Source of the DNA: Lachnospiraceae bacterium AC2029
GTDB taxonomy: Bacteria; Bacillota; Clostridia; Lachnospirales; Lachnospiraceae
Assembly: GCA_000703065.1 (NCBI GenBank)
Contig: JNLK01000001.1
Location: 1,116,001-1,180,000 of the forward strand
Direction: 5' to 3'
Length of the DNA stretch: 64,000 bases
Positions within the stretch are counted from its first letter, which is position 1; every line of letters begins with the position of its first letter. The notes under the pieces are model-generated. The model was not told where the DNA came from and made no database searches. It saw only the letters and a program-made list of their open reading frames with translations. Below are positions 1 through 64,000 of the stretch, piece after piece. A program made the translations under genes and the position numbers.

Positions 1-675
1 ACGACCAGGCTGGTCCTGGCCACGCTCAACATCAGACACGGAGAAGAAGGTCTCGATAAGATTGCAGAAGCGATCCGGGAAGCAGGTCCCGATATCATCG
101 GTCTCGAAGAGGTGGATGTGGGATGTGAACGCTCCGGATATACGGACGAACCGGCGGAGCTTGCACGGCTGGCCGGCTATCCTTACCATGCCTTCGCGAA
201 GGCCATCTCCCTCGGTGACGGAGAGTACGGAACCGCGATCCTCTCCCGCTATCCCATAGAACAGTTTGACGTCATCCCCCTGTATTCAGGGGCCGGCGAA
301 AACCGTTCCGTCGGACATGCAGTCATTTCCGTAGAGGGCGTAAAGCTTCACGTGCTTGTAACACACCTTTCCTACAATAACCGCTCACTGGTGATCGATC
401 AGATGGAGACGATCGGCGACATGCTGGACACATTTGAACACTATGCACTTCTCGGCGATCTCAACAGCTTTCATCTTGAGGATATCAGCCATCTGAACGC
501 CGCCTACTGCGTCAACCGCCCCGACCGAAGCTATATCACCTTCCATCGCTGGAATCTTGCCATCGACAACATCGTAGTGAGCGAAGGCTTCTCCGAGCTT
601 TCCAGCGGCGTTTCGGAAAAGGAATGCTCCGACCATAACCTCCTGTACGCAGTCTTTCAGTTCAGCCACAGGTGA
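1..675 (+). CDS. Endonuclease/exonuclease/phosphatase (EEP) family protein, 5'-truncated by window edge
   Basis: The frame is open from base 1, so the start lies outside the window. The visible 224 residues show EEP-fold landmarks in order: an N-terminal LATLNIRHG strand, IIGLEEVD carrying the metal-binding Glu, LVTHLSY, LLGDLNSF (the GDxN-type catalytic motif), an IDNIVVS strand and a C-terminal CSDHNLLYAVF with the catalytic Asp-His. Members hydrolyse phosphodiester or phosphomonoester bonds in DNA, RNA, lipids or small molecules; the substrate cannot be told here. It converges on the adenylosuccinate-synthetase-like gene with a 31 bp gap. No signal peptide can be judged because the N-terminus is missing. 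Confidence 0.85.
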   Translation, partial: TTRLVLATLNIRHGEEGLDKIAEAIREAGPDIIGLEEVDVGCERSGYTDEPAELARLAGYPYHAFAKAISLGDGEYGTAILSRYPIEQFDVIPLYSGAGENRSVGHAVISVEGVKLHVLVTHLSYNNRSLVIDQMETIGDMLDTFEHYALLGDLNSFHLEDISHLNAAYCVNRPDRSYITFHRWNLAIDNIVVSEGFSELSSGVSEKECSDHNLLYAVFQFSHR

Positions 676-706
676 TCTGTCCCCGGATGCAGCTCAGCTA
701 TGTGAA

Positions 707-1924
707 CTAGTTCAGTTTTTTCACGTCCTCCGCATAGGGCGAAGCGGAGAGATAGAAATCATCAAACGTTTCTTCAATACACGGGCAGCTGACAAACTGC
801 TCCGGTGTAACATCCCCGTTTTTCATGGAAATTCGGTGACCGGTCTCATTAAGATGGGTCAGGAGCAATGAAACCCTGCAGTTCTCCATGCCGCCTCTGT
901 CGAGATCCCTGCGAACCTCCTTAACAAATGCGGTCTCGCTTTCGTGACGTGCATACCTGAGCTGCCCCTGCCATCTGTTTGTTTCATTTGTCCTGTCCTT
1001 ACAGATCTTCCCTATCTCTTCAGGACTGCATTCACACTCAAGTCTTCCCGCTCCATGTCGGGTAACGTAGGATCGGGAGACATAAATCGCTTCATCAAGA
1101 GAACTGCCGATCAGATCAAGGAACCTTCTGACGGAAAGAAGACCTGTATTCGAGGCGGTCACATGTGGTGCATATTCCTCATTGTCCTTGTCCAGCAAAA
1201 GCCCCTGCCCCGATTCAAAAATCAGCGTTCCGACACCATCGAGCAGATCCTTCAGTTCACGCGGGGTCAGGATCTTAACATGGCGAAGGTTGTCGGCCAT
1301 CACATCCGCTGCATTTATTATCACATTGTCATCTGAGAGAAGGCCGCAGTACTCTTCAGCCCTTTCATCAAGGCTGTTTCCGATATCCTTCAGCCGTGCA
1401 AAGGTGTATTCGGAACGCAATTTGAACAGTCTGACACAAAGCTCATCTGCAGAAAGCCCGCGGATATCACCGAGCTTCAGACCATATCCGGCTCCTGTAC
1501 GAATATCACACTCGTTGATGCCCATGCCGCAGCTTCCGTGCCTCTTCTCACCGCGTGATGACTCCAGCGCCATATTCAGCAGTACATCATCGGGAACGGT
1601 GATGCAGGTATCCTCCATGGCATAGATATCGGGAACAAAACCAAAGGCATCCTGAAACTCCGTCATCTCCTCGCCGAGCTTATAAATGTCCGGATAATAT
1701 CCGGGCGCCCAAAGAGTCGCCGCATGACAAAGCGAGCCCGATGAAAGCTCATGGAAAACAAATCTTGTATTCTCCGGCAGTCGACGCTCAACGGTATGAC
1801 CGGACTGTGCGCCGCCATTATGACGCACGATAAGCGGATGTATGGAATTAAGGGAAAGGTAATCGACTGCCAATCCCTTTCCCTCATCTCCGAAATTTTT
1901 CCCTATTACGGCAACTGTTCTCAT
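707..1924 (-). CDS. Divergent adenylosuccinate synthetase-like protein (PurA family)
   Basis: A 405-residue protein, slightly shorter than canonical PurA (about 430). Seen: the P-loop GDEGKG near residue 12, SGHTVE with the catalytic His (PurA has NAGHT), FESGQGLLLDKD and HVTASNT (PurA FEGAQGTLLD and VTSSNT), and SYVTRHGAG (PurA YSTRVGAG). PurA joins IMP and aspartate using GTP. Here the guanine-recognition TKLD motif reads THLN, and the aspartate-binding TTGRxRR loop is altered. Nucleotide or amino-acid specificity may therefore differ from housekeeping PurA (inference). Its ATG overlaps the stop of the vWA gene as ATGA, so it is the last gene of a kinase-like/vWA/PurA-like operon. That setting argues against simple purine synthesis. 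Confidence 0.82.
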   Translation of the reverse strand: MRTVAVIGKNFGDEGKGLAVDYLSLNSIHPLIVRHNGGAQSGHTVERRLPENTRFVFHELSSGSLCHAATLWAPGYYPDIYKLGEEMTEFQDAFGFVPDIYAMEDTCITVPDDVLLNMALESSRGEKRHGSCGMGINECDIRTGAGYGLKLGDIRGLSADELCVRLFKLRSEYTFARLKDIGNSLDERAEEYCGLLSDDNVIINAADVMADNLRHVKILTPRELKDLLDGVGTLIFESGQGLLLDKDNEEYAPHVTASNTGLLSVRRFLDLIGSSLDEAIYVSRSYVTRHGAGRLECECSPEEIGKICKDRTNETNRWQGQLRYARHESETAFVKEVRRDLDRGGMENCRVSLLLTHLNETGHRISMKNGDVTPEQFVSCPCIEETFDDFYLSASPYAEDVKKLN

Positions 1925-2799
1925 AACCTCAGTGTTCCGCCCGTATTTGAAAGTGTTAACTGTCTGAGCATATTCTCAAGCATCGGAGCCTTGAGAGTAT
2001 CGCACTCGTTCAGAATGGTTTCCAGACTCTCGCCATTCTGGAGTCTTATGGTTCCGATAATGATATCCGGAATCATGTCTATTTCCGACTTCTGGATCAC
2101 GATCTTGTGACCATGAAGGATGTCCGGATTACCGTCCAGGCCGATCATGATATGGAATACATGGAACTTCTGCTGAACCTCCTTGAGAAGATCGTTCACG
2201 GACGCATTCGGGATATCGTCACCGATCACCCTCTTGATGGTTTCACTGACCCGATCCTTTCTGATCTCCGCGTCATCACCGATGGTAAAAACGAAGCCCT
2301 TCTGATTCCTCTTGTTGATCGCATCTATATTGGTATGTCTGGAGAGAAATTCCCAAAGACATGTCGGTACAACATCGCCGCTTCCGCGATTCTCAAAGTA
2401 AAGATCAAGCAGCTGCTCGGCGATGCGAATGTCGGACTCGAACTGAGTGACCTGCAACGGAGAACCATCCGCATAATCACCATATGCAGCGCACATAAGT
2501 GCAGGATCCTCAACCGTGCCGGTGGAATACAGCTTCATGATCAGGTCATTCAATGCCTCCGAAGCAACCTTAACCGCCAGATACCCCATGGAGCCTGTAA
2601 CATCAAGTCCTACAACGATCGGAGTCGAATGCGGATGATCCTCGGAATCAAAGCATTCTCTTGTTCCGATGTACCTTGGGTCATACTTCGGATCACAGCT
2701 TTTCTTCTTGAAAACCTCCTGAACGCTTCTGGTTGCAGTAAGATTTCTGCTTTGCTTAAGCTTGGACCAGTCACTTGCTGAATAACTACCATACCCCAT
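1921..2799 (-). CDS. von Willebrand factor A (TerY-like) domain protein
   Basis: A 292-residue soluble protein with a single vWA fold. The MIDAS metal site is visible as VVGLDVTGSMG (DxTxS) near residue 65, with further acidic loops at AAYGDYADG and FTIGDDA. vWA proteins are metal-dependent adaptors. The version next to a zinc-ribbon kinase resembles TerY of the TerY-P triads (vWA, PP2C phosphatase, kinase) described for tellurite-resistance-linked stress systems; no phosphatase is present here. The start is fixed by GGAGGAG six bases upstream. The gene begins 12 bp after the pseudokinase gene and overlaps the PurA-like gene by 4 bp, so all three are probably translated together. Confidence 0.85.
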   Translation of the reverse strand: MGYGSYSASDWSKLKQSRNLTATRSVQEVFKKKSCDPKYDPRYIGTRECFDSEDHPHSTPIVVGLDVTGSMGYLAVKVASEALNDLIMKLYSTGTVEDPALMCAAYGDYADGSPLQVTQFESDIRIAEQLLDLYFENRGSGDVVPTCLWEFLSRHTNIDAINKRNQKGFVFTIGDDAEIRKDRVSETIKRVIGDDIPNASVNDLLKEVQQKFHVFHIMIGLDGNPDILHGHKIVIQKSEIDMIPDIIIGTIRLQNGESLETILNECDTLKAPMLENMLRQLTLSNTGGTLRL

Positions 2800-2811
2800 A
2801 ATACACTCCTC

Positions 2812-3684
2812 CTATATTGTCATTTTTACAAATTTATGTCCGCCAAAGCCCTTTTCGATAACCTTATCCCACTTTTCGAAATCGAGAAATGCGTCAGGTT
2901 CAGGAATCGAATTGAGAAAGTCGTATAGTTCCTTCGGATCCCTTGTATTCTCCGCAAGAGCGATCGCCGTGTCCCGGACAGCGGAAAGATCCAGCACCCC
3001 GCTTGCCGACTGAACCCGGCGCCAGTCTCCGAACAAAGCCCCCTCATGAGTAACCGGATTGACCCATATCGAACCCGGAGTGATATTCCCATGCTGTATA
3101 CCGGAATACTTCAACAAGCAGCAAATATTCTCCATTCTGGAGATCACCCATGCAAGCTGCTCTGAAGCCCAGGGGCGGAAATACTCGGCGGGATAGAAAT
3201 TGGGATATCTGCGGAACACAAGTGCATAAGCCCCCGACTCAAGCCCAAGCTCCATTTTAAGCTCAGGCACGGTGCGATGGAGCTTGTCATCCGCCGGAGG
3301 AAAACTCAGCCGTCTTACTCCCGCCAGAAACGTCTTTGCATCCTCTGCCCTGTCAAAAACATAGATAACGGATTCCCTGGCCAGATAACACACATACCCG
3401 TCGTGCTCTGTCTTCAGCATATAATCGATCATAAGCGGATCTCCGCCGGCAAGGGTATAGCTGTCCTGCCCCCTGCAAAACCAGCTTATGTCTTTGCTGT
3501 AATCATTTTCTTTTTTCAGGGCCTCTGCCCTGTAGAACTGCAGAAGTCTTTTTCTGAATTCCTCATTCCCCTTAAAATCCTCATCCGACAGATAGCCCTT
3601 GGAACCGCAATACGGACACTCAAACCCGGTCGTCCCGTTGATCTCTATCTGTCCTCCGCAGGTTTTACATTTGTAAGCAACCAT
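2812..3684 (-). CDS. Zinc-ribbon plus protein kinase-like (probable pseudokinase) protein
   Basis: A 290-residue protein. Residues 1-30 form a zinc ribbon (CKTCGG and CPYCGS). The rest resembles a Ser/Thr kinase catalytic domain: the catalytic loop reads IQHGNITPGSIWV instead of HRDLKPEN, and the DFG position reads FGDWRR. The catalytic Asp is Asn and the metal-binding Asn is Ser, so catalytic activity is doubtful. No clear ATP-binding lysine segment was found. It is the first gene of the operon with the vWA and PurA-like genes. A probable promoter (3755-3783) and a short palindrome lie upstream, and AAGG six bases before ATG supports the start. Confidence 0.7.
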   Translation of the reverse strand: MVAYKCKTCGGQIEINGTTGFECPYCGSKGYLSDEDFKGNEEFRKRLLQFYRAEALKKENDYSKDISWFCRGQDSYTLAGGDPLMIDYMLKTEHDGYVCYLARESVIYVFDRAEDAKTFLAGVRRLSFPPADDKLHRTVPELKMELGLESGAYALVFRRYPNFYPAEYFRPWASEQLAWVISRMENICCLLKYSGIQHGNITPGSIWVNPVTHEGALFGDWRRVQSASGVLDLSAVRDTAIALAENTRDPKELYDFLNSIPEPDAFLDFEKWDKVIEKGFGGHKFVKMTI

Positions 3685-3727
3685 ATATTACCTTCTTTTT
3701 GATGACGTTTTTTCACAGAAATACCGC

Positions 3728-3742
3728 TGTCATGTTGTGACA
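3728..3742. promoter_or_regulatory. Short palindrome, possible operator in the operon leader
   Basis: The sequence TGTCA-N5-TGACA is a perfect 5 bp inverted repeat located between the predicted -10 box and the pseudokinase start codon. Its position fits a repressor-binding site, but the regulator is unknown. A match this short can occur by chance. Confidence 0.3.
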
Positions 3743-3754
3743 GACTCACTTAAT

Positions 3755-3783
3755 ATTATACTATTTTTCCCTTATGAAGTGAA
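3755..3783 (-). promoter_or_regulatory. Probable sigma-A promoter of the pseudokinase/vWA/PurA-like operon
   Basis: On the minus strand, TTCACT and TATAAT are separated by 17 bases, with an AT-rich spacer. It lies about 70 bases upstream of the pseudokinase start codon. A short inverted repeat (TGTCA, five bases, TGACA) at 3728-3742 sits just downstream in the leader and could be an operator (inference). Confidence 0.6.
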
Positions 3784-3852
3784 GCCAATATCACCACATC
3801 TGACAAAGTTCTCCGGGGGGATGTCGCCCTTTCAGCGCGCTCTTCCCCGCCG

Positions 3853-5013
3853 TCACCTCCCGGTCGCAGCCCGGATCATTTTTCTGTCCACAAATGCCAG
3901 CAGCCACGCTGCTGCAACGGCCAGTACATACACCAGCAAAACGTAGAGGACATCCGGCATGGATCCGTCCGGTCCACCCGGAAGCACTTCCCGGAACAAT
4001 TCGTGGATCAGATAGATCTCATAGCTGATCCCACCGAGGAACAGGAGTGTCCGGTTGTGAAACTCCACCTTCAGGTTTACTAAAAGCAGAACGGACAGGA
4101 AGAGCATGCAGAGCACGATCTGCGCCAGCAGAGTGATGAGCTTCTCGGGATATCCCGGATGCCCCGCCCATTCCGAATAGTAACCGAAGCGTCCCTCCAC
4201 GAACATCCCCAGCAGATACCATCCGATGAAAAGGAGCACCGACAGCGGAAGCAGAAGCCTGTAACGCTTCTCCATCGCTGACCGGATGCGCGTCTCATGC
4301 TTCGAAACAAGCATGCCGACGATAAAAAGAAATGTGGTATTGTACCACCACTCCCCCATAAACCAGCGACGGTTGACGGAGGTACTGTCATGCCCGAGCA
4401 GCAGGGAACAGGTGATCATCAGAATCGTAAAAAGAGTCAGACAGATCATCGCCGCACGCTCAGACCGGATGAAACGGAAGAATACGAAAAATGCGAGATA
4501 CAGCAGGAGCAGTTCGATCACATACCAGGCATTTCGGTTCAGAAGAGGCCATCCGAATATGGCCGTGACGCCCTGCCATACACCGGAGATCCTGTCACCG
4601 GCAAAGACACAGAGGTAGATGACATTTGTCAGAAGAAAAGGGATCAGAACCTTCAGAAAGCGATGACGCAGAAAACCCTTCAAGTAATCCTCCCCGGTCT
4701 TATACCTTTTGTACAGTCCGTAGCCGGAGAAGAAAAAGAAGACGCTGGTGAAAAGGATCCCGAAGGAATTCCATATGGTGACCGGTCCCTTATTCACTCT
4801 GCCGTAACGCGTGATGGTCTGAACCAGATGATGTAGGATGATCATCAGCGCAGAAAATGCCTGAAGCGCCTTGGCCTGTCCCAGGCTCCAGGCTTCCCCG
4901 CTGAACTCACCCTTCTTCTTCACGCCGGCCCCGAACACAAGAATCGTGACGATCGCCACCGGAAAAAGAAACAATAAAAACTCCGTCATATAATCCACGG
5001 TACCTGTTGTCAT
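3853..5013 (-). CDS. Acyltransferase family 3 membrane protein (OafA/YrhL-like)
   Basis: A 386-residue polytopic membrane protein with about ten hydrophobic helices. The early segment ALMIILHHLVQTITRYG carries the conserved His pair region of acyltransferase-3 proteins, followed by SVFFFFSGYGLYKRYK and LLNRNAWYVIELLLLY. These enzymes transfer acetyl or other acyl groups to extracytoplasmic sugars, peptidoglycan or lipids; the acceptor cannot be predicted. The start is supported by AAGGGAAG upstream. The gene is monocistronic, and the 167 bp after it holds the promoter of the next leftward operon. Confidence 0.88.
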   Translation of the reverse strand: MTTGTVDYMTEFLLFLFPVAIVTILVFGAGVKKKGEFSGEAWSLGQAKALQAFSALMIILHHLVQTITRYGRVNKGPVTIWNSFGILFTSVFFFFSGYGLYKRYKTGEDYLKGFLRHRFLKVLIPFLLTNVIYLCVFAGDRISGVWQGVTAIFGWPLLNRNAWYVIELLLLYLAFFVFFRFIRSERAAMICLTLFTILMITCSLLLGHDSTSVNRRWFMGEWWYNTTFLFIVGMLVSKHETRIRSAMEKRYRLLLPLSVLLFIGWYLLGMFVEGRFGYYSEWAGHPGYPEKLITLLAQIVLCMLFLSVLLLVNLKVEFHNRTLLFLGGISYEIYLIHELFREVLPGGPDGSMPDVLYVLLVYVLAVAAAWLLAFVDRKMIRAATGR

Positions 5014-5104
5014 TCTTCTTCCCTTTCTTTTCCAGGCATGATATACTGAAAAAGCTTACATTACCTTTTATCTCGCTATACTCTTTGGAAGGATCCAAAA
5101 CGGT

Positions 5105-5608
5105 ATGAAATCAAAACGCGACCTGATCAATGAACTGATAACTTTAGGCATAGTATTTATAGGACTCCTTGTCCTTTTCTTAGTCATTCAGGCCCCTCTT
5201 GTCGCCTGGTTAATATGTATGATTCCCATAGTCTATGTTATCATTCGTGATCTTTGGTATCTCCGATCCAAAAATTATCAATACAAGGTCCCCGGCAAAA
5301 CCAAGCTCAAAATCACAGACGGAAATATCACGGCAACCGGCTTATGGGCTGAAGGAAAAATCCCCTGCGAAAATGTAACCAGGATCCAAATTTGGGGTCG
5401 CCAGGAATTCGTAAATCATAAGGATAATAAGTCCCCGGAAACAATCACCCGAAAAGAAATCATAGAACGAATCAACATCGAAACCGATCGGGCGATTTAT
5501 TCATTTGATATCCCCGATACGGAAGCCTTCCGCCCCATTTTATCCGAACTCAAAGAATGCTGTACAAACGCAACCATTGAAACGGACTATGAATGGTCCG
5601 AGCCCTGA
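5105..5608 (+). CDS. Small membrane protein with PH-like (YcxB/DUF304-type) domain
   Basis: A 167-residue protein with two adjacent N-terminal hydrophobic helices (about residues 10-50: IVFIGLLVLFLVIQAPL and LICMIPIVYVIIRDLWYL). A beta-rich cytoplasmic region follows (KLKITDGNITATGLW, EGKIPCENVTRIQIWG, AIYSFDIPD) resembling bacterial PH-like domains. The function is unknown. GGAAGG lies upstream of ATG. Its 3' end overlaps the convergent leftward gene by 22 bp, so the two transcripts would be complementary at their ends. Confidence 0.72.
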   Translation: MKSKRDLINELITLGIVFIGLLVLFLVIQAPLVAWLICMIPIVYVIIRDLWYLRSKNYQYKVPGKTKLKITDGNITATGLWAEGKIPCENVTRIQIWGRQEFVNHKDNKSPETITRKEIIERINIETDRAIYSFDIPDTEAFRPILSELKECCTNATIETDYEWSEP

Positions 5609-6684
5609 TTTTTCTTCATAAAGATGAGATCTCTGCCTCCATACCTCGCTTCATTCATCGGAAAATGGATCATCTCATACATATCTTGTCTCTTATCTTT
5701 ACTCACAACGCCCAAAAAGATCAGTATCTCTGTAATGGTTTTTGCATGAATGGCATACCATCCGGCTTTGTTATTCAGTAACTGCAGGATAAAGAGACAC
5801 ATATTTTCTTCTTCGGGAGTATTCTCCATTTGGAGTCTCTTTCGAAGCAACTTACTGATCTCCTCAAAAACTATTTCATCTTCCTCTGATTCCTTTACGC
5901 TTTTTTCAACATAATTCTTAAACCCGTATTTAACAAACAAGTACAGCGTGATCACAACAATCAGGGCTATTAATGACGGTATGAAATACCGTGGATAAAC
6001 TGTTTTTGAACCAACCACCACCCGCTTGGTACTGCTCTTCCCAAAATTCACATGCATAATGGTCTCACCTTCCAATTCCTGTGAAAGTTTGACAGACTCA
6101 TTTGCCTTTTTTATATTCTTTGTACTGATATCATCTACATCATACCCGGTTGTTATCGATCGTTCTACAATCTCTCCATATAACGTTGTTTCATATAATT
6201 CCCCGCTCGTTTTCAGTTTTTCAAAACGATCTATCTGGGCGCCCTCCAAAAAAAGCACACCGGTGTTTCCTTTATCATCCCGAATCCAATAATACGCTCT
6301 GTCTATCATTTCTCCCCGGTCTTCTTCCTGGGTTAAATCAACCGTCTCACCATGATATTTTACTGTTTTTCTTGGAGCATATTCTCGTTCAGTGATCGAA
6401 GTTTTTTTTATCACCTCTTTTACTTTTACCGTACAGTCTTCACCTCTGGATAAACCCGGAGCATAATCTACGTATGTTACTTCATATTCGCTGTAGACAT
6501 TTTCAACGCTTTTGTTTGAAAGAGCAATCCAAAAGATGAAAAGAGCAATAAGGATCAGCACCCACAGAAAAAAATAGATACCGAAGACCGTATCGATAGT
6601 TGTATCGAAAAACCGCTTCCTGAAATTTCCTTTGACGTTTCTTTTCGATTCTAAAGTAATTATATTCACAATTCGATCATCCAT
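5587..6684 (-). CDS. Membrane protein of unknown function with two transmembrane helices
   Basis: The ATG at 6684 is chosen because AGGAGGG lies eight bases upstream; an earlier in-frame start at 6780 would overlap the preceding gene and lacks this signal. The 365-residue protein has a helix near residues 35-55 (FFLWVLILIALFIFWIAL), a central extracytoplasmic beta-rich domain, a second helix (FIPSLIALIVVITLYLFVKYG) and a C-terminal cytoplasmic helical domain. The family is not recognised. It is the last gene of the leftward cassette containing NERD- and EEP-domain proteins, and it converges on the PH-like gene with a 22 bp overlap. Confidence 0.72.
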   Translation of the reverse strand: MDDRIVNIITLESKRNVKGNFRKRFFDTTIDTVFGIYFFLWVLILIALFIFWIALSNKSVENVYSEYEVTYVDYAPGLSRGEDCTVKVKEVIKKTSITEREYAPRKTVKYHGETVDLTQEEDRGEMIDRAYYWIRDDKGNTGVLFLEGAQIDRFEKLKTSGELYETTLYGEIVERSITTGYDVDDISTKNIKKANESVKLSQELEGETIMHVNFGKSSTKRVVVGSKTVYPRYFIPSLIALIVVITLYLFVKYGFKNYVEKSVKESEEDEIVFEEISKLLRKRLQMENTPEEENMCLFILQLLNNKAGWYAIHAKTITEILIFLGVVSKDKRQDMYEMIHFPMNEARYGGRDLIFMKKNQGSDHS

Positions 6685-6742
6685 GCCAAACACCCTCCTG
6701 TCAGGGAAAAGCATCTCATCTATCAGTCTTCCAGCATTAACA

Positions 6743-7312
6743 TTATCTTTCAACCGCGTCAACGATAACCTTGCCGTCATGCTCGTATACCGTACACCTC
6801 TTCCCTACATCCTTCGCACTGTAATTGGCGATCTCGTAGGTCTCCGTTGTCTTCTGATTGTGGTAAGCATCCGTATATTGCACGATGTAGGTGTAAAAAT
6901 GCTCCGTGCTGTTTCCTACAACACCATTCTGAAAGAATTCCACGGCATCCGCAACATGGTGCGACAATGTACCTCTCAGATTCATTTCCGTTACCACTCC
7001 GATATACATCACGCCCTGATCCATGATCCTCTTGTGCACATCTTTATAAAGCTTGTATGATTTCTTTCTCTGATAAAAGAAACCATATCCAGCCGTGATC
7101 AGACCGACAACCGCTCCTACCATGATCAGAATATAGGCCTCATCAACCTGCTGCACCATCAAAAGGATTCCAAATATCAGGGCGAGTAAAAATATGACTC
7201 CCCCAAGGATATAGAAAACAAAGGCCTCATGCTTCCCGCCTTCTACAAAGTATCTGAGTTTCTTGAACTTCTCAATATATGTACTTGATATATCCTGATT
7301 TGGATTTGTCAT
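6743..7312 (-). CDS. DUF3592-like membrane protein
   Basis: A 189-residue protein with two hydrophobic helices (FYILGGVIFLLALIFGILL and AYILIMVGAVVGLITAGYG) at about residues 32-80. A beta-rich domain follows with YIGVVTEMNLRG, YTYIVQYTDAY and a GKRCTVYEHDGKV ending, a pattern like DUF3592 proteins. The function is unknown. GAGGG nine bases before ATG supports the start. It lies 36 bp after the 802-residue helical-repeat gene and 58 bp before the next membrane-protein gene, consistent with one operon. Confidence 0.7.
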   Translation of the reverse strand: MTNPNQDISSTYIEKFKKLRYFVEGGKHEAFVFYILGGVIFLLALIFGILLMVQQVDEAYILIMVGAVVGLITAGYGFFYQRKKSYKLYKDVHKRIMDQGVMYIGVVTEMNLRGTLSHHVADAVEFFQNGVVGNSTEHFYTYIVQYTDAYHNQKTTETYEIANYSAKDVGKRCTVYEHDGKVIVDAVER

Positions 7313-7348
7313 AACCGTATTCCCTCATTTACGAAACCGGGTCAACCT

Positions 7349-9757
7349 CTATTTAAACCACCCAAAAACAAAATCCAGAGGATTCTTGCTCTCATATACT
7401 TCCATCATCGGATTTGTTCTGAGTGACTTTACAAGCGATTTCAATACAGTCATATTGATCCGCTCATTTTCATATTCATAGTAGATCATCAGGCCCCTAT
7501 CCTCAGGAAGGATCTTAATATCATCATAAGCCACTGCTTCCTTCATCTTCCCCTTTACGATCTGTACGATACCGTCTGTCGTGAAGAGAAGATCATTATC
7601 AGACTCCCCCTGATCATCCAAAACCGCCACAGTTTTTCTTTGCAGCGCGTGCGCCTCGGCACTGGAAATATTTTTGAGATTGATGAAGTAACGATCAAAT
7701 AGTGGAACTGTGCGTACCAAAAGCGCAATCCCTGCATCCTCATTTTTCAGGGAATCCGAATACTGAAGGACATTCTGCAAAATCTCCTCATAGCGGGTAT
7801 CCACCTCTGCAGTCGTTACGCCATCATCGATCAATTCTATACCCAGGTACTGCTTCTGAAGTTCCACCACCTCAACCAGATCATCGGAATTATCATAGAG
7901 AACCTCCGGTGTCTCAAATCCCTGAACGATGCAGAACTCACGCAGGTTCGTCTCCGCCTCATTCATCGCTACGATGTCTTCCTTGGTTGCAATATACTCG
8001 GCAGCATAGTTCAGCAGATTCCGGAAGAAACCTGCAGTATACAGATCGAACGAGATTTCCAGAATTTCATCATATGTCTCATACACAAAATCTTCCTCAG
8101 CTACCAATTCTGCCAGGTGCTTCAGTTTATCATGATCCTTTATGATCGCATCACTGACACAGGTCAGGAGCTCTCCTTCACGTCCCTGTACACAATTCAG
8201 CAAATGCACCGCATTCAGCATATCATTCAAAACATTCAGATAGTTGTACGGGTAGTCCACCTCCTGTAACGTTTCACGATAAGCAGACAGCGTTCTTTTT
8301 ATCTTCAGCTCACTTGCATCCCTCTTACGAGCGGCAAATGCATCCGTGGACCCATTAAAGTATTCATCACTGTATTCCTTATCATTCGGAACCGGGATAC
8401 ACTTATTGAAAAGGATCTCGTACTTGTCATGGAATTCATCCAACACGATTCTGGCTTTTCGCGCAAGGATCTCCTTCTGATTCGAAAGAAATGTGCTTTC
8501 GATCCTCTTGATCTCATTTGTCCGGGCAACGTCCGGGCTGAGGCCGGGGCCGGAACCATCCGCAGCCGCCAGCAATTTCTGGTCCGGCATAGGATAGAGA
8601 TACATTTCATCGATCCGCTTGCTGATATACTGATAGCCCACAGCAGCCGAAGGATCCCCTTCCAGCAATGCACTGACATAGTACCTGCTGAGAAGCTGTG
8701 CATTTATCACCTGATTATAGTCTTCATTCACAAGCCTGCGGAACAGCTTTGCCGCACTCTTTGCATCGCCGATCTTGAGGTACGAAAATGCACAGAGCTG
8801 AAGTACATCATTTGCGCCTCCTGACATGTCGATGGCAAACTGCAATAATTCTGATATCTTCTCACGTTCTTCAGGCACATCGATGCGGAGCAGATCAATA
8901 TACTCCAGCGCACAGGAAGAAGCCACCTGGTTTTCACGCAGAAGATCACAGGCTTTGAAGGATCTTACAAAGACTTCGAAATACAGCTTGGCTGCCTGGA
9001 AATAATACTCTGAAAGTTCACCCTCGGTCTCCTTCCACAGGGCGTTCGCTGTATTTCCAAAGAAATACCAGAACGGAGGATAAGCCACAAAGTTCTCCTT
9101 AATGGTATCCAGACGCTCATAACGCCGGAAATTATCCGGGTCCATAAGGATCTCGTTATACTGAGTCACCTGACGCTCAGTCAGACGATAGGAATCCGGA
9201 ATATCATAGGCATCCATCAAACGCCATGCAGTATCAAAGAGTTCCCGGCGAAGACCATTGAACTGCTCGATAGCTGCGCGGTGTAACTGCCACTGTTCTT
9301 TCTCATAAGCAAGCGTATTCTCCGCTTTCTGCTTACGATAATTCATATATCCAACACCTACCTGCGAGGCAAGTGACATAGCCAATGTGATCGGGTTCGT
9401 CCCGATAAAGAAACCGATATTGGGGATGGCACTCCAAATAGAGTTCTTCATCTTATTCTGATACTCGAGATCAATAAACTTTTTGTCTCCTTCCTGCATA
9501 CGGAAGAATGTAATTGTATCAAGCAACTGCTTTAGAATATTCAATAATGCCTCGTCCTTCGGCATCTGCTCAAGGTTTAGATTGTTTAAGATAGCATCAT
9601 ATTCCTGCTCAAGGATAACGATGTCGTTGTAATCTATGATCTGCGATACTGACACTGTGCAAAGGTTCAATGCATATGCCGACTTAACCTTAGGATCATT
9701 AAAATCAAAAGTCCCCTGTTGAATCTGATCAATCAATGCGTAATTCTCATTTCCCAT
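7349..9757 (-). CDS. Large helical-repeat protein with C-terminal PH-like segment, unknown function
   Basis: The ATG at 9757 is chosen because GGAGG lies eight bases upstream; a TTG five codons earlier overlaps that site. The 802-residue protein is mostly helical. An early hydrophobic patch (IGFFIGTNPITLAMSLAS, about residue 115) may contact a membrane or partner, and a TPR-like central part contains YYFQAAKLYFEVF and AFSYLKIGDAKSAAKLF. A C-terminal beta segment (DLLFTTDGIVQIVKG, VAYDDIKILP) looks like a PH-like domain. I do not recognise the family. It starts 16 bp after the EEP nuclease gene, so the two are probably coupled. Its size suggests a scaffold or sensor in the cassette (inference). 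Confidence 0.75.
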   Translation of the reverse strand: MGNENYALIDQIQQGTFDFNDPKVKSAYALNLCTVSVSQIIDYNDIVILEQEYDAILNNLNLEQMPKDEALLNILKQLLDTITFFRMQEGDKKFIDLEYQNKMKNSIWSAIPNIGFFIGTNPITLAMSLASQVGVGYMNYRKQKAENTLAYEKEQWQLHRAAIEQFNGLRRELFDTAWRLMDAYDIPDSYRLTERQVTQYNEILMDPDNFRRYERLDTIKENFVAYPPFWYFFGNTANALWKETEGELSEYYFQAAKLYFEVFVRSFKACDLLRENQVASSCALEYIDLLRIDVPEEREKISELLQFAIDMSGGANDVLQLCAFSYLKIGDAKSAAKLFRRLVNEDYNQVINAQLLSRYYVSALLEGDPSAAVGYQYISKRIDEMYLYPMPDQKLLAAADGSGPGLSPDVARTNEIKRIESTFLSNQKEILARKARIVLDEFHDKYEILFNKCIPVPNDKEYSDEYFNGSTDAFAARKRDASELKIKRTLSAYRETLQEVDYPYNYLNVLNDMLNAVHLLNCVQGREGELLTCVSDAIIKDHDKLKHLAELVAEEDFVYETYDEILEISFDLYTAGFFRNLLNYAAEYIATKEDIVAMNEAETNLREFCIVQGFETPEVLYDNSDDLVEVVELQKQYLGIELIDDGVTTAEVDTRYEEILQNVLQYSDSLKNEDAGIALLVRTVPLFDRYFINLKNISSAEAHALQRKTVAVLDDQGESDNDLLFTTDGIVQIVKGKMKEAVAYDDIKILPEDRGLMIYYEYENERINMTVLKSLVKSLRTNPMMEVYESKNPLDFVFGWFK

Positions 9758-9773
9758 AAATCCATCCTCCAAC

Positions 9774-10742
9774 TCATTTATGCATAATTACCATCGGCTC
9801 ATTCATAATCAATTCCAGTGAAATTGGAACATGATCCGAAATCTTAGTTCTATACTCTTCAAAATCATCATCATAATATCTTCTCACAGCATCTATTTTT
9901 TTTGCCTTGTATTGTATACCCTCTTTTTCGAAAACCTTTACGTCAAATGTGAAATGATCATAGTTTTGAGAGTAGCCACGAGTCTTCTTATTCTCTTTTA
10001 AATCCTCATTGCTTTTTAATGATGTTAGTTCATGTTGAACCGTGATAATGCTTTGCCGTTCGTTAAGATACACACTCTCTTCCCTGCTGAGAACTGAGTT
10101 TTTTATTATTCCCTCGTTTGCTTCACCTCTGTTCTTGTATAGGTTGAGATTATAATCTCCCATGATTATGGTATATGCCTCTCGATTGTTTCCATATGTT
10201 CTATCCATACTAATCGAAGGATATACATTCTTTACCAAATAATTGTATTCTTCTTTTCGCTTTTCAATTTCGCTCTTGTTATTATTGCCAAAATACAAAT
10301 GAACATTGATCAAACGGAATTCGAAGAACCCACCATATACTGGAATAAATCGAATATAATATGGTACGCGAATAAACTTTGACCCATCAAATTTCATACC
10401 ATCTTGATTAAGGATTCTAGGTTCATATACCTTCCCCTTATTCGATGCAAGTTTCACTCTTCTCGTATTCCAGATATAAGAAAAACCTTCTCCTCGTTTA
10501 TCTTTCACTTCCTCCATTTTCCCAGGTAGAAGAGAATCTTTTGGATATCCCCAACACTCCCCCCAAGTAGGGAAGTATTTCTTCTTCATGTCACGGATAG
10601 CTTTCCCTTCACTCAATACCTCCTGAAAAGCAACTACATCAAATTGTTCTTTTCTAATCAGATCCGCAATGAAACGTTTTTTATCATCCGTAGTTGCCCA
10701 ACTCATATTCATGACATTGAATGAACCAAATTTAAATCGCAT
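9774..10742 (-). CDS. EEP-fold endonuclease/exonuclease/phosphatase family protein
   Basis: A 322-residue protein with an almost complete set of EEP catalytic motifs: GSFNVMNM at the N-terminus, VVAFQEV with the metal-binding Glu, FRLINVHLYFG with the conserved His, IIMGDYNLN (Asp and Asn), YDHFTFD and ISDHVPISLE (catalytic Asp-His). No signal peptide is evident, so a cytoplasmic nuclease or phosphodiesterase is likely. GAGGTG five bases from ATG supports the start. It sits between the NERD-domain gene and the 802-residue protein in a same-strand cassette. Two nuclease-like folds in one operon suggest nucleic-acid targeting (inference). Confidence 0.85.
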   Translation of the reverse strand: MRFKFGSFNVMNMSWATTDDKKRFIADLIRKEQFDVVAFQEVLSEGKAIRDMKKKYFPTWGECWGYPKDSLLPGKMEEVKDKRGEGFSYIWNTRRVKLASNKGKVYEPRILNQDGMKFDGSKFIRVPYYIRFIPVYGGFFEFRLINVHLYFGNNNKSEIEKRKEEYNYLVKNVYPSISMDRTYGNNREAYTIIMGDYNLNLYKNRGEANEGIIKNSVLSREESVYLNERQSIITVQHELTSLKSNEDLKENKKTRGYSQNYDHFTFDVKVFEKEGIQYKAKKIDAVRRYYDDDFEEYRTKISDHVPISLELIMNEPMVIMHK

Positions 10743-10788
10743 TTCATCACCTCATTTTCTATTTCACGAAAACACCTGATATTTATAT

Positions 10789-11754
10789 TTAATGCTTGTA
10801 TCGCATTATATGTCTCATCCTCGCTTGATATGACGGATTGCTGGACTCATGAATAAGATTCTCTATCTCCATAATCTTTTCTCTGCTATAGATAGGCTGG
10901 TCATAGGATCGAATGTAGTCCAACATTGTATCCGAATATAGTACCGGTGATTTTGTATTCACCTGCAGATTACAATTTCTTGAAAAGACTACAACCGGAA
11001 CAAACTCATCAATAGTCCGATGAATACAACGTTCAAGAACCTGCATATGCCTCTCGTTTTGTTTCAAGGGATTATAAAACCATCTCCGGTTTTCTCTAAC
11101 CACCTGTGTCCATCGATAGTCTTCTTCCTGTCCCAGGATAACTCCTGCATAATTCTTTGTTTCGATAACGAATATGCCATACTGCGAAACAACAATGTGA
11201 TCTATCTGACTGGATGTTTTTCCTATTTCAATCAGGACATCATTCATTACATGATACTGATCCTTCGGAAGCGTGGAAAGCAGATCTTTCACTATTTTCT
11301 CTCCAATCTTTCCTTTCATTTCAGCGGAACATGATACCCGAAGCGGAAGATGTGCGCCTTCTCTCCTCCAAAAAGAATCATCCCACGGAAGATCAAAGAT
11401 ATCATTCCAATCCACTTCCCATGCTTCATCCCAGGAATCTTCCAATTCATTCTCAAGATCGTCAAGTTCCTCAAGAATATCTTCCAGATCATCGTCATCC
11501 TCTGCATCTTCCAGATCATCACGGATATCTTCTAACTGTTCCTGAAAGTCTTCACGATCCTCTTCTGACATCGGGGATTTTTGAATCAATGTGAACAATC
11601 TGCTAATCTTTTGGGATGCAGATCCCGCTTTTATATACCAGCCTCTGCTTTTGGGACGATCCTCATCATCGTCATCATCCCAGTCATCGTCATCATCCCA
11701 GTCATCGTCCCAATCATCATCGTCATCCCAGTCATCGTCATCATCCCACAACAT
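10789..11754 (-). CDS. NERD-domain (nuclease-related) protein with Asp/Trp-rich N-terminus
   Basis: A 321-residue protein. Residues 3-32 are almost pure Asp with regularly spaced Trp. Residues 55-110 are an acidic, probably coiled segment (EDREDFQEQLEDIRDDLED). From about residue 145 comes a NERD domain: KGKIGEKIVKDLL, SQIDHIVVSQYGIFVIETKN and an AGVILGQ segment, matching the restriction-endonuclease-like core (Glu, Asp, Glu-x-Lys). NERD proteins are predicted nucleases common in accessory regions. AAGGTG upstream supports the start. It precedes the EEP nuclease gene by 46 bp. The acidic tail could mimic nucleic acid or bind cations (inference). Confidence 0.85.
   Translation of the reverse strand: MLWDDDDDWDDDDDWDDDWDDDDDWDDDDDEDRPKSRGWYIKAGSASQKISRLFTLIQKSPMSEEDREDFQEQLEDIRDDLEDAEDDDDLEDILEELDDLENELEDSWDEAWEVDWNDIFDLPWDDSFWRREGAHLPLRVSCSAEMKGKIGEKIVKDLLSTLPKDQYHVMNDVLIEIGKTSSQIDHIVVSQYGIFVIETKNYAGVILGQEEDYRWTQVVRENRRWFYNPLKQNERHMQVLERCIHRTIDEFVPVVVFSRNCNLQVNTKSPVLYSDTMLDYIRSYDQPIYSREKIMEIENLIHESSNPSYQARMRHIMRYKH
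11662..11748 (-). repeat. Low-complexity GAT/TGG codon repeat encoding the Asp/Trp tail
   Basis: On the plus strand the DNA repeats units of the form cagtcatcgtcatcatcc, so the protein reads runs of three to five Asp separated by single Trp. The arrangement is nearly periodic and could expand or contract by slippage. It lies at the 5' end of the NERD-domain gene. Confidence 0.8.
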
Positions 11755-11858
11755 GTAAACACCTTATCCTTTCAGCAAATAATATCTCAGTCTCTAGAGG
11801 CTTCGTCTACTCCTCATTACTGCCGAACAAAAGTCCATGCGCCGGTCTTCATTGACAA

Positions 11859-12125
11859 CTATATCCAGCTATAATCCCCACCTGTCTCAGCAAGGCTTAA
11901 CAAGGCATCGTACTTCTCGACATCTTCCCCTTCCAGTATCTGAATAAGCTTCGCGCTTTCCTTCACCTTCGGTGCCTCTTCGTCCGGTCCAACCTCCATG
12001 TCCGGTTCTTCACCGCAGTGTGGACATACGATCATCGGCCCGGTCTTTACATCAAGGAACCGTGTTCCACAGTCATCACATTCATAGAATCCGCAACGTT
12101 TTGTTTCGTCTGGTACGTAGTACAT
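11859..12125 (-). CDS. Small zinc-ribbon protein
   Basis: An 88-residue protein with two zinc knuckles, CDDCG and CPHCGE, separated by 17 residues, then an acidic tail ending DALLSLAETGGDYSWI. It is probably a nucleic-acid or protein adaptor; the function is unknown. GGAGG lies six bases before ATG. It is upstream of the NERD gene on the same strand with a 104 bp gap. A second, internally deleted copy of this gene lies at 13683-13766, and both copies are preceded by a protein end reading LTYF followed by three residues and a TAG. Confidence 0.75.
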   Translation of the reverse strand: MYYVPDETKRCGFYECDDCGTRFLDVKTGPMIVCPHCGEEPDMEVGPDEEAPKVKESAKLIQILEGEDVEKYDALLSLAETGGDYSWI

Positions 12126-12126
12126 A

Positions 12127-12192
12127 CTAATCCTCCAAAAAATAAGTCAGCATCTCGTATCTCAGTCTGCTGCCTTCCCTCTCTTCTTTCAT
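12127..12192 (-). pseudogene. C-terminal remnant paralogous to the 13.8-14.1 kb small gene
   Basis: In frame before the zinc-ribbon gene, the minus strand encodes RLRYEMLTYFLED and then TAG, one base before the zinc-ribbon ATG. The gene at 13768 ends YTRLQDLTYFRKD with TAG in the same position relative to the zinc-ribbon relic. Only this tail is present because the EamA transporter gene ends at 12198. It is short, so homology rests on the shared ending and shared context. Confidence 0.4.
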
Positions 12193-12197
12193 CCAAG

Positions 12198-13190
12198 CTA
12201 CGTGGTAGCAGCGCCGCCAAATGCATCCGCAACGATCAGGACGCTTCCCAAAACGATACTGAGCAGGCAGATGTATTGCTTAAGACTTACCTTTTCCTTA
12301 AGAAGCACGCGTCCGCCGATCATTACAAAGACAGGATATACAGCAATGATAGGATCCGTTGAAACAGAATCTATCGCCATAGCATAGCTGTAAACAACAA
12401 TCCCGACATTATCCGCGAGAGCTCCGAACAATCTTGGAACATTTTCTTTTTTGAACGGATTATAGACTTTCTTTTCCTTCCAAAAGATATAGATATGGCA
12501 TCCAAGAGCAAATACTGCATACTCCATTCCGACAATGATGATGCTGTCTCCCTCAGGCATCGAGAAACCATAAGTGGTATCAAGACATATCCCCGTCACT
12601 ACAGTCTCCAGACCGTCGATCAGAGCATACATGAGCGGGAAGATCAGCGTTCCCAAGCCTATATGCTTCCATGATCTTTTGGAGCCGAATGGTTCGGCAT
12701 CCCTCTTGCTTCTGGCATCCTTATTGCGAATAACCGCCAACACGATAACGCTTATCAGAATGATCAAAATCCCTATGGTCCTTAACGGAGTCAATAACGT
12801 TAAGATGGAATCCACCCTGCCCATTACCACATATGCAAGGATCAGAAGTATTGTGGATGTGCCTCCGCTTATCCCCTCAACCGGAGACTCTACGGTAACC
12901 TCATTATAAATGAATCCTTTAAATGAGATCGTATTGATAATGGCATAAACAATTCCAAACAATGTCATGGGCCAATATCTTACTGCGCTCTCCCAAATAG
13001 AGAAAGGTTCATCACGCATGATCAGATAAATGAGAGCGATCACGAAAAAAACAATCCCGATAGATGCTGAATACTTTATGCAGGTATGTTCTTCCTTTTC
13101 CTTATGGATCCCTGCCTTGTACAGCAAGCATGTAGTCGACCAAAGAATGATAGCCGCAATTGTGCAACCGAACCAAATGATAGTATTCAT
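12198..13190 (-). CDS. EamA/DMT-family transporter
   Basis: A 330-residue integral membrane protein with about ten helices and two EamA-like halves, for example IIWFGCTIAAIILWSTTCLL at the start and QYICLLSIVLGSVLIVAD at the end. DMT transporters export or exchange small metabolites such as amino acids, nucleosides or sugars; the substrate is unknown. GGGAGAG eight bases upstream supports the ATG. The gene and the peroxiredoxin lie between the two copies of the small zinc-ribbon gene, as though inserted within or duplicated around them. Confidence 0.85.
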   Translation of the reverse strand: MNTIIWFGCTIAAIILWSTTCLLYKAGIHKEKEEHTCIKYSASIGIVFFVIALIYLIMRDEPFSIWESAVRYWPMTLFGIVYAIINTISFKGFIYNEVTVESPVEGISGGTSTILLILAYVVMGRVDSILTLLTPLRTIGILIILISVIVLAVIRNKDARSKRDAEPFGSKRSWKHIGLGTLIFPLMYALIDGLETVVTGICLDTTYGFSMPEGDSIIIVGMEYAVFALGCHIYIFWKEKKVYNPFKKENVPRLFGALADNVGIVVYSYAMAIDSVSTDPIIAVYPVFVMIGGRVLLKEKVSLKQYICLLSIVLGSVLIVADAFGGAATT

Positions 13191-13234
13191 AATAAGAGCT
13201 CTCCCACATGTGTAAACTCTGCCTCAATTACCGA

Positions 13235-13690
13235 TTATCCCAACATGTCCAACATTTCCTGGGGATTATCCGCAGCCTTCACTTTATCCATCGCCTGAAC
13301 GATAACGCCATCTTCATCAATCAGATATGTCGTGCGGACAACTCCCATGGAGACTTTTCCATAGTTCTTCTTCTCCTTCCAGACATCATATGCCTTGATC
13401 ACAGAAAGCTCTGTATCTGACAGCAACGTGAACGGAAGACCGTACTTTTCCTCAAATCGCTTATGTGAGGCCACGGAATCCTTGCTCACACCCAAAACCA
13501 CAGCGCCGGCTTCCCGTATCTGCGGATAGCGGTCAGCAAAGCCACATGCCTGCTTTGTGCATCCGGCGGTGTTATCCTTCGGATAAAAATATAAAATCAC
13601 CCTTCTTCCTCTGTAATCCTTCAGAGAATGCATCTCCCCATTCTGATCCGGAAGTGTAAACTCCGGTGCCGATGTACCAATTTCAAGCAT
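13235..13690 (-). CDS. bcp: Peroxiredoxin, BCP/PrxQ type
   Basis: A 151-residue thiol peroxidase with the typical length and motifs: TSAPEFTLPDQNGE at the N-terminus, the active site DNTAGCTKQACGFADR with peroxidatic and resolving Cys five apart, and VLGVSKDSVASHKRFEEKYG. It reduces hydroperoxides using thioredoxin-like donors. The ATG at 13690 with GGAGGAG upstream is preferred. A longer in-frame reading to 13735 runs into the relic of the zinc-ribbon gene, whose 3' part now supplies the ribosome binding site region. Confidence 0.92.
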   Translation of the reverse strand: MLEIGTSAPEFTLPDQNGEMHSLKDYRGRRVILYFYPKDNTAGCTKQACGFADRYPQIREAGAVVLGVSKDSVASHKRFEEKYGLPFTLLSDTELSVIKAYDVWKEKKNYGKVSMGVVRTTYLIDEDGVIVQAMDKVKAADNPQEMLDMLG

Positions 13691-13766
13691 AAATCTCCTC
13701 CAATTCCCGCCTGTCTCTGCAAGGCTTAACAACACATCGTTTTGTTTCGCCAGGTACGTAGTACAT
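13683..13766 (-). pseudogene. Internally deleted relic of the small zinc-ribbon gene
   Basis: The minus strand starts MYYVPGETKRC, matching the zinc-ribbon protein start MYYVPDETKRC. It then jumps to DNA matching that gene's 3' end (TTAAGCCTTGC followed by GAGACAGG), which in its original frame encodes LLSLAETGG. About 190-220 bp between are missing and the frame is shifted, leaving a 27-codon reading frame that overlaps the peroxiredoxin start. A deletion between short GATG-like matches would explain the junction. Confidence 0.75.
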
Positions 13767-13767
13767 A

Positions 13768-14116
13768 CTAATCCTTCCTGAAATATGTCAGATCTTGTAA
13801 GCGAGTGTATATATAATGTATCTCACTTGTTCTAAACATTTCCTGAAGATGATGAATCAATACCTGTTTGCTCTTTGAATTCAAAAGCCATTTTGCAATT
13901 TGTTCTATCTCTTCATCTGACAGTATATATAATCTTTCATTTCCGGGTTTTTGTTCAACAAGCCTGTCCCTTATGGCATCTTGAAGCCAGGCAAGCTTAT
14001 CTTCATTAGACTCATTAATATCCGGTAACAAAATAATCCTCCTTCCCTGTCTTGTTATATTTTGGATACCATTTATCGTTCGCCGAATACTTCTCATAAA
14101 AAAGGTCATCGCCCAC
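13768..14116 (-). pseudogene. Small protein of unknown function, probably frameshifted
   Basis: The distal part encodes NESNEDKLAWLQDAIRDRL through YTRLQDLTYFRKD and looks like genuine protein. The ATG-initiated upstream part is implausibly basic. A different frame, starting at a GTG (14116) nine bases after GGAG, reads MGDDLFYEKYSANDKWYPKY and continues to a TAA near 14018. A single-base indel around 14020-14040 would join the two into a protein of about 115 residues. The family is not recognised. Alternatively the 113-residue ATG version is intact. It directly precedes the zinc-ribbon relic. Confidence 0.5.
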
Positions 14117-14172
14117 AGTAATACACTCCTTTATCAGAATTCATTCCGTGATTCAAGTGTCTCTCAGCACCC

Positions 14173-15021
14173 TCATCCGCAAAAACACTCCGAGAACACC
14201 CGATAGTTCTCATCCCTTCCCGGCGGGCAATAAACCGCAAATTCAATCTTCTCAAAAACCTTCGGGAACTCATTCAACGCCGTCCTGAACGCTCTTGCCA
14301 CAACCTTCGGGTTGTTCTGAAACGCCCCGCAGCCAAATGCACCAAGTACCAGAATTTCCGCCTTCATGCTCGCTGCGCATGTCAGCATATGGATGGCCCG
14401 CTTCACGTGATAGCCGTACAGCTCCACGTCCTTCATATAGGACCCGCCATTCACGATGGGAACATAGGGATTCGAAGACTCCCGAAGATCCGGTGCCGCT
14501 ATGGTGATCACATCCACAGTAACCCAGTCCTGCTTCTCCATACGTCGGGGCAGGTCTTCATCCGTCTTACAGATAACCACACCCTCGGTGTAAATCAAAG
14601 AATCCGTAGCCTTCGGATCATTCCTGTCAATATGATGCTTGTAAAATGTATCTCTGATCGTCCGTCGGTCCAGAAGCGGGTACAGCGTAGATGTCCGGCA
14701 CAAGCACTCCTCCTGTGCGGTGCAACCACTTGCAACCCCACCCCCGGGATGAAATGCGTTGGCGAAATTCATCACCGCGATCTTCGCCGAAGGGTTCTCC
14801 TGTCGAAGCCGCATGGCAGCCTGAAAACTCCGATCCTGCGTTACGGTGATCACCGTATCTCTTCTCCAGTTTGCGTCAAACGCCGGGTACTGGTCCTCAT
14901 AAAACACGTGGGTATTCTTCTTCGCCTCTGTCACCGAATCCGAAAGCTCCTTATCCGCCTCGATCCAGGACAGAGTATCCTTAAAAACAGCTATTCTCTC
15001 ACTACGTGTAGACACTGCCAT
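14173..15021 (-). CDS. Microbial-type poly(ADP-ribose) glycohydrolase (TIGR02452/DUF2263 family)
   Basis: A 282-residue macrodomain-like protein. The bacterial PARG signature is clear: MNFANAFHPGGG followed by SGCTAQEECLCR near residues 84-110, giving the GGG-x(6-8)-QEE catalytic motif. Later VLGAFGCGAFQNNP supplies the ADP-ribose-binding loop. Such enzymes remove ADP-ribose polymers or ADP-ribosyl groups. GGAGG lies only two bases before the ATG, whereas a GTG two codons later has ideal spacing, so translation may start at 15015. It lies in a stretch with RES, KptA and TIR proteins, all linked to NAD+ or ADP-ribose. Confidence 0.9.
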   Translation of the reverse strand: MAVSTRSERIAVFKDTLSWIEADKELSDSVTEAKKNTHVFYEDQYPAFDANWRRDTVITVTQDRSFQAAMRLRQENPSAKIAVMNFANAFHPGGGVASGCTAQEECLCRTSTLYPLLDRRTIRDTFYKHHIDRNDPKATDSLIYTEGVVICKTDEDLPRRMEKQDWVTVDVITIAAPDLRESSNPYVPIVNGGSYMKDVELYGYHVKRAIHMLTCAASMKAEILVLGAFGCGAFQNNPKVVARAFRTALNEFPKVFEKIEFAVYCPPGRDENYRVFSECFCG

Positions 15022-15039
15022 TACCTCCTTCGTACCTCT

Positions 15040-15396
15040 TCACATATTCATACGATATTTCGACAGATCAACTCTTCCACCACTCACTTCGACACCTTCA
15101 GCCTCCAGAAGCATCGTCTGCCCCTCAATACCACCGAACGCAAATGCACTGGACAGTTCTCCTTTTGCATTCACCACACGATGACATGGTATATGCTCGG
15201 GATCCGGATTCCTATGAAGTGCATTCCCGACAACGCGGGCTAGATTTCTGTTACCCGCTAATTCTGCAATGTCTCCATAGGTTGAAACCTTTCCATACGG
15301 AATGCACTTTACAGCTTCATAGATTCTATTGGTAGCACTATCTAAAACCATTGCAACTCCATCAATATCATCTTGCAGCATAGATATCCTAAACAC
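15040..15396 (-). CDS. Methylated-DNA cysteine methyltransferase domain protein (Ogt/MGMT-like, C-terminal domain only)
   Basis: A 118-residue protein with the DNA-binding and active-site domain of O6-alkylguanine alkyltransferases: YEAVKCIPYGKVSTYGDIA, NLARVVGNALHRNP and the acceptor-cysteine motif IPCHRVVNAKGELS. The Cys is present, so it is not an Atl-type inactive paralogue. The N-terminal Ada-like domain is absent. Start choice is uncertain: GTG at 15396, ATG at 15381 or ATG at 15351, the last with GGAG five bases upstream. It lies 18 bp before the PARG gene, so the two may be cotranscribed. Confidence 0.85.
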   Translation of the reverse strand: MFRISMLQDDIDGVAMVLDSATNRIYEAVKCIPYGKVSTYGDIAELAGNRNLARVVGNALHRNPDPEHIPCHRVVNAKGELSSAFAFGGIEGQTMLLEAEGVEVSGGRVDLSKYRMNM

Positions 15397-15447
15397 ACCT
15401 TCTTAATCCAACATTTTTCTCATGGATCCAGGTCCCCGTCCCCCTTA

Positions 15448-16269
15448 TCAATGGTTCTTGTTAGTCTTGCTGAATGTTTTTATCATCACCTCTAGACCTT
15501 TCACCCTCTCGCATTTCTTCGGTTCTGCCGAAATAAAGTCAATTTTATCATATCCCTTTGCCGTCAATGCGTAGTTCCCGTATTCCAAACCATTAAGTGT
15601 TATTATCGGTTTAACTCCCGATAACTCCATCGGTGCATATACCGAAGAGTATCTGATACCATAACCATTTTTCTTGAAAAGAAGTTTACCAAGTTTGTTA
15701 GTAGCATCATATATCTTTGGTAATAATTTATAAATGTACAGCGGGGCAAGCATATCAAGTGCTAATTCCTCCAAAGGCTGCTTTCTGACCAATTTATAAT
15801 ACTTTTCAATCAGATCTTTTTCTGTGTCCGTCAAATCGCCCTCATTTGCTATCGACATAGCTATTTTATGAAGTAATGAATTGACCCTGCTTTTACCCCC
15901 TAGGAAACTACTAACTATAAATGGTTCATTGCAAATATAACGAGCCAGATAGTACTCTTCACCATCCTTCAGTTTCACTTCTCGTTCAAGTGCATCAGGA
16001 GTTGATGCAATATAAAGAACCGATTCCCCTTTTGAATTTAATCTCCCTTGACTAATTATGGACCTCGGTGCCGGTCCCCACTCCTGCGGATCATTGGGGT
16101 CTTTTATCCCTTCCGCACGTCTTATTCTGTAAAACTCGTCGCCCTTTGAAATTGTCACATCTTCTGTAAAAACGCTCAGTTTCTCACTATTACTTAAACC
16201 GAAATACATCGCAAGAAATTCCGAAATACTTCTACAACTGAGCAACCTGTGCTCCATTTCACTCGTCAA
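15448..16269 (-). CDS. RES-domain protein (NAD+-targeting toxin-like)
   Basis: About 273 residues. The RES fold is indicated by FYRIRRAEG (conserved Arg), ISQGRLNSKGESVLYIAST, then ALEREVKL (conserved Glu), and later GIRYSSVYAP (conserved Ser). RES proteins resemble ADP-ribosyltransferases; several are toxins that degrade NAD+, usually paired with an Xre-type antitoxin. No such antitoxin lies beside this gene. TTG at 16269 is preferred because GAGGAG lies seven bases upstream; GTG at 16290 is an alternative. The gene is flanked by the alkyltransferase and an HsdR fragment. Confidence 0.75.
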   Translation of the reverse strand: MTSEMEHRLLSCRSISEFLAMYFGLSNSEKLSVFTEDVTISKGDEFYRIRRAEGIKDPNDPQEWGPAPRSIISQGRLNSKGESVLYIASTPDALEREVKLKDGEEYYLARYICNEPFIVSSFLGGKSRVNSLLHKIAMSIANEGDLTDTEKDLIEKYYKLVRKQPLEELALDMLAPLYIYKLLPKIYDATNKLGKLLFKKNGYGIRYSSVYAPMELSGVKPIITLNGLEYGNYALTAKGYDKIDFISAEPKKCERVKGLEVMIKTFSKTNKNH

Positions 16270-16318
16270 GAAATCACTCCTCTTCTTCACCTCTTCACGT
16301 CAACCGATGTTCTCCTAT

Positions 16319-17008
16319 TTATGCAACCGCATTCGTGTTTATCTCATCAATGACCTTCCGAATCCCCTGCCATACGGACAGATCAGTAAATATCTCAACC
16401 ACACTGCCCTGGTCAGTGAACGGCGCTTCCTGAAGGACAGACAGATCCTTCATCATTCCATTTCGAACGATATACTCGACAATCTGATTCACAAAATATA
16501 TCTGTCTAGAGTCCATTGTCGTACCATTCAGATAATCGGCAAACGCTTCTTTCGCTGCATTCATATCAAGTCCGACAATCTCTCTAACAAACTCTCCCAA
16601 TGGCTTCGAACCATATTCCGCTTCATAATCCTGCTTCGTACCAATCTTCTGCCACAGTATTGCCTCCAAAGAATCTACATCCTCTTTTGTAAGCGGTCGA
16701 TTCGTTCGAAGCTTTGCTATGACTATATCGTCCTTATGTTGACGAACATAGTACTCGGCCTTTGCCTTATAATTTTGAAGGCTTTGATCTTCAAGATCAG
16801 ACTCCTGCCACTCTTCAGAAATGATCTGATCTTCAAAGTTAGTGTGATATTCAAGATCCTTTTTCGGAATATACTTCATTAAATCACGAAGTCTTGTGCG
16901 AATTTCCTCCCACTCCTCAGTATTTGCTGAATCAATATAACTCGTGTTCAGTAATGTCGAAATGAATTCCTGTTCCTTCTTTATTTCCGGAATCGTAGCA
17001 TATCCTCG
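16319..17008 (-). pseudogene. hsdR: N-terminally truncated type I restriction endonuclease subunit HsdR
   Basis: Only the C-terminal helical domain remains, about 230 residues. Segments such as YKAKAEYYVRQHKDDIVIAK, LTKEDVDSLEAILWQKIG, GEFVREIVGLDMNAAKEAF and the ending WQGIRKVIDEINTNAVA match the C-terminal domain of type I R subunits (EcoEI type). The frame is open upstream of the internal ATG at 16879 as far as a TGA at 17009. The helicase and nuclease domains, and any hsdM or hsdS, are absent. It marks an earlier restriction system eroded by recombination next to kptA. Confidence 0.85.
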
Positions 17009-17054
17009 TCAGCAAAAACTCATATGAAACTTTTGAGATATCTTCCAACGGCAT

Positions 17055-17594
17055 TTATATTGCCACCTTACAAAGATACCCCACCGGCACTTCCTTCGTC
17101 AGCCATACTCCGTTCTTCGACAGGTAGAACTTGTACCCGTCCCGGTTCATCTCCCCGGCCTTTACGATGTACAGCACCGGTTTGCCGTGGCGCTGTCCCA
17201 CCTTCACCGCGGTCTCTCTGTCCCTGGAGAGATGTACGTAAAGGCGACTCTTGGGGATCAGACCCTGCGCGTCAATGGAGGCTTCATACTTGGTGGCGGT
17301 GCCGTGCCACAGTTCCTCCGGAGGTGCGACCTCGTCCAGCTCCACATCCACCGGGATGGAGTGCCCCTGGTTCGCACGGATCAGGGTTCTGTCCTCGTTG
17401 AAGGAGTAGCGCTGCTTCTCATCCGTCCGGACGATCTCCTCCAGAATGTCCATATTGAATTCATGCGTGCGGGAAATGCCTTCGATCAGCTCGTCCACAT
17501 TTGCCCAGCCATGCTCATCCAGGGTGATGCCGATGGTTTCCGGCTTATGACGGAGGATGAGGCTCATATATTTACTTGTTTCTCTGTGTCCCAT
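17055..17594 (-). CDS. kptA: RNA 2'-phosphotransferase KptA/Tpt1
   Basis: A 179-residue protein close to the E. coli KptA length. Motifs: [17 protein letters not shown] and [13 protein letters not shown] (winged-helix part), [48 protein letters not shown] and [10 protein letters not shown]. Tpt1 enzymes use NAD+ to remove a 2'-phosphate from RNA, forming ADP-ribose 1'',2''-cyclic phosphate; bacterial roles are unclear and ADP-ribosylation of RNA ends has been shown for some. The ATG at 17594 has AAGGAG six bases upstream and is preferred over 17615. Confidence 0.93.
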
Positions 17595-17617
17595 TTTACG
17601 CTCCTTACTGTTCATAC

Positions 17618-17683
17618 AAAAAGGCGCCTGAAGAAATGCTCAGCACCATTTTCCGGTGAGTGCATTCAAGCGCCCTTTGATCA
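17618..17683 (-). terminator. Rho-independent terminator with long imperfect hairpin
   Basis: On the minus strand, GGGCGCTTGAATGCACTCACC pairs imperfectly with GGTGCTGAGCATTTCTTCAGGCGCC and is followed by TTTTTG. It lies between the leftward small membrane-protein gene and kptA, and would end transcription before kptA. Confidence 0.7.
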
Positions 17684-17805
17684 GCTCCCTGTTTCAATGG
17701 AAAAGCAAAACAATCCTCGTCCAATCAGCATTGCTTATCCCCCTTGTTTTCTGCTATCCCCTCAGGACAACATTTTACCATAATATCAGGGAAAATTCAC
17801 CTTCT

Positions 17806-18186
17806 TTACCGCATGTTGATGGGCTGCGGATTCACCGGATCCGTCGGACGGACATTCTGCCCGTAACCCAGGCCGGCCATACGGTGAACGCCGCCTTCGA
17901 TCACATCGCAGCTGTCCGTCATCCGACGGCTGTTGTACGCAATAAAGGCCTGTGCCACCAGATGATAGTACAGATACTGTCCGGCCAGGATCAGAAGGAT
18001 CCCCGGAAGGAAATACTTCTGTCCCGCCAACAGTATGGTCTCCAGTTGCAGGGGAGCCTTCTTGTCCCCTCCCAGGAAATACAGTACGATGGGCGCCAGG
18101 ATCAGCACCGCTCCCATAAATATCAGGAGTACGCGGACCCATTTCGCCATTCGTATCGCACCTTTTCTTACGCTTTCTTCTTCCAT
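17806..18186 (-). CDS. Small membrane protein of unknown function
   Basis: A 126-residue protein with two hydrophobic helices (VRVLLIFMGAVLILAPIVLY and FLPGILLILAGQYLYYHL). A short cytoplasmic tail rich in Asn and Pro ends PTDPVNPQPINMR. AGGAAC about nine bases before ATG gives weak support for the start; an internal ATG at 18150 is possible. The family is not recognised. It is followed by a terminator near 17650, and the region upstream holds another terminator at 18332-18379, so it is probably monocistronic. Confidence 0.6.
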   Translation of the reverse strand: MEEESVRKGAIRMAKWVRVLLIFMGAVLILAPIVLYFLGGDKKAPLQLETILLAGQKYFLPGILLILAGQYLYYHLVAQAFIAYNSRRMTDSCDVIEGGVHRMAGLGYGQNVRPTDPVNPQPINMR

Positions 18187-18331
18187 AGCCTGTTCCTCTC
18201 TTTCTCATTTTTTTGCAGACTCCGGAACTTACTTCTCCCTGCGTTTCCCGCCGCGCGGACATGTCCGGGTGTGTCCTGCCTGATCATATTATGCATTCCG
18301 GCGATGTCCCAATGAACTCCCATCTCACTAA

Positions 18332-18379
18332 AAAAAGACACGGCTTCTCATGCACGCACGCATGATGCCATGTCTTTTT
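18332..18379. terminator. Bidirectional rho-independent terminator
   Basis: AAAAAGACA and TGTCTTTTT form the outer arms of a hairpin, with an inner CATGC/GCATG stem. Runs of A on one side and T on the other allow termination in both directions. It separates the TIR-NACHT gene (ends 18510) from the small membrane-protein gene. Confidence 0.75.
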
Positions 18380-18509
18380 CTTATCAAAAACTTCACTTTA
18401 CTTCACTAAAAACTTCACTACTTCATCTTGAATCTAAAAAGAGAAACAGGGATCACACGTAACAGAAGGACTAGGGGGACAAACCGGTATTTTCACATCT
18501 GTACACCGA

Positions 18510-21269
18510 TCATCCCATTCCCCACCTTGCTTTTGTCAGCTTCAGGTCTCTGCGGTAATGGAGATTCTGCGGATAATCCGAAACCAGTTTTTTTCGGATG
18601 TCTATACATCTTCTGCAAAGCTCTTGCGCTTCCTCAGAAGCATTCATTTTTATTTTCAGATCAGCCATACGTTCCAACCCCTCCGCATAGAAGGATCGGC
18701 ATACCGGATCCTCCGGATAATCCACCACCATGGATTCTCTATATAGGAGTGCCTCCCGGAACATCTTCATTGCTTCCTCATCCTTGCCCTGAGTATCCAG
18801 GATCTCCCCCATACGCACAAGCGGGACCGTATAAGCAAGGCGAAATACCAGATTATCCGGTTCCAGCCTGATCAGCTCTTCACGAATACTCTGGCTTTCC
18901 CGGTAAAGTTCAAGAGCTTTCTCCGGATCCTCTTCCGTCCATGAGCTGGCGTATCTTGCGACACAGGAAGCGATCTCCCGCCGGTGCATGAGACAGTCCG
19001 GTTCATCCCCCGCAAGCGCCCTGACCTGCTCAGTACTCTCCAGATATAACCTCCGCGCCGTTTCCATATCCTGAACATCGAACCGTACGTCTGCCACCTG
19101 CTTCAGGTCCGTCATCAGAGCGAGCCTGTACTCTCTCCTCTTCGGATCTATACTCATCAGTTTTTCACTCAGCAGAAGTGCTTCCCTGTGGTACCTCTCA
19201 GACTGTACAAGGTCATCCAGATGCCAGTAGTTTGAGCCCTTTTTATCCTTTGCATTCCGAAGCTGGTAAAGGCAGTATTCATCCTCCGCATCCCCGAACA
19301 TCCGCTCAAGCTCATCACAGAGGGACAGCGCATCCTGAAAACGGCTTTCCCTCCGAAGATATTCCTCAAGCTCCAGCACTCTGCCGATCAGCGCCGTATC
19401 CCTTTTTACCCGTTCATATTCCTTCCGCATCTCCGCCTCCCTGAGGAAACGAAGAAGATACATGGTGCTAAAGTTGTCCAGTCGGTCCTCTATATACATC
19501 TCATAGGCGGCCGATGCAAAATTCCTTTTGCCATCCTGCCGCGAACTATAATACCTTCCTGCTCCTGTGGTATTCAGCCACTCTGCAAAGGAGAGATGGA
19601 ACACGGTGATCCGGTCTCCCTTTTCCAAAAGCAGCATGGAAATGGGCTGTCGAAAGGCGTAATACTCGTTCTCACCCCATTTCATCATCCGTCTCAGTGT
19701 ATTTACCGGGATCGGCTCAGGTGAAGCGGTAATGATCCCCAGGGGTTTCTGCCAGAAGCTTCGGTAACCATCCGCCCCCTCCTCCGATCCCGGAAGAGTA
19801 AAGTTCTTCCGGTCAAGCGACAGGCGAAAAAGCTCCGAAAGTCCCACGGGAAGGGGATAACTCTTCAGATCCGTCTTCGGGTCCAGTTTTACGTCCTCCA
19901 GCACATTTTCACATGCACATTCCGCATAGGCGAATACACCCCCTGCAGCTTCGGTAAGCCGCAGGTAGAATTCTTCCCTCTCTCCGCCGTACTCCGCCAG
20001 AGTCTCATCCAGCCTGAACCGGAGATACTCCCGCATATCTGCGTTGTTCTCCTCCACCATCTCATCCAGTTCGATCCGGTCACAACCGTAAAAACACTCA
20101 CGGATCTCCGGTTCCGGCCGGGCAGTGATCAGAAACCTGCACCAGGACGCAAACTGTCCGGCATAATCCCGGATGAAATGCATCAGTTCATCGCCGGATG
20201 CCTCATCCAGGGCATCGATCAGCAGGATCATATTCTCTCGTTTTCCGCTGATATTGCAGTCTCCCAGAGGCTTCACCAGCAAACGCCGGAACCGGTCCTT
20301 TCCCTGTCCGATACTGAAATTATCGTCCTGGATCATTTTCATCAGCAGACTCCGGTATTCCGGAATTCGCATGGCCATCTTATAGGCGATCCATACGATG
20401 ATGCTGTCCTCGCTGCTGTACTCCTCGCTCTGAAAGTCGCAGGAAAGCGCTGCAGCCACTCTCGGATTATAATGCTGCAAATGGGCGGAGAAGGCAGATT
20501 TTCCGGCACCCGGCTTGCCATATAGGAGAAGGATCCTCTTTCCTTCCGGATCATCCAGCCAGGTATCGATCCTTTTCCGCAGCCATTCCCGGCCGATCAG
20601 CTTCTTCCCGGCCAGAATATCCAGCTTCGTCAGTTCCAAATTGATCTCCGGAAGACGAAGCTTCTCCCGGAGGGTCTGAAGTTCCGAGTTATACTGTCTC
20701 ACCTCGTCACTGTCAAGCATCCGGATGATCTGAAGCGCTTTCTCCTCCAGATATTTATCCCATTCATCACCGCCCCGGTCCAGATATATCCGGTAATCGC
20801 TCATATCCGCCCACTGATACTCCCTGGTCTGGGCAGGGGCATCGATTCTTCCCTCCGGCTCCAGAAGCACAGACCGGATCATTCCATGCTTGGATGCGAT
20901 GGCAATGGCCAGCTCATCCAGACAGGGGCCCCTTTCCCGGGTGGAATATTTGGACAGAAAAGCCATCACCGCATAGGAGCCGCAGATTCCCTCGGTGATC
21001 TTCTGTCTCCAGTTCGTCCACTCATCTATTTTTGTTTTATCGATCCAGATCCTTATCCGTCCGTCGGTGATCTGCTCGATCCGCTGACTCAACTGTACAA
21101 CAAACTCAGCATGATTGTCATGGCCATAACTGAAGAAGATCTGCATTTCCTGTTTCTCCTCTTCCTGCCCGGGTACAAGGGGAACCATCTGTGCACACCT
21201 GTGGCAGAAACCATGTATTCCGTCCCGAAAGATCTCAACCTCTTTTGAATTGCATTTCCCACACAGCAT
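18510..21269 (-). CDS. Zinc-ribbon/TIR/NACHT/TPR STAND protein (NLR-like)
   Basis: A 919-residue protein. Residues 1-30 are a zinc ribbon (CGKCNSKEVE and CHRCAQ). Residues 43-165 are a TIR domain: MQIFFSYGHDNHAEF, RIWIDKTKIDEWTNW, and AFLSKYSTRERGPCLDELAIA with a candidate catalytic Glu. A NACHT-type NTPase follows, with Walker A LLYGKPGAGKSAF (about residue 250) and Walker B MILLIDALDEASG. The C-terminal third is TPR-like (EALLLSEKLMSID, RLYLESTEQVRAL, EAMKMFREALLYRE). TIR-STAND proteins sense invaders through repeats and then degrade or cyclise NAD+. The ATG at 21269 follows GGAGG by nine bases; earlier in-frame codons are arginine-rich and lack such a site. It begins 37 bp after the AraC gene. 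Confidence 0.88.
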   Translation of the reverse strand: MLCGKCNSKEVEIFRDGIHGFCHRCAQMVPLVPGQEEEKQEMQIFFSYGHDNHAEFVVQLSQRIEQITDGRIRIWIDKTKIDEWTNWRQKITEGICGSYAVMAFLSKYSTRERGPCLDELAIAIASKHGMIRSVLLEPEGRIDAPAQTREYQWADMSDYRIYLDRGGDEWDKYLEEKALQIIRMLDSDEVRQYNSELQTLREKLRLPEINLELTKLDILAGKKLIGREWLRKRIDTWLDDPEGKRILLLYGKPGAGKSAFSAHLQHYNPRVAAALSCDFQSEEYSSEDSIIVWIAYKMAMRIPEYRSLLMKMIQDDNFSIGQGKDRFRRLLVKPLGDCNISGKRENMILLIDALDEASGDELMHFIRDYAGQFASWCRFLITARPEPEIRECFYGCDRIELDEMVEENNADMREYLRFRLDETLAEYGGEREEFYLRLTEAAGGVFAYAECACENVLEDVKLDPKTDLKSYPLPVGLSELFRLSLDRKNFTLPGSEEGADGYRSFWQKPLGIITASPEPIPVNTLRRMMKWGENEYYAFRQPISMLLLEKGDRITVFHLSFAEWLNTTGAGRYYSSRQDGKRNFASAAYEMYIEDRLDNFSTMYLLRFLREAEMRKEYERVKRDTALIGRVLELEEYLRRESRFQDALSLCDELERMFGDAEDEYCLYQLRNAKDKKGSNYWHLDDLVQSERYHREALLLSEKLMSIDPKRREYRLALMTDLKQVADVRFDVQDMETARRLYLESTEQVRALAGDEPDCLMHRREIASCVARYASSWTEEDPEKALELYRESQSIREELIRLEPDNLVFRLAYTVPLVRMGEILDTQGKDEEAMKMFREALLYRESMVVDYPEDPVCRSFYAEGLERMADLKIKMNASEEAQELCRRCIDIRKKLVSDYPQNLHYRRDLKLTKARWGMG

Positions 21270-21306
21270 AGTTATCGGCCTCCTCAAGCTATCTTTTCCC
21301 CATTTC

Positions 21307-22158
21307 TCATGAATGCAGGTGCAGCTTCCGGTATTCCCGCGGGGAATATCCCGTGATCTCCCTGAACGCCTTGTTAAATGTAGTCGTGGACTGGAATCCT
21401 GCCTGGAAGGCACAGTCCGTGATGGAGATCCTTTCGTCCGCCAGAAGACGGATCGCAGTACGGACCCGGATACCTGCCAGATAATTCGGGAAGGAAGTCT
21501 GCATGTACTTCGTAAACAGCTTGGAGAAGTAATAGGGACTCAGTCCCACTGCTGAAGCAACCTCCGTCTCCGTCAGCCGTTCTGTGGAATGCTCCGCCAT
21601 ATAGTTGCAGATCTCCCGGATATAGGCCCAGGCCTGACCGGCGATCTCCTCTTCACCCAGCTCTTCCGCACGCTCACGGAGCACATATTCTCCGATCAGC
21701 AGCAGGATTTCATAAACCAGGATCTTGCATCTGGTCTCGCTGAGGCGATAACGATGTTTGAAAATGTCCCGTATTTTGTCCAGTTTATCCTTCACAGCAG
21801 TTGTGAGCTCCGGCTCCCTGTCTGCCTGTATATGGTGGCATCTGCTCATCAGTCTCATGATGATCATCAGGTCCAGATTCTGCTCCATAAGCGTCGGAGC
21901 GATCTGGATAAAGACCGTCCCGTCTTTCGGCGTGGCGATCACCTCATGAAGCTCTCTGGGCCAGATCAGGAACAGATCTCCTTTCTTCCCATGATACTCC
22001 GTATCTCCGATCCGATACCTGCAGTCACCCTTAGTGATCACGGTAAATTCCGCAGCATTGTGCCAGTGCGGAGGAAAGGATGTGGGAGCATCCCTGTAGG
22101 TGATGGAGATCCCCTGAAGAGCACTGTATTCTATGATTTCACGTTCTTCATTCTTCAT
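21307..22158 (-). CDS. AraC-family transcriptional regulator with N-terminal cupin
   Basis: A 283-residue protein. The N-terminal half is a cupin sensor (SFPPHWHNAAEFTVITKGD, YHGKKGDLFLIWPRELHEV). The C-terminal half is a double helix-turn-helix, with LTETEVASAVGLSPYYFSKL and ISITDCAFQAGFQSTTTFNK, then GYSPREYRKL. It is divergent from the epimerase gene at 22281 across a short promoter region and so probably regulates it. The TIR-NACHT gene starts 37 bp downstream on the same strand, so read-through could place that gene under the same transcript. The ATG at 22158 is preferred to one at 22185, which lies within a possible -10 region. Confidence 0.88.
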   Translation of the reverse strand: MKNEEREIIEYSALQGISITYRDAPTSFPPHWHNAAEFTVITKGDCRYRIGDTEYHGKKGDLFLIWPRELHEVIATPKDGTVFIQIAPTLMEQNLDLMIIMRLMSRCHHIQADREPELTTAVKDKLDKIRDIFKHRYRLSETRCKILVYEILLLIGEYVLRERAEELGEEEIAGQAWAYIREICNYMAEHSTERLTETEVASAVGLSPYYFSKLFTKYMQTSFPNYLAGIRVRTAIRLLADERISITDCAFQAGFQSTTTFNKAFREITGYSPREYRKLHLHS

Positions 22159-22202
22159 ACTTTCATCATAACAAAAATCGGGCAAAGTTCAATAAAAACC
22201 AC

Positions 22203-22232
22203 CTGTCATTTTAGAAATCGGCCTTTTATAAT
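22203..22232 (+). promoter_or_regulatory. Probable promoter of the epimerase gene
   Basis: CTGTCA and TATAAT are separated by 18 bases, ending 48 bases before the start codon, which has an AAGGAGG site. The interval between the divergent AraC gene and this gene is about 120 bp and should also contain the AraC binding sites. Confidence 0.55.
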
Positions 22233-22280
22233 CACATGTAGAATCATTGGAGATATGATCCTTACAAGGAGGTTACACAC

Positions 22281-23303
22281 ATGAAGGCTTTATTTATCGG
22301 GGGTACGGGAACCATCAGCACTGCCATCGTAAAGAGACTGGCAGAGGATCCGCTCTGGGAGGTATGGGTACTCAACCGCGGGAACCGTGACGATGTGCTC
22401 CCTGAGGGCGTGAATCGTATCGTGGCCGACATCTACGATGAGGCCGATGTTGCTAAGAAGCTGGAGGGTATGGAATTCGATGTGGTAAGCGAGTTCATCG
22501 CCTTTCATGTAGATGCGGTGGAGCGGGATTACCGGCTCTTCAGAGGAAAGACGAAGCAGTACATTTTCATCAGCACCGCTTCCGCCTACCATAAGCCCGC
22601 CGCAGGTTACATCATCACGGAAGGAACCACACTGGCAAATCCCCACTGGCAGTATTCCAGGGACAAGATCGCCTGCGAGGAATTCCTGATGAGGAAATAT
22701 CGGGAGGAGGGCTTCCCCATCACCATCGTGCGTCCCAGCCATACCTATGATGAGAGAAATGTACCTCTCGGCGTTCATGGCCGGAAGGGCTTCTATCAGG
22801 TGATCAAACGTATGATGGACGGAAAACCGGTGATCATCCAGGGCGACGGAAGTTCCCTTTGGACCGTAACCTTCAACAGAGATTTTGCCACCGGTTATGT
22901 GGGACTCATGGGTAATCCTCATGCCATCGGCGAGGCCTTCCAGATCACGGGAGACGAGTCTCTCACCTGGGATCAGATCTATCAGACCATCGCAGATGCC
23001 CTGGGTGTGGAGCTGAAGGCCTACCATGTAGCATCCGAGTATCTCAGTGCCGTCGGAGACAAATACGGCTATGACTTCGAGGGCAGCCTGACCGGCGACA
23101 AGTCCGTCTCCGTTGTCTTCGATAACCGGAAGCTGAAGCGCGCCGTACCCACCATGCAGACCACTGTACGGTTTGATCAGGGCGTGCGGATCGCACTGGA
23201 CTATGTACTCTCCCATCCGGAATGCCAGGTGGAGGATCCGGAGTTCGATGACTGGTGCGACCGGGTCATCGCAGCGCTGGAGGCGTCGAAGGCGTCTGTT
23301 TGA
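22281..23303 (+). CDS. NAD-dependent epimerase/dehydratase (atypical SDR, CSP41-like)
   Basis: A 340-residue extended SDR. The Rossmann motif is MKALFIGGTGTIS at residues 1-13. YIFISTASAYHKP carries the substrate strand, WQYSRDKIACEEFLM has the YxxxK active-site pair, and VRPSHTYDERN is typical of the family. It probably acts on a nucleotide sugar or related sugar; the substrate is unknown. AAGGAGG lies eight bases before ATG. It is divergent from an AraC-type regulator, which suggests induction by a specific carbon source. The gene stands alone and is followed by 335 bp of non-coding DNA. Confidence 0.88.
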   Translation: MKALFIGGTGTISTAIVKRLAEDPLWEVWVLNRGNRDDVLPEGVNRIVADIYDEADVAKKLEGMEFDVVSEFIAFHVDAVERDYRLFRGKTKQYIFISTASAYHKPAAGYIITEGTTLANPHWQYSRDKIACEEFLMRKYREEGFPITIVRPSHTYDERNVPLGVHGRKGFYQVIKRMMDGKPVIIQGDGSSLWTVTFNRDFATGYVGLMGNPHAIGEAFQITGDESLTWDQIYQTIADALGVELKAYHVASEYLSAVGDKYGYDFEGSLTGDKSVSVVFDNRKLKRAVPTMQTTVRFDQGVRIALDYVLSHPECQVEDPEFDDWCDRVIAALEASKASV

Positions 23304-23386
23304 CAGTGCCGAACTCCCGCTGACCTGCGCTGGATCCACATCCGGCAGGCTCAGGGACATACTACAGGATCATAACGAAAATCACA

Positions 23387-23465
23387 TGACAGGACCAGGG
23401 ATTCTATTTGTATTCTATTTGTATTCCATTTGTGGAAAAATAAGGTGAGGGCCCGGGTCCTGTCA
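23387..23465. repeat. Inverted repeat element with internal short direct repeats
   Basis: TGACAGGACC at 23387-23396 is repeated inverted as GGTCCTGTCA at 23456-23465. Between them, three near-copies of attctatttgt are followed by GGGCCCGGG. It lies in the 335 bp gap between the epimerase and membrane-protein genes and resembles a mobile palindromic (REP-like) intergenic element. There is no clear T-run for a terminator. Confidence 0.5.
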
Positions 23466-23493
23466 CTTTTATCATTCTCTTTGTAAAATATAC

Positions 23494-23522
23494 TTGACAT
23501 TTTGTAAACCGGGAGTTAGGAT
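23494..23522 (+). promoter_or_regulatory. Strong sigma-A-type promoter for the membrane protein/XRE pair
   Basis: TTGACA and TAGGAT are separated by exactly 17 bases. The start codon at 23639 is about 110 bases downstream, giving a long leader in which nothing else was recognised. Confidence 0.7.
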
Positions 23523-23638
23523 AACCTCAAGGACGGGCCGTGGTCGACCCGGCATATCGTGGACATATGTCCATTCACCGTCCCTGCGTTTCATCGCTAC
23601 AGGGGATTGGAGACACGTTCTCCGGGAAAGGATACACT

Positions 23639-24721
23639 ATGAAGAAATCATTACTCACCTTGATGTTAATTATAACCGCTGTCATGCTCTGCGGTGCGGT
23701 CTTCCTGCTCGTCGCCAACAACCGAAAAGGCGGTAAGAGCACCTGGTCTCATGTGGTCACCGTAAAGAACGGAAAGGCAGATCCCGGCGGGTCCACGATG
23801 GAATTCACCGTTCAGGAGGAGGGGGAACATACCCTTGCTCTCTCCTGGAATCTGGCGGGTGAAGGAGAAGATCTGACCAAAGCCTCCGAGGACGGCGGCA
23901 TCGGTTTCATCACCGGCATCGCAATGACGGACCCGGAGGGAAATGAAGTCTACGGAACCTCCGCAGCTGCTGTCTTTCTGGATACGAAGCTTCAACTGAA
24001 GCCGGGAAATTACACCATCGAATTTACCTATCTGACAAATGAAGACGATTACATCGCATATGCAAAGAAGCATCTCTGCGGTGAGATGATGGCTGAGACT
24101 CTGGCAAAGGATCTCAACTTCGGCTCACGGGGAATGGACGGTTCCTGGCAAATGGAATACACGTCACGGGTCTCCCCCGCAGCGAACAGTATCACGCAGG
24201 TGATCCCCGCTCTCCTCGCCATCCTGTTGGCTGTCTGTGTATCGATCATCCTCCTCGTCGCCTTTACCCGGGGAAAGAAGACTCTCCGTCAGGAGTACGA
24301 CGAGCGTCAGGAGCTTGCACGCGGACGGGCGTTCCGTTACGCCTTCTACTCTATGCTGATCTTCATCGGCGGCGTGCTCTGCTTTGACTGGACCGGACTG
24401 ATCCCCGGTCAGAACCAGATGATCTTCTATGCTTCCGGTCTGTTCTTCGGAATTCTGGTCTACGCGGTTTACTGCGTATGGAATGACTGCTACTTTGCCC
24501 TGAATCAGCGGGCAAATATAATGATCGTCTTCTTTACCTTCATCGGTCTCTTCAATCTGGCGATCGCCGTTACCGGCATCATACGGGGAACCATGATACA
24601 GAACGGCCGTTTCTCGGAACAGTTCCTGAATCTGGAATGTGCGTTCCTGTTCCTTGCGCTCATGGTTACCCTGGTGATAAAGAAGATCCATGACAGAAGA
24701 CTCACTGAAGACGAAGAATAA
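23639..24721 (+). CDS. Membrane protein of unknown function upstream of an XRE regulator
   Basis: A 360-residue protein. The N-terminus is a signal-anchor (KKSLLTLMLIITAVMLCGAV). An extracytoplasmic beta-rich domain follows (MEFTVQEEGEHTLALSWNL), then a helix at about residue 185 (VIPALLAILLAVCVSIILLV). A conserved-looking linker RQEYDERQELARGRAFRYA precedes four further helices. The DERQ-containing linker plus C-terminal helices recurs in Firmicutes membrane proteins encoded beside small XRE regulators. The ATG at 23639 has AAAGGA six bases upstream and is preferred over 23540. Confidence 0.75.
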   Translation: MKKSLLTLMLIITAVMLCGAVFLLVANNRKGGKSTWSHVVTVKNGKADPGGSTMEFTVQEEGEHTLALSWNLAGEGEDLTKASEDGGIGFITGIAMTDPEGNEVYGTSAAAVFLDTKLQLKPGNYTIEFTYLTNEDDYIAYAKKHLCGEMMAETLAKDLNFGSRGMDGSWQMEYTSRVSPAANSITQVIPALLAILLAVCVSIILLVAFTRGKKTLRQEYDERQELARGRAFRYAFYSMLIFIGGVLCFDWTGLIPGQNQMIFYASGLFFGILVYAVYCVWNDCYFALNQRANIMIVFFTFIGLFNLAIAVTGIIRGTMIQNGRFSEQFLNLECAFLFLALMVTLVIKKIHDRRLTEDEE

Positions 24722-24738
24722 TACCGGGAGGTGCTCTG

Positions 24739-24933
24739 ATGAAGAATCTCAAACTAAAATCCGCCAGAGCCGCCCGGGATCTGTCCCAGGAGGATCTGGC
24801 GAAAATGGTGGGTGTTTCAAGGCAGACGATCAATGCGATCGAGAAGGGGGATTACAATCCCACCATCAATCTCTGCCGCGCCATCTGCAAGGCGCTGGGG
24901 AAGACTCTGGATGAGCTGTTCTGGGAACCTTAG
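24739..24933 (+). CDS. Small XRE-family helix-turn-helix regulator (YgzD/YozG-like)
   Basis: A 64-residue protein that is essentially one HTH: SARAARDLSQEDLAKMVGV, SRQTINAIEKGDYNP, and a tail with ICKALGKTLDELFW. Such minimal Cro/C1-type regulators often control the adjacent membrane protein. GGGAGG before ATG supports the start, and it lies 17 bp after the membrane-protein gene. A terminator follows directly. Confidence 0.9.
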   Translation: MKNLKLKSARAARDLSQEDLAKMVGVSRQTINAIEKGDYNPTINLCRAICKALGKTLDELFWEP

Positions 24934-24935
24934 GG

Positions 24936-24962
24936 TTCCGGAACAGCATCCGGAGTTTTTCC
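24936..24962 (+). terminator. Rho-independent terminator after the XRE gene
   Basis: TCCGGA, a six-base loop (ACAGCA) and TCCGGA form a hairpin followed by GTTTTT, starting three bases after the XRE stop codon. It ends the rightward pair just before the convergent glutamate-synthase-like gene. Confidence 0.75.
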
Positions 24963-24972
24963 TGTATCTACT

Positions 24973-26424
24973 CTATTTTTTCAGGTAAGCATCGATCTCC
25001 CGTGCTGCACGTCTTCCGGCCCCCATGGCGGCAATGACCGTCTTCGGTCCGGTCACGGTGTCACCTCCGGCGAAGACGCCCGCGCGACCGGTGGCAAGGG
25101 TATCTGCATCAACGATGATGTATCCTCTGTCGCTGACAGCCACGCCGTCCAGACCGTCATTATCACTGCTGCTTCCGATGGCTTCCACTACGGCATCCAC
25201 TGCCAGTGTAAACTCGGAGCCCTCGACGGGAACCGGTTTCCGTCTTCCGGATGCGTCCGGTTCGGAAAGCTCCATCTTCTGACATTTCAGTCCTGTTACC
25301 TTTCCGCCCTCTCCCAGTACCTCCAGGGGTGCGGTAAGATAAATGAATTCCACGCCCTCTTCCATCGCTTCTGCAAGCTCTGCCGGATCGGCGGGCATTT
25401 CCTTTACGGAACGTCGATATACCACGGAAACCTTCTCTGCACCGGGGATACGGACTGCGAACCGGCAGGCATCCATGGCCACATTTCCGCCGCCGATAAT
25501 GGCGATGGTCTTCGCCCCCGGAAGAACGCTGTCCAACTTCTCCTTATCCTCTCCCGCCGCATTCAGTCCGTCAAGGAAGTCTGCAGCCGAAATGACGCCG
25601 GAAAGATCGGTTCCCGGGATCCCGAGACCCATGGAGCGGCCTGCTCCGTTGCCGATAAATACGGCCGAGAAGCCCATCTCACCCATCAGGGTATCAATGG
25701 TAATATCCTTGCCAAGCTCCTTCTCCGTTTCGATCTTTACTCCCGCTGCCGAAAGTCCGTCCACCTCAAACCGGAGAACCTCCTCAGGAAGCCGGAATAC
25801 GGGGATCCCGTAGGCCAGCACTCCGCCGGGTGTACTCTCCCGGGTGAAGACGGTCACATCATAGCCTGCACCGGAAAGGTCCTTTGCACAGGCAAGTCCT
25901 GCAGGACCGGAACCGATCACGGCTACCTTCTTTGCAGCAGCTCCGTCTGTAGTCTTCCCGGATGCAGCCGTTCCTTCTGATCCTGTCTCCTCCGCACTGC
26001 ACGCTGCGGTCTTCTCTTCGATCTCTCCTGCCAGCACTCTCTTTCTGTGCAGATCCGCAACAAAACGCTCCAGGGAACCGATGGCTACCGAACGTCCCTT
26101 CTCTCCTCTGACACAGTTGCCCTCGCACTGCAGATACTTCGGACACACACGTCCGCAGACTGCAGGAAGCACGGTGGTCTCCGTCAGGATCTGATAGGCT
26201 TCTTCGTACTCCCCCTCCGTGATCTTCCGGATAAAATCGGGGATATGGTTGCTCACGGGGCAGCCCTCCGTCATGCAGGGATGCTCCCGGCACTGCAGGC
26301 AGCGAAGTGCTTCGCGGACGGCCATTTCCTCCGTGAAGCCCTCTGCCACCTCGTTGATATTATGGATACGGTCCTCCGGTGCCTGGACGGGCATCCGGGT
26401 TCCGGACTTGCTGAGATTTATCAT
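24973..26424 (-). CDS. gltA: NADPH-dependent glutamate synthase small-subunit-like oxidoreductase (GltA/SudA family)
   Basis: A 483-residue flavoprotein. The N-terminal Fe-S domain has CLQCREHPCMTEGCPV and CGRVCPKYLQCEGNC. FAD and NAD(P) sites follow: VIGSGPAGLACAKDLSGAGYD (abridged: GSGPAGLACA), IAIIGGGNVAMDACR and AGVFAGGDTVTGPKTVI. Homologues transfer electrons between NADPH and ferredoxin or act as glutamate synthase; no large subunit is nearby. An unusual Ala/Glu/Thr-rich linker of about 30 residues lies between the Fe-S and FAD domains. GGAGG six bases before ATG supports the start. It is downstream of PFOR on the same strand, fitting a role in redox balance. Confidence 0.9.
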   Translation of the reverse strand: MINLSKSGTRMPVQAPEDRIHNINEVAEGFTEEMAVREALRCLQCREHPCMTEGCPVSNHIPDFIRKITEGEYEEAYQILTETTVLPAVCGRVCPKYLQCEGNCVRGEKGRSVAIGSLERFVADLHRKRVLAGEIEEKTAACSAEETGSEGTAASGKTTDGAAAKKVAVIGSGPAGLACAKDLSGAGYDVTVFTRESTPGGVLAYGIPVFRLPEEVLRFEVDGLSAAGVKIETEKELGKDITIDTLMGEMGFSAVFIGNGAGRSMGLGIPGTDLSGVISAADFLDGLNAAGEDKEKLDSVLPGAKTIAIIGGGNVAMDACRFAVRIPGAEKVSVVYRRSVKEMPADPAELAEAMEEGVEFIYLTAPLEVLGEGGKVTGLKCQKMELSEPDASGRRKPVPVEGSEFTLAVDAVVEAIGSSSDNDGLDGVAVSDRGYIIVDADTLATGRAGVFAGGDTVTGPKTVIAAMGAGRRAAREIDAYLKK

Positions 26425-26439
26425 GCTCTACCTCCAATA

Positions 26440-26505
26440 CTAAGATTCTTCGCACTCCTTCATGCGATAAGATTCTTCGCTTCGCTCAGAATGACATACC
26501 ATGGA
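26440..26505. repeat. Short interspersed repeat containing AGATTCTTCGC direct repeats
   Basis: The segment has two copies of taagattcttcgc followed by ttcgctcagaatgacat and a second aatgacat. Sequences of this type (AGATTCTTCGC plus CTCAGAATGAC) recur in intergenic regions of many bacterial genomes; that is recalled knowledge, not a search result. It lies in the 97 bp between the PFOR and GltA-like genes and shows no coding potential. Confidence 0.5.
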
Positions 26506-26521
26506 ATGACATATCTTTCGG

Positions 26522-29500
26522 TCATTTATCACTCCGACGCTCTGCCTCAACCTTTCTCTTCAGCGTTTCATACCGCTCCATGGCGGTCTTCTCCGCGCTG
26601 GTGAAGAGCTTCTCTGCTTCATCGGGGAAGCGGAGCTTCAGCGAGTTGTATCTTACCTCACCCATCAGGAAATCACGGTATGCCTCCGACGGCGCACCGC
26701 TGTCCAAAGACAGGGGCTGCGGCAGATCCGGATTGTAACGGAGCAGATTCCAGTAGCCGGCACGGACTGCCTTCCGCATCTCCAGCATACTCTTGTTCAT
26801 ACCCGCCTTCACACCGTGGTTGATACATGGTGCGTATGCGATGATGAGGGACGGACCGTTGTAGGCCTCCGCCTCACGAAGGGCCTGCAGGGTCTGTGCC
26901 GGATTTGCTCCCATGGCGATCTGTGCCACGTAAATGTAGCCGTAAGCCATGGCGATCTGCGCCAGATCCTTCTTCTTCACCTTCTTACCGGAAGCCGCGA
27001 ACTTCGCAACGGCTCCCGCCGGGGTAGCCTTGGAGGACTGTCCGCCGGTATTGGAATAAACCTCGGTATCAAATACAAGAACATTTACATTTTCACCGGA
27101 AGCAAGCACGTGATCCAGTCCGCCGTATCCGATGTCATAAGCCCAGCCGTCACCGCCGAAGATCCACATGGAAGGCCGTGTCAGCAGGTCTGCGTTTCTT
27201 ACCACATATGCGGCATTCTCATCTGTGTCGGCCAGCTTCTCACAGGCCGCCAGAAGTGCGTCGCCCGTGATCTTCGATGCTCTTCCGTCATCCATGAACT
27301 TCAGCCAGTTCTCGGCTGCCACGCCTGCCTTCTCGGTAAGCGCTTCCACTGCAGTCTTCAGCTCCAGTCTGCGGGCATTCACAGCGGTTGCCATACCATA
27401 TCCGAATTCGGCGTTATCCTCGAAGAGGGAGTTTGCCCATGCGGGACCCCTGCCCTCCTTGTTGATCGTGTAAGGTGCAGAAGGTGCGGAGCAGCCCCAG
27501 ATCATGGAGCAGCCGGTGGCATTTGCCACAAACATCCGGTCACCGAAGAGCTGTGTTACCAGCTTTGCGTACGGCGACTCGCCGCAGCCCGGGCAGGCTC
27601 CGGAGAATTCCAGGAGCGGCTGAACGAACTGGGAGCCCTTGACGGTATCCGGTGTGAAGGGAACCTTCCGGTCCTCATTGTGCACAGATGCAAAGAGCTG
27701 ATCGAAGTCCTTCTGCTGTGCTTCCATGAACTCGGTCGTGGTGGCTTCCATTTCCAGCGCCTTCTTTCTTGCCGGGCAGACGGATGCGCAGGAACCGCAG
27801 CCGGTGCAGTCCTTTGCCGAGAAGCCCAGGACGAAATACTTGTCCTTCGTTCCCTTCATGGGCTTTGCCTGCGGATAGTTCTTCGCCTCCTCTGCCGTCA
27901 GGACAAAGGGACGGATCACGCCGTGGGGGCAGACCATGGAGCACATGTTACACTGCATGCAGTTTCCGGAGCACCAGTGGGGAAGGTCGGCTGCGATGCC
28001 TCGCTTCTCGTAGGCAGCCGTTCCGGAGGGAACCATGCCGTTTGCGGTCTCCACGAATACGGATACCGGACAGTCGTCACCTGCCAGGGTATTCGTGGGA
28101 ACCAGGATATCATTCAGATAATCGGTATGAAGCTTATCCCGTCCTACCAGCTTCTCCGGTGCCGGATCGTCCGATGCGGTCTTCCAGCTGTCGGGAACGG
28201 TCACCTCATGGACGCTCTCCACGCCGCCGTCCACGGCTGCACAGTTCATGTCCACGATGTTCTGACCCTTCCTTGAGTAGGTCTTCACGATGGCGTCCTT
28301 CATATAGCCGACTGCTTCATTGATGTCAATGATCTTCGCGATGGTGAAGTAAGCCGCCTGAAGAACGGAATTGGTCCTTCTTGCTCCCAGGCCCACACGC
28401 TTCGCGATATCCACCGCGTTACAGGTATAGAAATGAATTCCGTTCTCTGCGATATACCTCTTCACGGCCGCAGGAAGATGCTGCTCCAGCTCCTCGTCGG
28501 ACCATACGCAGTTCAGCAGGAAGGATCCGCCGGGCTTTACATCCTGCACCATATCGTACTTGGTAAGGTATGCGCTGTTATGACACGCCACGAAATCAGC
28601 CTGCTTTACATAGTAAGAGGATTTGATGGGCTTATCGCCGAACCGGAGGTGGGAAATGGTCACGCCGCCGGACTTCTTGGAATCATACTGGAAATAAGCC
28701 TGTACATACTTCTCCGTATGATCGCCGATGATCTTGACGGAGTTCTTATTTGCACCAACGGTTCCGTCCGCTCCCAGTCCCCAGAACTTGCAGGCTACGG
28801 TTCCCTCGGGAGCCACATCCGGATTGGAGGTCACGGGCAGGGACAAATGTGTCACATCATCCGTAATGGAGATCGTAAATTCCTTCTTCGGCGCATCGCT
28901 CCAGAGGTTCTCGAATACCGCCTGGATATCTCCGGGCTGTACGTCCTTGGAGCCGAGACCGTAACGGCCTCCGGTGATCAGGCAGTCCTTCCACTGTGTA
29001 TCCCTGAGGGCTGCACAGATATCCAGGAACAGCGGCTCACCTGCTCCTCCCGGCTCCTTCGTCCGGTCGAGGACCGCGATCTTCTGTACCGTCTCCGGAA
29101 GCACACTGCAAAGATATTTGGGCGAGAACGGGCGATAGAGATGAACCTCTACGATACCTGTCTTCCTGCCCTTTGCATTCAGGTAATCCACCACTTCCTC
29201 CGCTGCATCGCAGACGGAACCCATGGCCACGATCACTTCGGTGGCATCCGGCGCACCATAGTAATTGAACGGTCTGTAATCCGTTCCCAGCTTCTCGTTG
29301 ACCTTCTCCATATACTTCGCAACGATGTCCACCGTGTCGATGTATGCGGGGTTGCAGGCCTCTCTGTGCTGGAAGAAGGTCTCCGGCTGTTCCGCGGAGC
29401 CCAAAAGATGCGGATGATTCGGGTTCAGCGCCTTCTCACGGAATCTCTGTACCGCATCCCAGTCCACCATGGATCCCAGCTCCTCGTAATCCCATACCTG

Positions 29501-30046
29501 GATCTTCTGGTATTCATGGGAGGTACGGAAACCGTCAAAGAAATGCATCATCGGAAGCTTTCCCGCAATGGCGGACAGGTGTGCCACCGCCGCAAGATCC
29601 ATGACCTGCTGCACATTATTCGAGCAGAGCATGGCAAAGCCGGTCTGACGGCAGCCCATGACATCGGAGTGATCCCCGAAGATGGAAAGTGCATGGGTTG
29701 CCAGCGCACGTGCTGCCACATGGAAGACTGCCGGGGTCTGTTCACCCGCCAGCTTATACATATTCGGGATCATCAGAAGAAGTCCCTGGGACGCCGTAAA
29801 GGTGGTGGTATAGGCGCCCGCGGTAATGGATCCGTGTACGGCACCTGCCGCACCACCCTCGGATTCCATTTCAATGATCTTTACTGTCTCTCCGAAGAGA
29901 TTCTTTCTGCCGTCAGCTGCCCATTCGTCCATGCTTTCGGCCATGGGAGAGGACGGTGTGATGGGATAAATGGCGGAAACCTCAGAAAATGCATAGGCCA
30001 CATGAGCCGCTGCCGTATTTCCGTCCATGGTTTTGATCTTTCTCAT
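26522..30046 (-). CDS. nifJ: Pyruvate:ferredoxin (flavodoxin) oxidoreductase
   Basis: A 1174-residue single-chain PFOR, the usual length. Domain order is visible: an N-terminal pyrimidine-binding domain (AYAFSEVSAIYPITPSSPMA), a central gamma domain, two 4Fe-4S clusters (CMQCNMCSMVCPHGVIRP and CTGCGSCASVCPARK), the medial cluster region CPGCGESPYAKL, and the TPP-binding core WIFGGDGWAYDIGYGGLDH with VYSNTGGQSSKATPAG. It oxidises pyruvate and CoA to acetyl-CoA and CO2, reducing ferredoxin, a central reaction of anaerobic fermentation. Its ATG overlaps the stop of the polyferredoxin gene (TAATG), indicating coupling. Confidence 0.97.
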   Translation of the reverse strand: MRKIKTMDGNTAAAHVAYAFSEVSAIYPITPSSPMAESMDEWAADGRKNLFGETVKIIEMESEGGAAGAVHGSITAGAYTTTFTASQGLLLMIPNMYKLAGEQTPAVFHVAARALATHALSIFGDHSDVMGCRQTGFAMLCSNNVQQVMDLAAVAHLSAIAGKLPMMHFFDGFRTSHEYQKIQVWDYEELGSMVDWDAVQRFREKALNPNHPHLLGSAEQPETFFQHREACNPAYIDTVDIVAKYMEKVNEKLGTDYRPFNYYGAPDATEVIVAMGSVCDAAEEVVDYLNAKGRKTGIVEVHLYRPFSPKYLCSVLPETVQKIAVLDRTKEPGGAGEPLFLDICAALRDTQWKDCLITGGRYGLGSKDVQPGDIQAVFENLWSDAPKKEFTISITDDVTHLSLPVTSNPDVAPEGTVACKFWGLGADGTVGANKNSVKIIGDHTEKYVQAYFQYDSKKSGGVTISHLRFGDKPIKSSYYVKQADFVACHNSAYLTKYDMVQDVKPGGSFLLNCVWSDEELEQHLPAAVKRYIAENGIHFYTCNAVDIAKRVGLGARRTNSVLQAAYFTIAKIIDINEAVGYMKDAIVKTYSRKGQNIVDMNCAAVDGGVESVHEVTVPDSWKTASDDPAPEKLVGRDKLHTDYLNDILVPTNTLAGDDCPVSVFVETANGMVPSGTAAYEKRGIAADLPHWCSGNCMQCNMCSMVCPHGVIRPFVLTAEEAKNYPQAKPMKGTKDKYFVLGFSAKDCTGCGSCASVCPARKKALEMEATTTEFMEAQQKDFDQLFASVHNEDRKVPFTPDTVKGSQFVQPLLEFSGACPGCGESPYAKLVTQLFGDRMFVANATGCSMIWGCSAPSAPYTINKEGRGPAWANSLFEDNAEFGYGMATAVNARRLELKTAVEALTEKAGVAAENWLKFMDDGRASKITGDALLAACEKLADTDENAAYVVRNADLLTRPSMWIFGGDGWAYDIGYGGLDHVLASGENVNVLVFDTEVYSNTGGQSSKATPAGAVAKFAASGKKVKKKDLAQIAMAYGYIYVAQIAMGANPAQTLQALREAEAYNGPSLIIAYAPCINHGVKAGMNKSMLEMRKAVRAGYWNLLRYNPDLPQPLSLDSGAPSEAYRDFLMGEVRYNSLKLRFPDEAEKLFTSAEKTAMERYETLKRKVEAERRSDK

Positions 30047-31221
30047 TACAGGTTTCCTCCTTTCCCGGTTTCAGCCGCTTCCTGATCGGAAGCCTCGTTG
30101 TCCAGCGCCTCATTTGCCAGAGCTGCCCGCTGTGCGTAAATGTACTCCGGAACGCTCTGCTCACGGATCACATTGTACATGCAGACATACTGGCACATGT
30201 TGCAGTTCTCGCAAAGCTCGGGATCCACCACCGCATGGCGCTCTTCCATGTAAATGGCGCCGTTCGGGCAGTTGGCCTTACAGTCTTCACAGGCAACGCA
30301 GGCGGAATCGCAGACCCTGCGCTTGTCTTCATAATCGTCGGTGGAGGAACAGGGTACCTGCTTCATTCCCTGATAGGGAACGATAGTGATCAGTCCCTTC
30401 GGACATGCATAGGTACAATCCCGGCAGCCGACGCATTTCTCAGGGTCCACGTATGCCGTGCCGTCCACAACGGAGATGGCGTCGTACCGGCAGACTGCGG
30501 TGCAGCTGCCCTGTCCGAGACAGCCGGTGGTACAGAGGCCAAGTGCCTTTGCATCCTGCTTTGCAGCTTCGGCACAGCTCTGGATGCCCATGGATTTGTA
30601 CTTCTCCTGTGCTTTCTTTCCGCCGGAGCAGCGAACGAAGGCCACCTTCTCCTTCAGCTTCGTCAGATCATGGAGCGTATCCACAATGATCTTCTTCCGG
30701 CATTTTACGGTGCAGGCCTCGCAGCCGGCACATTTTGTATAATCGATCACAGCATGATTGTCCACGATGGACACCGCGCCCTTCGGACATGCGCGTACGC
30801 ACTCACTGCAGGCGATACAGCCGTAGCCGCAGGTCTTCCGTACCACATCCTCGTCCTCCTCCGTGGAAGAACAGGGAATGAAGTTCGTGGCCTTCCGCGG
30901 GATCATACGGATCAGTCCCTGGGGACATACATCCGCAGCCGCACAGTCTCCGCAGCCGTTACAAAGCTCCCGGTCCACGGTGATCTTCCCGCCCTCGATA
31001 CGGATCGCATTCTGCTTACATACCGATGCGCAGCTTCCTACGCCCACGCATCCACTCCGACATTCGCCCCGCTCAAATCCGGACTCAACCGCATCCGCAC
31101 AGGTGGAACATCGCTTCTCGGCAAATCGCCTCTTGCCTGCCGCACTTCCGGCGCACGCCACAAAGGCGACCTCGTCCGAAACTCCGGCCAGGGCTTCCAT
31201 GCTCTGGTTTCTTTTTTCCAT
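30046..31221 (-). CDS. Polyferredoxin (multiple 4Fe-4S, RnfB-like) coupled to PFOR
   Basis: A 391-residue cysteine-rich protein without obvious membrane helices. Cluster motifs recur along the chain: CNGCGDCAAADVCPQG, CIACSECVRACPKGA, CAGCEACTVKC, CVGCRDCTYACPKG, CVACEDCKANCPNGA and CENCNMCQYVC, plus two CxxC-rich linkers (CVGVGSCASVC and CLGQGSCTAVC). The two halves look like an internal duplication. It probably accepts or passes electrons from PFOR (inference from overlap with its start codon). AGGGGG lies upstream of the ATG. The linkers resemble RnfB C-terminal architecture. Confidence 0.85.
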   Translation of the reverse strand: MEKRNQSMEALAGVSDEVAFVACAGSAAGKRRFAEKRCSTCADAVESGFERGECRSGCVGVGSCASVCKQNAIRIEGGKITVDRELCNGCGDCAAADVCPQGLIRMIPRKATNFIPCSSTEEDEDVVRKTCGYGCIACSECVRACPKGAVSIVDNHAVIDYTKCAGCEACTVKCRKKIIVDTLHDLTKLKEKVAFVRCSGGKKAQEKYKSMGIQSCAEAAKQDAKALGLCTTGCLGQGSCTAVCRYDAISVVDGTAYVDPEKCVGCRDCTYACPKGLITIVPYQGMKQVPCSSTDDYEDKRRVCDSACVACEDCKANCPNGAIYMEERHAVVDPELCENCNMCQYVCMYNVIREQSVPEYIYAQRAALANEALDNEASDQEAAETGKGGNL

Positions 31222-31303
31222 TTTCGGTACCCCCTAAGTATGATTTTCCCTTACAAAACTGTTTTTCTCTTTTATCACAAACCTTCGCCAGCGTCCTCTA
31301 CGT

Positions 31304-32818
31304 CTACGGAAGTTTGCTTCGAACCTCCGCGATACTCACGCCTCTTTCCCTGGCAATGGCTGCAAGATCCTCATATTCATATTTGGACGTCTCGGTTCCG
31401 TAGCCTGTGGAGACCTTCTTCCGGATCTCCCCGTATTCGGTGTCTACGGTTTCCATCCTGCGTTTCAGCGTATAGCGCCGGCTGATGCTCTCACGGACAC
31501 CCAGCGTGGTGGTATGCCGGAAGATCAGCGGCAGAATCCTGTCCCGGTCCGCCTCACGGCACATAACCGTAAGGAGCGTTCCCATACGGGATTTCTTCAT
31601 CTGTACGGGGATAGAATATACGTCCAGAGCGCCCGATTCAAAGAAGGTCTCGCACGCGAAGGCCAGCTCCTCCGCCGTCATATCATCGATATTGCACCGC
31701 AGCTCCAGGATCTGGTCCTCCGTACCTCCGGTCTCTCCGAGAAGGACCCGGACGCAGTTTGCAGCCGGAAAGTCCTTCTTCCCCATGCCATATCCGATCT
31801 TCTGTGTCCTCATCACAGGCATGGTTCCGAACTCCGTGACAAAATGCTTCAGGAGCGCGGCTCCCGTAGGAGTACAGAGTTCTCCGTCGATCGTTCCTCC
31901 GTAGATTGGAACATCCCTGAGAATATATGCCGTAGCCGGTGCGGGAACCGGAAGGATCCCGTGAGCGCACCGTACCTGTCCGCTTCCGACATGCACAGGT
32001 GAGGCGATCACCCTTTCCGGAGCCAGCCGGTCCATCAGCAGACAGACCGCGGTCACATCCGCCACCGCATCCATGGTCCCTACCTCATGAAAATGGATCT
32101 CCTCCACGGTCTTTCCGTGGACATGACTCTCCGCCTCCGCGATCAGCCGATAGACGGAAATGATGTCCTCCTTCACCTTCTCACCCACCGGAAGGGCCGC
32201 TACGATCTTCTCGATCTCCGCCATTCTGCAGCCGTGGTGGTGATGATGATCGTGTCCCTCATGATCGTGGTGATGCCCGTGTCCTTCATGATCATGGTGA
32301 TGCTCGTGCTCCTCATGATCATGGTGGTGATCGTGTCCCTCATGATCGTGGTGATGATCATGTCCTTCATGATCGTGGTGATGATCATGTCCTTCATGAT
32401 CGTGGTGATGATCATGTCCCTCATGATCGTGGTGATGACCATGCGCTTCGTGACCGTGATCATGATCCATATCATGGTTGCGCTCGTGCCCCTCATGATC
32501 GTGATGGTAATCGTGACCGTCATGGTCATGTACATGCTCATGCATACTCGCATGGTCTTCATGATGATAGTCCGCAGCATGTGCATGATCGCCCTCGAAC
32601 ATTTCCCCGGACTCTTCCTGCCCTGCGACCTTCACTGTCACATGTGTTCCGCGGATCCCGCATTTCTCTGCAGGTTCGCAGGTATAGGTCACCCCGGGGA
32701 TCCCAAGAGCGTTCAGTTCCTCAAAGAACGCCTCTCTGTCCGGAAGAAGCTCCGCCAGGGCTGCCGTCAGCATATCGCCGGCAGCTCCCATTCCACAGTC
32801 CAGATATATCGTCTTCAT
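31304..32818 (-). CDS. larC: Nickel-pincer cofactor biosynthesis protein LarC with long His-rich insert
   Basis: About 504 residues. The core matches LarC: MKTIYLDCGMGAAGDMLTAA at the start, VHGKTVEEIHFHEVGTMDA, STPVHVGSG-like ASPVHVGSGQV, and CNIDDMTAEELAFA. LarC inserts nickel into the pyridinium bisthiocarboxylate mononucleotide to complete the pincer cofactor of lactate racemase-type enzymes, using CTP. Residues about 80-200 are a His/Asp-rich insert with repeated GHDHHHDHE units, far longer than usual. The ATG at 32818 is chosen: GGAGG lies nine bases upstream and it starts one base after the larB stop. Many LarC genes need a frameshift between two parts; here one continuous frame is seen. 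Confidence 0.93.
   Translation of the reverse strand: MKTIYLDCGMGAAGDMLTAALAELLPDREAFFEELNALGIPGVTYTCEPAEKCGIRGTHVTVKVAGQEESGEMFEGDHAHAADYHHEDHASMHEHVHDHDGHDYHHDHEGHERNHDMDHDHGHEAHGHHHDHEGHDHHHDHEGHDHHHDHEGHDHHHDHEGHDHHHDHEEHEHHHDHEGHGHHHDHEGHDHHHHHGCRMAEIEKIVAALPVGEKVKEDIISVYRLIAEAESHVHGKTVEEIHFHEVGTMDAVADVTAVCLLMDRLAPERVIASPVHVGSGQVRCAHGILPVPAPATAYILRDVPIYGGTIDGELCTPTGAALLKHFVTEFGTMPVMRTQKIGYGMGKKDFPAANCVRVLLGETGGTEDQILELRCNIDDMTAEELAFACETFFESGALDVYSIPVQMKKSRMGTLLTVMCREADRDRILPLIFRHTTTLGVRESISRRYTLKRRMETVDTEYGEIRKKVSTGYGTETSKYEYEDLAAIARERGVSIAEVRSKLP
32230..32590 (-). repeat. 27-nt tandem repeats encoding the LarC His-rich domain
   Basis: The core (about 32235-32450) has eight to nine units of a 27 bp sequence (variants of tcatgatcgtggtgatgatcatg), each encoding GHDHHHDHE or a close variant. 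Less regular His-rich codons flank it. Near-identity of neighbouring units suggests recent expansion by unequal exchange or slippage. The encoded stretch is a likely nickel or zinc binding or storage segment (inference). Confidence 0.85.
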
Positions 32819-32819
32819 A

Positions 32820-33572
32820 TCATTTAGCCTCCATATGGTTGATCCGGTTTGCCAGGAATCCGGCACCGAAACCATTGTCGATATTTACAACGGAGACGCC
32901 CGCAGCGCAGGAATTCAACATGGAAAGAAGTGCCGAGAGTCCCTCAAAGGAGGCTCCGTAACCCACACTGGTGGGAACCGCGATCACCGGGCAGTCCGCC
33001 AGGCCTCCGATCACGCTGGCCAGTGCACCCTCCATTCCGGCAATGGCGATCACTACACTTGCACCCATGATATCATCCATATGACTCAGCAACCGGTGAA
33101 GTCCTGCCACACCCACGTCATAGAGACGGACCACTTCATTTCCGTAGAATTCAGCAGTGACCGCCGCTTCCTCCGCTACCGGGATGTCGCTGGTTCCGCC
33201 GGTGGCTACAACAATCTTCCCAAGTCCGCTTCTCTCCTGCGTTTCGCCCAGGATCCCAAGCCTCGCTTCCGGATGGTATTCCATGGGACAGGTCTTCCGG
33301 ATCTCTTCCGCCGCTTCGGCGGAAAGCCGGGTGATCAGGATCCGGTCCTGCCCCTTCTCCTGCATCAGGGTTATGATCCCAAGGATCTGCTCCGTGGTCT
33401 TTCCTGCCCCGTAGATCACCTCGGCAGCTCCCTGCCGGATGCTCCGGTGAGTGTCCGGCTTGGCGTATCCCAGATCCTCAAACGGCGCCTTCTTTATTTC
33501 CAGCACCGCATCCTCTATCGTCATCGCTCCTTCCTGCACTGCAGTCAGGACCTCCTTTAAATCACCGTTCAT
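32820..33572 (-). CDS. larB: Nickel-pincer cofactor biosynthesis protein LarB
   Basis: A 250-residue protein, the usual LarB length, with the AIR carboxylase-like domain: GYAKPDTHRSIRQGAAEVIY, VVATGGTSDIPVAEEAAVTA, MEGALASVIGGLADCPVIAV and PTSVGYGASFEG. LarB carboxylates and hydrolyses nicotinic acid adenine dinucleotide, the first step of pincer-cofactor synthesis. The ATG at 33572 has AAGGGG six bases upstream. Longer in-frame readings would begin inside the terminator at 33612-33647. larC follows directly. LarE, LarA and a nickel transporter are not in the window. Confidence 0.93.
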   Translation of the reverse strand: MNGDLKEVLTAVQEGAMTIEDAVLEIKKAPFEDLGYAKPDTHRSIRQGAAEVIYGAGKTTEQILGIITLMQEKGQDRILITRLSAEAAEEIRKTCPMEYHPEARLGILGETQERSGLGKIVVATGGTSDIPVAEEAAVTAEFYGNEVVRLYDVGVAGLHRLLSHMDDIMGASVVIAIAGMEGALASVIGGLADCPVIAVPTSVGYGASFEGLSALLSMLNSCAAGVSVVNIDNGFGAGFLANRINHMEAK

Positions 33573-33611
33573 ATCCGACCCCTTCAGTCCGTCGAGTTCT
33601 CCGTTCATTAT

Positions 33612-33647
33612 AAAAAAAAGCGGTTCCGTAAATAATGCGGAACCGCT
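33612..33647 (-). terminator. Strong rho-independent terminator
   Basis: On the minus strand, AGCGGTTCCG and CGGAACCGCT form a perfect 10 bp stem with a 9-base loop, followed by TTTTTTTT. It ends the leftward operon of small membrane proteins nine bases after its last stop codon, upstream of larB. Confidence 0.92.
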
Positions 33648-33655
33648 CATCGGTC

Positions 33656-33973
33656 CTACTTACTTGCTTTGAATAAAGAAGCCCTTATTACACCCTTCGG
33701 GTCCTTTATAAGCAGAATAACGATCCAGATCACCATTGCGAGGGCAACAACTGAAAGCCCAAGGAAGAAGTCATTCAGCATATCCTTCGGATCCGGAGTA
33801 AAGTACGCAGCACCAAGCTCGATATATTCAAATACGGCGTCTACAAGCCACATCAGGGAAGCCCCCCAGAACAGCCAGCAGAGGATCCCTCTGTGAAGCT
33901 CATCGTCCGGAGCATGCTTATACCAGATTGCCGTGCTGATCACGGCCGCAAATACAGTCGTAAGAAGTGTCAT
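33656..33973 (-). CDS. Small three-helix membrane protein
   Basis: A 105-residue protein with three hydrophobic segments: LLTTVFAAVISTAIWY, ILCWLFWGASLMWLVDAVFEY and LGLSVVALAMVIWIVILLI. The family is not recognised. Its ATG overlaps the stop of the preceding gene (ATGA), so it is translationally coupled to the 140-residue membrane protein. A strong terminator follows. Confidence 0.75.
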   Translation of the reverse strand: MTLLTTVFAAVISTAIWYKHAPDDELHRGILCWLFWGASLMWLVDAVFEYIELGAAYFTPDPKDMLNDFFLGLSVVALAMVIWIVILLIKDPKGVIRASLFKASK

Positions 33974-34392
33974 GCCTTTGATACCTCCTTAGCGATCTTG
34001 AATTCGCGGAGCGCTTTCTTCTCCATTGCATGAGACACGATCAGCATAATTCCCCAGACAAGCGTAATGAGACCGGCCATGGACGTGCCGACCGTCATCA
34101 TTTCATGGAACATTTCCGATGCATCCGCCGGATCCGACATGGCTGTCAGGAACGGGAACCACGGAACCACCTCTCCGTGCCACAAATGTTCGAAGGCAAG
34201 GAGGATCACGCCTCCCCAGAGAAGCTTATTCAACCAACCAAGTTTTCTTGAAAAAGGAATACGGGTCACCGTCTCAACGGTTCCGTCCTCCTGCACCACA
34301 TCCAGGGTCTCGGGAGTCTCCTTCGACTTAGCAACCTTCTCAGCTACTGTTGTGATGACTGCTTCCACAGCCGGTACAATAAAACATGCCAT
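33970..34392 (-). CDS. Membrane protein of unknown function
   Basis: A 140-residue protein beginning MACFIVPAVEAVITTVAEKV. Two or three helices follow (LNKLLWGGVILLAFEHLWHG and GTSMAGLITLVWGIMLIVSH), and the tail is basic. The ATG at 34392 is chosen because AGGAGG lies seven bases upstream. The EHLWHGE and MFHEMM His/Glu pairs between helices could bind metal (inference). It is the first gene of a two-gene operon driven by the promoter at 34463-34491. Confidence 0.75.
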   Translation of the reverse strand: MACFIVPAVEAVITTVAEKVAKSKETPETLDVVQEDGTVETVTRIPFSRKLGWLNKLLWGGVILLAFEHLWHGEVVPWFPFLTAMSDPADASEMFHEMMTVGTSMAGLITLVWGIMLIVSHAMEKKALREFKIAKEVSKA

Positions 34393-34462
34393 AAATAACC
34401 CTCCTTGACAGTTAATAATGACTACCGTCGGAGCTGATCGTGCGTTCAGCACTGACACTATT

Positions 34463-34491
34463 ACTGTACCACATTACGGCCCTTCGGTCAA
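34463..34491 (-). promoter_or_regulatory. Probable promoter of the two-gene membrane-protein operon
   Basis: On the minus strand, TTGACC and TACAGT are separated by exactly 17 bases, about 70 bases upstream of the ATG at 34392. Confidence 0.65.
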
Positions 34492-34551
34492 AAAAATCTG
34501 TGACTGATAAGCCGATTCTCACCAATTCATTTTCGTCGCTTCGGATTCCTG

Positions 34552-34758
34552 TCACATCTGTTCAAATCCCGTCATAACAAGAGACTTCGTTTCAGGATCT
34601 TCCGTACTTGGTACCGTCACCTGATACTTCTCCTGCTCTTCATTCCGGGAATATCTGTCATACCCTGTCGCCTTCAGCCACATACGAGTTGCAAGCGCCA
34701 GAAGAACTACGATTACAACGAGGATCAACACACTTACAAGTAATTTTTTTACCTTCAT
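34552..34758 (-). CDS. Small single-helix membrane peptide
   Basis: A 68-residue protein that starts MKVKKLLVSVLILVVIVVLL, a signal-anchor, followed by a short hydrophilic domain (YDRYSRNEEQEKYQVTVPST). The ATG at 34758 has AGAGAGG upstream. The family is not recognised. It lies upstream of the two-gene membrane operon but is separated from it by that operon's own promoter. Confidence 0.6.
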   Translation of the reverse strand: MKVKKLLVSVLILVVIVVLLALATRMWLKATGYDRYSRNEEQEKYQVTVPSTEDPETKSLVMTGFEQM

Positions 34759-34904
34759 TCCTAACCTCTCTTTTTCTGTCCGTTTTTGCTTACACCGTCT
34801 GTTATAACAAACCAAAGTGACGTTAATGTGACTGTAAATGTCACCTTCAGAAAAATCGAACAGGAGAAGAACAGCGATACAGCCTCCGTGTCACATTTTC
34901 CACA

Positions 34905-34964
34905 TAACAGAGGGACGGGTTCAATGTCGCATTTTCATGTGACATTGAACCCGTCCCTCTGTTA
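34905..34964. repeat. Perfect 24 bp inverted repeat (REP-like palindrome)
   Basis: The left arm 34905-34928 (TAACAGAGGGACGGGTTCAA then TGTC) is exactly complementary to 34941-34964, with a 12-base loop. There is no T-run on either strand, so it does not look like a simple terminator. The GGGACGGGTT core resembles the GGGGACGG units near 44.4 kb. It lies just downstream of the 1297-residue secreted protein gene. Confidence 0.85.
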
Positions 34965-34989
34965 TACCCCCCGATGATGATTATTCATC

Positions 34990-37900
34990 CTACGGGTTTG
35001 TGCAATATCCTTCTGCGTCAAAATTGTACTTCTTTCCGTCGATGGTGTAGGATCTGCTCTTTGCATACCAGCTGTCCGAACCATACCACCAGCCCTTGGC
35101 TGTCTTGTGCCAGCTGCACTGAACCGGATCTCTCTGGACACAGTTGTTCTCGATCCACCAGCCCTGAACAAACTCATCATGTGCGGCATATCCGTTTGCG
35201 TGGAAGTAATACCAGTTACCGTCGATCTTCATCCACTGTTTTGCAAGCGTCTTACCGCCGGCCAGGACATATTTCCATCCGGTCTTATCTTCCTTCCAGC
35301 CGGGTACGGCGTTCTTGCCGTCCCATGCACCGCCCCTGGTCAGATAATAACCCTGCCGGTAGGTACCCATTTCCAGGTAACCGTTCTTATCGAAGAAGTA
35401 CCACTTGCTGTCGATCTTCTGCCAGCAATTCTTAGCGGTCCAGCCGAGGGAATCCACATATTTCCAGTTGGAACCTTCCTTCACCCATTTTCCGATTCCC
35501 TTATAGGTCTGTGTGCCGTTCTTATTGTACCACCTGCCCTTGATCCATTCCTCGGAATACTTCTTCTTATCCTTGTCATCCCCCTTCTCCTCTTCCTGTT
35601 CTTCTTCCTCTTCCTTCTCATCTTCAGGAATTTCGAAACGGGAACGTGGATAGTAGTCTTTACCTGCCGTATCACCCTCATAAACCTTCTTGCCCAGCTG
35701 TTTGATCTCAAGGCTCAGGGCCTCGGGCTCCACAGCCAGAGAGGAAAGGCTTCCTTTGATCTGCAGCTCCGGTCGATCGGACAGCGCTGCATTCCATGCA
35801 TCCACCGCACCTGTGGCACAGTTCTTTGTGAAGAGTGAATAGTAATTGTTATCCGGATTGGAGGTGTACTCCTGAAGCATTGCGTACTCATCTGCCGTCA
35901 GTTCTACGGAGTAATAGTAGTTCGGAGTCTGGGAATCATTCCCCCGGAACTGCTTGTAGATCTCCCGGTTGATGACCAGACCGCCTTCGGACTCCCCGTT
36001 GATCGGGTTTTTTCCCAGGCTCCGTGTCATAGTGTACATGACGACAGCTGACTTCATCATGCTGTTAAAGGCCTCAACATCGTCGATCTCCTCGCCGTTC
36101 AAATACTTTTGGAGTTCATCGGCAAATGTTCTCAGGTCCGGTACATAGTAGTACATGGCACTTCCCCTGATCGCTCTGTAGAGCGTAACCAGGTTGGAAT
36201 CGTCATAGGAATAGTTGGTGAAGGTAATGGTCTCGCCCTTCTTCAGTTGAATGGTTTCCGCCTGGGAATGGCTGTCATTCGTGATTTCCTTAAAGTAACT
36301 CTCTCTGTCCCCCAGATCCAGATCCGGATCGTAGAGTGCCGGATCCGAGGTATACTTCTCCGGATCCTTATCATAATCCATGATCAGCTCGGTGAACTTG
36401 TCCTCCGGCTTATAGTACGCATAATAGCTGGCCTGAAGGTCCATATCTTCATATGCCGTAAATGTGGTACTGCCGTGAGGTACCAGCTGTCCCTTTCCGC
36501 TGGGTCGGCCGTAGATCGTAAGCTGTCCGACGATCTTCTCTCCCGAATAGTTTCCGATCACCACCTTGCAGGAAGCAGATACCTTGTCATTGGAGGAACC
36601 TGCATATGCGGTTACGATCACCGCCTTGCCATCCTCCGGCACATCTCCCTTTACGAGGATCCGGCCAAAGGAATTCACTTCCACCAGCGGATCCGATGAC
36701 TCATAGCGAAGGGACGTATCATAAAGCGTTCCGGAACCGGTAACCTTCGCATTCAGCTGATAGATATCTCCCTTACGCTCCAGTCTGACGGTCCGGGGAA
36801 GTCCCGTAACCTCAGCCTGACCGAACTCCACCTTGATATCCGTATCTTCATTTACGATGATCTTGCCGGAAGCCTTGACCTTCCTTCCGTTCACCTTCAC
36901 GGAGGAGATCACCTTGGGTTCCTCCTGTATGGGCTCGATGGTCAGTTCCGTTCCCTTCTTAACCATAAAACCGGAGAAAAGCAGAGGTATGGAGCTGCCG
37001 TCTGTGGTTTCAGTCAGTATGAAATCGCTGTTATACTCGTCAAAGGTTACAGCAGCATAATCCTCGATATCATCTACCGCCTGGATGACGAATGCTATGC
37101 CGTGATAATCATAATCACGGTACTTAACAAAGACCAGACTTTCTCCTGCCTTCTTTATCTCAAGGATCCTGCCGTCGGAACCCTCCTTCACTTCAGCCAC
37201 ACCGCTTTCTGTCAGGATCGAGGTCTCCCATGTCAGGTCATCCGTCGTGATATATCCGTCCTCTCTCTTCATGTATGCATATTCCGAAACGTTAAGCTCG
37301 GCCCCAACGGGCAGCTGAAGAATGATGTGCTTGTCGGAACCTACCGAAATACCGGAGAAGATGATCTTCAGCCAGGTTTCTCTCTCCGGCATGGTGAAGA
37401 AGTAGGCATCCTTCTCAGAATCGTAATTCTCCTCCTTCAGTATGGACTCGCCGTTCAGACGGATCTCCGCAAGCTCGCATGCATATAAAATTGTCTCGGT
37501 ACCCTTTGCGGATACATAAATCTTTGTTCCCGGAGCGATAGGATCCCCGTCAAGTTCCTGACCCGCCTCATCAAAGAGAGCAACCTTCCCCTTTGATCCT
37601 TCCGTTTCAACAACCTCGGTATGAAGCGAATAATCCGGACCGGTCTCATACTCCAGTTTCTTCGGTGCACTGACATAGACCCAGCCGGTATCATCCTGAT
37701 AACCTGCATCCGGTTCCTCCACACCGTTACTGTTGTTCATGTAGTAACCCGGAAGATTTTCTACCACATCATCTCTTATCCCCTTCGGTGCATCCATAAT
37801 GGAAAAGATTCCTGTCCCTGTCGGATCCAGCTTATAGGAGGTATCTTCCCCGTCTCTGGTTCCAACCGCAAGGTTCCATGCACGTGTGGCAACCGATGTG

Positions 37901-38883
37901 CAGTCGTTCTTCAGAAGAGAGAACCTGTTCAGATTTCCCTGAAGACCTTCGGTCAGCAGCTCCAGCTGCCTCTCTGTGATATCCATCTCATAGGTCACAT
38001 TTTCATACTGATCCCACTCCAGCTTCTGATTATAGAGCTCCCTGTTAAAGCATACGCCGCCATCGGTCACACCGTCCAGAAGCTTCATGATGTCCAGATT
38101 TTCCTTATTCAGAACCGACTTCAGTTCTTCCAGTTCACTCATGGCGTCATTCGGTTTCTCTGCCAGTGCGGCAAGAATGATCCTGATCACCGCGGTCTTT
38201 CCGGCCTCGGTAATCTCCGTCCAAAGAGTACTGTTCTGCAGCATATTAAGGACCGTATCCTTGATGGAAAGATCAAAAGCCCGGTACATTCCGATGGTTA
38301 CGATCTCACCGCGGTTCAGCGTAATGCCCGTCATGCCTTCCGTCAGTGTGAAATAATCCGAGGGATCATTTCCCGTGTGATTGGATCCGTAGGAAATGTC
38401 CTCGCGGATATCCGCATAGTACTGATCGGAAATCGTATATCCCGCATAGAGATCAGGCACCTCGATGGAAACGCCGTCCTTATAGGATGTGAACAGCAGG
38501 TAGTCATGTCCGTCATAGAACGGCATGGAGTCATTATACCGTACCAGAAGCTTCAGATTCCCCACGATCTCGGTTCCGTCGGAATAATCGTCAACGAATA
38601 CCGTGTACTCCTCTTCTTCGGTACTGATCCGTACCGAACCCGGCTTCATGGCCCTCAGGTTTCCTTCCCCGTCCACCCAGGCTATGGCCGGGTCTTCCGA
38701 TGTGGCAGCCACACCGGCCGGGATAAATTCTTTCTTTACTTCACCCTCTGTCATCGTGACCTTCGTTGGTCCTGCCTCCTCGGCATGGGACACAAAGCCC
38801 GCAGCCGACAGGGTCTGGAACACCAGGAAGAACGAAAGAACAAGACAGATCAGGCTTCTTCGCCCTTTTCGAATTGCTTTCAT
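34990..38883 (-). CDS. Secreted protein with duplicated NlpC/P60- or LRAT-like domains and cell-wall-binding repeats
   Basis: A 1297-residue protein. A signal peptide (SLICLVLSFFLVFQTLSAAG, then VSHAEE) is followed by a Big-like strand region and two similar modules. Module one has IVGNLKLLVRYND and later SLLKNDCTSVATRAWN. Module two has IVGQLTIYGRPSG and SLFTKNCATGAVDAWN. The Asn-Cys motif in each resembles the catalytic Cys region of permuted papain-like or DUF4105 proteins. A Glu/Lys-rich linker leads to C-terminal aromatic repeats (WQKIDSKWYFFDKNGY, WMKIDGNWYYFHANGY) of the choline/glucan-binding type. The ATG at 38883 has GAAGG six bases upstream. A cell-surface cysteine hydrolase or acyltransferase is likely (inference). 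Confidence 0.75.
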   Translation of the reverse strand: MKAIRKGRRSLICLVLSFFLVFQTLSAAGFVSHAEEAGPTKVTMTEGEVKKEFIPAGVAATSEDPAIAWVDGEGNLRAMKPGSVRISTEEEEYTVFVDDYSDGTEIVGNLKLLVRYNDSMPFYDGHDYLLFTSYKDGVSIEVPDLYAGYTISDQYYADIREDISYGSNHTGNDPSDYFTLTEGMTGITLNRGEIVTIGMYRAFDLSIKDTVLNMLQNSTLWTEITEAGKTAVIRIILAALAEKPNDAMSELEELKSVLNKENLDIMKLLDGVTDGGVCFNRELYNQKLEWDQYENVTYEMDITERQLELLTEGLQGNLNRFSLLKNDCTSVATRAWNLAVGTRDGEDTSYKLDPTGTGIFSIMDAPKGIRDDVVENLPGYYMNNSNGVEEPDAGYQDDTGWVYVSAPKKLEYETGPDYSLHTEVVETEGSKGKVALFDEAGQELDGDPIAPGTKIYVSAKGTETILYACELAEIRLNGESILKEENYDSEKDAYFFTMPERETWLKIIFSGISVGSDKHIILQLPVGAELNVSEYAYMKREDGYITTDDLTWETSILTESGVAEVKEGSDGRILEIKKAGESLVFVKYRDYDYHGIAFVIQAVDDIEDYAAVTFDEYNSDFILTETTDGSSIPLLFSGFMVKKGTELTIEPIQEEPKVISSVKVNGRKVKASGKIIVNEDTDIKVEFGQAEVTGLPRTVRLERKGDIYQLNAKVTGSGTLYDTSLRYESSDPLVEVNSFGRILVKGDVPEDGKAVIVTAYAGSSNDKVSASCKVVIGNYSGEKIVGQLTIYGRPSGKGQLVPHGSTTFTAYEDMDLQASYYAYYKPEDKFTELIMDYDKDPEKYTSDPALYDPDLDLGDRESYFKEITNDSHSQAETIQLKKGETITFTNYSYDDSNLVTLYRAIRGSAMYYYVPDLRTFADELQKYLNGEEIDDVEAFNSMMKSAVVMYTMTRSLGKNPINGESEGGLVINREIYKQFRGNDSQTPNYYYSVELTADEYAMLQEYTSNPDNNYYSLFTKNCATGAVDAWNAALSDRPELQIKGSLSSLAVEPEALSLEIKQLGKKVYEGDTAGKDYYPRSRFEIPEDEKEEEEEQEEEKGDDKDKKKYSEEWIKGRWYNKNGTQTYKGIGKWVKEGSNWKYVDSLGWTAKNCWQKIDSKWYFFDKNGYLEMGTYRQGYYLTRGGAWDGKNAVPGWKEDKTGWKYVLAGGKTLAKQWMKIDGNWYYFHANGYAAHDEFVQGWWIENNCVQRDPVQCSWHKTAKGWWYGSDSWYAKSRSYTIDGKKYNFDAEGYCTNP

Positions 38884-38979
38884 ACTCAACCTTCATCCTT
38901 TCTTTACTACATTAACTTCTGGTTTCGATCCATGTCTACGGGTTACTTCTTTTCTGTTATCTTATCCTTTTGCCGACTG

Positions 38980-39489
38980 TCATTTTCCGAAATCCCTCTT
39001 CCGGATATGGTCCGCACAGGCTATGATCTTATCCTTCCAGTCGTCATCCTGGGCGTCCAGCTGAAAGACATCGTACCCATACTGCTTTCCGAGGGTACAG
39101 ATGATTGCTTCGTCATCAATGTGAAGCGATATCCGGTACTTGTTCGGAAGCTTCTGGGGCAGTGTTGTTTTGTGGTCCCTCTGAACCTCCTTCAGATGTC
39201 TTGTGCCATTTACGATTCCGTCAAATTTCACATGATAGTGCCGGAACAGCCGCCGGATATACTTCTCCGAGCGAAAGGACGAGGTATAGACCCACACCTC
39301 ATACCCCTGCTCCTGGAGTGAACTGATCACATCCGGGGTTCCCAGTCGAAGTCTCTCCTTGTAAATCTTATTCCAGGGAAACCGAAGCGGAGGTTCCGTC
39401 TTGTGCGTCTCCGGGAGCACAAAAAGGACCTCATCCAGGTCAAAGGAGACCCGCATTTTATTCTGATCATTTCCCACTGCCCCCATCAT
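38980..39489 (-). CDS. HAD-like protein (stand-alone)
   Basis: A 169-residue protein with HAD motif I VSFDLDEVLFV (DxDxV), motif II VWVYTSS and a downstream region ISLHIDDEAIICTLG. It lacks an obvious cap domain. The segment YKERLRLGTPDVISSLQEQG and the region after it closely match the C-terminal half of the next gene, so the two are paralogues. No strong ribosome binding site is visible; an internal ATG at 39456 is possible. A small phosphatase or phosphotransferase is expected. It lies 83 bp downstream of the ParB/Srx-HAD fusion on the same strand. Confidence 0.7.
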   Translation of the reverse strand: MMGAVGNDQNKMRVSFDLDEVLFVLPETHKTEPPLRFPWNKIYKERLRLGTPDVISSLQEQGYEVWVYTSSFRSEKYIRRLFRHYHVKFDGIVNGTRHLKEVQRDHKTTLPQKLPNKYRISLHIDDEAIICTLGKQYGYDVFQLDAQDDDWKDKIIACADHIRKRDFGK

Positions 39490-39572
39490 GTTGTTCTACT
39501 CTTTCCGTCCTGATCATATCTGTTCCCGCCTGCCGTTTCCGCTCTGCCCTTTTCGTCCTGCCGTACTGTCGG

Positions 39573-40445
39573 TCAGAACCCCTGAACGATACCGATCACC
39601 TTCCGTGACCATTCCTCCGGCATGGCCGAAATCTCGTATTCCTCGTGCTTTCGTTCTTCGCGGAAGATCCTGACCAGCATTTCCCGGTCGATATGCAGCG
39701 TCTCCCGGTACTGATTCATGATCTTCTTCTCCACCTTCTTCTTCTCGGAGGCAAATCTGCTGTCCTTCCTGGAAAGGCCGGTTACGATCCCGTCCACCTT
39801 TACGGAATAGTGTTTAAAATAATTCCGCATATATTCCAGGGAGTAATACTCGTTGGTGTAGATCCACACGTCATAGCCCTTCTGTCCGAGAAAATGAAGC
39901 AGCGCCGGTATCCCAAGCCGGATCCTCTCCTTATAGGTCTTACTGAGGGAGGGCTTCAGCGGGTTCTCCGCCGGATCCGAAGCCTCCATGCAGAAGATCA
40001 CCTCATCCAGATCCATGGCCACTCTCTTCTCATGGGTTGAGGCGCGGAGCATCTTCTCGATATCCACCTCATTTGTCAGGTTCACGATCTTCACGGGGAT
40101 CATCTTGAAACCGACACGCAGGGCAGCCGCCCATCGGTGATGTCCGTTCAGGATCATATAACCGTCAGGAGAAACCTTCTCCACCGTAATAGGTTCTTCC
40201 ATCACGCTCTGCCCCATATTTCCGAGCCGTTGAAACTCGCGGACATACCGGTTGTATATGCTGTAGTTCGGTCCCACGGTCTTACTGCAGAATTCATCAT
40301 CCGGATTCGGATGAAGCTGCTCAATGGGAACCTTCTTCGTAAACAACCGTTCCCTGCCGCTTGCTTTGATCGGGACCATGATCCCCTCGTATTTTTTTAT
40401 CTCCTGCTCCAGAAACTTTGCAAGTTCGGTATTCGGTGCTGCCAT
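39573..40445 (-). CDS. ParB/Srx-like domain fused to HAD-like domain
   Basis: A 290-residue protein. The N-terminal part has ParB/sulfiredoxin-fold features: VPIEQLHPNPDDEF, then PITVEKVSPDGYMILNGHHR followed by WAAALRVG. The C-terminal part is HAD-like: VAMDLDEVIFCME (DxDxV), YDVWIYTNEYYS and ETLHIDREM. ParB/Srx-fold proteins include CTPases, nucleases and an ADP-dependent serine kinase. The fusion with a HAD domain is unusual and could make and break phosphate bonds in one chain (inference). The ATG at 40445 has AAAGGA nine bases upstream. Its HAD part is paralogous to the adjacent stand-alone gene. Confidence 0.75.
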   Translation of the reverse strand: MAAPNTELAKFLEQEIKKYEGIMVPIKASGRERLFTKKVPIEQLHPNPDDEFCSKTVGPNYSIYNRYVREFQRLGNMGQSVMEEPITVEKVSPDGYMILNGHHRWAAALRVGFKMIPVKIVNLTNEVDIEKMLRASTHEKRVAMDLDEVIFCMEASDPAENPLKPSLSKTYKERIRLGIPALLHFLGQKGYDVWIYTNEYYSLEYMRNYFKHYSVKVDGIVTGLSRKDSRFASEKKKVEKKIMNQYRETLHIDREMLVRIFREERKHEEYEISAMPEEWSRKVIGIVQGF

Positions 40446-40636
40446 ACGACGCCGTCCTTTCCCATACATTTTCATGATACCGGGATCCGTCCCCCTGCCG
40501 AAGATCCGCAGCCCTTAGATGCTTCGCCCGACCCTTCAGACTCTATCCTCATTCTACCACACGGATCGATTTCGTGTCACTCTGAAGTTTCGGAAAATCA
40601 TTGGGAAGACAAGTGCAACAACGCTCAATATAATTC

Positions 40637-40664
40637 TTGTTTTCAATGGGAACTATGTTACAAT
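40637..40664 (+). promoter_or_regulatory. Probable promoter of the secreted repeat protein gene
   Basis: TTGTTT and TACAAT are separated by 16 bases, about 40 bases upstream of the ATG at 40704, which has a perfect AAAGGAGGTG site. The promoter lies in the 258 bp between divergent genes. Confidence 0.5.
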
Positions 40665-40703
40665 GAAGATATCACCTTGATCTCTTACAAAGGAGGTGTC
40701 TCT

Positions 40704-43700
40704 ATGGAAAAAGCAAGGAAATCTCTATTCGCCTTACTGACTCTGTTCCTTCTTGTAACTGTATTTCTCATCGGTCCTTCCTCTTCATCGGAGGCTGCTA
40801 CCGCAGGCTGGAAGCATGATTCCACCGGCTGGTGGTATACCTATTCCGATGGTTCCTATCCCGTTAACAAATGGGCTAAGATCGGGAAGTACTGGTATCA
40901 TTTCAATTCCAAGGGCTATATGGATACCGGCTGGCTGAAATCCGGCGGTAAGTGGTACTATCTCGGCACTGACGGCGCCATGTGCACCGGATGGCAGAAG
41001 TCCGGCGGCAAGTGGTACTATCTCGGTACCGACGGCATCATGTGCACCGGATGGCAGAAGTCCGGCGGCAAGTGGTACTATCTCGGTACCGACGGCATCA
41101 TGCGCACAGGCTGGCAGAAGTCCGGCGGCAAGTGGTACTATCTCGGCACCGACGGCATCATGCGCACAGGCTGGCAGACCTTCGGCAAGCAGAAGTACTA
41201 CCTTGGTACCGACGGTGTCATGCGTACCGGCTGGCAGACCATCAGTTCCAAAAAGTATTACTTCGGAACCGACGGCCTTATGCGTACCGGCTGGCAGACC
41301 GTCAGCTCCCAAAAGTATTATTTCGGAACCAACGGCGTTATGCGTACCGGCTGGCAGACCATCAGCTCCAAAAAGTATTACTTCGGAACCAACGGCGTTA
41401 TGCGTACCGGTAAGCAGACCATCGACGGCAAGGTATACTACTTCGACACCGACGGTTCCCTGATCGACACTTCATCCTTTACTCTTTCCGAAACTGACGT
41501 ATATCTGGGGTCCGATGAGAAATTCACGCTTGTCATGGAAAATGCCCCGGCAGACAAGATTGAATGGCGAAGCTCCTCTCCGAAGGTGGCCGGCGTCGAC
41601 GGCAACGGACAGGTAGCCTTCAATACACCGGGAACCTGCACGATCACGGCAACCTGCTACGGTGTCACCCTTAGCTGCACGGTGAAGGCTGTAAGATTTG
41701 AATTCTCGGCCGGCGGCATGCAGCTGGCGCCCGGTGATGAGTATGAATTGGAAATGACCCGCCGGGGTACTGAGGTTCCCTATGCCTGGAGCAGTTCCGA
41801 CGAAACGGTCGCTACCGTTTCCGACACCGGTCTGATCTACGCCGTTCCCGGAAATGGCGGAACCTGTGACATCCGAATCGGTTTCGAGACCGTAAACGGA
41901 ATGCACTATGATTCCGTCGAGGTGCACGTTGCGCCCTTCTCCACCCTGATGTACGCAGAAGTCAATGAGGGCAACACCTATAAGATCGCGTCGGGAGCCA
42001 CAACTGCCGCTCCCGAAGACGGAATGGCCGCAGACCTGACTCTCCTCTCCTCCGGTATGGAGACCTGCTATTCCGACCGGATCGAGCATCCTGCAGATAT
42101 CTGTACCGTGACCCGCGGGAACTACATTTTCTACTTCGTATCGGACACCTGGGAAAACCGTGTTCTGATCTACCGCGTTTCAAAAACAGCCAGCCTGAAG
42201 AATACAAAGCTGATCGACAACCTCTACTGCGTTCTCGGTCAGAAGGATGCAACCTCCTCAAAAGCCGGCTATACAATGTCCGGGCTGAACTGGCCCGTAG
42301 GTGTCTGCGCAGCAGTCCAGGCGGATCAGACCATCAAGATCATGGTTGCAGATGCAAAGAACAACCGGATCCTGGTTTGGAACGACATCCCCGCGAAGGG
42401 TGCCCATGGAACAGCGGCGGACTTCTCCATCATGCAGATGATCGATACGGAACAATATGATTACGAAGCCTCCGACCGCGTATTCCCCAATGCAAATGAA
42501 TCCGCGATCCGCTGGCCCTGGGATCTCTGGACCGACGGAACCCGTCTTATCGCAACCTCTACATCCAACGGTTATGTGCTTCTGTGGGAAGACGGACTTC
42601 CGACAGCGGAAGACAGGTATCCGGATAAGGTCCTGAAAACCGGCGGCACGCCCCGAACCATAACCTGCAAGGGAAATACTCTGCTGATCGGAGACCACAA
42701 TATCCGTACGGCCTCAACAGAGGATGCCGCACTTCGTGTCTTTAACGACCTCTCCTCTGTAGAGTTCACCCCGAAGACTGCCGCAGGTACATCCGAAACG
42801 CTCTTTGAATATGCCGAGGACGGCGGAGACTTTATCTACTCCGACCCGAACACCGGCCAGCCCTCCGGAACCTTCCTGACAAAGACACTCACGACAACGG
42901 ACGGAACCAAACTCGCAGCCGGAACCCTGCTGCTTCACGAGGGCGGCGCCATCAGCGTCTGGAAGGACGGAAAGATCGACAGTACGGAGGACCGCCCTGA
43001 TTATTATATCGGCGGAAATCTGATCACCAGCACGGACTACTATTATTTCTTCGGCGGAGACATCGCTTCCATCGAGCAGGATCCTTTCGGAAATGTGATC
43101 TTTGCCGGACTGAACCAGGGAAAACTGGTGGGATACCTGAAGGGGTCCTTCCCCGGTGAGCCCGCCACCATCGATCCCGACGAGTTGGACCCGCGTCCGG
43201 ACGGCGACGCATTTGTCTATAACGGAGCTTACTACTGGGATCGCCGCCGGGACATCGGCATTGTAGAGAAGCACTGCATCGAGTATCCGGATCTGACCAT
43301 CGGCGCGGACACTCCCGACGAAAAGGTAACAGACACCCTGTCAAAGTATCAGAACTGTGACATCTGTTCCGACGGAACACAGCTTGCGGCCGTAGACGAC
43401 TACCATTCCGTACTCTGTCTGTGGAAGCATATTCCAGATGAAAATGATGCACTTCCGGATGTGAAGATGCACTTTACCTCCAGTGTTGAGGATATCGCCT
43501 ATGTTCAGCACGACGGAAAGACCGGACTCCTGGTGAATGAACGGACCCGGCTCTACTACTGGTCCGACATCAGCAATGCATATAAGGGCGAGTATCCGGA
43601 TACCTACATCAGCGGAACCATCGGTTCGGTCACCATGTATGATGTGCGTTCCATCGACTACTGCGACGGATACTTCTATATGGCCCAGGGAACCCACCTG

Positions 43701-44372
43701 ACCATCTTCCGGGGAGTTCCGGAGAAGAACTCGGAGCCAGTAAAGACCATCGACCTCCGCTTCACACGGACCGGCGGCGGAGCTGTCGACTATTACAACC
43801 CCACGCTCCATGTTACGACCTGTGAGCAGACCGAGGCTATGGACGCCGGCACATATGTCGGCATTGCGGATTCCTCTGACAGTGTGGCGATCCTGAATGT
43901 TACCGATGTGCTTTCGGGAACCGGCACGGAATCCGTACAGCTGATCGAAGGCGCCGCGGTTCATGCAGTGGTCGACTACCGTGATGGCGAAAGAATTTAC
44001 GAGGATTACTACCGGTCCTTCAACGGTGCATCCGATGTCATGGTCACACCGAACGGACGCATCCTCCTTTGTGACGGCGGTTTCACCAGACTGATCATCT
44101 GGGACAGCCTCAGCTCCGCATTAATGGAGACAGACGGTACAAGCCATCGTATCGCTACCCTTGGACACGGCTCCTCAGACTACGATCTGTATGACGTTAT
44201 GCTGGCAGATCCCACGGGGCCCGTATTCCAAACGGCCTACGATCCGGTTGCGATCCAGTCGGCCGATACCTTCTACAATGCACATTACACCTTCTATGAC
44301 GGAGCATATCTCTGGATCGGAGATTACAAGTTCTCAGGCGGGATCAAACGGTTCTCCGTGAGGATTCCGTAA
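40704..44372 (+). CDS. Secreted protein: cell-wall-binding repeats, Big2 domain(s), beta-propeller-like region
   Basis: A 1222-residue exported protein. A signal peptide (SLFALLTLFLLVTVFLIGPS) is followed by aromatic repeats of 20 residues, such as GWQKSGGKWYYLGTDGIMRT. Next come bacterial Ig-like segments (LSETDVYLGSDEKFTLVM and VDGNGQVAFNTPGTCTITAT). About 850 residues follow with recurring Asp/Gly blades (IMVADAKNNRILVWNDIP, GNTLLIGDHNIR, ILLCDGGFTRLIIWDS) typical of NHL/SMP-30-like propellers. The repeats probably anchor it to wall polymers while the propeller binds or processes a ligand (inference). AAAGGAGGTG sits before ATG at 40704. Transcription should end at the hairpin at 44559-44614. 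Confidence 0.82.
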   Translation: MEKARKSLFALLTLFLLVTVFLIGPSSSSEAATAGWKHDSTGWWYTYSDGSYPVNKWAKIGKYWYHFNSKGYMDTGWLKSGGKWYYLGTDGAMCTGWQKSGGKWYYLGTDGIMCTGWQKSGGKWYYLGTDGIMRTGWQKSGGKWYYLGTDGIMRTGWQTFGKQKYYLGTDGVMRTGWQTISSKKYYFGTDGLMRTGWQTVSSQKYYFGTNGVMRTGWQTISSKKYYFGTNGVMRTGKQTIDGKVYYFDTDGSLIDTSSFTLSETDVYLGSDEKFTLVMENAPADKIEWRSSSPKVAGVDGNGQVAFNTPGTCTITATCYGVTLSCTVKAVRFEFSAGGMQLAPGDEYELEMTRRGTEVPYAWSSSDETVATVSDTGLIYAVPGNGGTCDIRIGFETVNGMHYDSVEVHVAPFSTLMYAEVNEGNTYKIASGATTAAPEDGMAADLTLLSSGMETCYSDRIEHPADICTVTRGNYIFYFVSDTWENRVLIYRVSKTASLKNTKLIDNLYCVLGQKDATSSKAGYTMSGLNWPVGVCAAVQADQTIKIMVADAKNNRILVWNDIPAKGAHGTAADFSIMQMIDTEQYDYEASDRVFPNANESAIRWPWDLWTDGTRLIATSTSNGYVLLWEDGLPTAEDRYPDKVLKTGGTPRTITCKGNTLLIGDHNIRTASTEDAALRVFNDLSSVEFTPKTAAGTSETLFEYAEDGGDFIYSDPNTGQPSGTFLTKTLTTTDGTKLAAGTLLLHEGGAISVWKDGKIDSTEDRPDYYIGGNLITSTDYYYFFGGDIASIEQDPFGNVIFAGLNQGKLVGYLKGSFPGEPATIDPDELDPRPDGDAFVYNGAYYWDRRRDIGIVEKHCIEYPDLTIGADTPDEKVTDTLSKYQNCDICSDGTQLAAVDDYHSVLCLWKHIPDENDALPDVKMHFTSSVEDIAYVQHDGKTGLLVNERTRLYYWSDISNAYKGEYPDTYISGTIGSVTMYDVRSIDYCDGYFYMAQGTHLTIFRGVPEKNSEPVKTIDLRFTRTGGGAVDYYNPTLHVTTCEQTEAMDAGTYVGIADSSDSVAILNVTDVLSGTGTESVQLIEGAAVHAVVDYRDGERIYEDYYRSFNGASDVMVTPNGRILLCDGGFTRLIIWDSLSSALMETDGTSHRIATLGHGSSDYDLYDVMLADPTGPVFQTAYDPVAIQSADTFYNAHYTFYDGAYLWIGDYKFSGGIKRFSVRIP
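40929..41468 (+). repeat. Nine 60-bp tandem repeats encoding 20-residue cell-wall-binding units
   Basis: Nine units of exactly 60 bp start at 40929. Units 2-4 are almost identical in DNA, while units 5-9 form a second, more diverged subgroup (GWQTISSKKYYFGTNGVMRT type). The pattern fits local duplication by unequal crossing-over and predicts length variation between strains. Confidence 0.92.
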
Positions 44373-44414
44373 ATCTCACACAAAAATGGACAGCCGATCC
44401 CGGCTGTCCATGCG

Positions 44415-44575
44415 TAAGCCGGGGACGGCTGTCCACGTAAGCCGGGGACGGCTGTCCACGTAAGCCGGGGACGGCTGTCCACGTAAGCCGGGGACGGCTG
44501 TCCACGTAAGCCGGGGACGGCTGTCCACGTAAGCCGGGGACGGCTGTCCACGTAAGCCGGGGACGGTTCTGGATG
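44415..44575. repeat. Seven tandem copies of a 23-nt repeat
   Basis: The unit taagccggggacggctgtcc plus acg recurs at 44415, 44438, 44461, 44484, 44507, 44530 and 44553. The last copy changes to GGGGACGGTTCTGG and becomes the left arm of the terminator hairpin. A GGACAGCCG/CGGCTGTCC hairpin lies just before the array (44387-44409). There are no spacers, so it is not a CRISPR. It fills the 323 bp between the secreted repeat protein and the next leftward gene; nothing else was seen there. Confidence 0.95.
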
Positions 44576-44614
44576 ATCAGTAATTCATGATCATCCAGAA
44601 CCGTCCCCTTTTTT
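44559..44614 (+). terminator. Very strong rho-independent terminator built from the last 23-nt repeat
   Basis: GGGGACGGTTCTGGATGATC plus A (44559-44579) pairs perfectly over 21 bp with 44588-44608, around an 8-base loop, and is followed by TTTTTT. It lies about 190 bp after the stop of the secreted repeat protein gene. Confidence 0.92.
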
Positions 44615-44695
44615 GTGCGAACCCGCCGCCTCTTCCGTGATCAGGCAGTACATTCTCGCACGTTTTCTGTCCGGACCGTACTCCACTCTCTTTGC

Positions 44696-45970
44696 CTACA
44701 CTCCGGCCGGAGCCTGAAAACCACAGAGTTCAAAGGATTCCGGGGTCTCCGCCTCGCTATGGATCCCCAGTTCCTCCAGCTGCGCCAGGATATTATCCAC
44801 ATACCTGGGATCACTGTTTCTCTGCATGATATTGATATCGAAATACTCTCCCAGAGCGAAGATCTCGGCTGAGATCCCTCCGCTGAGGGTCAGATCGATG
44901 TACGGGGTGAAGCACCGGATGTACCGGTCCAGTCCGCTCCAACGAACGCGCCCGGTGTAGCTGACCTCGAAGGTATTCTTTCCGATGGCGGAACGTACGA
45001 TCCAGCGCACCATTTTCTGCTTCTTCGGAAGCGTCATCTTCTGCAGACGTTCCCTGTTCCGCAGATATTCATTGATGCTTTGAGAATCCGCCTCATCGGA
45101 AGCCCGAATCAGAAGGGTTCCCCGACCGATGGTGTTGACGATCATCAGATCCTTCTCCCTCACTTTATCCGGATAGGAAATGGGCACGATCCTCACATGT
45201 GAGGAATGACTGAAAGGATTTCCCAGAGCCTTACGGAACTGATGCTGCATTCCGCACACCAGCGGAAGCCGATTCTCCGGATTCAGATCGGAGATAGCCC
45301 GATAGATCAGAGAGCTGACAAATGTGGCCGGACTTCCGTCCGCACTGGAGGCGTACTTCATCATATCCGCCTGTTTTACCTTGAACCGGAAGGAGGTCCA
45401 CTCTTCCGCATGTTCATATCCCTGTGGCTGATCCTTCAGCATAAAGATCTCCTCCGGCTCCGGCTCCATGATCGGGAATTCCACCGGGATCTCGTCTGAC
45501 GGATAGGGATCATCCGTCATTTCCTCCGGCCGGATCTCGTCCCCCGGCTGTGGGATATCAGAGACATCAAACTCCGCCTCCGGATATTTCCTGCTGAGAT
45601 ACTCATAAAGCAGCATCTTCAGGAAGGGGAACTGTCCGCCACCGTCCATCAGGAAATGGGAGGAATCGATGTAGAGATAGTTTCCGCTGTACGCAAAAGC
45701 CACCAGATGCTCATTGCTCTCCTCGCTTCCCAGAGTCACTGCTTTTCCATTCGGAGAGATGACATAGGGTGCATCATTTGATTCATAAAAGTAATCCTCT
45801 CCCTCCCGGATCAGACGAACGGCATAATAGGGGAACCGAAGGGGCAGACGGTCCACCGCCTGTCTCAGAACGGATTCATCCACCGGCTCGGTCATTTCCA
45901 GGCTGGTCCGTATGGTATTCCGGAAATCGCTTCCTGCCGCATACATAAAATGATCGGTAACGTATCTCAT
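44696..45970 (-). CDS. Condensation/alcohol-acetyltransferase-like protein (HxxxDG fold)
   Basis: A 424-residue soluble protein of the chloramphenicol acetyltransferase-like superfamily. The active-site motif is seen as IDSSHFLMDGGGQFPF (HxxxDG) near residue 110. Early VDRLPLRFPYYAVRLI and late YFDINIMQRNSD resemble alcohol acetyltransferase and condensation-domain folds. It probably transfers an acyl group from CoA or a carrier to an alcohol or amine; no NRPS or PKS genes are nearby. The ATG at 45970 has GGAGG six bases upstream. It is followed by the terminator and repeat array of the convergent gene. Confidence 0.78.
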   Translation of the reverse strand: MRYVTDHFMYAAGSDFRNTIRTSLEMTEPVDESVLRQAVDRLPLRFPYYAVRLIREGEDYFYESNDAPYVISPNGKAVTLGSEESNEHLVAFAYSGNYLYIDSSHFLMDGGGQFPFLKMLLYEYLSRKYPEAEFDVSDIPQPGDEIRPEEMTDDPYPSDEIPVEFPIMEPEPEEIFMLKDQPQGYEHAEEWTSFRFKVKQADMMKYASSADGSPATFVSSLIYRAISDLNPENRLPLVCGMQHQFRKALGNPFSHSSHVRIVPISYPDKVREKDLMIVNTIGRGTLLIRASDEADSQSINEYLRNRERLQKMTLPKKQKMVRWIVRSAIGKNTFEVSYTGRVRWSGLDRYIRCFTPYIDLTLSGGISAEIFALGEYFDINIMQRNSDPRYVDNILAQLEELGIHSEAETPESFELCGFQAPAGV

Positions 45971-46040
45971 TTCCTGCCTCCAAATTGATATCATTCAGAT
46001 TTCTTAAGCTGAAGCCCCGCATCACAGGTTCTGTTCAACT

Positions 46041-46949
46041 TCATGTGTCGATCCTGATGATCTCGGTCAACGCTTTATTCCTGTATCTCACATCATCTCT
46101 GGCAGTAAATCCCTGACGCTCCCAGAATGCATTACCGGCCTCATTCCTGTTAAATACAAGCAGCGCTACCTTATTGATGCCCTCATTCTGAAGAGCATCC
46201 AATGCCTGTTCCAGGAGAACGGACGCGATGCCCTGACGCCTGCAGCTTTCCGACACTGCCATATGGTGGATGAAGCCTCTCCGTCCATCATGTCCCGAGA
46301 GGATCACGCCCACGACCGCGTCCTCCTGCTCCGCGATAAAGCACGTCGACGGATTACGCTTCAGATATTTCTCAATTCCCTCTCTGGAATCATCCAGGTT
46401 GTTGAATCCCATATTCTTGCAGGACATCCATAGAGCATACACCTTGTCATAGTCATCAATGGTCATCACCCGGAATACCGTTTGCCTGAATTTCTCCAAT
46501 CTGTACAGATGTTCCTCGTCGATTTCGGTATTCCCGTTCTTAAAGGAATATCCCATCTTCTGATAGAAGGGAAGCCCGGTGATCGACGCCGGGATCTCGA
46601 TCCTCTTCGCACGAAGAGCAAACTCATCCTTCTCCAGGGTATCCATGATCAACCTGCCGATCCCTTTGCCCTGACAGTCCGGATGGACAAATATGGTAAA
46701 CAGACTGCTCTCATCCTGCTTGTCCCAATAAGGTCCGATGGCACCGCAGCCGATGATCCCGTTCTCATCCTCCACCACATAAAAATGGGTCCACGACGCC
46801 CTCCCCATAACATGCTCCGGAGTCTCCGTTTGGATCAACGCGTCCATAAGGTCCGCCGGATAGTCCTTCTTGTTCGAAATCTGTATGGTGGTCCTGATCA
46901 GTTCAGAAACCGCCGATGCATCGGATTCTTTAAATCTTCTGATTTCCAT
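46041..46949 (-). CDS. Double GNAT-domain N-acetyltransferase
   Basis: A 302-residue protein with two GNAT domains. The first has IFVHPDCQGKGIGRLIMD (acetyl-CoA loop QGKGIG) near residue 80. The second has MAVSESCRRQGIASVLLEQA (RRQGIA) near residue 235, then VFNRNEAGNAFWERQGF. Tandem GNATs occur in antibiotic-modifying and metabolite acetyltransferases; the acceptor is unknown. The ATG at 46949 has GGGG six bases upstream. It lies 70 bp upstream of the condensation-like gene on the same strand, and the two may be cotranscribed. Confidence 0.9.
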   Translation of the reverse strand: MEIRRFKESDASAVSELIRTTIQISNKKDYPADLMDALIQTETPEHVMGRASWTHFYVVEDENGIIGCGAIGPYWDKQDESSLFTIFVHPDCQGKGIGRLIMDTLEKDEFALRAKRIEIPASITGLPFYQKMGYSFKNGNTEIDEEHLYRLEKFRQTVFRVMTIDDYDKVYALWMSCKNMGFNNLDDSREGIEKYLKRNPSTCFIAEQEDAVVGVILSGHDGRRGFIHHMAVSESCRRQGIASVLLEQALDALQNEGINKVALLVFNRNEAGNAFWERQGFTARDDVRYRNKALTEIIRIDT

Positions 46950-47086
46950 ATGTATCCCCTTTCGCATATGAATTCAGAGAATATGGTAACACGTTCCGCT
47001 TTTGTGAGCAAGCACACCTCACGACAGTGCATGAGCCATGGGGCCTCTCAGGATGCCTTGCGGCTGTACATAGCTCATTTCACGCA

Positions 47087-47121
47087 CAAAAGGGCGCTCC
47101 ATCCCCGGTGATGGAACGCCC
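47087..47121 (-). terminator. Rho-independent terminator downstream of the PII gene
   Basis: On the minus strand, GGGCG-TTCCATC pairs with GATGGAGCGCCC around a short loop, followed by TTTTG. It lies about 105 bp after the PII stop and would end the long leftward catabolic operon. Apart from it, the 260 bp gap (46968-47227) shows nothing coding. Confidence 0.65.
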
Positions 47122-47227
47122 GTACTTCCCCGCCCAATATGGATTCATCATTTCGGGGCGGAGAGATGTAAGCATATTTCATTGGATCAGCCGGCAAACG
47201 CCGGTTCTGACGGTCTCCGTTCGTCAA

Positions 47228-47581
47228 TTATATAGCTCTCGTTCCGCGCTCACCGGTACGGATCCGGATCACATCCTCCACCTTCTTGATGAAGATCTTT
47301 CCGTCTCCCACATGTCCGGACGCGCATTTCTCCTGAATCTCGAGAACGATCCTGTCCACATCCTTATCATTCACAACCACCTCAACCTTGATCTTTGGAA
47401 GAAGATTGATGTTGGTTTTTAATCCCTTGATCTCATTCACGCCGTCAGATTCGATCTTGCCCTTCTGGGTACCGCAACCCATAACGGTGCTGATGGTCAT
47501 TCCTCCTGAAGAGACCTCCTCCAGCACGGACTTCAGGATCTCCAGCTTCTCCGGTCGAATGATCGTTACGATTTCTTTCAT
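47228..47581 (-). CDS. PII-family signalling protein (GlnB/GlnK/NifI-like)
   Basis: A 117-residue PII protein. Seen: MKEIVTIIRPEKLEILKSVL (first strand and helix), STVMGCGTQKGKIE at the base of the T-loop, VVVNDKDVDRIVLEIQEK, and the nucleotide-binding GHVGDGKIFIKKVEDVIRIR plus TGERG. The T-loop lacks the uridylylated Tyr context of GlnB and is closer to NifI-like forms. PII proteins sense ATP/ADP and 2-oxoglutarate and bind target enzymes or transporters. It lies 14 bp downstream of the iron alcohol dehydrogenase gene at the end of the amino-acid catabolic locus, so its target may be encoded there (inference). Confidence 0.9.
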   Translation of the reverse strand: MKEIVTIIRPEKLEILKSVLEEVSSGGMTISTVMGCGTQKGKIESDGVNEIKGLKTNINLLPKIKVEVVVNDKDVDRIVLEIQEKCASGHVGDGKIFIKKVEDVIRIRTGERGTRAI

Positions 47582-47595
47582 AGATGAATTCCTCC

Positions 47596-48756
47596 TTACG
47601 CGCAGCGTTCAAATATTCTGACGATATCCTCCTTCTCAAGAGGGAAATATGACCGGTCGGAAATACCGCTGGTCCTGACCGCCTCCGATGCCATCTCTTC
47701 AAATCTCTCCGGTCCGATCCCGACCTCGCTGAGTCTTCCGGGAAGTCCGAGCACCTTAAAGAAGTTTTCCGTTCTGTCTATCGCGGCATTTGCCGCATCA
47801 TAGGGATTCGCAGTCTGTATCCGCCACACATTTTCGGCATACATTGCGAAGCGTTTCACCGTCTTATCGCAAAGGACATACCGCATCCACGCCGGGGTCA
47901 GGATCGCCAGCCCCGCTCCGTGCGTCAGATCATAATACGCAGAAAGCTCATGTTCGATGGGATGAACGGACCAGGCCCCGCCCTTCCCCACGGTTAACAG
48001 ATGATTCAGTCCGACGGTACTCGCCCACATCAGGTTTGATCTGGCTTCATAGTTGTCCGGCTCGCTCATTGCGATGGGGCCGTATTTGAAGCAGGTCTTC
48101 AGCACCGCCTCACTCAGACGGTCTGTGATATACGCTCCGTCATTCGGCTGAAAATACTGTTCAAACACATGGGAAATGATGTCCGCCGTCCCGGCAGCCG
48201 TCTGCGATTCCGGTAAGGTATACAGATACTGCGGATCACAGATGGATAACCTCGGATACAGGATCGGCCCGTTGATCTCCAGCTTTTCATTGGTTTCCTC
48301 ATTTGTGATCACGGCACCGGAATTCATCTCGGAACCCGTGGCGCAGATGGTCAAGACATCCACCACAGGAAGCGCCTGCGTCATCTTGCTTCTGTCCAGC
48401 ATAAGGTCCCAGGGATCACCGTCATAATATGCCCCGCAGGAAATATGCTTCGCGGCATCGATACAGCTTCCGCCACCCACCGCCAGGATCACTTCGATCC
48501 CTTTCTCCTTACAGATCCGCACTCCCTCCCGAACGGAGGATAATTTCGGATTGGGTTCTATTCCGGGAAGCTCATAGATCTCAAAATCCTGCAGAAGATC
48601 CATGACCGTACTGTAAAGCCCTGTTCTTTTTATACTTCCCCCGCCGTACACCAGCAGTATCTTTCTTCCAAGCTTCTCTAATTCTGAAGGCAGGACTTCC
48701 ACCTGCCCCTTTCCGAAACGGATGTCCGTCGGAACGTGAAATGTAAAATTCTTCAT
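47596..48756 (-). CDS. Iron-containing alcohol dehydrogenase (BDH/YugJ-like)
   Basis: A 386-residue group III alcohol dehydrogenase. Motifs: FHVPTDIRFGKGQVEVLP, LLVYGGGSIKRTG, LAVGGGSCIDAAKHIS (NAD(P) site) and WSVHPIEHELSAYYDLTHG with the metal-ligand His residues. It is similar in layout to NAD(P)H-dependent butanol dehydrogenases and probably reduces an aldehyde or ketone made by the pathway. It starts four bases after the first ornithine-cyclodeaminase-like gene and is followed at 14 bp by the PII gene, so it is in one operon with them. Confidence 0.93.
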   Translation of the reverse strand: MKNFTFHVPTDIRFGKGQVEVLPSELEKLGRKILLVYGGGSIKRTGLYSTVMDLLQDFEIYELPGIEPNPKLSSVREGVRICKEKGIEVILAVGGGSCIDAAKHISCGAYYDGDPWDLMLDRSKMTQALPVVDVLTICATGSEMNSGAVITNEETNEKLEINGPILYPRLSICDPQYLYTLPESQTAAGTADIISHVFEQYFQPNDGAYITDRLSEAVLKTCFKYGPIAMSEPDNYEARSNLMWASTVGLNHLLTVGKGGAWSVHPIEHELSAYYDLTHGAGLAILTPAWMRYVLCDKTVKRFAMYAENVWRIQTANPYDAANAAIDRTENFFKVLGLPGRLSEVGIGPERFEEMASEAVRTSGISDRSYFPLEKEDIVRIFERCA

Positions 48757-48760
48757 CCCA

Positions 48761-49897
48761 TCACCTCAACGCCGGTTCTTCCCAAAGAGTGAGCTTCGTT
48801 CCCAGGCCCATCAGCTTTGCCTTTTCATAACAGATCTTTCCCCATGCCACATCCTCAACGGGCATTCCGCCCACGGAGAATACAAATATCTGATCGTCGG
48901 ACACTCTTCCCGGTCTTTTCTTAAAGATGATATCGCCCAGATCATAGATGTCCTTTCTCTTGATGATCCCGTCATGAACCATATCCGTGAATTTCGATCC
49001 GATGATATTATTCGCACCGAAGGAAGGATAGGGAAATTCCTCTGCCCACGCATCATACAGCTGCATATTGTCTACGACCAGCGTCGCCATTTCGGCCAGT
49101 TCCCTGCTGTCCATCTCAAAGCAGGAAAGACCGAGGATCAGTGCTCCCTTCTTTACCCATTCCTTCTTCACATAAGGATAGGTCCTGGGATCCGTATTTC
49201 CCGAATTTGCAAAAGAGATCACATCACTGTCCCTTACAAGTGCCTCGACGGAATCCACCGCATATACATTCTTCAGCCTGGGATATGTGGCTTTGACATA
49301 CTCGACAAATGCGTTCAGGGAATCTCTTCCTCTTCCCTTTACCTTCACGGTATCGATATCCGGACAGGTACAGAGGATCGCCTCCAGACTGGTCTTTCCC
49401 ATAACACCCGGGCCGCAGATCCCCACAACGCGGGCTCCTTTTCGTGCCAGATACCTGGCTCCCACTCCCGGGATCGCGCCTGTTCTGTATGCACTGAGAA
49501 GGTTCGCACTCATAAGAGCAAGGGGTGCCCCGGTGTCCTTATCATTCAACATCAGGGTCAGAATGGATCTCGGAAGTCCTTTCTCCTTATTCGCCGAATT
49601 CGAACCATACCATTTCATTCCCATCATATCGAAGGAACCGCCGATATAGGCAGGCATCGCCATAAACCTTCGATCATCTCCCCGATCCAGGGGCATATTG
49701 GGAAATACGGATGTGACCGGAAATGATACCTGTGAGCCATGGGAGTTATGGTTTTCTCCTCCCATCACATAATCCCCCGCATTCAGGCACCGGACCACTT
49801 CCTCCATGGCGTCGATACAACTGTCCATTTTCGTAACTCCGGCCCTGATCATATCCTTCTCATTCAAAAACAAAAACTCGATCCTCGGATAGCACAT
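48761..49897 (-). CDS. Ornithine cyclodeaminase/mu-crystallin family protein, copy 2
   Basis: A 378-residue member of the family. Motifs: FLFLNEKDMIRAGVTKMDSC, YIGGSFDMMGMKWYGSN, SANLLSAYRTGAIPGVGARY, the Rossmann turn VVGICGPGVMGKT and VISFANSGNTDPRTYP. Relatives catalyse NAD-dependent deamination, reduction of cyclic imines or amino-acid dehydrogenation. Both copies are about 40-50 residues longer than classical ornithine cyclodeaminase; similar long Firmicutes forms are sometimes labelled tyramine oxidase subunit B in databases (recalled, not searched). AGAGGTG precedes ATG. It follows its paralogue by 22 bp. Confidence 0.88.
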   Translation of the reverse strand: MCYPRIEFLFLNEKDMIRAGVTKMDSCIDAMEEVVRCLNAGDYVMGGENHNSHGSQVSFPVTSVFPNMPLDRGDDRRFMAMPAYIGGSFDMMGMKWYGSNSANKEKGLPRSILTLMLNDKDTGAPLALMSANLLSAYRTGAIPGVGARYLARKGARVVGICGPGVMGKTSLEAILCTCPDIDTVKVKGRGRDSLNAFVEYVKATYPRLKNVYAVDSVEALVRDSDVISFANSGNTDPRTYPYVKKEWVKKGALILGLSCFEMDSRELAEMATLVVDNMQLYDAWAEEFPYPSFGANNIIGSKFTDMVHDGIIKRKDIYDLGDIIFKKRPGRVSDDQIFVFSVGGMPVEDVAWGKICYEKAKLMGLGTKLTLWEEPALR

Positions 49898-49919
49898 TCA
49901 AATCACCTCTTGCTTCGAA

Positions 49920-51068
49920 CTATTTCATGTATGGCTCGTTCCATAACAGCAGCTCCGTTCCCACGCCCAGCTGGGTGGCCTTCTGATAGCAGTCATATCC
50001 CCAGGAGAGATCCTCCAGCGGCATTCCGCCGATGGAGCACATTACGATCTCTTCCTCCGAAGTCCTTCCTCCGGAGAGACCGTTTACCATGTCACAGATA
50101 TTGAGAACCCGATCTCTCGGCACCTTTCCCGTATCTACCAGATGAACGAAATGGATTCCCATGATACACCATTCTCTTTTATTCCCCAGTTCATCCACCG
50201 GCCCTCTCGCCTTAAAATTCGACAGATACTTTTCATACATGCCGTAGTTATCAACCACCATGGTGGTATTCAGGAAATCATCATAGTCTCTGTACAGAAA
50301 GCTTCCCATGGAGAAAACCGTTGATCCCGGTTTAAACCACGATACATGAAACTCCTCCATATCCTGCCTGGTTACGGACATTGCTTCCGATACAACATCG
50401 GAATCCCTGCATGCCTCCTCCAGACTGTCACACAGGATGATCTCTTTGACCTTCGGGTACTTCTCTTCGATAAATTCCTTTAACGCCAGCGCGGTCCTTG
50501 AGTTCTTCGAACTCCCCCGCAGCTTGATCACCTCAATGTCAGGAAGCACCTCCATATAACACATCAGAGCACATTTATTGATCACTCCCGGTCCGATGAG
50601 GGATAAGACCTTTGAATCCTTTCTGGCCAGATACTTCGCCGCCATGGCAGGCATGGCTCCGGTCCTCATAGCCGAAAGTAGATTGGCGCTCATGATCGCA
50701 ACCGGCTCTCCCGTATCCACATCCGACAGCGTGACCATAAGGATCGACCTGGGAAGCCCCTTCGCACTGTTATGGGCGTTGGAACCATAGTACTTCTGTC
50801 CGGCGATATGAAATCTTCCTCCCAGATATGCCGGCATGGCCATAAATCTCCTGTCAGGTCCGTCATCCAAAGGGAAGTCCGGAATGTCCGACTTCTGAGG
50901 AAAGTTCACCTGCAGTCCGTGCTCGTCCCCCTTGGGACCTCCGAGCAGGAAGTCCTTCTTACCGAACAGAGACAAGGTCTCCTCCATGGTACCGATACAC
51001 CTTCCGGCGTCCAGGACTCCTGCGCGGATCATATCCTCTTCATTTAGAAACAGAAATTTAGTACTCAT
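49920..51068 (-). CDS. Ornithine cyclodeaminase/mu-crystallin family protein, copy 1
   Basis: A 382-residue paralogue of the next gene, with the same layout: KFLFLNEEDMIRAGVLDAGR, YLGGRFHIAGQKYYGSN, SANLLSAMRTGAMPAMAAKY and VLSLIGPGVINKCALMCYM. The two diverge after the NAD-binding region (SEAMSVTRQDMEEFHVSWFK here), so substrates or subunit roles may differ, or they may form a hetero-oligomer (inference). GAGG lies seven bases before ATG. The gene starts 13 bp after the PotD-like gene, linking it to the transporter. Confidence 0.88.
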   Translation of the reverse strand: MSTKFLFLNEEDMIRAGVLDAGRCIGTMEETLSLFGKKDFLLGGPKGDEHGLQVNFPQKSDIPDFPLDDGPDRRFMAMPAYLGGRFHIAGQKYYGSNAHNSAKGLPRSILMVTLSDVDTGEPVAIMSANLLSAMRTGAMPAMAAKYLARKDSKVLSLIGPGVINKCALMCYMEVLPDIEVIKLRGSSKNSRTALALKEFIEEKYPKVKEIILCDSLEEACRDSDVVSEAMSVTRQDMEEFHVSWFKPGSTVFSMGSFLYRDYDDFLNTTMVVDNYGMYEKYLSNFKARGPVDELGNKREWCIMGIHFVHLVDTGKVPRDRVLNICDMVNGLSGGRTSEEEIVMCSIGGMPLEDLSWGYDCYQKATQLGVGTELLLWNEPYMK

Positions 51069-51081
51069 TCTTTTGCCTCAG

Positions 51082-52188
51082 TTATTTCTTCAGCTTCGTC
51101 CACATTTCGTTATAGCGTTCCAGAGTTGCATTATCCAGATTCTGTACATACTCACCTGCTGCGATCACATCTGCCGGCGGATTCTTGGCCGGGTTATCCG
51201 AATATTCGCTTCCCATCATCTTGACCGCTTCCGTATTCGGGCAGAGGTACGGGAATTCCTCCGATACCATTACCGCAGTTTCCGGCTTCAGCATATAGTT
51301 CATAAATGTCATCGCATTATCCTTGTTCCTGCTGCCCTTCAGGATCGCCCAGTTATCCATGAAGACATACGGTCCTTCCTTCGGATATACCACCTGGATA
51401 TCAGGGTTCTCTGCGTTGGACAGGGCGATCTCCGCACTCCAGATCATTCCCACATTACAGTCACCGGAGATCATTACGCTCTTCGGAGAATCCGAATCAT
51501 ATACGGAAATGTTCTCCTTCAGAGACAGAAGCTTTGCCTCGATCTCATCCAGCTTTGCAGGATCCGTTTCATTCATCGAATACCCAAGGCTTCTGGCAGT
51601 GATACCGATCACTGCACGGTAATCATCCAGAACCACCAGCTGACCTGCAAGAGACGGATCAAAAAGATCTGCGTAGCTTGTGATAGGCTTTGTGACCTTC
51701 TTCGTATTTACGGCGATTCCTGCAACACCGCCCTGATAGGGAACCGTGTACACATTTCCCGGATCGTAGGAAGGATTCAGATACGCTTCTCCGATATTGC
51801 TGAGATTTGTAAGCTTATCCTTGTCCAGGGGCTCCAGCATATCCTGTGCGATCATCAGCTGGATCATATAATCACTGGGCAGAACCATATCATAGGTTCC
51901 CTCCGATTCCGACTTTACCTTCGCCAGCATGTCCTCATTTGACGAGTACGTGGACACATTTACCTTGATCCCCGTTTCCTCTGTAAACTTCTCAAACACC
52001 GAATCCGGAACATACTCTGTCCAGACAAATACATTCAGTTCACCCGAGCCCTCGGAGCTGCTCTGCGTACTCCCGCTCGCAGGTTTCTCGTCCCCTGCCG
52101 GAGTTGTCCCTTCCGAGCTGCTGCCACCGCAGCCCGCCAGTGATGCCACCAGCATCAAACCTGATAATAGTACCGCTAATTTCTTTCT
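51082..52188 (-). CDS. potD: Polyamine-type ABC transporter substrate-binding lipoprotein (PotD-like)
   Basis: A 368-residue exported lipoprotein. The signal peptide ends LASLAGCGGSSSEG with the lipobox Cys, followed by a Ser/Gly linker. Binding-protein motifs: LNVFVWTEYVPDSVFEKFTE, YDMVLPSDYMIQLMIAQDML, VPYQGGVAGIAVNTKKV and WAILKGSRNKDNAMTFMNYM. Family members bind spermidine, putrescine or related cations. Given the neighbours, the ligand may instead be an opine-like or N-substituted basic amino acid (inference). The ATG at 52188 has AAGGAGG eight bases upstream and excludes an 18-codon upstream extension. Confidence 0.92.
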   Translation of the reverse strand, partial: RKKLAVLLSGLMLVASLAGCGGSSSEGTTPAGDEKPASGSTQSSSEGSGELNVFVWTEYVPDSVFEKFTEETGIKVNVSTYSSNEDMLAKVKSESEGTYDMVLPSDYMIQLMIAQDMLEPLDKDKLTNLSNIGEAYLNPSYDPGNVYTVPYQGGVAGIAVNTKKVTKPITSYADLFDPSLAGQLVVLDDYRAVIGITARSLGYSMNETDPAKLDEIEAKLLSLKENISVYDSDSPKSVMISGDCNVGMIWSAEIALSNAENPDIQVVYPKEGPYVFMDNWAILKGSRNKDNAMTFMNYMLKPETAVMVSEEFPYLCPNTEAVKMMGSEYSDNPAKNPPADVIAAGEYVQNLDNATLERYNEMWTKLKK

Positions 52189-52296
52189 CATATCCTTGTC
52201 CTCCTTGAATCTGTACTTGGCGCTCCGGGGCGCCTGTTCCATCCTTTGCGCTTACGCGCTATATTCCATACTTCACGCTTATGCGCTCCGCAGATA

Positions 52297-53097
52297 TCAT
52301 TGTTTACGTTTTGACAGGATACCGCTCTGGGGGATCACCGCCAGAAGGATCGTTCCTATCAGGATCAGCGCCGATAAGGCGTTTACATCCGGTGCCACAC
52401 CGCTCTTGATACTCTCCATTACCCTCAGCGGATAGGTCTTTGTCTGTCCGTTTACAAAATAACTGATGATGACATCATCGATGGACAGTGTGAAGGATAA
52501 CAGCGCTCCGCCTGTGATCCCGGGCCATAGTACGGGGAGCGTGACTTCAAAGAAGGTCCGGATCCGGTTTGCTCCCAGATCCATGCTGGCCTCTTCGATT
52601 GAGGAATCGTACCCCGAAAGTCTGGCCCTTACATTGAATACAACAAAAGGAACGCAGAAGCTTACATGTGCCAGGATCAGGGTAAGCATGCCCCTCGGTA
52701 CATTGACCGCCGAGAAGATCGTCAGAAGAGAGATACCCAGTACGATCTCGGGGATGACTACCGGAATATACAGCAGACCGTCGATGATCCCTTTTCCCCT
52801 GAACTTATATCGGTACATTCCGACCGCCCCCAGAGTTCCGATGGCCGTCGCCAGAACCGTGCTGACGACTGCGATGATCAGCGTATTTCCAAAAGAGGTC
52901 AGCAGCGCGTTATTTTCAAAAAGCTTCACATACCAGTTAAATGTAAATCCCTTCCAGCTGAGATACGGTTTCGAGGTGGTGGCGTTAAATGAATTTGCGA
53001 TCACCACCGAAATCGGAAGGAAGAGAAACAGATATACAGCAAAGCAGAATATCCTGGAGAAAACGGCTTTCAGTTTTGTTTTGCTCTTTCTGTTCAT
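52297..53097 (-). CDS. potC: ABC transporter permease PotC-like
   Basis: A 266-residue inner-membrane permease with about six helices. The EAA loop is visible as SIEEASMDLGANRIRTFFEV, then VTLPVLWPGITGGALLSF. It starts three bases after the PotB-like gene. With PotB, PotA and PotD homologues it forms a complete importer of the polyamine type. The ATG is preceded by a weak site within the end of the PotB gene. Confidence 0.93.
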   Translation of the reverse strand: MNRKSKTKLKAVFSRIFCFAVYLFLFLPISVVIANSFNATTSKPYLSWKGFTFNWYVKLFENNALLTSFGNTLIIAVVSTVLATAIGTLGAVGMYRYKFRGKGIIDGLLYIPVVIPEIVLGISLLTIFSAVNVPRGMLTLILAHVSFCVPFVVFNVRARLSGYDSSIEEASMDLGANRIRTFFEVTLPVLWPGITGGALLSFTLSIDDVIISYFVNGQTKTYPLRVMESIKSGVAPDVNALSALILIGTILLAVIPQSGILSKRKQ

Positions 53098-53100
53098 AGG

Positions 53101-53976
53101 CTATACTCCCAATGAATCCATGTCCCCGCCCAGCTTCTGATAGCCCTTGACTAAAAGAAGCGTGATTATGATCAGGACGATGGACAGTGCAGCTCCCAGC
53201 GGCCAGTTATTTCCGCTCTTAAACTGTCGTTCGATCAGGTTACCGATCACGTCCGAATTGCCGCCGCCCAGAATGTTTGATACAAAGAAGTATCCAAGAC
53301 ACGGAATGAATACCATGATACATCCGGAGAAGATCCCGCTTGCCGTAAGCGGTAACACGACCTCCCAGAAGGTCCGAAACGGTTTTGCCCCCAGATCGGA
53401 GGATGCTTCAAGCAGTGAACCGTCCAGCTTTTCGATCACCGTATAGAGCGGCAGGATCATAAACGGGATCAGACAGTAAACCATACCCAGGATGGTAGTT
53501 CCCGTATTGTACAGGAAGTCCGCCGGCTCCGAAATGATACCCAGTGAGATCAGCAGCTTATTCAGCCATCCGGAAGATCCCAGGAATGTTCTCCATCCAT
53601 AGATCCTGATCAGTGAATTCGTCCAGAACGGAATGATGATCAGCATATAGAGGATCTTCTTTGTTCTTTTGCTTTTCGCTCTTGCAATGATGTAGGCGAA
53701 AGGATATCCGATCAGCAGCGAGAGCACCGTTGTGACAAATGCTATGAGCAGTGACTGTCCGTAGATCGTCAGATAGTCCGGGCTGAGCAGTTTGCTGTAA
53801 TTATCCAGACTGAAGGAAAATTCGATATTGTAATACTGATCAGTCTTACAGAAGCTCATAACCGCCACGTAGATCAGCGGGATCGCAACCAGCAGGATCA
53901 GCATTGTTGCCACGGGTCCCACCGTCACCAGGGCAGGTATCGTATTCGATTTTAATCTGTGTTTACTCTTTGCCAT
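53101..53976 (-). CDS. potB: ABC transporter permease PotB-like
   Basis: A 291-residue permease with six helices (LVTVGPVATMLILLVAIPLI at the start). The EAA loop is LLEASSDLGAKPFRTFWEVV, then LPLTASGIFSG. The ATG at 53976 is preferred: GAGG lies nine bases upstream. It is 17 bp downstream of the ATPase gene. Confidence 0.93.
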   Translation of the reverse strand: MAKSKHRLKSNTIPALVTVGPVATMLILLVAIPLIYVAVMSFCKTDQYYNIEFSFSLDNYSKLLSPDYLTIYGQSLLIAFVTTVLSLLIGYPFAYIIARAKSKRTKKILYMLIIIPFWTNSLIRIYGWRTFLGSSGWLNKLLISLGIISEPADFLYNTGTTILGMVYCLIPFMILPLYTVIEKLDGSLLEASSDLGAKPFRTFWEVVLPLTASGIFSGCIMVFIPCLGYFFVSNILGGGNSDVIGNLIERQFKSGNNWPLGAALSIVLIIITLLLVKGYQKLGGDMDSLGV

Positions 53977-53993
53977 AGAAACATTCCTCATGC

Positions 53994-55100
53994 TTATGCA
54001 AACTGAATACGATCAATTGACTGGAATACGGTATGATTCATACTGTGGATCAGAACCGCATCCTCTAAATTCCAATAGGGATAGATCACCTCACCGATCA
54101 CCGGAAGCTCCTCTCCTGAAAGTCTCTCCACCTTCAGTTCATTTCCGTTCGGAAGCTCTATGATGCACTTCAGAACAGAGCCCACATAGATGATCTCCTT
54201 CACTGTTGCGGAAATTCCGAACTCGGGGATCGGCGTCTTCGAAAACTTCATCTTCTCGGGTCTCACCGAAACTGTGATATACTCGCCCGGGGTAAAGCCC
54301 TTTCCCATTCCGGTGATATATCCGTTCTCAATAAAGGTTGTCACCACATCATTTTCAATACTGGATATGATCCCATCAAATGTATTCGTTTCTCCTATGA
54401 AGGTTGCAACAAATCTGGTCTTGGGAGTCTCGTAGATCTCCGTCGGCGTACCAAGCTGGTCCAGGATCCCGTCATGCATGATGGCGATCCGGTCACTCAT
54501 GGTCAGTGCTTCCTCCTGATCATGTGTAACGTAGATAAATGTGATGTTCAGCTTACGCTGCAACCGTTTCAGTTCCAGCTGCATCTGCTTTCTCAGCTTC
54601 AGATCCAGGGCTCCCAGGGGTTCATCCAGAAGAAGGACCTTCGGGCGGTTGATCAGGGCTCTTGCAATGGCTACTCTCTGTTTCTGTCCGCCTGACAGCT
54701 GACTGGGATATCTTTTCTCAAAGCCCTCCAACTGTACCAGCTCCATCATTCTCGTTACCCGCTCCTTGATCTCGGTCTTCGGAACCTTCTTCATCCGTAA
54801 ACCGTAAGCGATGTTGTTGTAGATCGTCATATGCGGAAATAACGCATAGCTCTGAAACACTGTATTTACATTTCTCTCGAAGGGCTCTTTATCCTCTATG
54901 GATTCTCCCTCCACCGTGATGCTGCCCGAGGTAGGCTCCTCAAAACCGGCGATCATCCGAAGTGTTGTGGTTTTCCCACAGCCTGAGGATCCGAGAAGTG
55001 TCAGGAACTCACCTTCCCTTACCTCCAGGTCCAGATCCTTTACAACATGGTTCGTACCGTATATTTTGTTCACGCCCTTGATCTCAACTATATTTCCCAT
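53994..55100 (-). CDS. potA: ABC transporter ATP-binding protein PotA-like
   Basis: A 368-residue ATPase with Walker A LLGSSGCGKTTTLRMIAGFE, Q-loop VFQSYALFPHMTIYNNIAYG, signature YPSQLSGGQKQRVAIARAL, Walker B VLLLDEPLGALDLKLR and the switch VTHDQEEALTMSDRIAIM. A C-terminal TOBE regulatory region (ITVSVRPEKMKFS) is present. It energises uptake by the PotBCD-like proteins. GGAGG lies before ATG. Two hairpins in the 163 bp upstream may limit read-through from the AraC gene. Confidence 0.95.
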   Translation of the reverse strand: MGNIVEIKGVNKIYGTNHVVKDLDLEVREGEFLTLLGSSGCGKTTTLRMIAGFEEPTSGSITVEGESIEDKEPFERNVNTVFQSYALFPHMTIYNNIAYGLRMKKVPKTEIKERVTRMMELVQLEGFEKRYPSQLSGGQKQRVAIARALINRPKVLLLDEPLGALDLKLRKQMQLELKRLQRKLNITFIYVTHDQEEALTMSDRIAIMHDGILDQLGTPTEIYETPKTRFVATFIGETNTFDGIISSIENDVVTTFIENGYITGMGKGFTPGEYITVSVRPEKMKFSKTPIPEFGISATVKEIIYVGSVLKCIIELPNGNELKVERLSGEELPVIGEVIYPYWNLEDAVLIHSMNHTVFQSIDRIQFA

Positions 55101-55136
55101 GCCGACGCCTCCGTTTACTGTTTATCTGAAATTGGA

Positions 55137-55169
55137 AAAGGGCTGTCTCAGATCTGAAACAGCCCCTTT
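55137..55169 (-). terminator. Hairpin with T-run upstream of potA (terminator or attenuator)
   Basis: On the minus strand, GGGGCTGT and ACAGCCC form a stem around TTCAGATCTGAG, followed by TTTTCC, ending about 37 bases before the potA start. It could terminate the upstream transcript or act as an attenuator for the transporter genes. Confidence 0.55.
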
Positions 55170-55196
55170 GCCATATTACACTTATTGAATAAATAG

Positions 55197-55226
55197 AAAA
55201 GCGTCCGGTGATCTCTCGCCAGACGC
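55197..55226 (-). terminator. Terminator of the AraC gene
   Basis: On the minus strand, GCGTCTGG and CCGGACGC pair around a ten-base loop and are followed by TTTTC, about 38 bases after the AraC stop codon. Together with the hairpin at 55137-55169 it separates the dehydrogenase/AraC genes from the transporter genes. Confidence 0.65.
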
Positions 55227-55263
55227 CCTTGCCTTTTCTAAAAACTGAACACAGATTACCACT

Positions 55264-56148
55264 TTAGGGAAAGAATCTATTGTAAAAATCGGAACTGTTC
55301 GTCCGACTTCTGTATTTCCCGTCACTCACCATGTCCAGGTACCTCTTCGGTGTAATTCCCGCGTACTTCTTGAAATCCCTGATAAACTGCGGCTGATCGT
55401 AGTATCCCAAAAAGGTTGCGATATCCGCCATCTTCGTTGGCAGATTGTCATCCATTTTTCCGTAGGACCAGGCGAGGGATCCATAGTTCAGAAACTCGAC
55501 CGCATGCTGAAACTGAAGGATCTTGCAGAAGACCTTTGGCGAAAAACCCATTTCCGCCATGAAGACCCTGTTGATATAACGCGTCGAATAGCCGGTGATC
55601 TCTTCGAGGGATGCGATCTCGATCAGACCGTTTCTTCTGTATATGGTTTCCTTCACGACCTCCAGCAGTTCTCTCTTCCCAAAGGGCTCTTCCTTCTCAT
55701 CCTCGAGCGCGGTAAATTCCTTCAGAAATACGCCTACTCTCTCATAGAATGACTTTGTTTCCTGCATCTTCCGTATCATTCTTCCGGAAAAGGTTTCCGA
55801 GTCAAGCACCCTGATCCTGTCAACCAGTTCGACCATGGAATACTTCAGAAACGACGGATGAAATCCGGGGAACAGTCTTACCCCGAACATCTCCAGATCT
55901 TCCGTTTCCGTTTTTTCGGTATACTGCAGAAATGTACCGACGGCAACCGCACGCATGTATCCATCGCTTTTTGAATAAAGAAATGTAATATCTATGCAGC
56001 CTGTCGGAACGATCCGCACGGTGGTTCCCCCGCGGATACTGCACTGAAAGAAATGGGAGATCCCCTGCTTCAGGTACACCTCCTGCATGAAGTTCTCACC
56101 ATCCAGGACCATATAAGGTTGTGTGGGTCTGATTCTTTCATCTCTCAT
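55264..56148 (-). CDS. AraC-family regulator of the catabolic locus
   Basis: A 294-residue regulator. The N-terminal sensor resembles the DUF6597 type, with VRIVPTGCIDITFLYSKSDG and a CSIRGGTT segment. The C-terminus has an AraC HTH: IASLEEITGYSTRYINRVFM and DIATFLGYYDQPQFIRDFKK, ending GITPKRYLDM. Its ATG overlaps the stop of the DAO-type oxidase gene (TAATG), so it is translated with the dehydrogenase genes and likely responds to their substrate (inference). Confidence 0.9.
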   Translation of the reverse strand: MRDERIRPTQPYMVLDGENFMQEVYLKQGISHFFQCSIRGGTTVRIVPTGCIDITFLYSKSDGYMRAVAVGTFLQYTEKTETEDLEMFGVRLFPGFHPSFLKYSMVELVDRIRVLDSETFSGRMIRKMQETKSFYERVGVFLKEFTALEDEKEEPFGKRELLEVVKETIYRRNGLIEIASLEEITGYSTRYINRVFMAEMGFSPKVFCKILQFQHAVEFLNYGSLAWSYGKMDDNLPTKMADIATFLGYYDQPQFIRDFKKYAGITPKRYLDMVSDGKYRSRTNSSDFYNRFFP

Positions 56149-57278
56149 TAGATCTTCGCCTTAAATCTGTTATAGTGCAGAGCAGACAGATCGATATCCG
56201 TCTTCCCCGTAACGATCAGTTTCGCGATCTGTTCCGTACAGCCCGGAGCGATCCCAAAACCATGGCCTGTAAATCCGCACTCCAGGATGAGACCCGGAGC
56301 CTCCTCAACCGTTCCGAGAACCGGAATCCCGTCATAGCATGCATCCATCCATCCTGCCCATGTCCGCACGATCTTGGCATCCGCCAGTGACGGAAAGTAT
56401 TTCATGATGCCCCTGCAGATACAGGGTGCGGTCTTTGCATTGTTCACCGGTGTTCCGTTATCCTTGTTATAGCGCTCCATACCGGAGGAACCGCCGAATA
56501 CAAAGGAACCGTGTTTCGTCTGATGACCGTAGAAGTCTGCCTCCGCGGTTCCCAGCATCTGATCAAACATGCGGGGCTGCGCTTCCGTGACCAGGCATTC
56601 CAGAAGACTCTTCTGCAGCGGCACATCAACGCCTATGGTTCCCAGGATCACTCTTGATTCCAGTCCGGCTGCGATGACTACCGTCTCGCCTTCATACTCA
56701 TCTCCCGCCGCCGTGATCACCTTGCGTACTTTTCCTTTTACCGTCATAAGCTTTACTACCCTTTCACCGGTAATAAACCTTACCCCGAGCCTTCTGGCCA
56801 TTTTGTAATATCCGAGTGTTGTTGTCAGGGGATTGGCATGTCCGTCTGTCGGACACCAACTGGCACAGATCACCTCTTCCGAAAGATACGGATTGATCTC
56901 TCTTACCTCTTCCCCGTCGATCACCTTCACATCAAGACCGCAGGCCACCGCTCTGTCTGTAAGGCCCTGCAGTATCTCTCTGTGCTTCTCCGTTTTCCCG
57001 AGTCTCAGATTTCCGTCCTGATGATATTCGCAGTCTACCTCCAGTTCTTCGGACAATGTGGGCCAGAGCTTCTGAATCCCGTACATCACCAGCGGAAGCT
57101 CCCGCGGATCCCGTCCCGACTGTCTGACACCGCCTCCGTTTCTTGAGGAGCCTCCGTTTCCGATATGGTCGGAGCCTTCCAGAACTATGACCGAGCTCCC
57201 CAGCTTCCTCAGATAATACGCCGTGGCACATCCGATGATCCCGCCACCGATGATTACTACATCTGCTGTATTACTCAT
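56148..57278 (-). CDS. FAD-dependent amino-acid oxidase/dehydrogenase subunit (DadA/SoxB/OoxB-like)
   Basis: A 376-residue DAO-family flavoprotein. The dinucleotide motif is VVIIGGGIIGCATAYYLRKL. Further family segments are GGSSRNGGGVRQSGRDPREL, WCPTDGHANPLTTTLGYYKM and a C-terminal LILECGFTGHGFGIAPGCTE. With the BFD-like, FAD/Fe-S and 2Fe-2S proteins encoded next to it, it should form a multisubunit dehydrogenase like hydroxyproline, sarcosine or opine oxidases. The ATG at 57278 has GGAGG nine bases upstream and overlaps the BFD gene's stop. Substrate specificity cannot be read from the sequence. Confidence 0.9.
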   Translation of the reverse strand: MSNTADVVIIGGGIIGCATAYYLRKLGSSVIVLEGSDHIGNGGSSRNGGGVRQSGRDPRELPLVMYGIQKLWPTLSEELEVDCEYHQDGNLRLGKTEKHREILQGLTDRAVACGLDVKVIDGEEVREINPYLSEEVICASWCPTDGHANPLTTTLGYYKMARRLGVRFITGERVVKLMTVKGKVRKVITAAGDEYEGETVVIAAGLESRVILGTIGVDVPLQKSLLECLVTEAQPRMFDQMLGTAEADFYGHQTKHGSFVFGGSSGMERYNKDNGTPVNNAKTAPCICRGIMKYFPSLADAKIVRTWAGWMDACYDGIPVLGTVEEAPGLILECGFTGHGFGIAPGCTEQIAKLIVTGKTDIDLSALHYNRFKAKI

Positions 57279-57603
57279 CCGGATCCACCTCCTCATTTGC
57301 AAATATCCGCATCTCGACAGGTCTCATGGGCGCCCTGGAGGTCGCCGGCTCCAATTCGGCCGGAGATACTCCCAGTTCTCTTGCCACGATTCCCTTTACC
57401 AGTCTGGAACAGGTCTGTCCCTGGCAGAGTCCCATACCTGTACGAAGGTATCTTCGAATCTCCGTAAGCGTCCACATTCCGTCATGCACAGCCTTCCTGA
57501 TCTCCCCCTTGGTAATCTCCTCACATCTGCACACGAGCATGTCATCATCCGGAGCAGGGATGAAATCACCGATATCTCTGTTTCTGTCATTCACTGAATT
57601 CAT
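57271..57603 (-). CDS. BFD-like [2Fe-2S]-binding subunit
   Basis: A 110-residue protein with the four-Cys BFD motif: MLVCRCEEITKGEIRKAV, then GMGLCQGQTCSRLVKGIVAR. BFD-like domains carry a 2Fe-2S cluster and usually sit at the C-terminus of HcnB/OoxA-type subunits; here the domain is a separate gene between the two flavoprotein genes. It starts 14 bp after the larger FAD protein and overlaps the DAO-type gene by 8 bp. Confidence 0.88.
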   Translation of the reverse strand: MNSVNDRNRDIGDFIPAPDDDMLVCRCEEITKGEIRKAVHDGMWTLTEIRRYLRTGMGLCQGQTCSRLVKGIVARELGVSPAELEPATSRAPMRPVEMRIFANEEVDPDE

Positions 57604-57617
57604 ACTGCACCTCCGAT

Positions 57618-59201
57618 TTACGTCTCACTCGCCTTAAAGAAGCGGGCCCGCATCACATATTCCGCCGGAACCTTCATGGTAAGAAGGTGTGTCCTGTCGA
57701 AAGCCTTCGCGCTCTTCACATCGATGACCTCCGCCTCGCAAACCTTCTTCCCGTCTCTTCCCAGGGCGATCCCTGCAGTCCCGGGAGCCGGCAGAGGAAG
57801 AAATTCATAGGGGAGCGTGATGGACGCAAATCCCGGTTCATACTCCTCATTTACGAGGAAGATTGCCTGACCGGAGCAGCTTGCCACGCACATTCCGCAT
57901 CCGATACACTCCGCATCTTCGTTCAGTCTCGGAAGGGCCGTGATCTTATCTCCGATCGTGATACACTTCTTCGGACAGGAATCCTGACATGGATTACAGG
58001 GTATATTCTGCGTACATTCGATCACCGGATGAATTCCCTTTCTTCTGGTCACTCCCGGGAATCTTTCAATCTCATCATCCGACACAAATCCGTATTTCAG
58101 AAGATTTTCCGAGATCTCAATTCCCTCATCCGTCTTTTCGATCTTCTTGCCTCGATTTCCCGGAGCAAACATTCCCTGCCTGAGTCCGTCCAGAGCCTCA
58201 TCCTGCTTCGTAAGCTCCTCATTCATTTCATCTTCGTCGATATAGCCCAAAAATGCAGCTGCTGCAATTCCGGCCTTTCGTCCTTCGATCATGGCCGAGG
58301 AAGCCTCCTCGATACCGGACACATCCCCTGCCACGAAAATGCCTGGCAGCGACGTTCTCCCATCCTTATCACAGACCGGTACCTGTCCTCCGCGTTTGGG
58401 ATTATCCTCCATAACCGCACCGGCCATCTTGAGCAGCTGGGACATCGGGGAAAGGCCGACCGCAAGACAGATCGTATCCACATCAAAGTGTTTCTCCGTT
58501 CCTTCGATAAACCGGAAATGATCATCCACCTCCGCAATGGTCACGCCCTCGACCTTCTCTTCTCCCTCCGCTTTCACAATGGTATGGGACAGATAGAACG
58601 GTACGCCCGTCCTGGCGACCTTCGCTGCGTGGACACCGTAGCCTCCTACCTTGGGAGCCGCATCAACGATCGCAGCAACTTCACAGCCGCACTGCATCAG
58701 CTGGAAGGAAACAACCAGCCCCACATTTCCGGAACCAAGCATCAGGATCCTGCTTCCGGGCTTCACTCCGTGCAGATTCATCATGGTCTGGGCCGCTCCC
58801 GCACCGATCACTCCGGGAAGGGTCCATCCGGGGAAAGTAACCATATTCTCGGCCGCACCGGTTGCTATGATCACCGCATCTCCTTTTACGTGGGCTATGG
58901 CATCACCGGTCTTTATCACTACCTCCTTGTCCTGATAAAGTCCCATGACCGTGGAATTCAGAGCAACCACCACTCCGCAGGCACCCGCTTCCTCCAGCAG
59001 CTGCGTCCCGATATTAAATCCGCGGATCTTCGCCTTATGCTCTCTGGATCCGAAGAATTTATGAATCTGCTTGAACAGCTGTCCTCCCGGCTTCTCATTT
59101 TCATCGAACACGATCACATGCAGACCGCGTTTTGCCGCCTCGATCGCTGCGGAAAGACCCGCGGGACCCGCGCCGACTACTATAAGATCATATTTCTTCA
59201 T
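57618..59201 (-). CDS. FAD/NAD(P)-dependent oxidoreductase with ferredoxin domain (HcnB/OoxA-like)
   Basis: A 527-residue flavoprotein. The FAD site is VGAGPAGLSAAIEAAKRG with DENEKPGGQLF. A second dinucleotide site (RILMLGSGNVGLVVSFQL) and SLPGIFVAGDVSGIEEAS follow. The C-terminal part has Cys clusters CNPCQDSCPKKC and CIGCGMCVASCSG, typical of 4Fe-4S binding and more than plain HcnB carries. It is the electron-transfer subunit of the amino-acid dehydrogenase. It starts 14 bp after the 2Fe-2S gene. Confidence 0.9.
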   Translation of the reverse strand: MKKYDLIVVGAGPAGLSAAIEAAKRGLHVIVFDENEKPGGQLFKQIHKFFGSREHKAKIRGFNIGTQLLEEAGACGVVVALNSTVMGLYQDKEVVIKTGDAIAHVKGDAVIIATGAAENMVTFPGWTLPGVIGAGAAQTMMNLHGVKPGSRILMLGSGNVGLVVSFQLMQCGCEVAAIVDAAPKVGGYGVHAAKVARTGVPFYLSHTIVKAEGEEKVEGVTIAEVDDHFRFIEGTEKHFDVDTICLAVGLSPMSQLLKMAGAVMEDNPKRGGQVPVCDKDGRTSLPGIFVAGDVSGIEEASSAMIEGRKAGIAAAAFLGYIDEDEMNEELTKQDEALDGLRQGMFAPGNRGKKIEKTDEGIEISENLLKYGFVSDDEIERFPGVTRRKGIHPVIECTQNIPCNPCQDSCPKKCITIGDKITALPRLNEDAECIGCGMCVASCSGQAIFLVNEEYEPGFASITLPYEFLPLPAPGTAGIALGRDGKKVCEAEVIDVKSAKAFDRTHLLTMKVPAEYVMRARFFKASET

Positions 59202-59215
59202 GTCAACACTCCTCC

Positions 59216-59542
59216 CTACTGCTCATCAAACGGCTGATCGGATACACCATATTGCGTCTTAACTACCATCCCCTCCTTCAAGGGTGTGATGCAGGTTCTG
59301 ACATTCGGTTTTCCGTCTACGATCATTACACAGTCCGTGCATCTTCCTATCGCACAGAAGATGCCGCGCGGCCTATGCTCCTTTTTTGTATACCGGTGGA
59401 TCATCACTCCCGCCGCCTTCAGAGCTGCCGCGATCGGTTCTCCTTCGTAACCCCTGCAGCATTTTCCATTGTAATAAAAGGAAACCTCTTTTCCCTTCTC
59501 GACAGCCCCCAAGATCGGATGTTCTGTTATTCTGCTATTCAT
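59216..59542 (-). CDS. [2Fe-2S] ferredoxin-like subunit (HcnA/sarcosine-oxidase alpha N-terminal type)
   Basis: A 108-residue Fer2_4-type protein: VSFYYNGKCCRGYEGEPIAA, AALKAAGVMIHRYTKKEHRP and the cluster ligands GIFCAIGRCTDCVMIVDG, followed later by VRTCITPL. It is the first gene of the dehydrogenase operon, with GGAGG seven bases before ATG. It lies 30 bases after the terminator of the MATE gene, leaving little room for a separate promoter. The true promoter may overlap that hairpin region. Confidence 0.9.
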   Translation of the reverse strand: MNSRITEHPILGAVEKGKEVSFYYNGKCCRGYEGEPIAAALKAAGVMIHRYTKKEHRPRGIFCAIGRCTDCVMIVDGKPNVRTCITPLKEGMVVKTQYGVSDQPFDEQ

Positions 59543-59572
59543 ACGGACACCTCCCGGCCACGATACGCCTAT

Positions 59573-59611
59573 AAAAAAATGGCGTTTTCACCGGTGGATG
59601 AAAACGCCATT
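59573..59611 (-). terminator. Strong terminator of the MATE gene
   Basis: On the minus strand, AATGGCGTTTTCA pairs perfectly over 13 bp with TGAAAACGCCATT around an 8-base loop, and the arm merges into TTTTTTT. It lies about 33 bases after the MATE stop codon. Confidence 0.9.
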
Positions 59612-59643
59612 GCTATCATATACACGCATGATTGTATGCTATT

Positions 59644-61377
59644 TCAGTTTGTTTGAATTGTATTTTTCGGAACCTCCCGTTTCACTTCCAGACAGTTCCG
59701 ATTGAAGCTCATGGTCATCAGGTGCCTGCCCTCGTGTGTCCAGTACCGGAGAACATTTGTGATAATGTAGCTGCGGAATGAAGTGATATCCATATTCTCA
59801 TCAGTCAGATTGTACTCCTCACCATCATCCCGGATAACCAGCATAACCTTCTCCGGAAAGATTGTCAAGGCGCACTCTCCGAGGACCTTTCTTCCTTCGT
59901 TCTTCTCATAGATCAGCATGAGCACATCCTCAAGCACCAGCATGCAACGAAGGGCCACGATCTCCTCCATCTGATTCTCCCGAAGAAAGCCCTCCACTGC
60001 ATTCCGTGTCTCGACGATCGCTTCCGGTTGAACCGTCAGATCGAAGACCCCGCTCTTTACATCCCGCTCCCTGTCCGCGAGCAGCAGCGGCAGATTCTCC
60101 TTACCATAGCGCAGATACACATATCCCAGCGAAAGGAAATGAGCTGCCAGTGCTCCGACGGCGATCCCGATAAATACGCCATAGATCCCGAACAGCATTC
60201 CGAAGAGGAAGAGAAAACCGAGCACGCACACGGCATCTCTCAGAACTCCGATCGAGAAGGACAGAAGGATCCTGTCCAGCACGCGGTAATAGGAGGTCAG
60301 CAGGTAGAGCCAGGAGACGGAGATCATCCCAAAGGACATCAGTATGATCCCGCGGGATGCCATGTCCGACAGGCCGAAGTATTTGAGTCCCAGAAGACCG
60401 GGGATCCAGCCGGACAGTGAGATCAGAAGCAGCGTGACGATCCCGCCCATGATGACGGCGGTCCGGGAAGCCAGACGCCACACCCTCCGAACTCCGGCAT
60501 AGCACATTTCCGAAAGATACACACTGATGATCGGGGTAATGACTGTCCCGACCCCGTCAAAGAAAAGCTGAAACTCCTGTACCACCAGGATCACTGCTGC
60601 TATGATCAGCATCTCAGGTCCGAAGCGCCAGATGATAAAGTGATTTAACACAAAACTGAAAAGAGCCAGTGACAGATAATTCCCGGCATCGATCATCGCA
60701 AGACGAATGCTGTTTCGAAAGATGGAAAAGGAGAAATACAGGTTCAGTCGTAGTGAATTGGTCTTCCTCAGTAGATGCGTCAGACTGACCAACAGACGAA
60801 GTGCCACCGCAATGAAGGACGCAAGTGCAACCCCAGCGATTCCCATGGCCCGGCAAAGAACGATGGAAAGGATGATATTGGTCATGGTTTCCACTATGAC
60901 AACGGTCGTTGTACAGAATTCATCTCCGTCAGCGAAAACAGTTCCGACCATCACCTCGGCCACAGGCATCAGCAGAAGCTCGAAGCGGACCCAGAAGAGA
61001 TAGTCCTTCGCCAGCCGGGACAGCTCTTCCGTAGGCTGAAAATGCGCGAGATATGCATCCTGAGATCCGGTCACCAGAAGAAAGATCAGACCTCCGCCGA
61101 TCAGCGCCACGAAGAGGCCGCAGCCAAGCACCCGATCCGCTTCTTTCTTTTGGAAGCCGCCCATGGCTCTTGAATACAGGACCGGAATACCAAGCGAAAG
61201 GATCACGGCAATAAAGATGCAGATGTTGTAGATCGGGGCCACAAGGCTTATCGCAGATACCGCCTTTTCTCCCAGCATCTGACCGCAGATAACAGAATCC
61301 GTAATGATCAGCAATGCGTTGATAATGCAGGAGAAGGATGCAACCGCCAGCATGGAAAAGTATTTTTTTCGAATCAT
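59644..61377 (-). CDS. MATE-family transporter fused to anti-sigma-factor-like ATPase domain
   Basis: A 577-residue protein. Residues 1-430 form a MATE (DinF/NorM-like) transporter with twelve helices: IVAPIYNICIFIAVILSLGI-type first helices (seen as SLVAPIYNICIFIAVI), LGIPVLYSRAMGG and LFFDGVGTVITPIISVY. Residues 450-577 look like a GHKL/HATPase_c_2 domain (LRCMLVLEDVLMLIYEKNEG with an N-box-like Glu-Asp, then VMLVIRDDGEEYNLTDEN), as in anti-sigma kinases RsbW/SpoIIAB. The start overlaps the stop of a SpoIIE-type phosphatase remnant (ATGA). The fusion suggests phospho-regulated transport (inference). Confidence 0.85.
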   Translation of the reverse strand: MIRKKYFSMLAVASFSCIINALLIITDSVICGQMLGEKAVSAISLVAPIYNICIFIAVILSLGIPVLYSRAMGGFQKKEADRVLGCGLFVALIGGGLIFLLVTGSQDAYLAHFQPTEELSRLAKDYLFWVRFELLLMPVAEVMVGTVFADGDEFCTTTVVIVETMTNIILSIVLCRAMGIAGVALASFIAVALRLLVSLTHLLRKTNSLRLNLYFSFSIFRNSIRLAMIDAGNYLSLALFSFVLNHFIIWRFGPEMLIIAAVILVVQEFQLFFDGVGTVITPIISVYLSEMCYAGVRRVWRLASRTAVIMGGIVTLLLISLSGWIPGLLGLKYFGLSDMASRGIILMSFGMISVSWLYLLTSYYRVLDRILLSFSIGVLRDAVCVLGFLFLFGMLFGIYGVFIGIAVGALAAHFLSLGYVYLRYGKENLPLLLADRERDVKSGVFDLTVQPEAIVETRNAVEGFLRENQMEEIVALRCMLVLEDVLMLIYEKNEGRKVLGECALTIFPEKVMLVIRDDGEEYNLTDENMDITSFRSYIITNVLRYWTHEGRHLMTMSFNRNCLEVKREVPKNTIQTN

Positions 61378-61826
61378 GGCGAGCTCTCCTCCTTCAGATT
61401 CACAACGATTTTAGGATGCTGCAGACAACGGTAAGCAGATAGACGATCAATGACGTTCCATTTGTTTCCGCAGATCTCTTTGAAGGCTGTTTTACCGTAT
61501 CGCTCATCGTTCTTGTCTTTATTTGCGTTCAGGACCTCCGTCAGGCGTTCCTTACCAAAGCGTTCCTCTGTTGACTGCTTGGCATCCGTTACCCCATCGG
61601 TGTAAAGCAGGATACGCTCTCCCGGAGCCAGCGTGATATGATCTGCCGTATGCGGAATTCCCGGGAGGAAAGCCACCGGAGAACCATGGGGCATCTTCTG
61701 AATGGAGTAACCCTCTCCGTTTCTGCAGATCGCCGGATATTCATGCCCCGCATTGCAGATGTCCACATTGCCTGTGGTAAGATCTACGATGCCCAGCCAG
61801 ACAGTAACAAAATGGCCGGTCCTCTG
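61374..61826 (-). pseudogene. C-terminal remnant of a SpoIIE/PP2C-type phosphatase
   Basis: The frame is open from a TGA near 61827 and reads HFVTVWLGIVDLTTGNVDIC, NAGHEYPAICRNGEG, APGERILLYTDGVTDAKQS and ERFGKERLTEVL. This is the distal half of the SpoIIE-type serine phosphatase domain. The first half of the catalytic domain and any sensor are missing. It may still be translated from an internal ATG at 61766, but the first metal-binding Asp motif would be lost. The end overlaps the MATE-ATPase start by 4 bp, showing the two were a coupled pair. Confidence 0.85.
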
Positions 61827-62145
61827 TCAGGGCATTCAGCTGATCCTTGGTATCCTTCTTCAGAAGGTATTCTCCGGTCGTACCGTCATACAGGAAGCTG
61901 TAATCTTCGTTCGGCGCTTCAGGAACATCCTGCATATACGTGTCGTACTTCTCATACACATAGTTCAGCGTCCATTCCATGGCTTCACTGGGGCTTTCTG
62001 CATTCTGAGCGACAAGCGTCAGATCTCCTTTCACCACTACCTTTTCATCGTAGCACAATTTGGCCGTTCTGTGAAGCGACTGAAGGTACGACGTCACTGT
62101 CAAGTAATCGTTGGCACGATTCCCATCACATAAAATTTCCTCGGC
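61819..62145 (-). pseudogene. Unrecognised coding remnant joined out of frame to the phosphatase fragment
   Basis: About 109 residues look protein-like (YLTVTSYLQSLHRTAKLCYD, EAMEWTLNYVYEKYDTYMQD, SFLYDGTTGEYLLKKDTKDQ). The frame has no credible start and runs into the SpoIIE remnant in another frame. It could be the end of a neighbouring gene fused by deletion, or part of the phosphatase's lost region. The family is not recognised. Confidence 0.4.
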
Positions 62146-62312
62146 GCTTTTGTCTGGCCACAGATGCCTTTCTCGGCCCGGCTCGCGCCTTAGTTGCGGG
62201 TGCCCCCAGCGGCACATAGGCTTCCCGTTTCGCTTCGCTCACGGATTGCCAAGTGCCGGGACCCGCAATGACCTCGAAAGGCATCGTGGCCATCCCTTTT
62301 TAGCGCCTCGTC
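62137..62312. repeat. Large imperfect palindrome next to the transposase gene
   Basis: GGCGCTTTTGTCTGGCCACA and the following GATGCCTTTC recur inverted as GGCGCTAAAAAGGGATGGCC then ACGATGCCTTTCGAG. Further inner pairing (TTGCGGGT and ACCCGCAA) encloses an ACGG/CCGT loop. It is GC-richer than its surroundings and lies between the coding remnant and the transposase 3' end. It may be an element terminus or an unrelated mobile palindrome. Confidence 0.55.
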
Positions 62313-62318
62313 GAATGG

Positions 62319-63740
62319 TCAGTTTGTCATTATGCCTGATATAGACATCCACGCCTGCCTTGCAGGCTTGACCTGTGTGATCACATAGGGAATGCTTCCC
62401 TGCGTCGGATATCTATATCCCTTACCAATCTTTCTGTTTGCCTCATAGGCCGAAAGAATCTGTTCTTTGATCTGTTCAACCACCCGATACTCAAACGCAG
62501 GTTTTTTCAGTTTGTCTGCGACTTCATTTAACCTGCCGGAACATTTCTTTGCAAGAATCTTAGCCAGATGATTTCCCCCACGAATACTCCAGCATGTGTG
62601 GTTATGCTTCATTCGCCTTGCTATCACACTCCATATGTGATTCTCCATCGTTCCAAGGTTTCGGTATTCCAGGTTCTTGGGACTATCGGGCATCTGAAGA
62701 TTGCGTTGATTATAAGGGATTAACCCTTTTTGGTTGTTGGAAAAATAGGTGATCAATCGTTCAGCCTTTTCAATCTCATCGCCATCAGTCAAGCTGTTCC
62801 TGTACGTCTCAAGGTATTCAAACATTTCATCCAGTTTTTTCTGTTCCAACAATGTGTGGATTTGTTTTGCATGTTCCGGGTATGGTACATTTTCTTTAAT
62901 GGCTTTGTTTCTATGAAACGGATCCAGCTGAAATACCGTATCTGAATCGCAGATATTCTTTACCCATTCAGCTCCGTCTGCATTCATGATCCGAAGCTCA
63001 ACCTCGTCCATGTTATACATCTCCGCGATAGCTGCTTCTCTGTAGGACTGAAATTCCGATGATGTTGAAAAGCCGGCTACAACCACCTTGCCATCCAGAC
63101 TGTAGCGATTTTTCCCCGTCTTTTTCCATCCGTCATAGGCCAGGCCAACTTTGATTTCACCCTTTGTGCTGTTTTCGCGCTGAAGTCGGACATAGACTCC
63201 ATCTGTCTCTTCAAAGAGTACCGGAGTTTCCTTCTCTCCAGATACATTTCCTGCTTTGTGTGCCTTCACAAGCTGCCGTTCATCTTCGCAAACGGATTCC
63301 CCCAGCGACTGGATCACATTCCATACACCCATGGCACTGATAGACTGTCCGGTTGTCTCAGATATTCTGCTTGCAGTCTCACGATAGGATGTCTCTGTGA
63401 TCGAAGAAACCATCTGCTCGGCCATATTCATTGAGATCAGTCCGACTCCGGATATCTCAAGCTGCTCATCCAACAGATAGACGAACTCTTTCAATCCATC
63501 CTCTCTGATAACTTCATAAATCCGGCGTTCGTACTCAGCCTCGCCATAAACCGTCTTTACTGTTGTTCTTCTCTTTCCTTTATTCCGGTATGCTTCCTTG
63601 TCTCTGGACTCCATAAGATAGTCATCATATCGTTCCAGGAACTCCCTGGTGTAATTCCTTGCCCATTCACATACCATCTGAAAGGTTTTTTTCTCAAAGT
63701 CCTTGAAAGTTAAGGCGGTTTCATTTAACATGGTATTCAT
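62319..63740 (-). CDS. ISLre2-family (UPF0236) transposase
   Basis: A 473-residue protein matching UPF0236/ISLre2 transposases: RDKEAYRNKGKRRTTVKTVY, GEAEYERRIYEV, TETDGVYVRLQRE-like FEETDGVYVRLQRE, KVGLAYDGWKK, DGAEWVKNICDSDTVFQLDP with FHRNKAI, and the C-terminal TMENHIWSVIARRMKHNHTC with WSIRGGNHLAKIL. The acidic residues of the DDE-type core lie in these blocks. The frame is complete, so the element may be active. The ATG at 63740 has AAGGAG seven bases upstream. Confidence 0.93.
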   Translation of the reverse strand: MNTMLNETALTFKDFEKKTFQMVCEWARNYTREFLERYDDYLMESRDKEAYRNKGKRRTTVKTVYGEAEYERRIYEVIREDGLKEFVYLLDEQLEISGVGLISMNMAEQMVSSITETSYRETASRISETTGQSISAMGVWNVIQSLGESVCEDERQLVKAHKAGNVSGEKETPVLFEETDGVYVRLQRENSTKGEIKVGLAYDGWKKTGKNRYSLDGKVVVAGFSTSSEFQSYREAAIAEMYNMDEVELRIMNADGAEWVKNICDSDTVFQLDPFHRNKAIKENVPYPEHAKQIHTLLEQKKLDEMFEYLETYRNSLTDGDEIEKAERLITYFSNNQKGLIPYNQRNLQMPDSPKNLEYRNLGTMENHIWSVIARRMKHNHTCWSIRGGNHLAKILAKKCSGRLNEVADKLKKPAFEYRVVEQIKEQILSAYEANRKIGKGYRYPTQGSIPYVITQVKPARQAWMSISGIMTN

Positions 63741-63801
63741 CACATAACTCCTTATCTTTTTAGTCAGCAAACTTAATAATAAGGTCTATTTATGTGATTG
63801 T

Positions 63802-63826
63802 GAAGAGGCTTCGGCCTCTTCTTTTT
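63802..63826 (+). terminator. Perfect rho-independent terminator facing into the transposase
   Basis: GAAGAGGC, TTCG and GCCTCTTC form a perfect 8 bp stem with a stable UUCG-type loop, followed by TTTTTATTTTT. It works on the plus strand and would block antisense transcription entering the transposase gene. Confidence 0.88.
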
Positions 63827-63886
63827 ATTTTTCATGCCAATGAAAATTATACTCTAAGAGGTACGACTCAACGTAGGCCTTAACGA

Positions 63887-63920
63887 AGGAACGAGAGGGT
63901 CTGCTGACCCCCTCGTTCCT
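63887..63920. terminator. 15 bp hairpin downstream of the partial cell-wall protein gene
   Basis: AGGAACGAGAGGGTC and GACCCCCTCGTTCCT pair with one mismatch around TGCT. It lies about 30 bases after the stop of the leftward partial gene and is probably its terminator, although the T-run is weak. Confidence 0.5.
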
Positions 63921-63948
63921 GCGTTGTATGTTGTCGCCGGTTACAGGC

Positions 63949-64000
63949 TTACGGATTGGTGCAGTACCCGTTCTTGTCAAACTTATAGGATACGCCGTCG
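63949..64000 (-). CDS. 3' end of a cell-wall-binding repeat protein (5' part outside window)
   Basis: The last codons read DGVSYKFDKNGYCTNP then TAA. This closely matches the end of the 1297-residue secreted protein (DGKKYNFDAEGYCTNP), so it is the last choline/glucan-binding-type repeat of another secreted protein. Nothing more can be said from 17 codons. Confidence 0.75.
   Translation of the reverse strand, partial: DGVSYKFDKNGYCTNP

Follow-up and report, generated by a model that had tools for sequence, protein, structure and literature searches.

What does an operon do in which an enzyme of the adenylosuccinate synthetase (PurA) family is encoded directly behind a kinase-like protein and a vWA-fold protein? 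Such a locus lies in the window analysed here, a stretch of 64,000 nucleotides from Lachnospiraceae bacterium AC2029, where three genes read on the minus strand from position 3684 to position 707. They are closely packed as one operon and encode a zinc-ribbon pseudokinase, a vWA protein and a PurA-family enzyme, which confirms the layout given in the original prediction, with a 12-bp spacer between genes 1 and 2 by ORF coordinates and an overlapping stop and start between genes 2 and 3 (Table 1). By eye, a purine-rich stretch resembling a ribosome-binding site stands at the start of each gene. The region contains six promoter-like sites, not clearly more than chance (shuffle mean 3.5, sd 1.6), and a terminator scan of it gave a result near chance. 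PADLOC-DB models returned no defence matches for the three operon proteins.

Table 1. Features of the operon in window coordinates
Feature	Position	Strand	Basis
Gene 1 (zinc ribbon and pseudokinase)	2812..3684	minus	290 aa ORF
Gene 2 (vWA-fold protein)	1921..2799	minus	292 aa ORF
Gene 3 (PurA-like enzyme)	707..1924	minus	405 aa ORF; Pfam PF00709
Gene 2/gene 3 stop/start overlap, ATGA, 4 bp	1921..1924	minus	ORF coordinates
Candidate promoter TTCACT-17-TATAAT, 5' of gene 1, weak	3755..3783	minus	promoter scan
Zinc ribbon C6-x2-C9 ... C23-x2-C26, N-terminal in gene 1	3604..3669	minus	sequence
HGN instead of HRD, gene 1 residues 198-200	3085..3093	minus	sequence, family alignment
MIDAS core D66-V-T68-G-S70 of gene 2	2590..2604	minus	61-sequence alignment
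GDEGKG P-loop of gene 3, catalytic-type Asp13 kept	1874..1891	minus	PurA-like alignment
NGGAQSGHTV loop of gene 3: His43 kept, Asn38-equivalent replaced by Gln40	1790..1819	minus	alignments
TNETNRWQGQLR in place of the PurA aspartate-binding TTGRxR loop	956..991	minus	alignment with solved PurA
THLN instead of the TKLD-type guanine motif	848..859	minus	alignments

Plasmids, phages and other bacterial genomes show the same gene order, so the operon is more than a chance arrangement. We anchored the comparison on the vWA gene, keeping 144 of 183 loci with a vWA ORF that were flanked on each side by 2.5 kb or more (39 omitted), and counted with module HMMs derived from the very loci being counted. 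A PurA-like gene lay downstream of vWA within 3 kb in 138 of the 144 loci and within 8 kb in 141, and three loci had none. The slot upstream of vWA held the pseudokinase in 100 loci and a protein unrelated to it, here called c0, in 28; none held both, one had its kinase elsewhere, and 15 had neither, so a third gene is not universal. The reciprocal search from the PurA-like gene required 1.5 kb or more of upstream sequence in each viral locus (two of 80 omitted; several contigs were common to the first viral set) and found a vWA gene in 75 of 78, upstream on the same strand in 74. In L232, one of the three PurA-like loci without a recognised vWA gene, the contig does carry such a gene at a distance of about 7 kb. 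The set, whose conservation elsewhere the original prediction had left to be checked, is thus conserved. Pairwise distances of the three proteins also correlate (rho 0.47–0.75), with none of 500 permutations reaching values as high.

Within the same genus, the vWA gene was present in 16 of 61 genomes and the PurA-like gene adjoined it in all 16, and in the other 45 genomes no PurA-like match exceeded 48.1 bits, the level of canonical PurA. A same-genus search for the pseudokinase with the AC2029 protein found it in its own genome only. An alignment-based search detected at least 521 relatives of the vWA family in the genome collection and 468 in viral contigs; the loci analysed were the best 80 of each, which biases the sample towards close relatives. 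Viral contigs scanned with the AC2029 vWA protein as a single query gave no match, and neither did blastn of the trio DNA against the plasmid collection, where kinship is therefore at the protein level only. The module was found in the AC2029 genome alone among 299 genomes sampled across the phylum and in 5 of 291 sampled across the class, AC2029 included, so it is patchy and rare overall. The vWA/PurA-like pair is common in large phages. No description of a vWA/PurA-like module was found in the available part of the open-licence literature.

Gene 3 matches the Pfam family Adenylsucc_synt (PF00709) at 117.8 bits (cut-off 27) and falls below every PurA equivalog cut-off (TIGR00184, 82.9 against 395.55 bits; NF002223, 98.8 against 402 bits). 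Because a canonical PurA is encoded elsewhere in the AC2029 genome, gene 3 is a paralogue, and the possibility that it is the genome's only PurA falls away. We counted motifs in 145 of 162 PurA-like ORFs (152 after a 340–450 aa filter, less seven plasmid or family rows that belonged to neither group). Like canonical PurA, the clade keeps the P-loop, the catalytic-type Asp13 and His43 (each in 144 of 145 rows, the remaining row being a gap) and, in outline, the nucleotide pocket. One copy, at viral locus L152, carries an intein in the NGGAQSGHTV loop between GH and T; inteins favour essential active sites.

The specificity motifs of gene 3 are altered, as had been predicted. In PurA, the TTGRxR loop binds aspartate and the TKLD-type motif is the guanine motif, whereas the gene 3 clade has TNxxNxxQGxxR in place of the former and T[HC]x[ND] in place of the latter, with the guanine-motif Lys in none of the 145 relatives. 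Also unlike canonical PurA, the T-T of GTTGRG is S-C, the Val of RVG is an invariant His, Asn38 is replaced by Gln (Q40 in 141 of 145) and the C terminus is shorter. In the alignment with a solved PurA, the positions of T300, T301 and R303 correspond to W318, Q319 and Q321, and R305 is kept as R323; we take these and the other compared residues, such as Asn38, to carry their E. coli PurA numbers and roles. In the family alignments the AC2029 canonical PurA row is shifted around Gln224, Arg143 and TKLD, and pairs there come from the solved-PurA alignment or from general knowledge of PurA. Across the relatives, H290, N313 and Q319 are invariant (145 of 145), R323 is present in 143, position 318 is mostly aromatic and position 321 is variable. 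These motifs point to an enzyme that is still catalytically equipped yet re-specified.

In a tree that omits canonical row L212 (no intact ORF found), the PurA-like proteins form a group separate from canonical PurA, the canonical PurA split having an SH-aLRT of 99. The PurA-like group without PurZ has an SH-aLRT of 81, and the position of phiVC8 PurZ is unreliable because its branch is very long. Judged from sequence, these results indicate that the PurA superfamily contains a third group, the PurA-like clade, which has a regular partner of its own.

We tentatively suggest, with rather less than even confidence, that the operon is an undescribed, horizontally moving module in which a ligase of PurA chemistry with a new acceptor is gated by a vWA adaptor. 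As in PurA catalysis, the 6-oxo group of a purine-type nucleotide would be phosphorylated by the enzyme at the expense of an NTP, and a nucleophile other than free aspartate would then displace the phosphate to give an N6-type modified purine nucleotide. That such a nucleotide might serve as a signal or protective metabolite, as the original prediction proposed, is a reasonable guess. Through its metal site the vWA protein would bind a partner; together with the pseudokinase, or with c0 in loci of the other subtype, it may form an adaptor that turns the enzyme on, either by sensing some condition or by presenting the acceptor. The altered loop residues could merely shift the aspartate-binding position. 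If the acceptor truly differs, the module would represent a new purine-modifying reaction and give phage PurA homologues outside the PurZ group a concrete, testable function.

The acceptor might instead be a macromolecule, with the purine nucleotide joined to a protein side chain or RNA base chosen by the vWA/pseudokinase adaptor. We consider this unlikely: the free-aspartate site is replaced throughout the clade, the partner folds (vWA and pseudokinase scaffold) are protein-binding ones and the upstream adaptor is exchangeable, as acceptor choice would predict, but we know of no macromolecular substrate for any PurA-family enzyme. That PurA chemistry joins a purine nucleotide to a protein or RNA amine selected by an exchangeable adaptor, pseudokinase or c0, seems to us quite unlikely; were such nucleotide conjugation real, it would be a new macromolecular modification common to large phages and bacteria.

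Gene 3 could also be an ordinary backup adenylosuccinate synthetase that travels by chance with two regulators, and its retained catalytic Asp and His and nucleotide-pocket outline would suit that role. The equivalog scores, the replaced aspartate-binding loop and guanine-motif Lys, the canonical PurA in the same genome and the separate tree group argue against it, making a simple backup decidedly improbable.

The PurA-like enzyme resembles PurZ and PurZ0 of Z-genome phages in being a phage-borne, diverged PurA paralogue, and its PHROG family label, '2-aminooxy adenylosuccinate synthetase', is also that of phiVC8 PurZ. This label and the frequency of the pair in large phages would fit an enzyme whose product, an unusual (deoxy)nucleotide, serves to modify bases in DNA. 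However, the clade keeps Asp13, whereas PurZ has Ser there in 100% of 147 phage sequences, and Ser or Gly in four archaeal ones, according to the available part of PMC12884076; in our translation, phiVC8 PurZ likewise has Ser. By eye, the same translation retains the TT...RR that the PurA-like clade has replaced. Gene 3 scores 26.8 bits against the PurZ model NF038379 (cut-off 300), over residues 5–97 only, the partner genes described for PurZ in the available portion of PMC12884076 differ from the vWA protein and pseudokinase, and the trio also occurs on bacterial chromosomes. A PurZ-like role is thus highly unlikely. Phage annotations call the PurA-like enzyme adenylosuccinate synthetase or give it a PurZ-type name, and that study, in the part available, assigns 151 of 767 tree sequences to the PurZ group and reports 481 phage homologues. 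The module being common to phages and bacteria with differing adaptor genes, a role in phage–host chemistry is directly testable.

The first two genes bear on a further alternative. Gene 1 has a confident model (pLDDT 92.1) and a protein-kinase fold, with kinases among the Foldseek-ranked matches to the predicted structure. Its degraded catalytic loop, noted at the outset from HGN in place of HRD, was borne out in a kinase alignment of 116 rows (115 of 117 recovered ORFs, plus AC2029 gene 1). The HRD Asp column holds Asn in gene 1 and Asp in 22 of 116 rows, and the DFG Asp column holds Gly in gene 1, Gly in 105 rows and Asp in 2. No conserved Lys occupies the strand expected for the VAIK Lys, a strand assigned by reading the predicted model. 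The kinase is, on these motifs, degenerate in nearly all relatives. The string DFG occurs anywhere in five kinase sequences and HRD in two, and the C1 mycobacteriophage kinase retains an IDW and an N motif, so some members need not be inactive. The CxxC...CxxC ribbon pattern is found in 67 of 68 genome-collection sequences versus 1 of 39 viral ones in the same alignment.

For gene 2 (pLDDT 85.2), Foldseek-ranked matches to the predicted structure confirm a vWA fold. D66, T68, S70 and the distal D175 are invariant in 61 vWA sequences, with Thr standing for the first MIDAS Ser. The vWA assignment and most of the MIDAS described in the original prediction thus hold, although no residue could be matched confidently to the middle Thr. 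T156 was considered for that Thr and dropped, its spacing being at odds with a standard MIDAS.

Like the TerY-P triad, as described in the available part of PMC11090510, the operon joins a vWA fold, a kinase fold and a zinc ribbon, and it might be a degenerate phospho-signalling triad of this type that took up a PurA homologue. In a Rhizobium phage, the copy lies near HAD and PRTase_3 genes, which resemble Ter nucleoside genes reported in PMC7824862. The available text of PMC11090510 defines TerY-P by an adjacent PP2C, a Ser/Thr kinase with a C-terminal zinc-ribbon fusion and a TerY-type vWA, whereas here the ribbon is N-terminal (residues 6–26), the kinase is a pseudokinase and the conserved partner is a ligase. 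The PP2C was rightly reported missing: none matched among the neighbours scanned with Pfam, the nearest genes on both sides included. With the kinase degenerate in nearly all relatives, TerD absent from the AC2029 genome and the vWA protein unmatched in NCBIfam, the earlier link to TerY-P and Ter systems is very improbable. We therefore rejected the TerY-P variant, the PurZ variant and the backup PurA as main readings.

For the gated-ligase module that we favour, we suggest more cautiously that its output may belong to nucleotide- or NAD-linked stress or phage–host conflict, because NrtR-type regulators occur in several subtypes and the pair occurs in many phages. The module is similar to ARG/NrtR/vWA ADP-ribose systems, as the available part of PMC9503650 describes them, in bringing NrtR-type NUDIX regulators and vWA together, in some subtypes only; unlike those systems, its recurring core has no ADP-ribosylglycohydrolase. 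The main text of PMC9503650 mentions neither adenylosuccinate nor PurA. The NAD link may be coincidental, since the subtype of the AC2029 locus lacks NrtR (a home-made HMM placed an NrtR-type regulator near 1 of its 58 genome-collection loci) and NMNAT-NUDIX fusions may account for the viral matches. Eight loci were inspected among the 15 other congeners with a vWA gene, and all were of the c0 subtype; a Pfam scan of two c0 proteins gave no match. With the same home-made HMM, an NrtR-type NUDIX regulator was detected within 8 kb in 7 of 13 plasmid, phage and family loci and in all eight congener loci. The Pfam NrtR_WHD domain was below the cut-off in L019 and above it in L197, L024, L204 and L020.

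We detected three minus-strand open reading frames, encoding a zinc-ribbon pseudokinase, a vWA-fold protein and a PurA-like enzyme, at exactly the positions given in the original prediction, with a gap of 12 bp between the first two and an overlap of 4 bp between the last two. Relatives of the vWA family numbered at least 521 in the genome collection and 468 in viral contigs, along with 206 phage records (188 from Mycobacterium phages) and 21 plasmid records. Neighbourhoods were measured at 183 loci (15 plasmid, phage or family, 80 genome, 80 viral and 8 from congeners, the other genomes of the genus), the genome and viral loci being the best 80 of at least 521 and the best 80 of 468, and neighbours were counted at the 144 loci flanked by 2.5 kb or more on each side. 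A PurA-like gene lay within 3 kb downstream of the vWA gene in 138 of these 144, and 141 had one within 8 kb. The slot upstream of vWA held the pseudokinase at 100 loci, an unrelated protein of about 200–260 aa (c0) at 28, both at 0 and neither at 15, with the kinase elsewhere at 1, counts in which divergent partners can be missed because the neighbourhood HMMs were built from the same loci. When viral loci were fetched by the PurA-like gene, a vWA gene was present in 75 of the 78 with at least 1.5 kb upstream, accompanied by the pseudokinase (24) or c0 (34) but never by the two together; this set is not fully independent, as several contigs are common to the first. At least 11 loci (L077, L089, L092–L095, L099, L102, L104, L106 and L107) had two adjacent vWA genes in the order kinase–vWA–vWA–PurA-like, the kinase of L099 being unlabelled, and one (L047) had a lone vWA gene of this family with no PurA-like, pseudokinase or c0 gene recognised beside it.

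Features of the module, its flanks and the ADP-ribose/NAD-flavoured stretch in the window
Feature	Position	Strand	Basis
Gene 1, pseudokinase	3684-2812	-	ORF call
Gene 2, vWA-fold protein	2799-1921	-	ORF call
Gene 3, PurA-like enzyme	1924-707	-	ORF call
Acyltransferase, upstream neighbour of trio	3853-5013		Pfam
Endonuclease/exonuclease/phosphatase-family protein, convergent downstream neighbour of trio	ends at 675		Pfam
NERD nuclease-related protein	10789-11754		Pfam
Microbial PARG	14173-15021		Pfam
RES-like ORF	15448-16290		by eye; no Pfam match at 0.001
KptA/Tpt1 RNA 2'-phosphotransferase	17055-17615		Pfam
TIR + NTPase + TPR protein	18510-21413		Pfam

Gene 3 matched Pfam Adenylsucc_synt at 117.8 bits, fell below all PurA equivalog cut-offs and the PurZ cut-off in the profile scan, and coexists with a canonical PurA elsewhere in the genome (position 2,497,750, 550 bits). 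Alignments with solved PurA, the genome's own canonical PurA and 145 relatives revealed that Asp13 of GDEGKG and the histidine of GHT are each kept in 144/145 relatives, the remaining row being a gap. The TTGRxR loop of PurA, which holds aspartate, is replaced in this clade by TNxxNxxQGxxR (N313 and Q319 in 145/145, R323 in 143/145). The valine of RVG has become histidine in 145/145, the Asn38 position is glutamine in 141/145 and the Thr129 position is cysteine in 136/145; at the guanine-motif lysine position we found histidine in 104, cysteine in 35 and lysine in 0 of the 145, and at the aspartate position of the same motif asparagine or aspartate in 142. Judged by the equivalog cut-offs and by the aspartate loop, gene 3 is not a canonical PurA. 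Nor is it PurZ, the paralogue of Z-genome phages, since Asp13 is kept: phiVC8 PurZ has serine at this position in our sequence check, as do 100% of 147 phage sequences of PurZ according to PMC12884076. In a 50-protein tree, 39 PurA-like rows formed a single group, split from 10 canonical PurA at 99 and from one PurZ, on a long branch, at 81. Under the label '2-aminooxy adenylosuccinate synthetase', PHROG (phrog_1211) and GenBank pool PurZ with PurA-like proteins that retain Asp13, which looks like a misleading annotation for the latter. In one viral copy (L152:3403-5925) the catalytic loop is interrupted at GH|T by an intein, whose LAGLIDADG domain scores above its Pfam cut-off (62.1 against 22.5 bits) and whose splicing domain scores slightly below (34.2 against 35.8 bits).

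Because the residues that activate the purine 6-oxo group are kept and those that hold aspartate are gone, we favour a PurA-type ligase that would use an acceptor other than aspartate and so yield a modified purine nucleotide. The boldest reading, that the acceptor lies on a protein or RNA, seems to us less probable. The favoured ligase would be gated by an adaptor comprising the vWA protein together with, in the window's subtype, the pseudokinase. The module is not a Ter-linked TerY-P triad as defined in PMC11090510: no PP2C was found among the neighbours scanned with Pfam and no TerD in the genome, and unlike in the triad the zinc ribbon is at the opposite end and the kinase is degenerate. 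The folds of the trio are already known; no description of the gene combination or enzyme clade was found in the open-licence literature searched.

The vWA gene was present in 16 of 61 genomes of the genus, including 12 of the 31 with completeness of 90% or more and contamination of 5% or less, and a PurA-like gene adjoined it in 16/16; the PurA-like search gave canonical-PurA-level matches only, or none, in the other 45. The same-genus search found the window's pseudokinase in no congener, and of the 15 congener loci the 8 that were inspected all read c0–vWA–PurA-like. These findings in the genus and the copies on plasmids and in phages point to two module subtypes that move horizontally. Of 149 genomes sampled from the remainder of the family, 7 had the vWA gene, with all three genes in 5, vWA and PurA-like in 1 and vWA alone, near a contig end, in 1; carriers of the trio include family genome G072 and record JH590863.1 (Lachnospiraceae bacterium ACC2). 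Prevalence outside the family is low (1/299 genomes in the phylum sample, the window's own, and 5/291 in the class sample, its own included). Distances among the trio proteins correlate (rho 0.47–0.75, with 0/500 permutations as high; 57 genome and 32 viral loci), as is expected from shared ancestry alone as well.

An NrtR-type NUDIX and winged-helix protein was encoded near the module in 7/13 plasmid, phage or family loci (Acetobacter, Rhodovulum, Allorhizobium and Rhodococcus plasmids and three family genomes); in the Acetobacter, Rhodovulum and Allorhizobium plasmids its gene and the module are on opposite strands. The gene was also near the module in 8/8 congener, 1/58 genome-collection and 4/65 viral loci, the genome-collection loci being nearly all of the window's subtype. 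Pfam NrtR_WHD was above cut-off in four of five scanned proteins and below it in that of L019. NrtR proteins are ADP-ribose sensors according to PMC9503650. There are hints of an NAD/ADP-ribose-type signal in some module subtypes, not the window's. Viral clusters c2 and c5, within 6 kb of the vWA/PurA-like pair, appeared by eye to be NAMPT-like (8 loci) and NMN adenylyltransferase–NUDIX-like (6 loci). Elsewhere in the window, a stretch of ADP-ribose/NAD-flavoured genes lies at 10789-21413. In several congeners a methyltransferase-domain protein of about 650 aa follows the c0–vWA–PurA-like–NrtR run (L197:16740-18686, L201:5437-7422), that of L197 matching PADLOC mad2 at 41.5 bits over the methyltransferase domain. 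Rhizobium phage RHph_TM39 (L014:1005-2457) has a HAD hydrolase and PRTase_3 (PF15610) upstream of the pair, like Ter-linked nucleoside genes, and some viral loci have a TROVE/Ro60-like RNA-binding protein, recognised by eye, near it (L013:10354-11862, L183:5976-7325).
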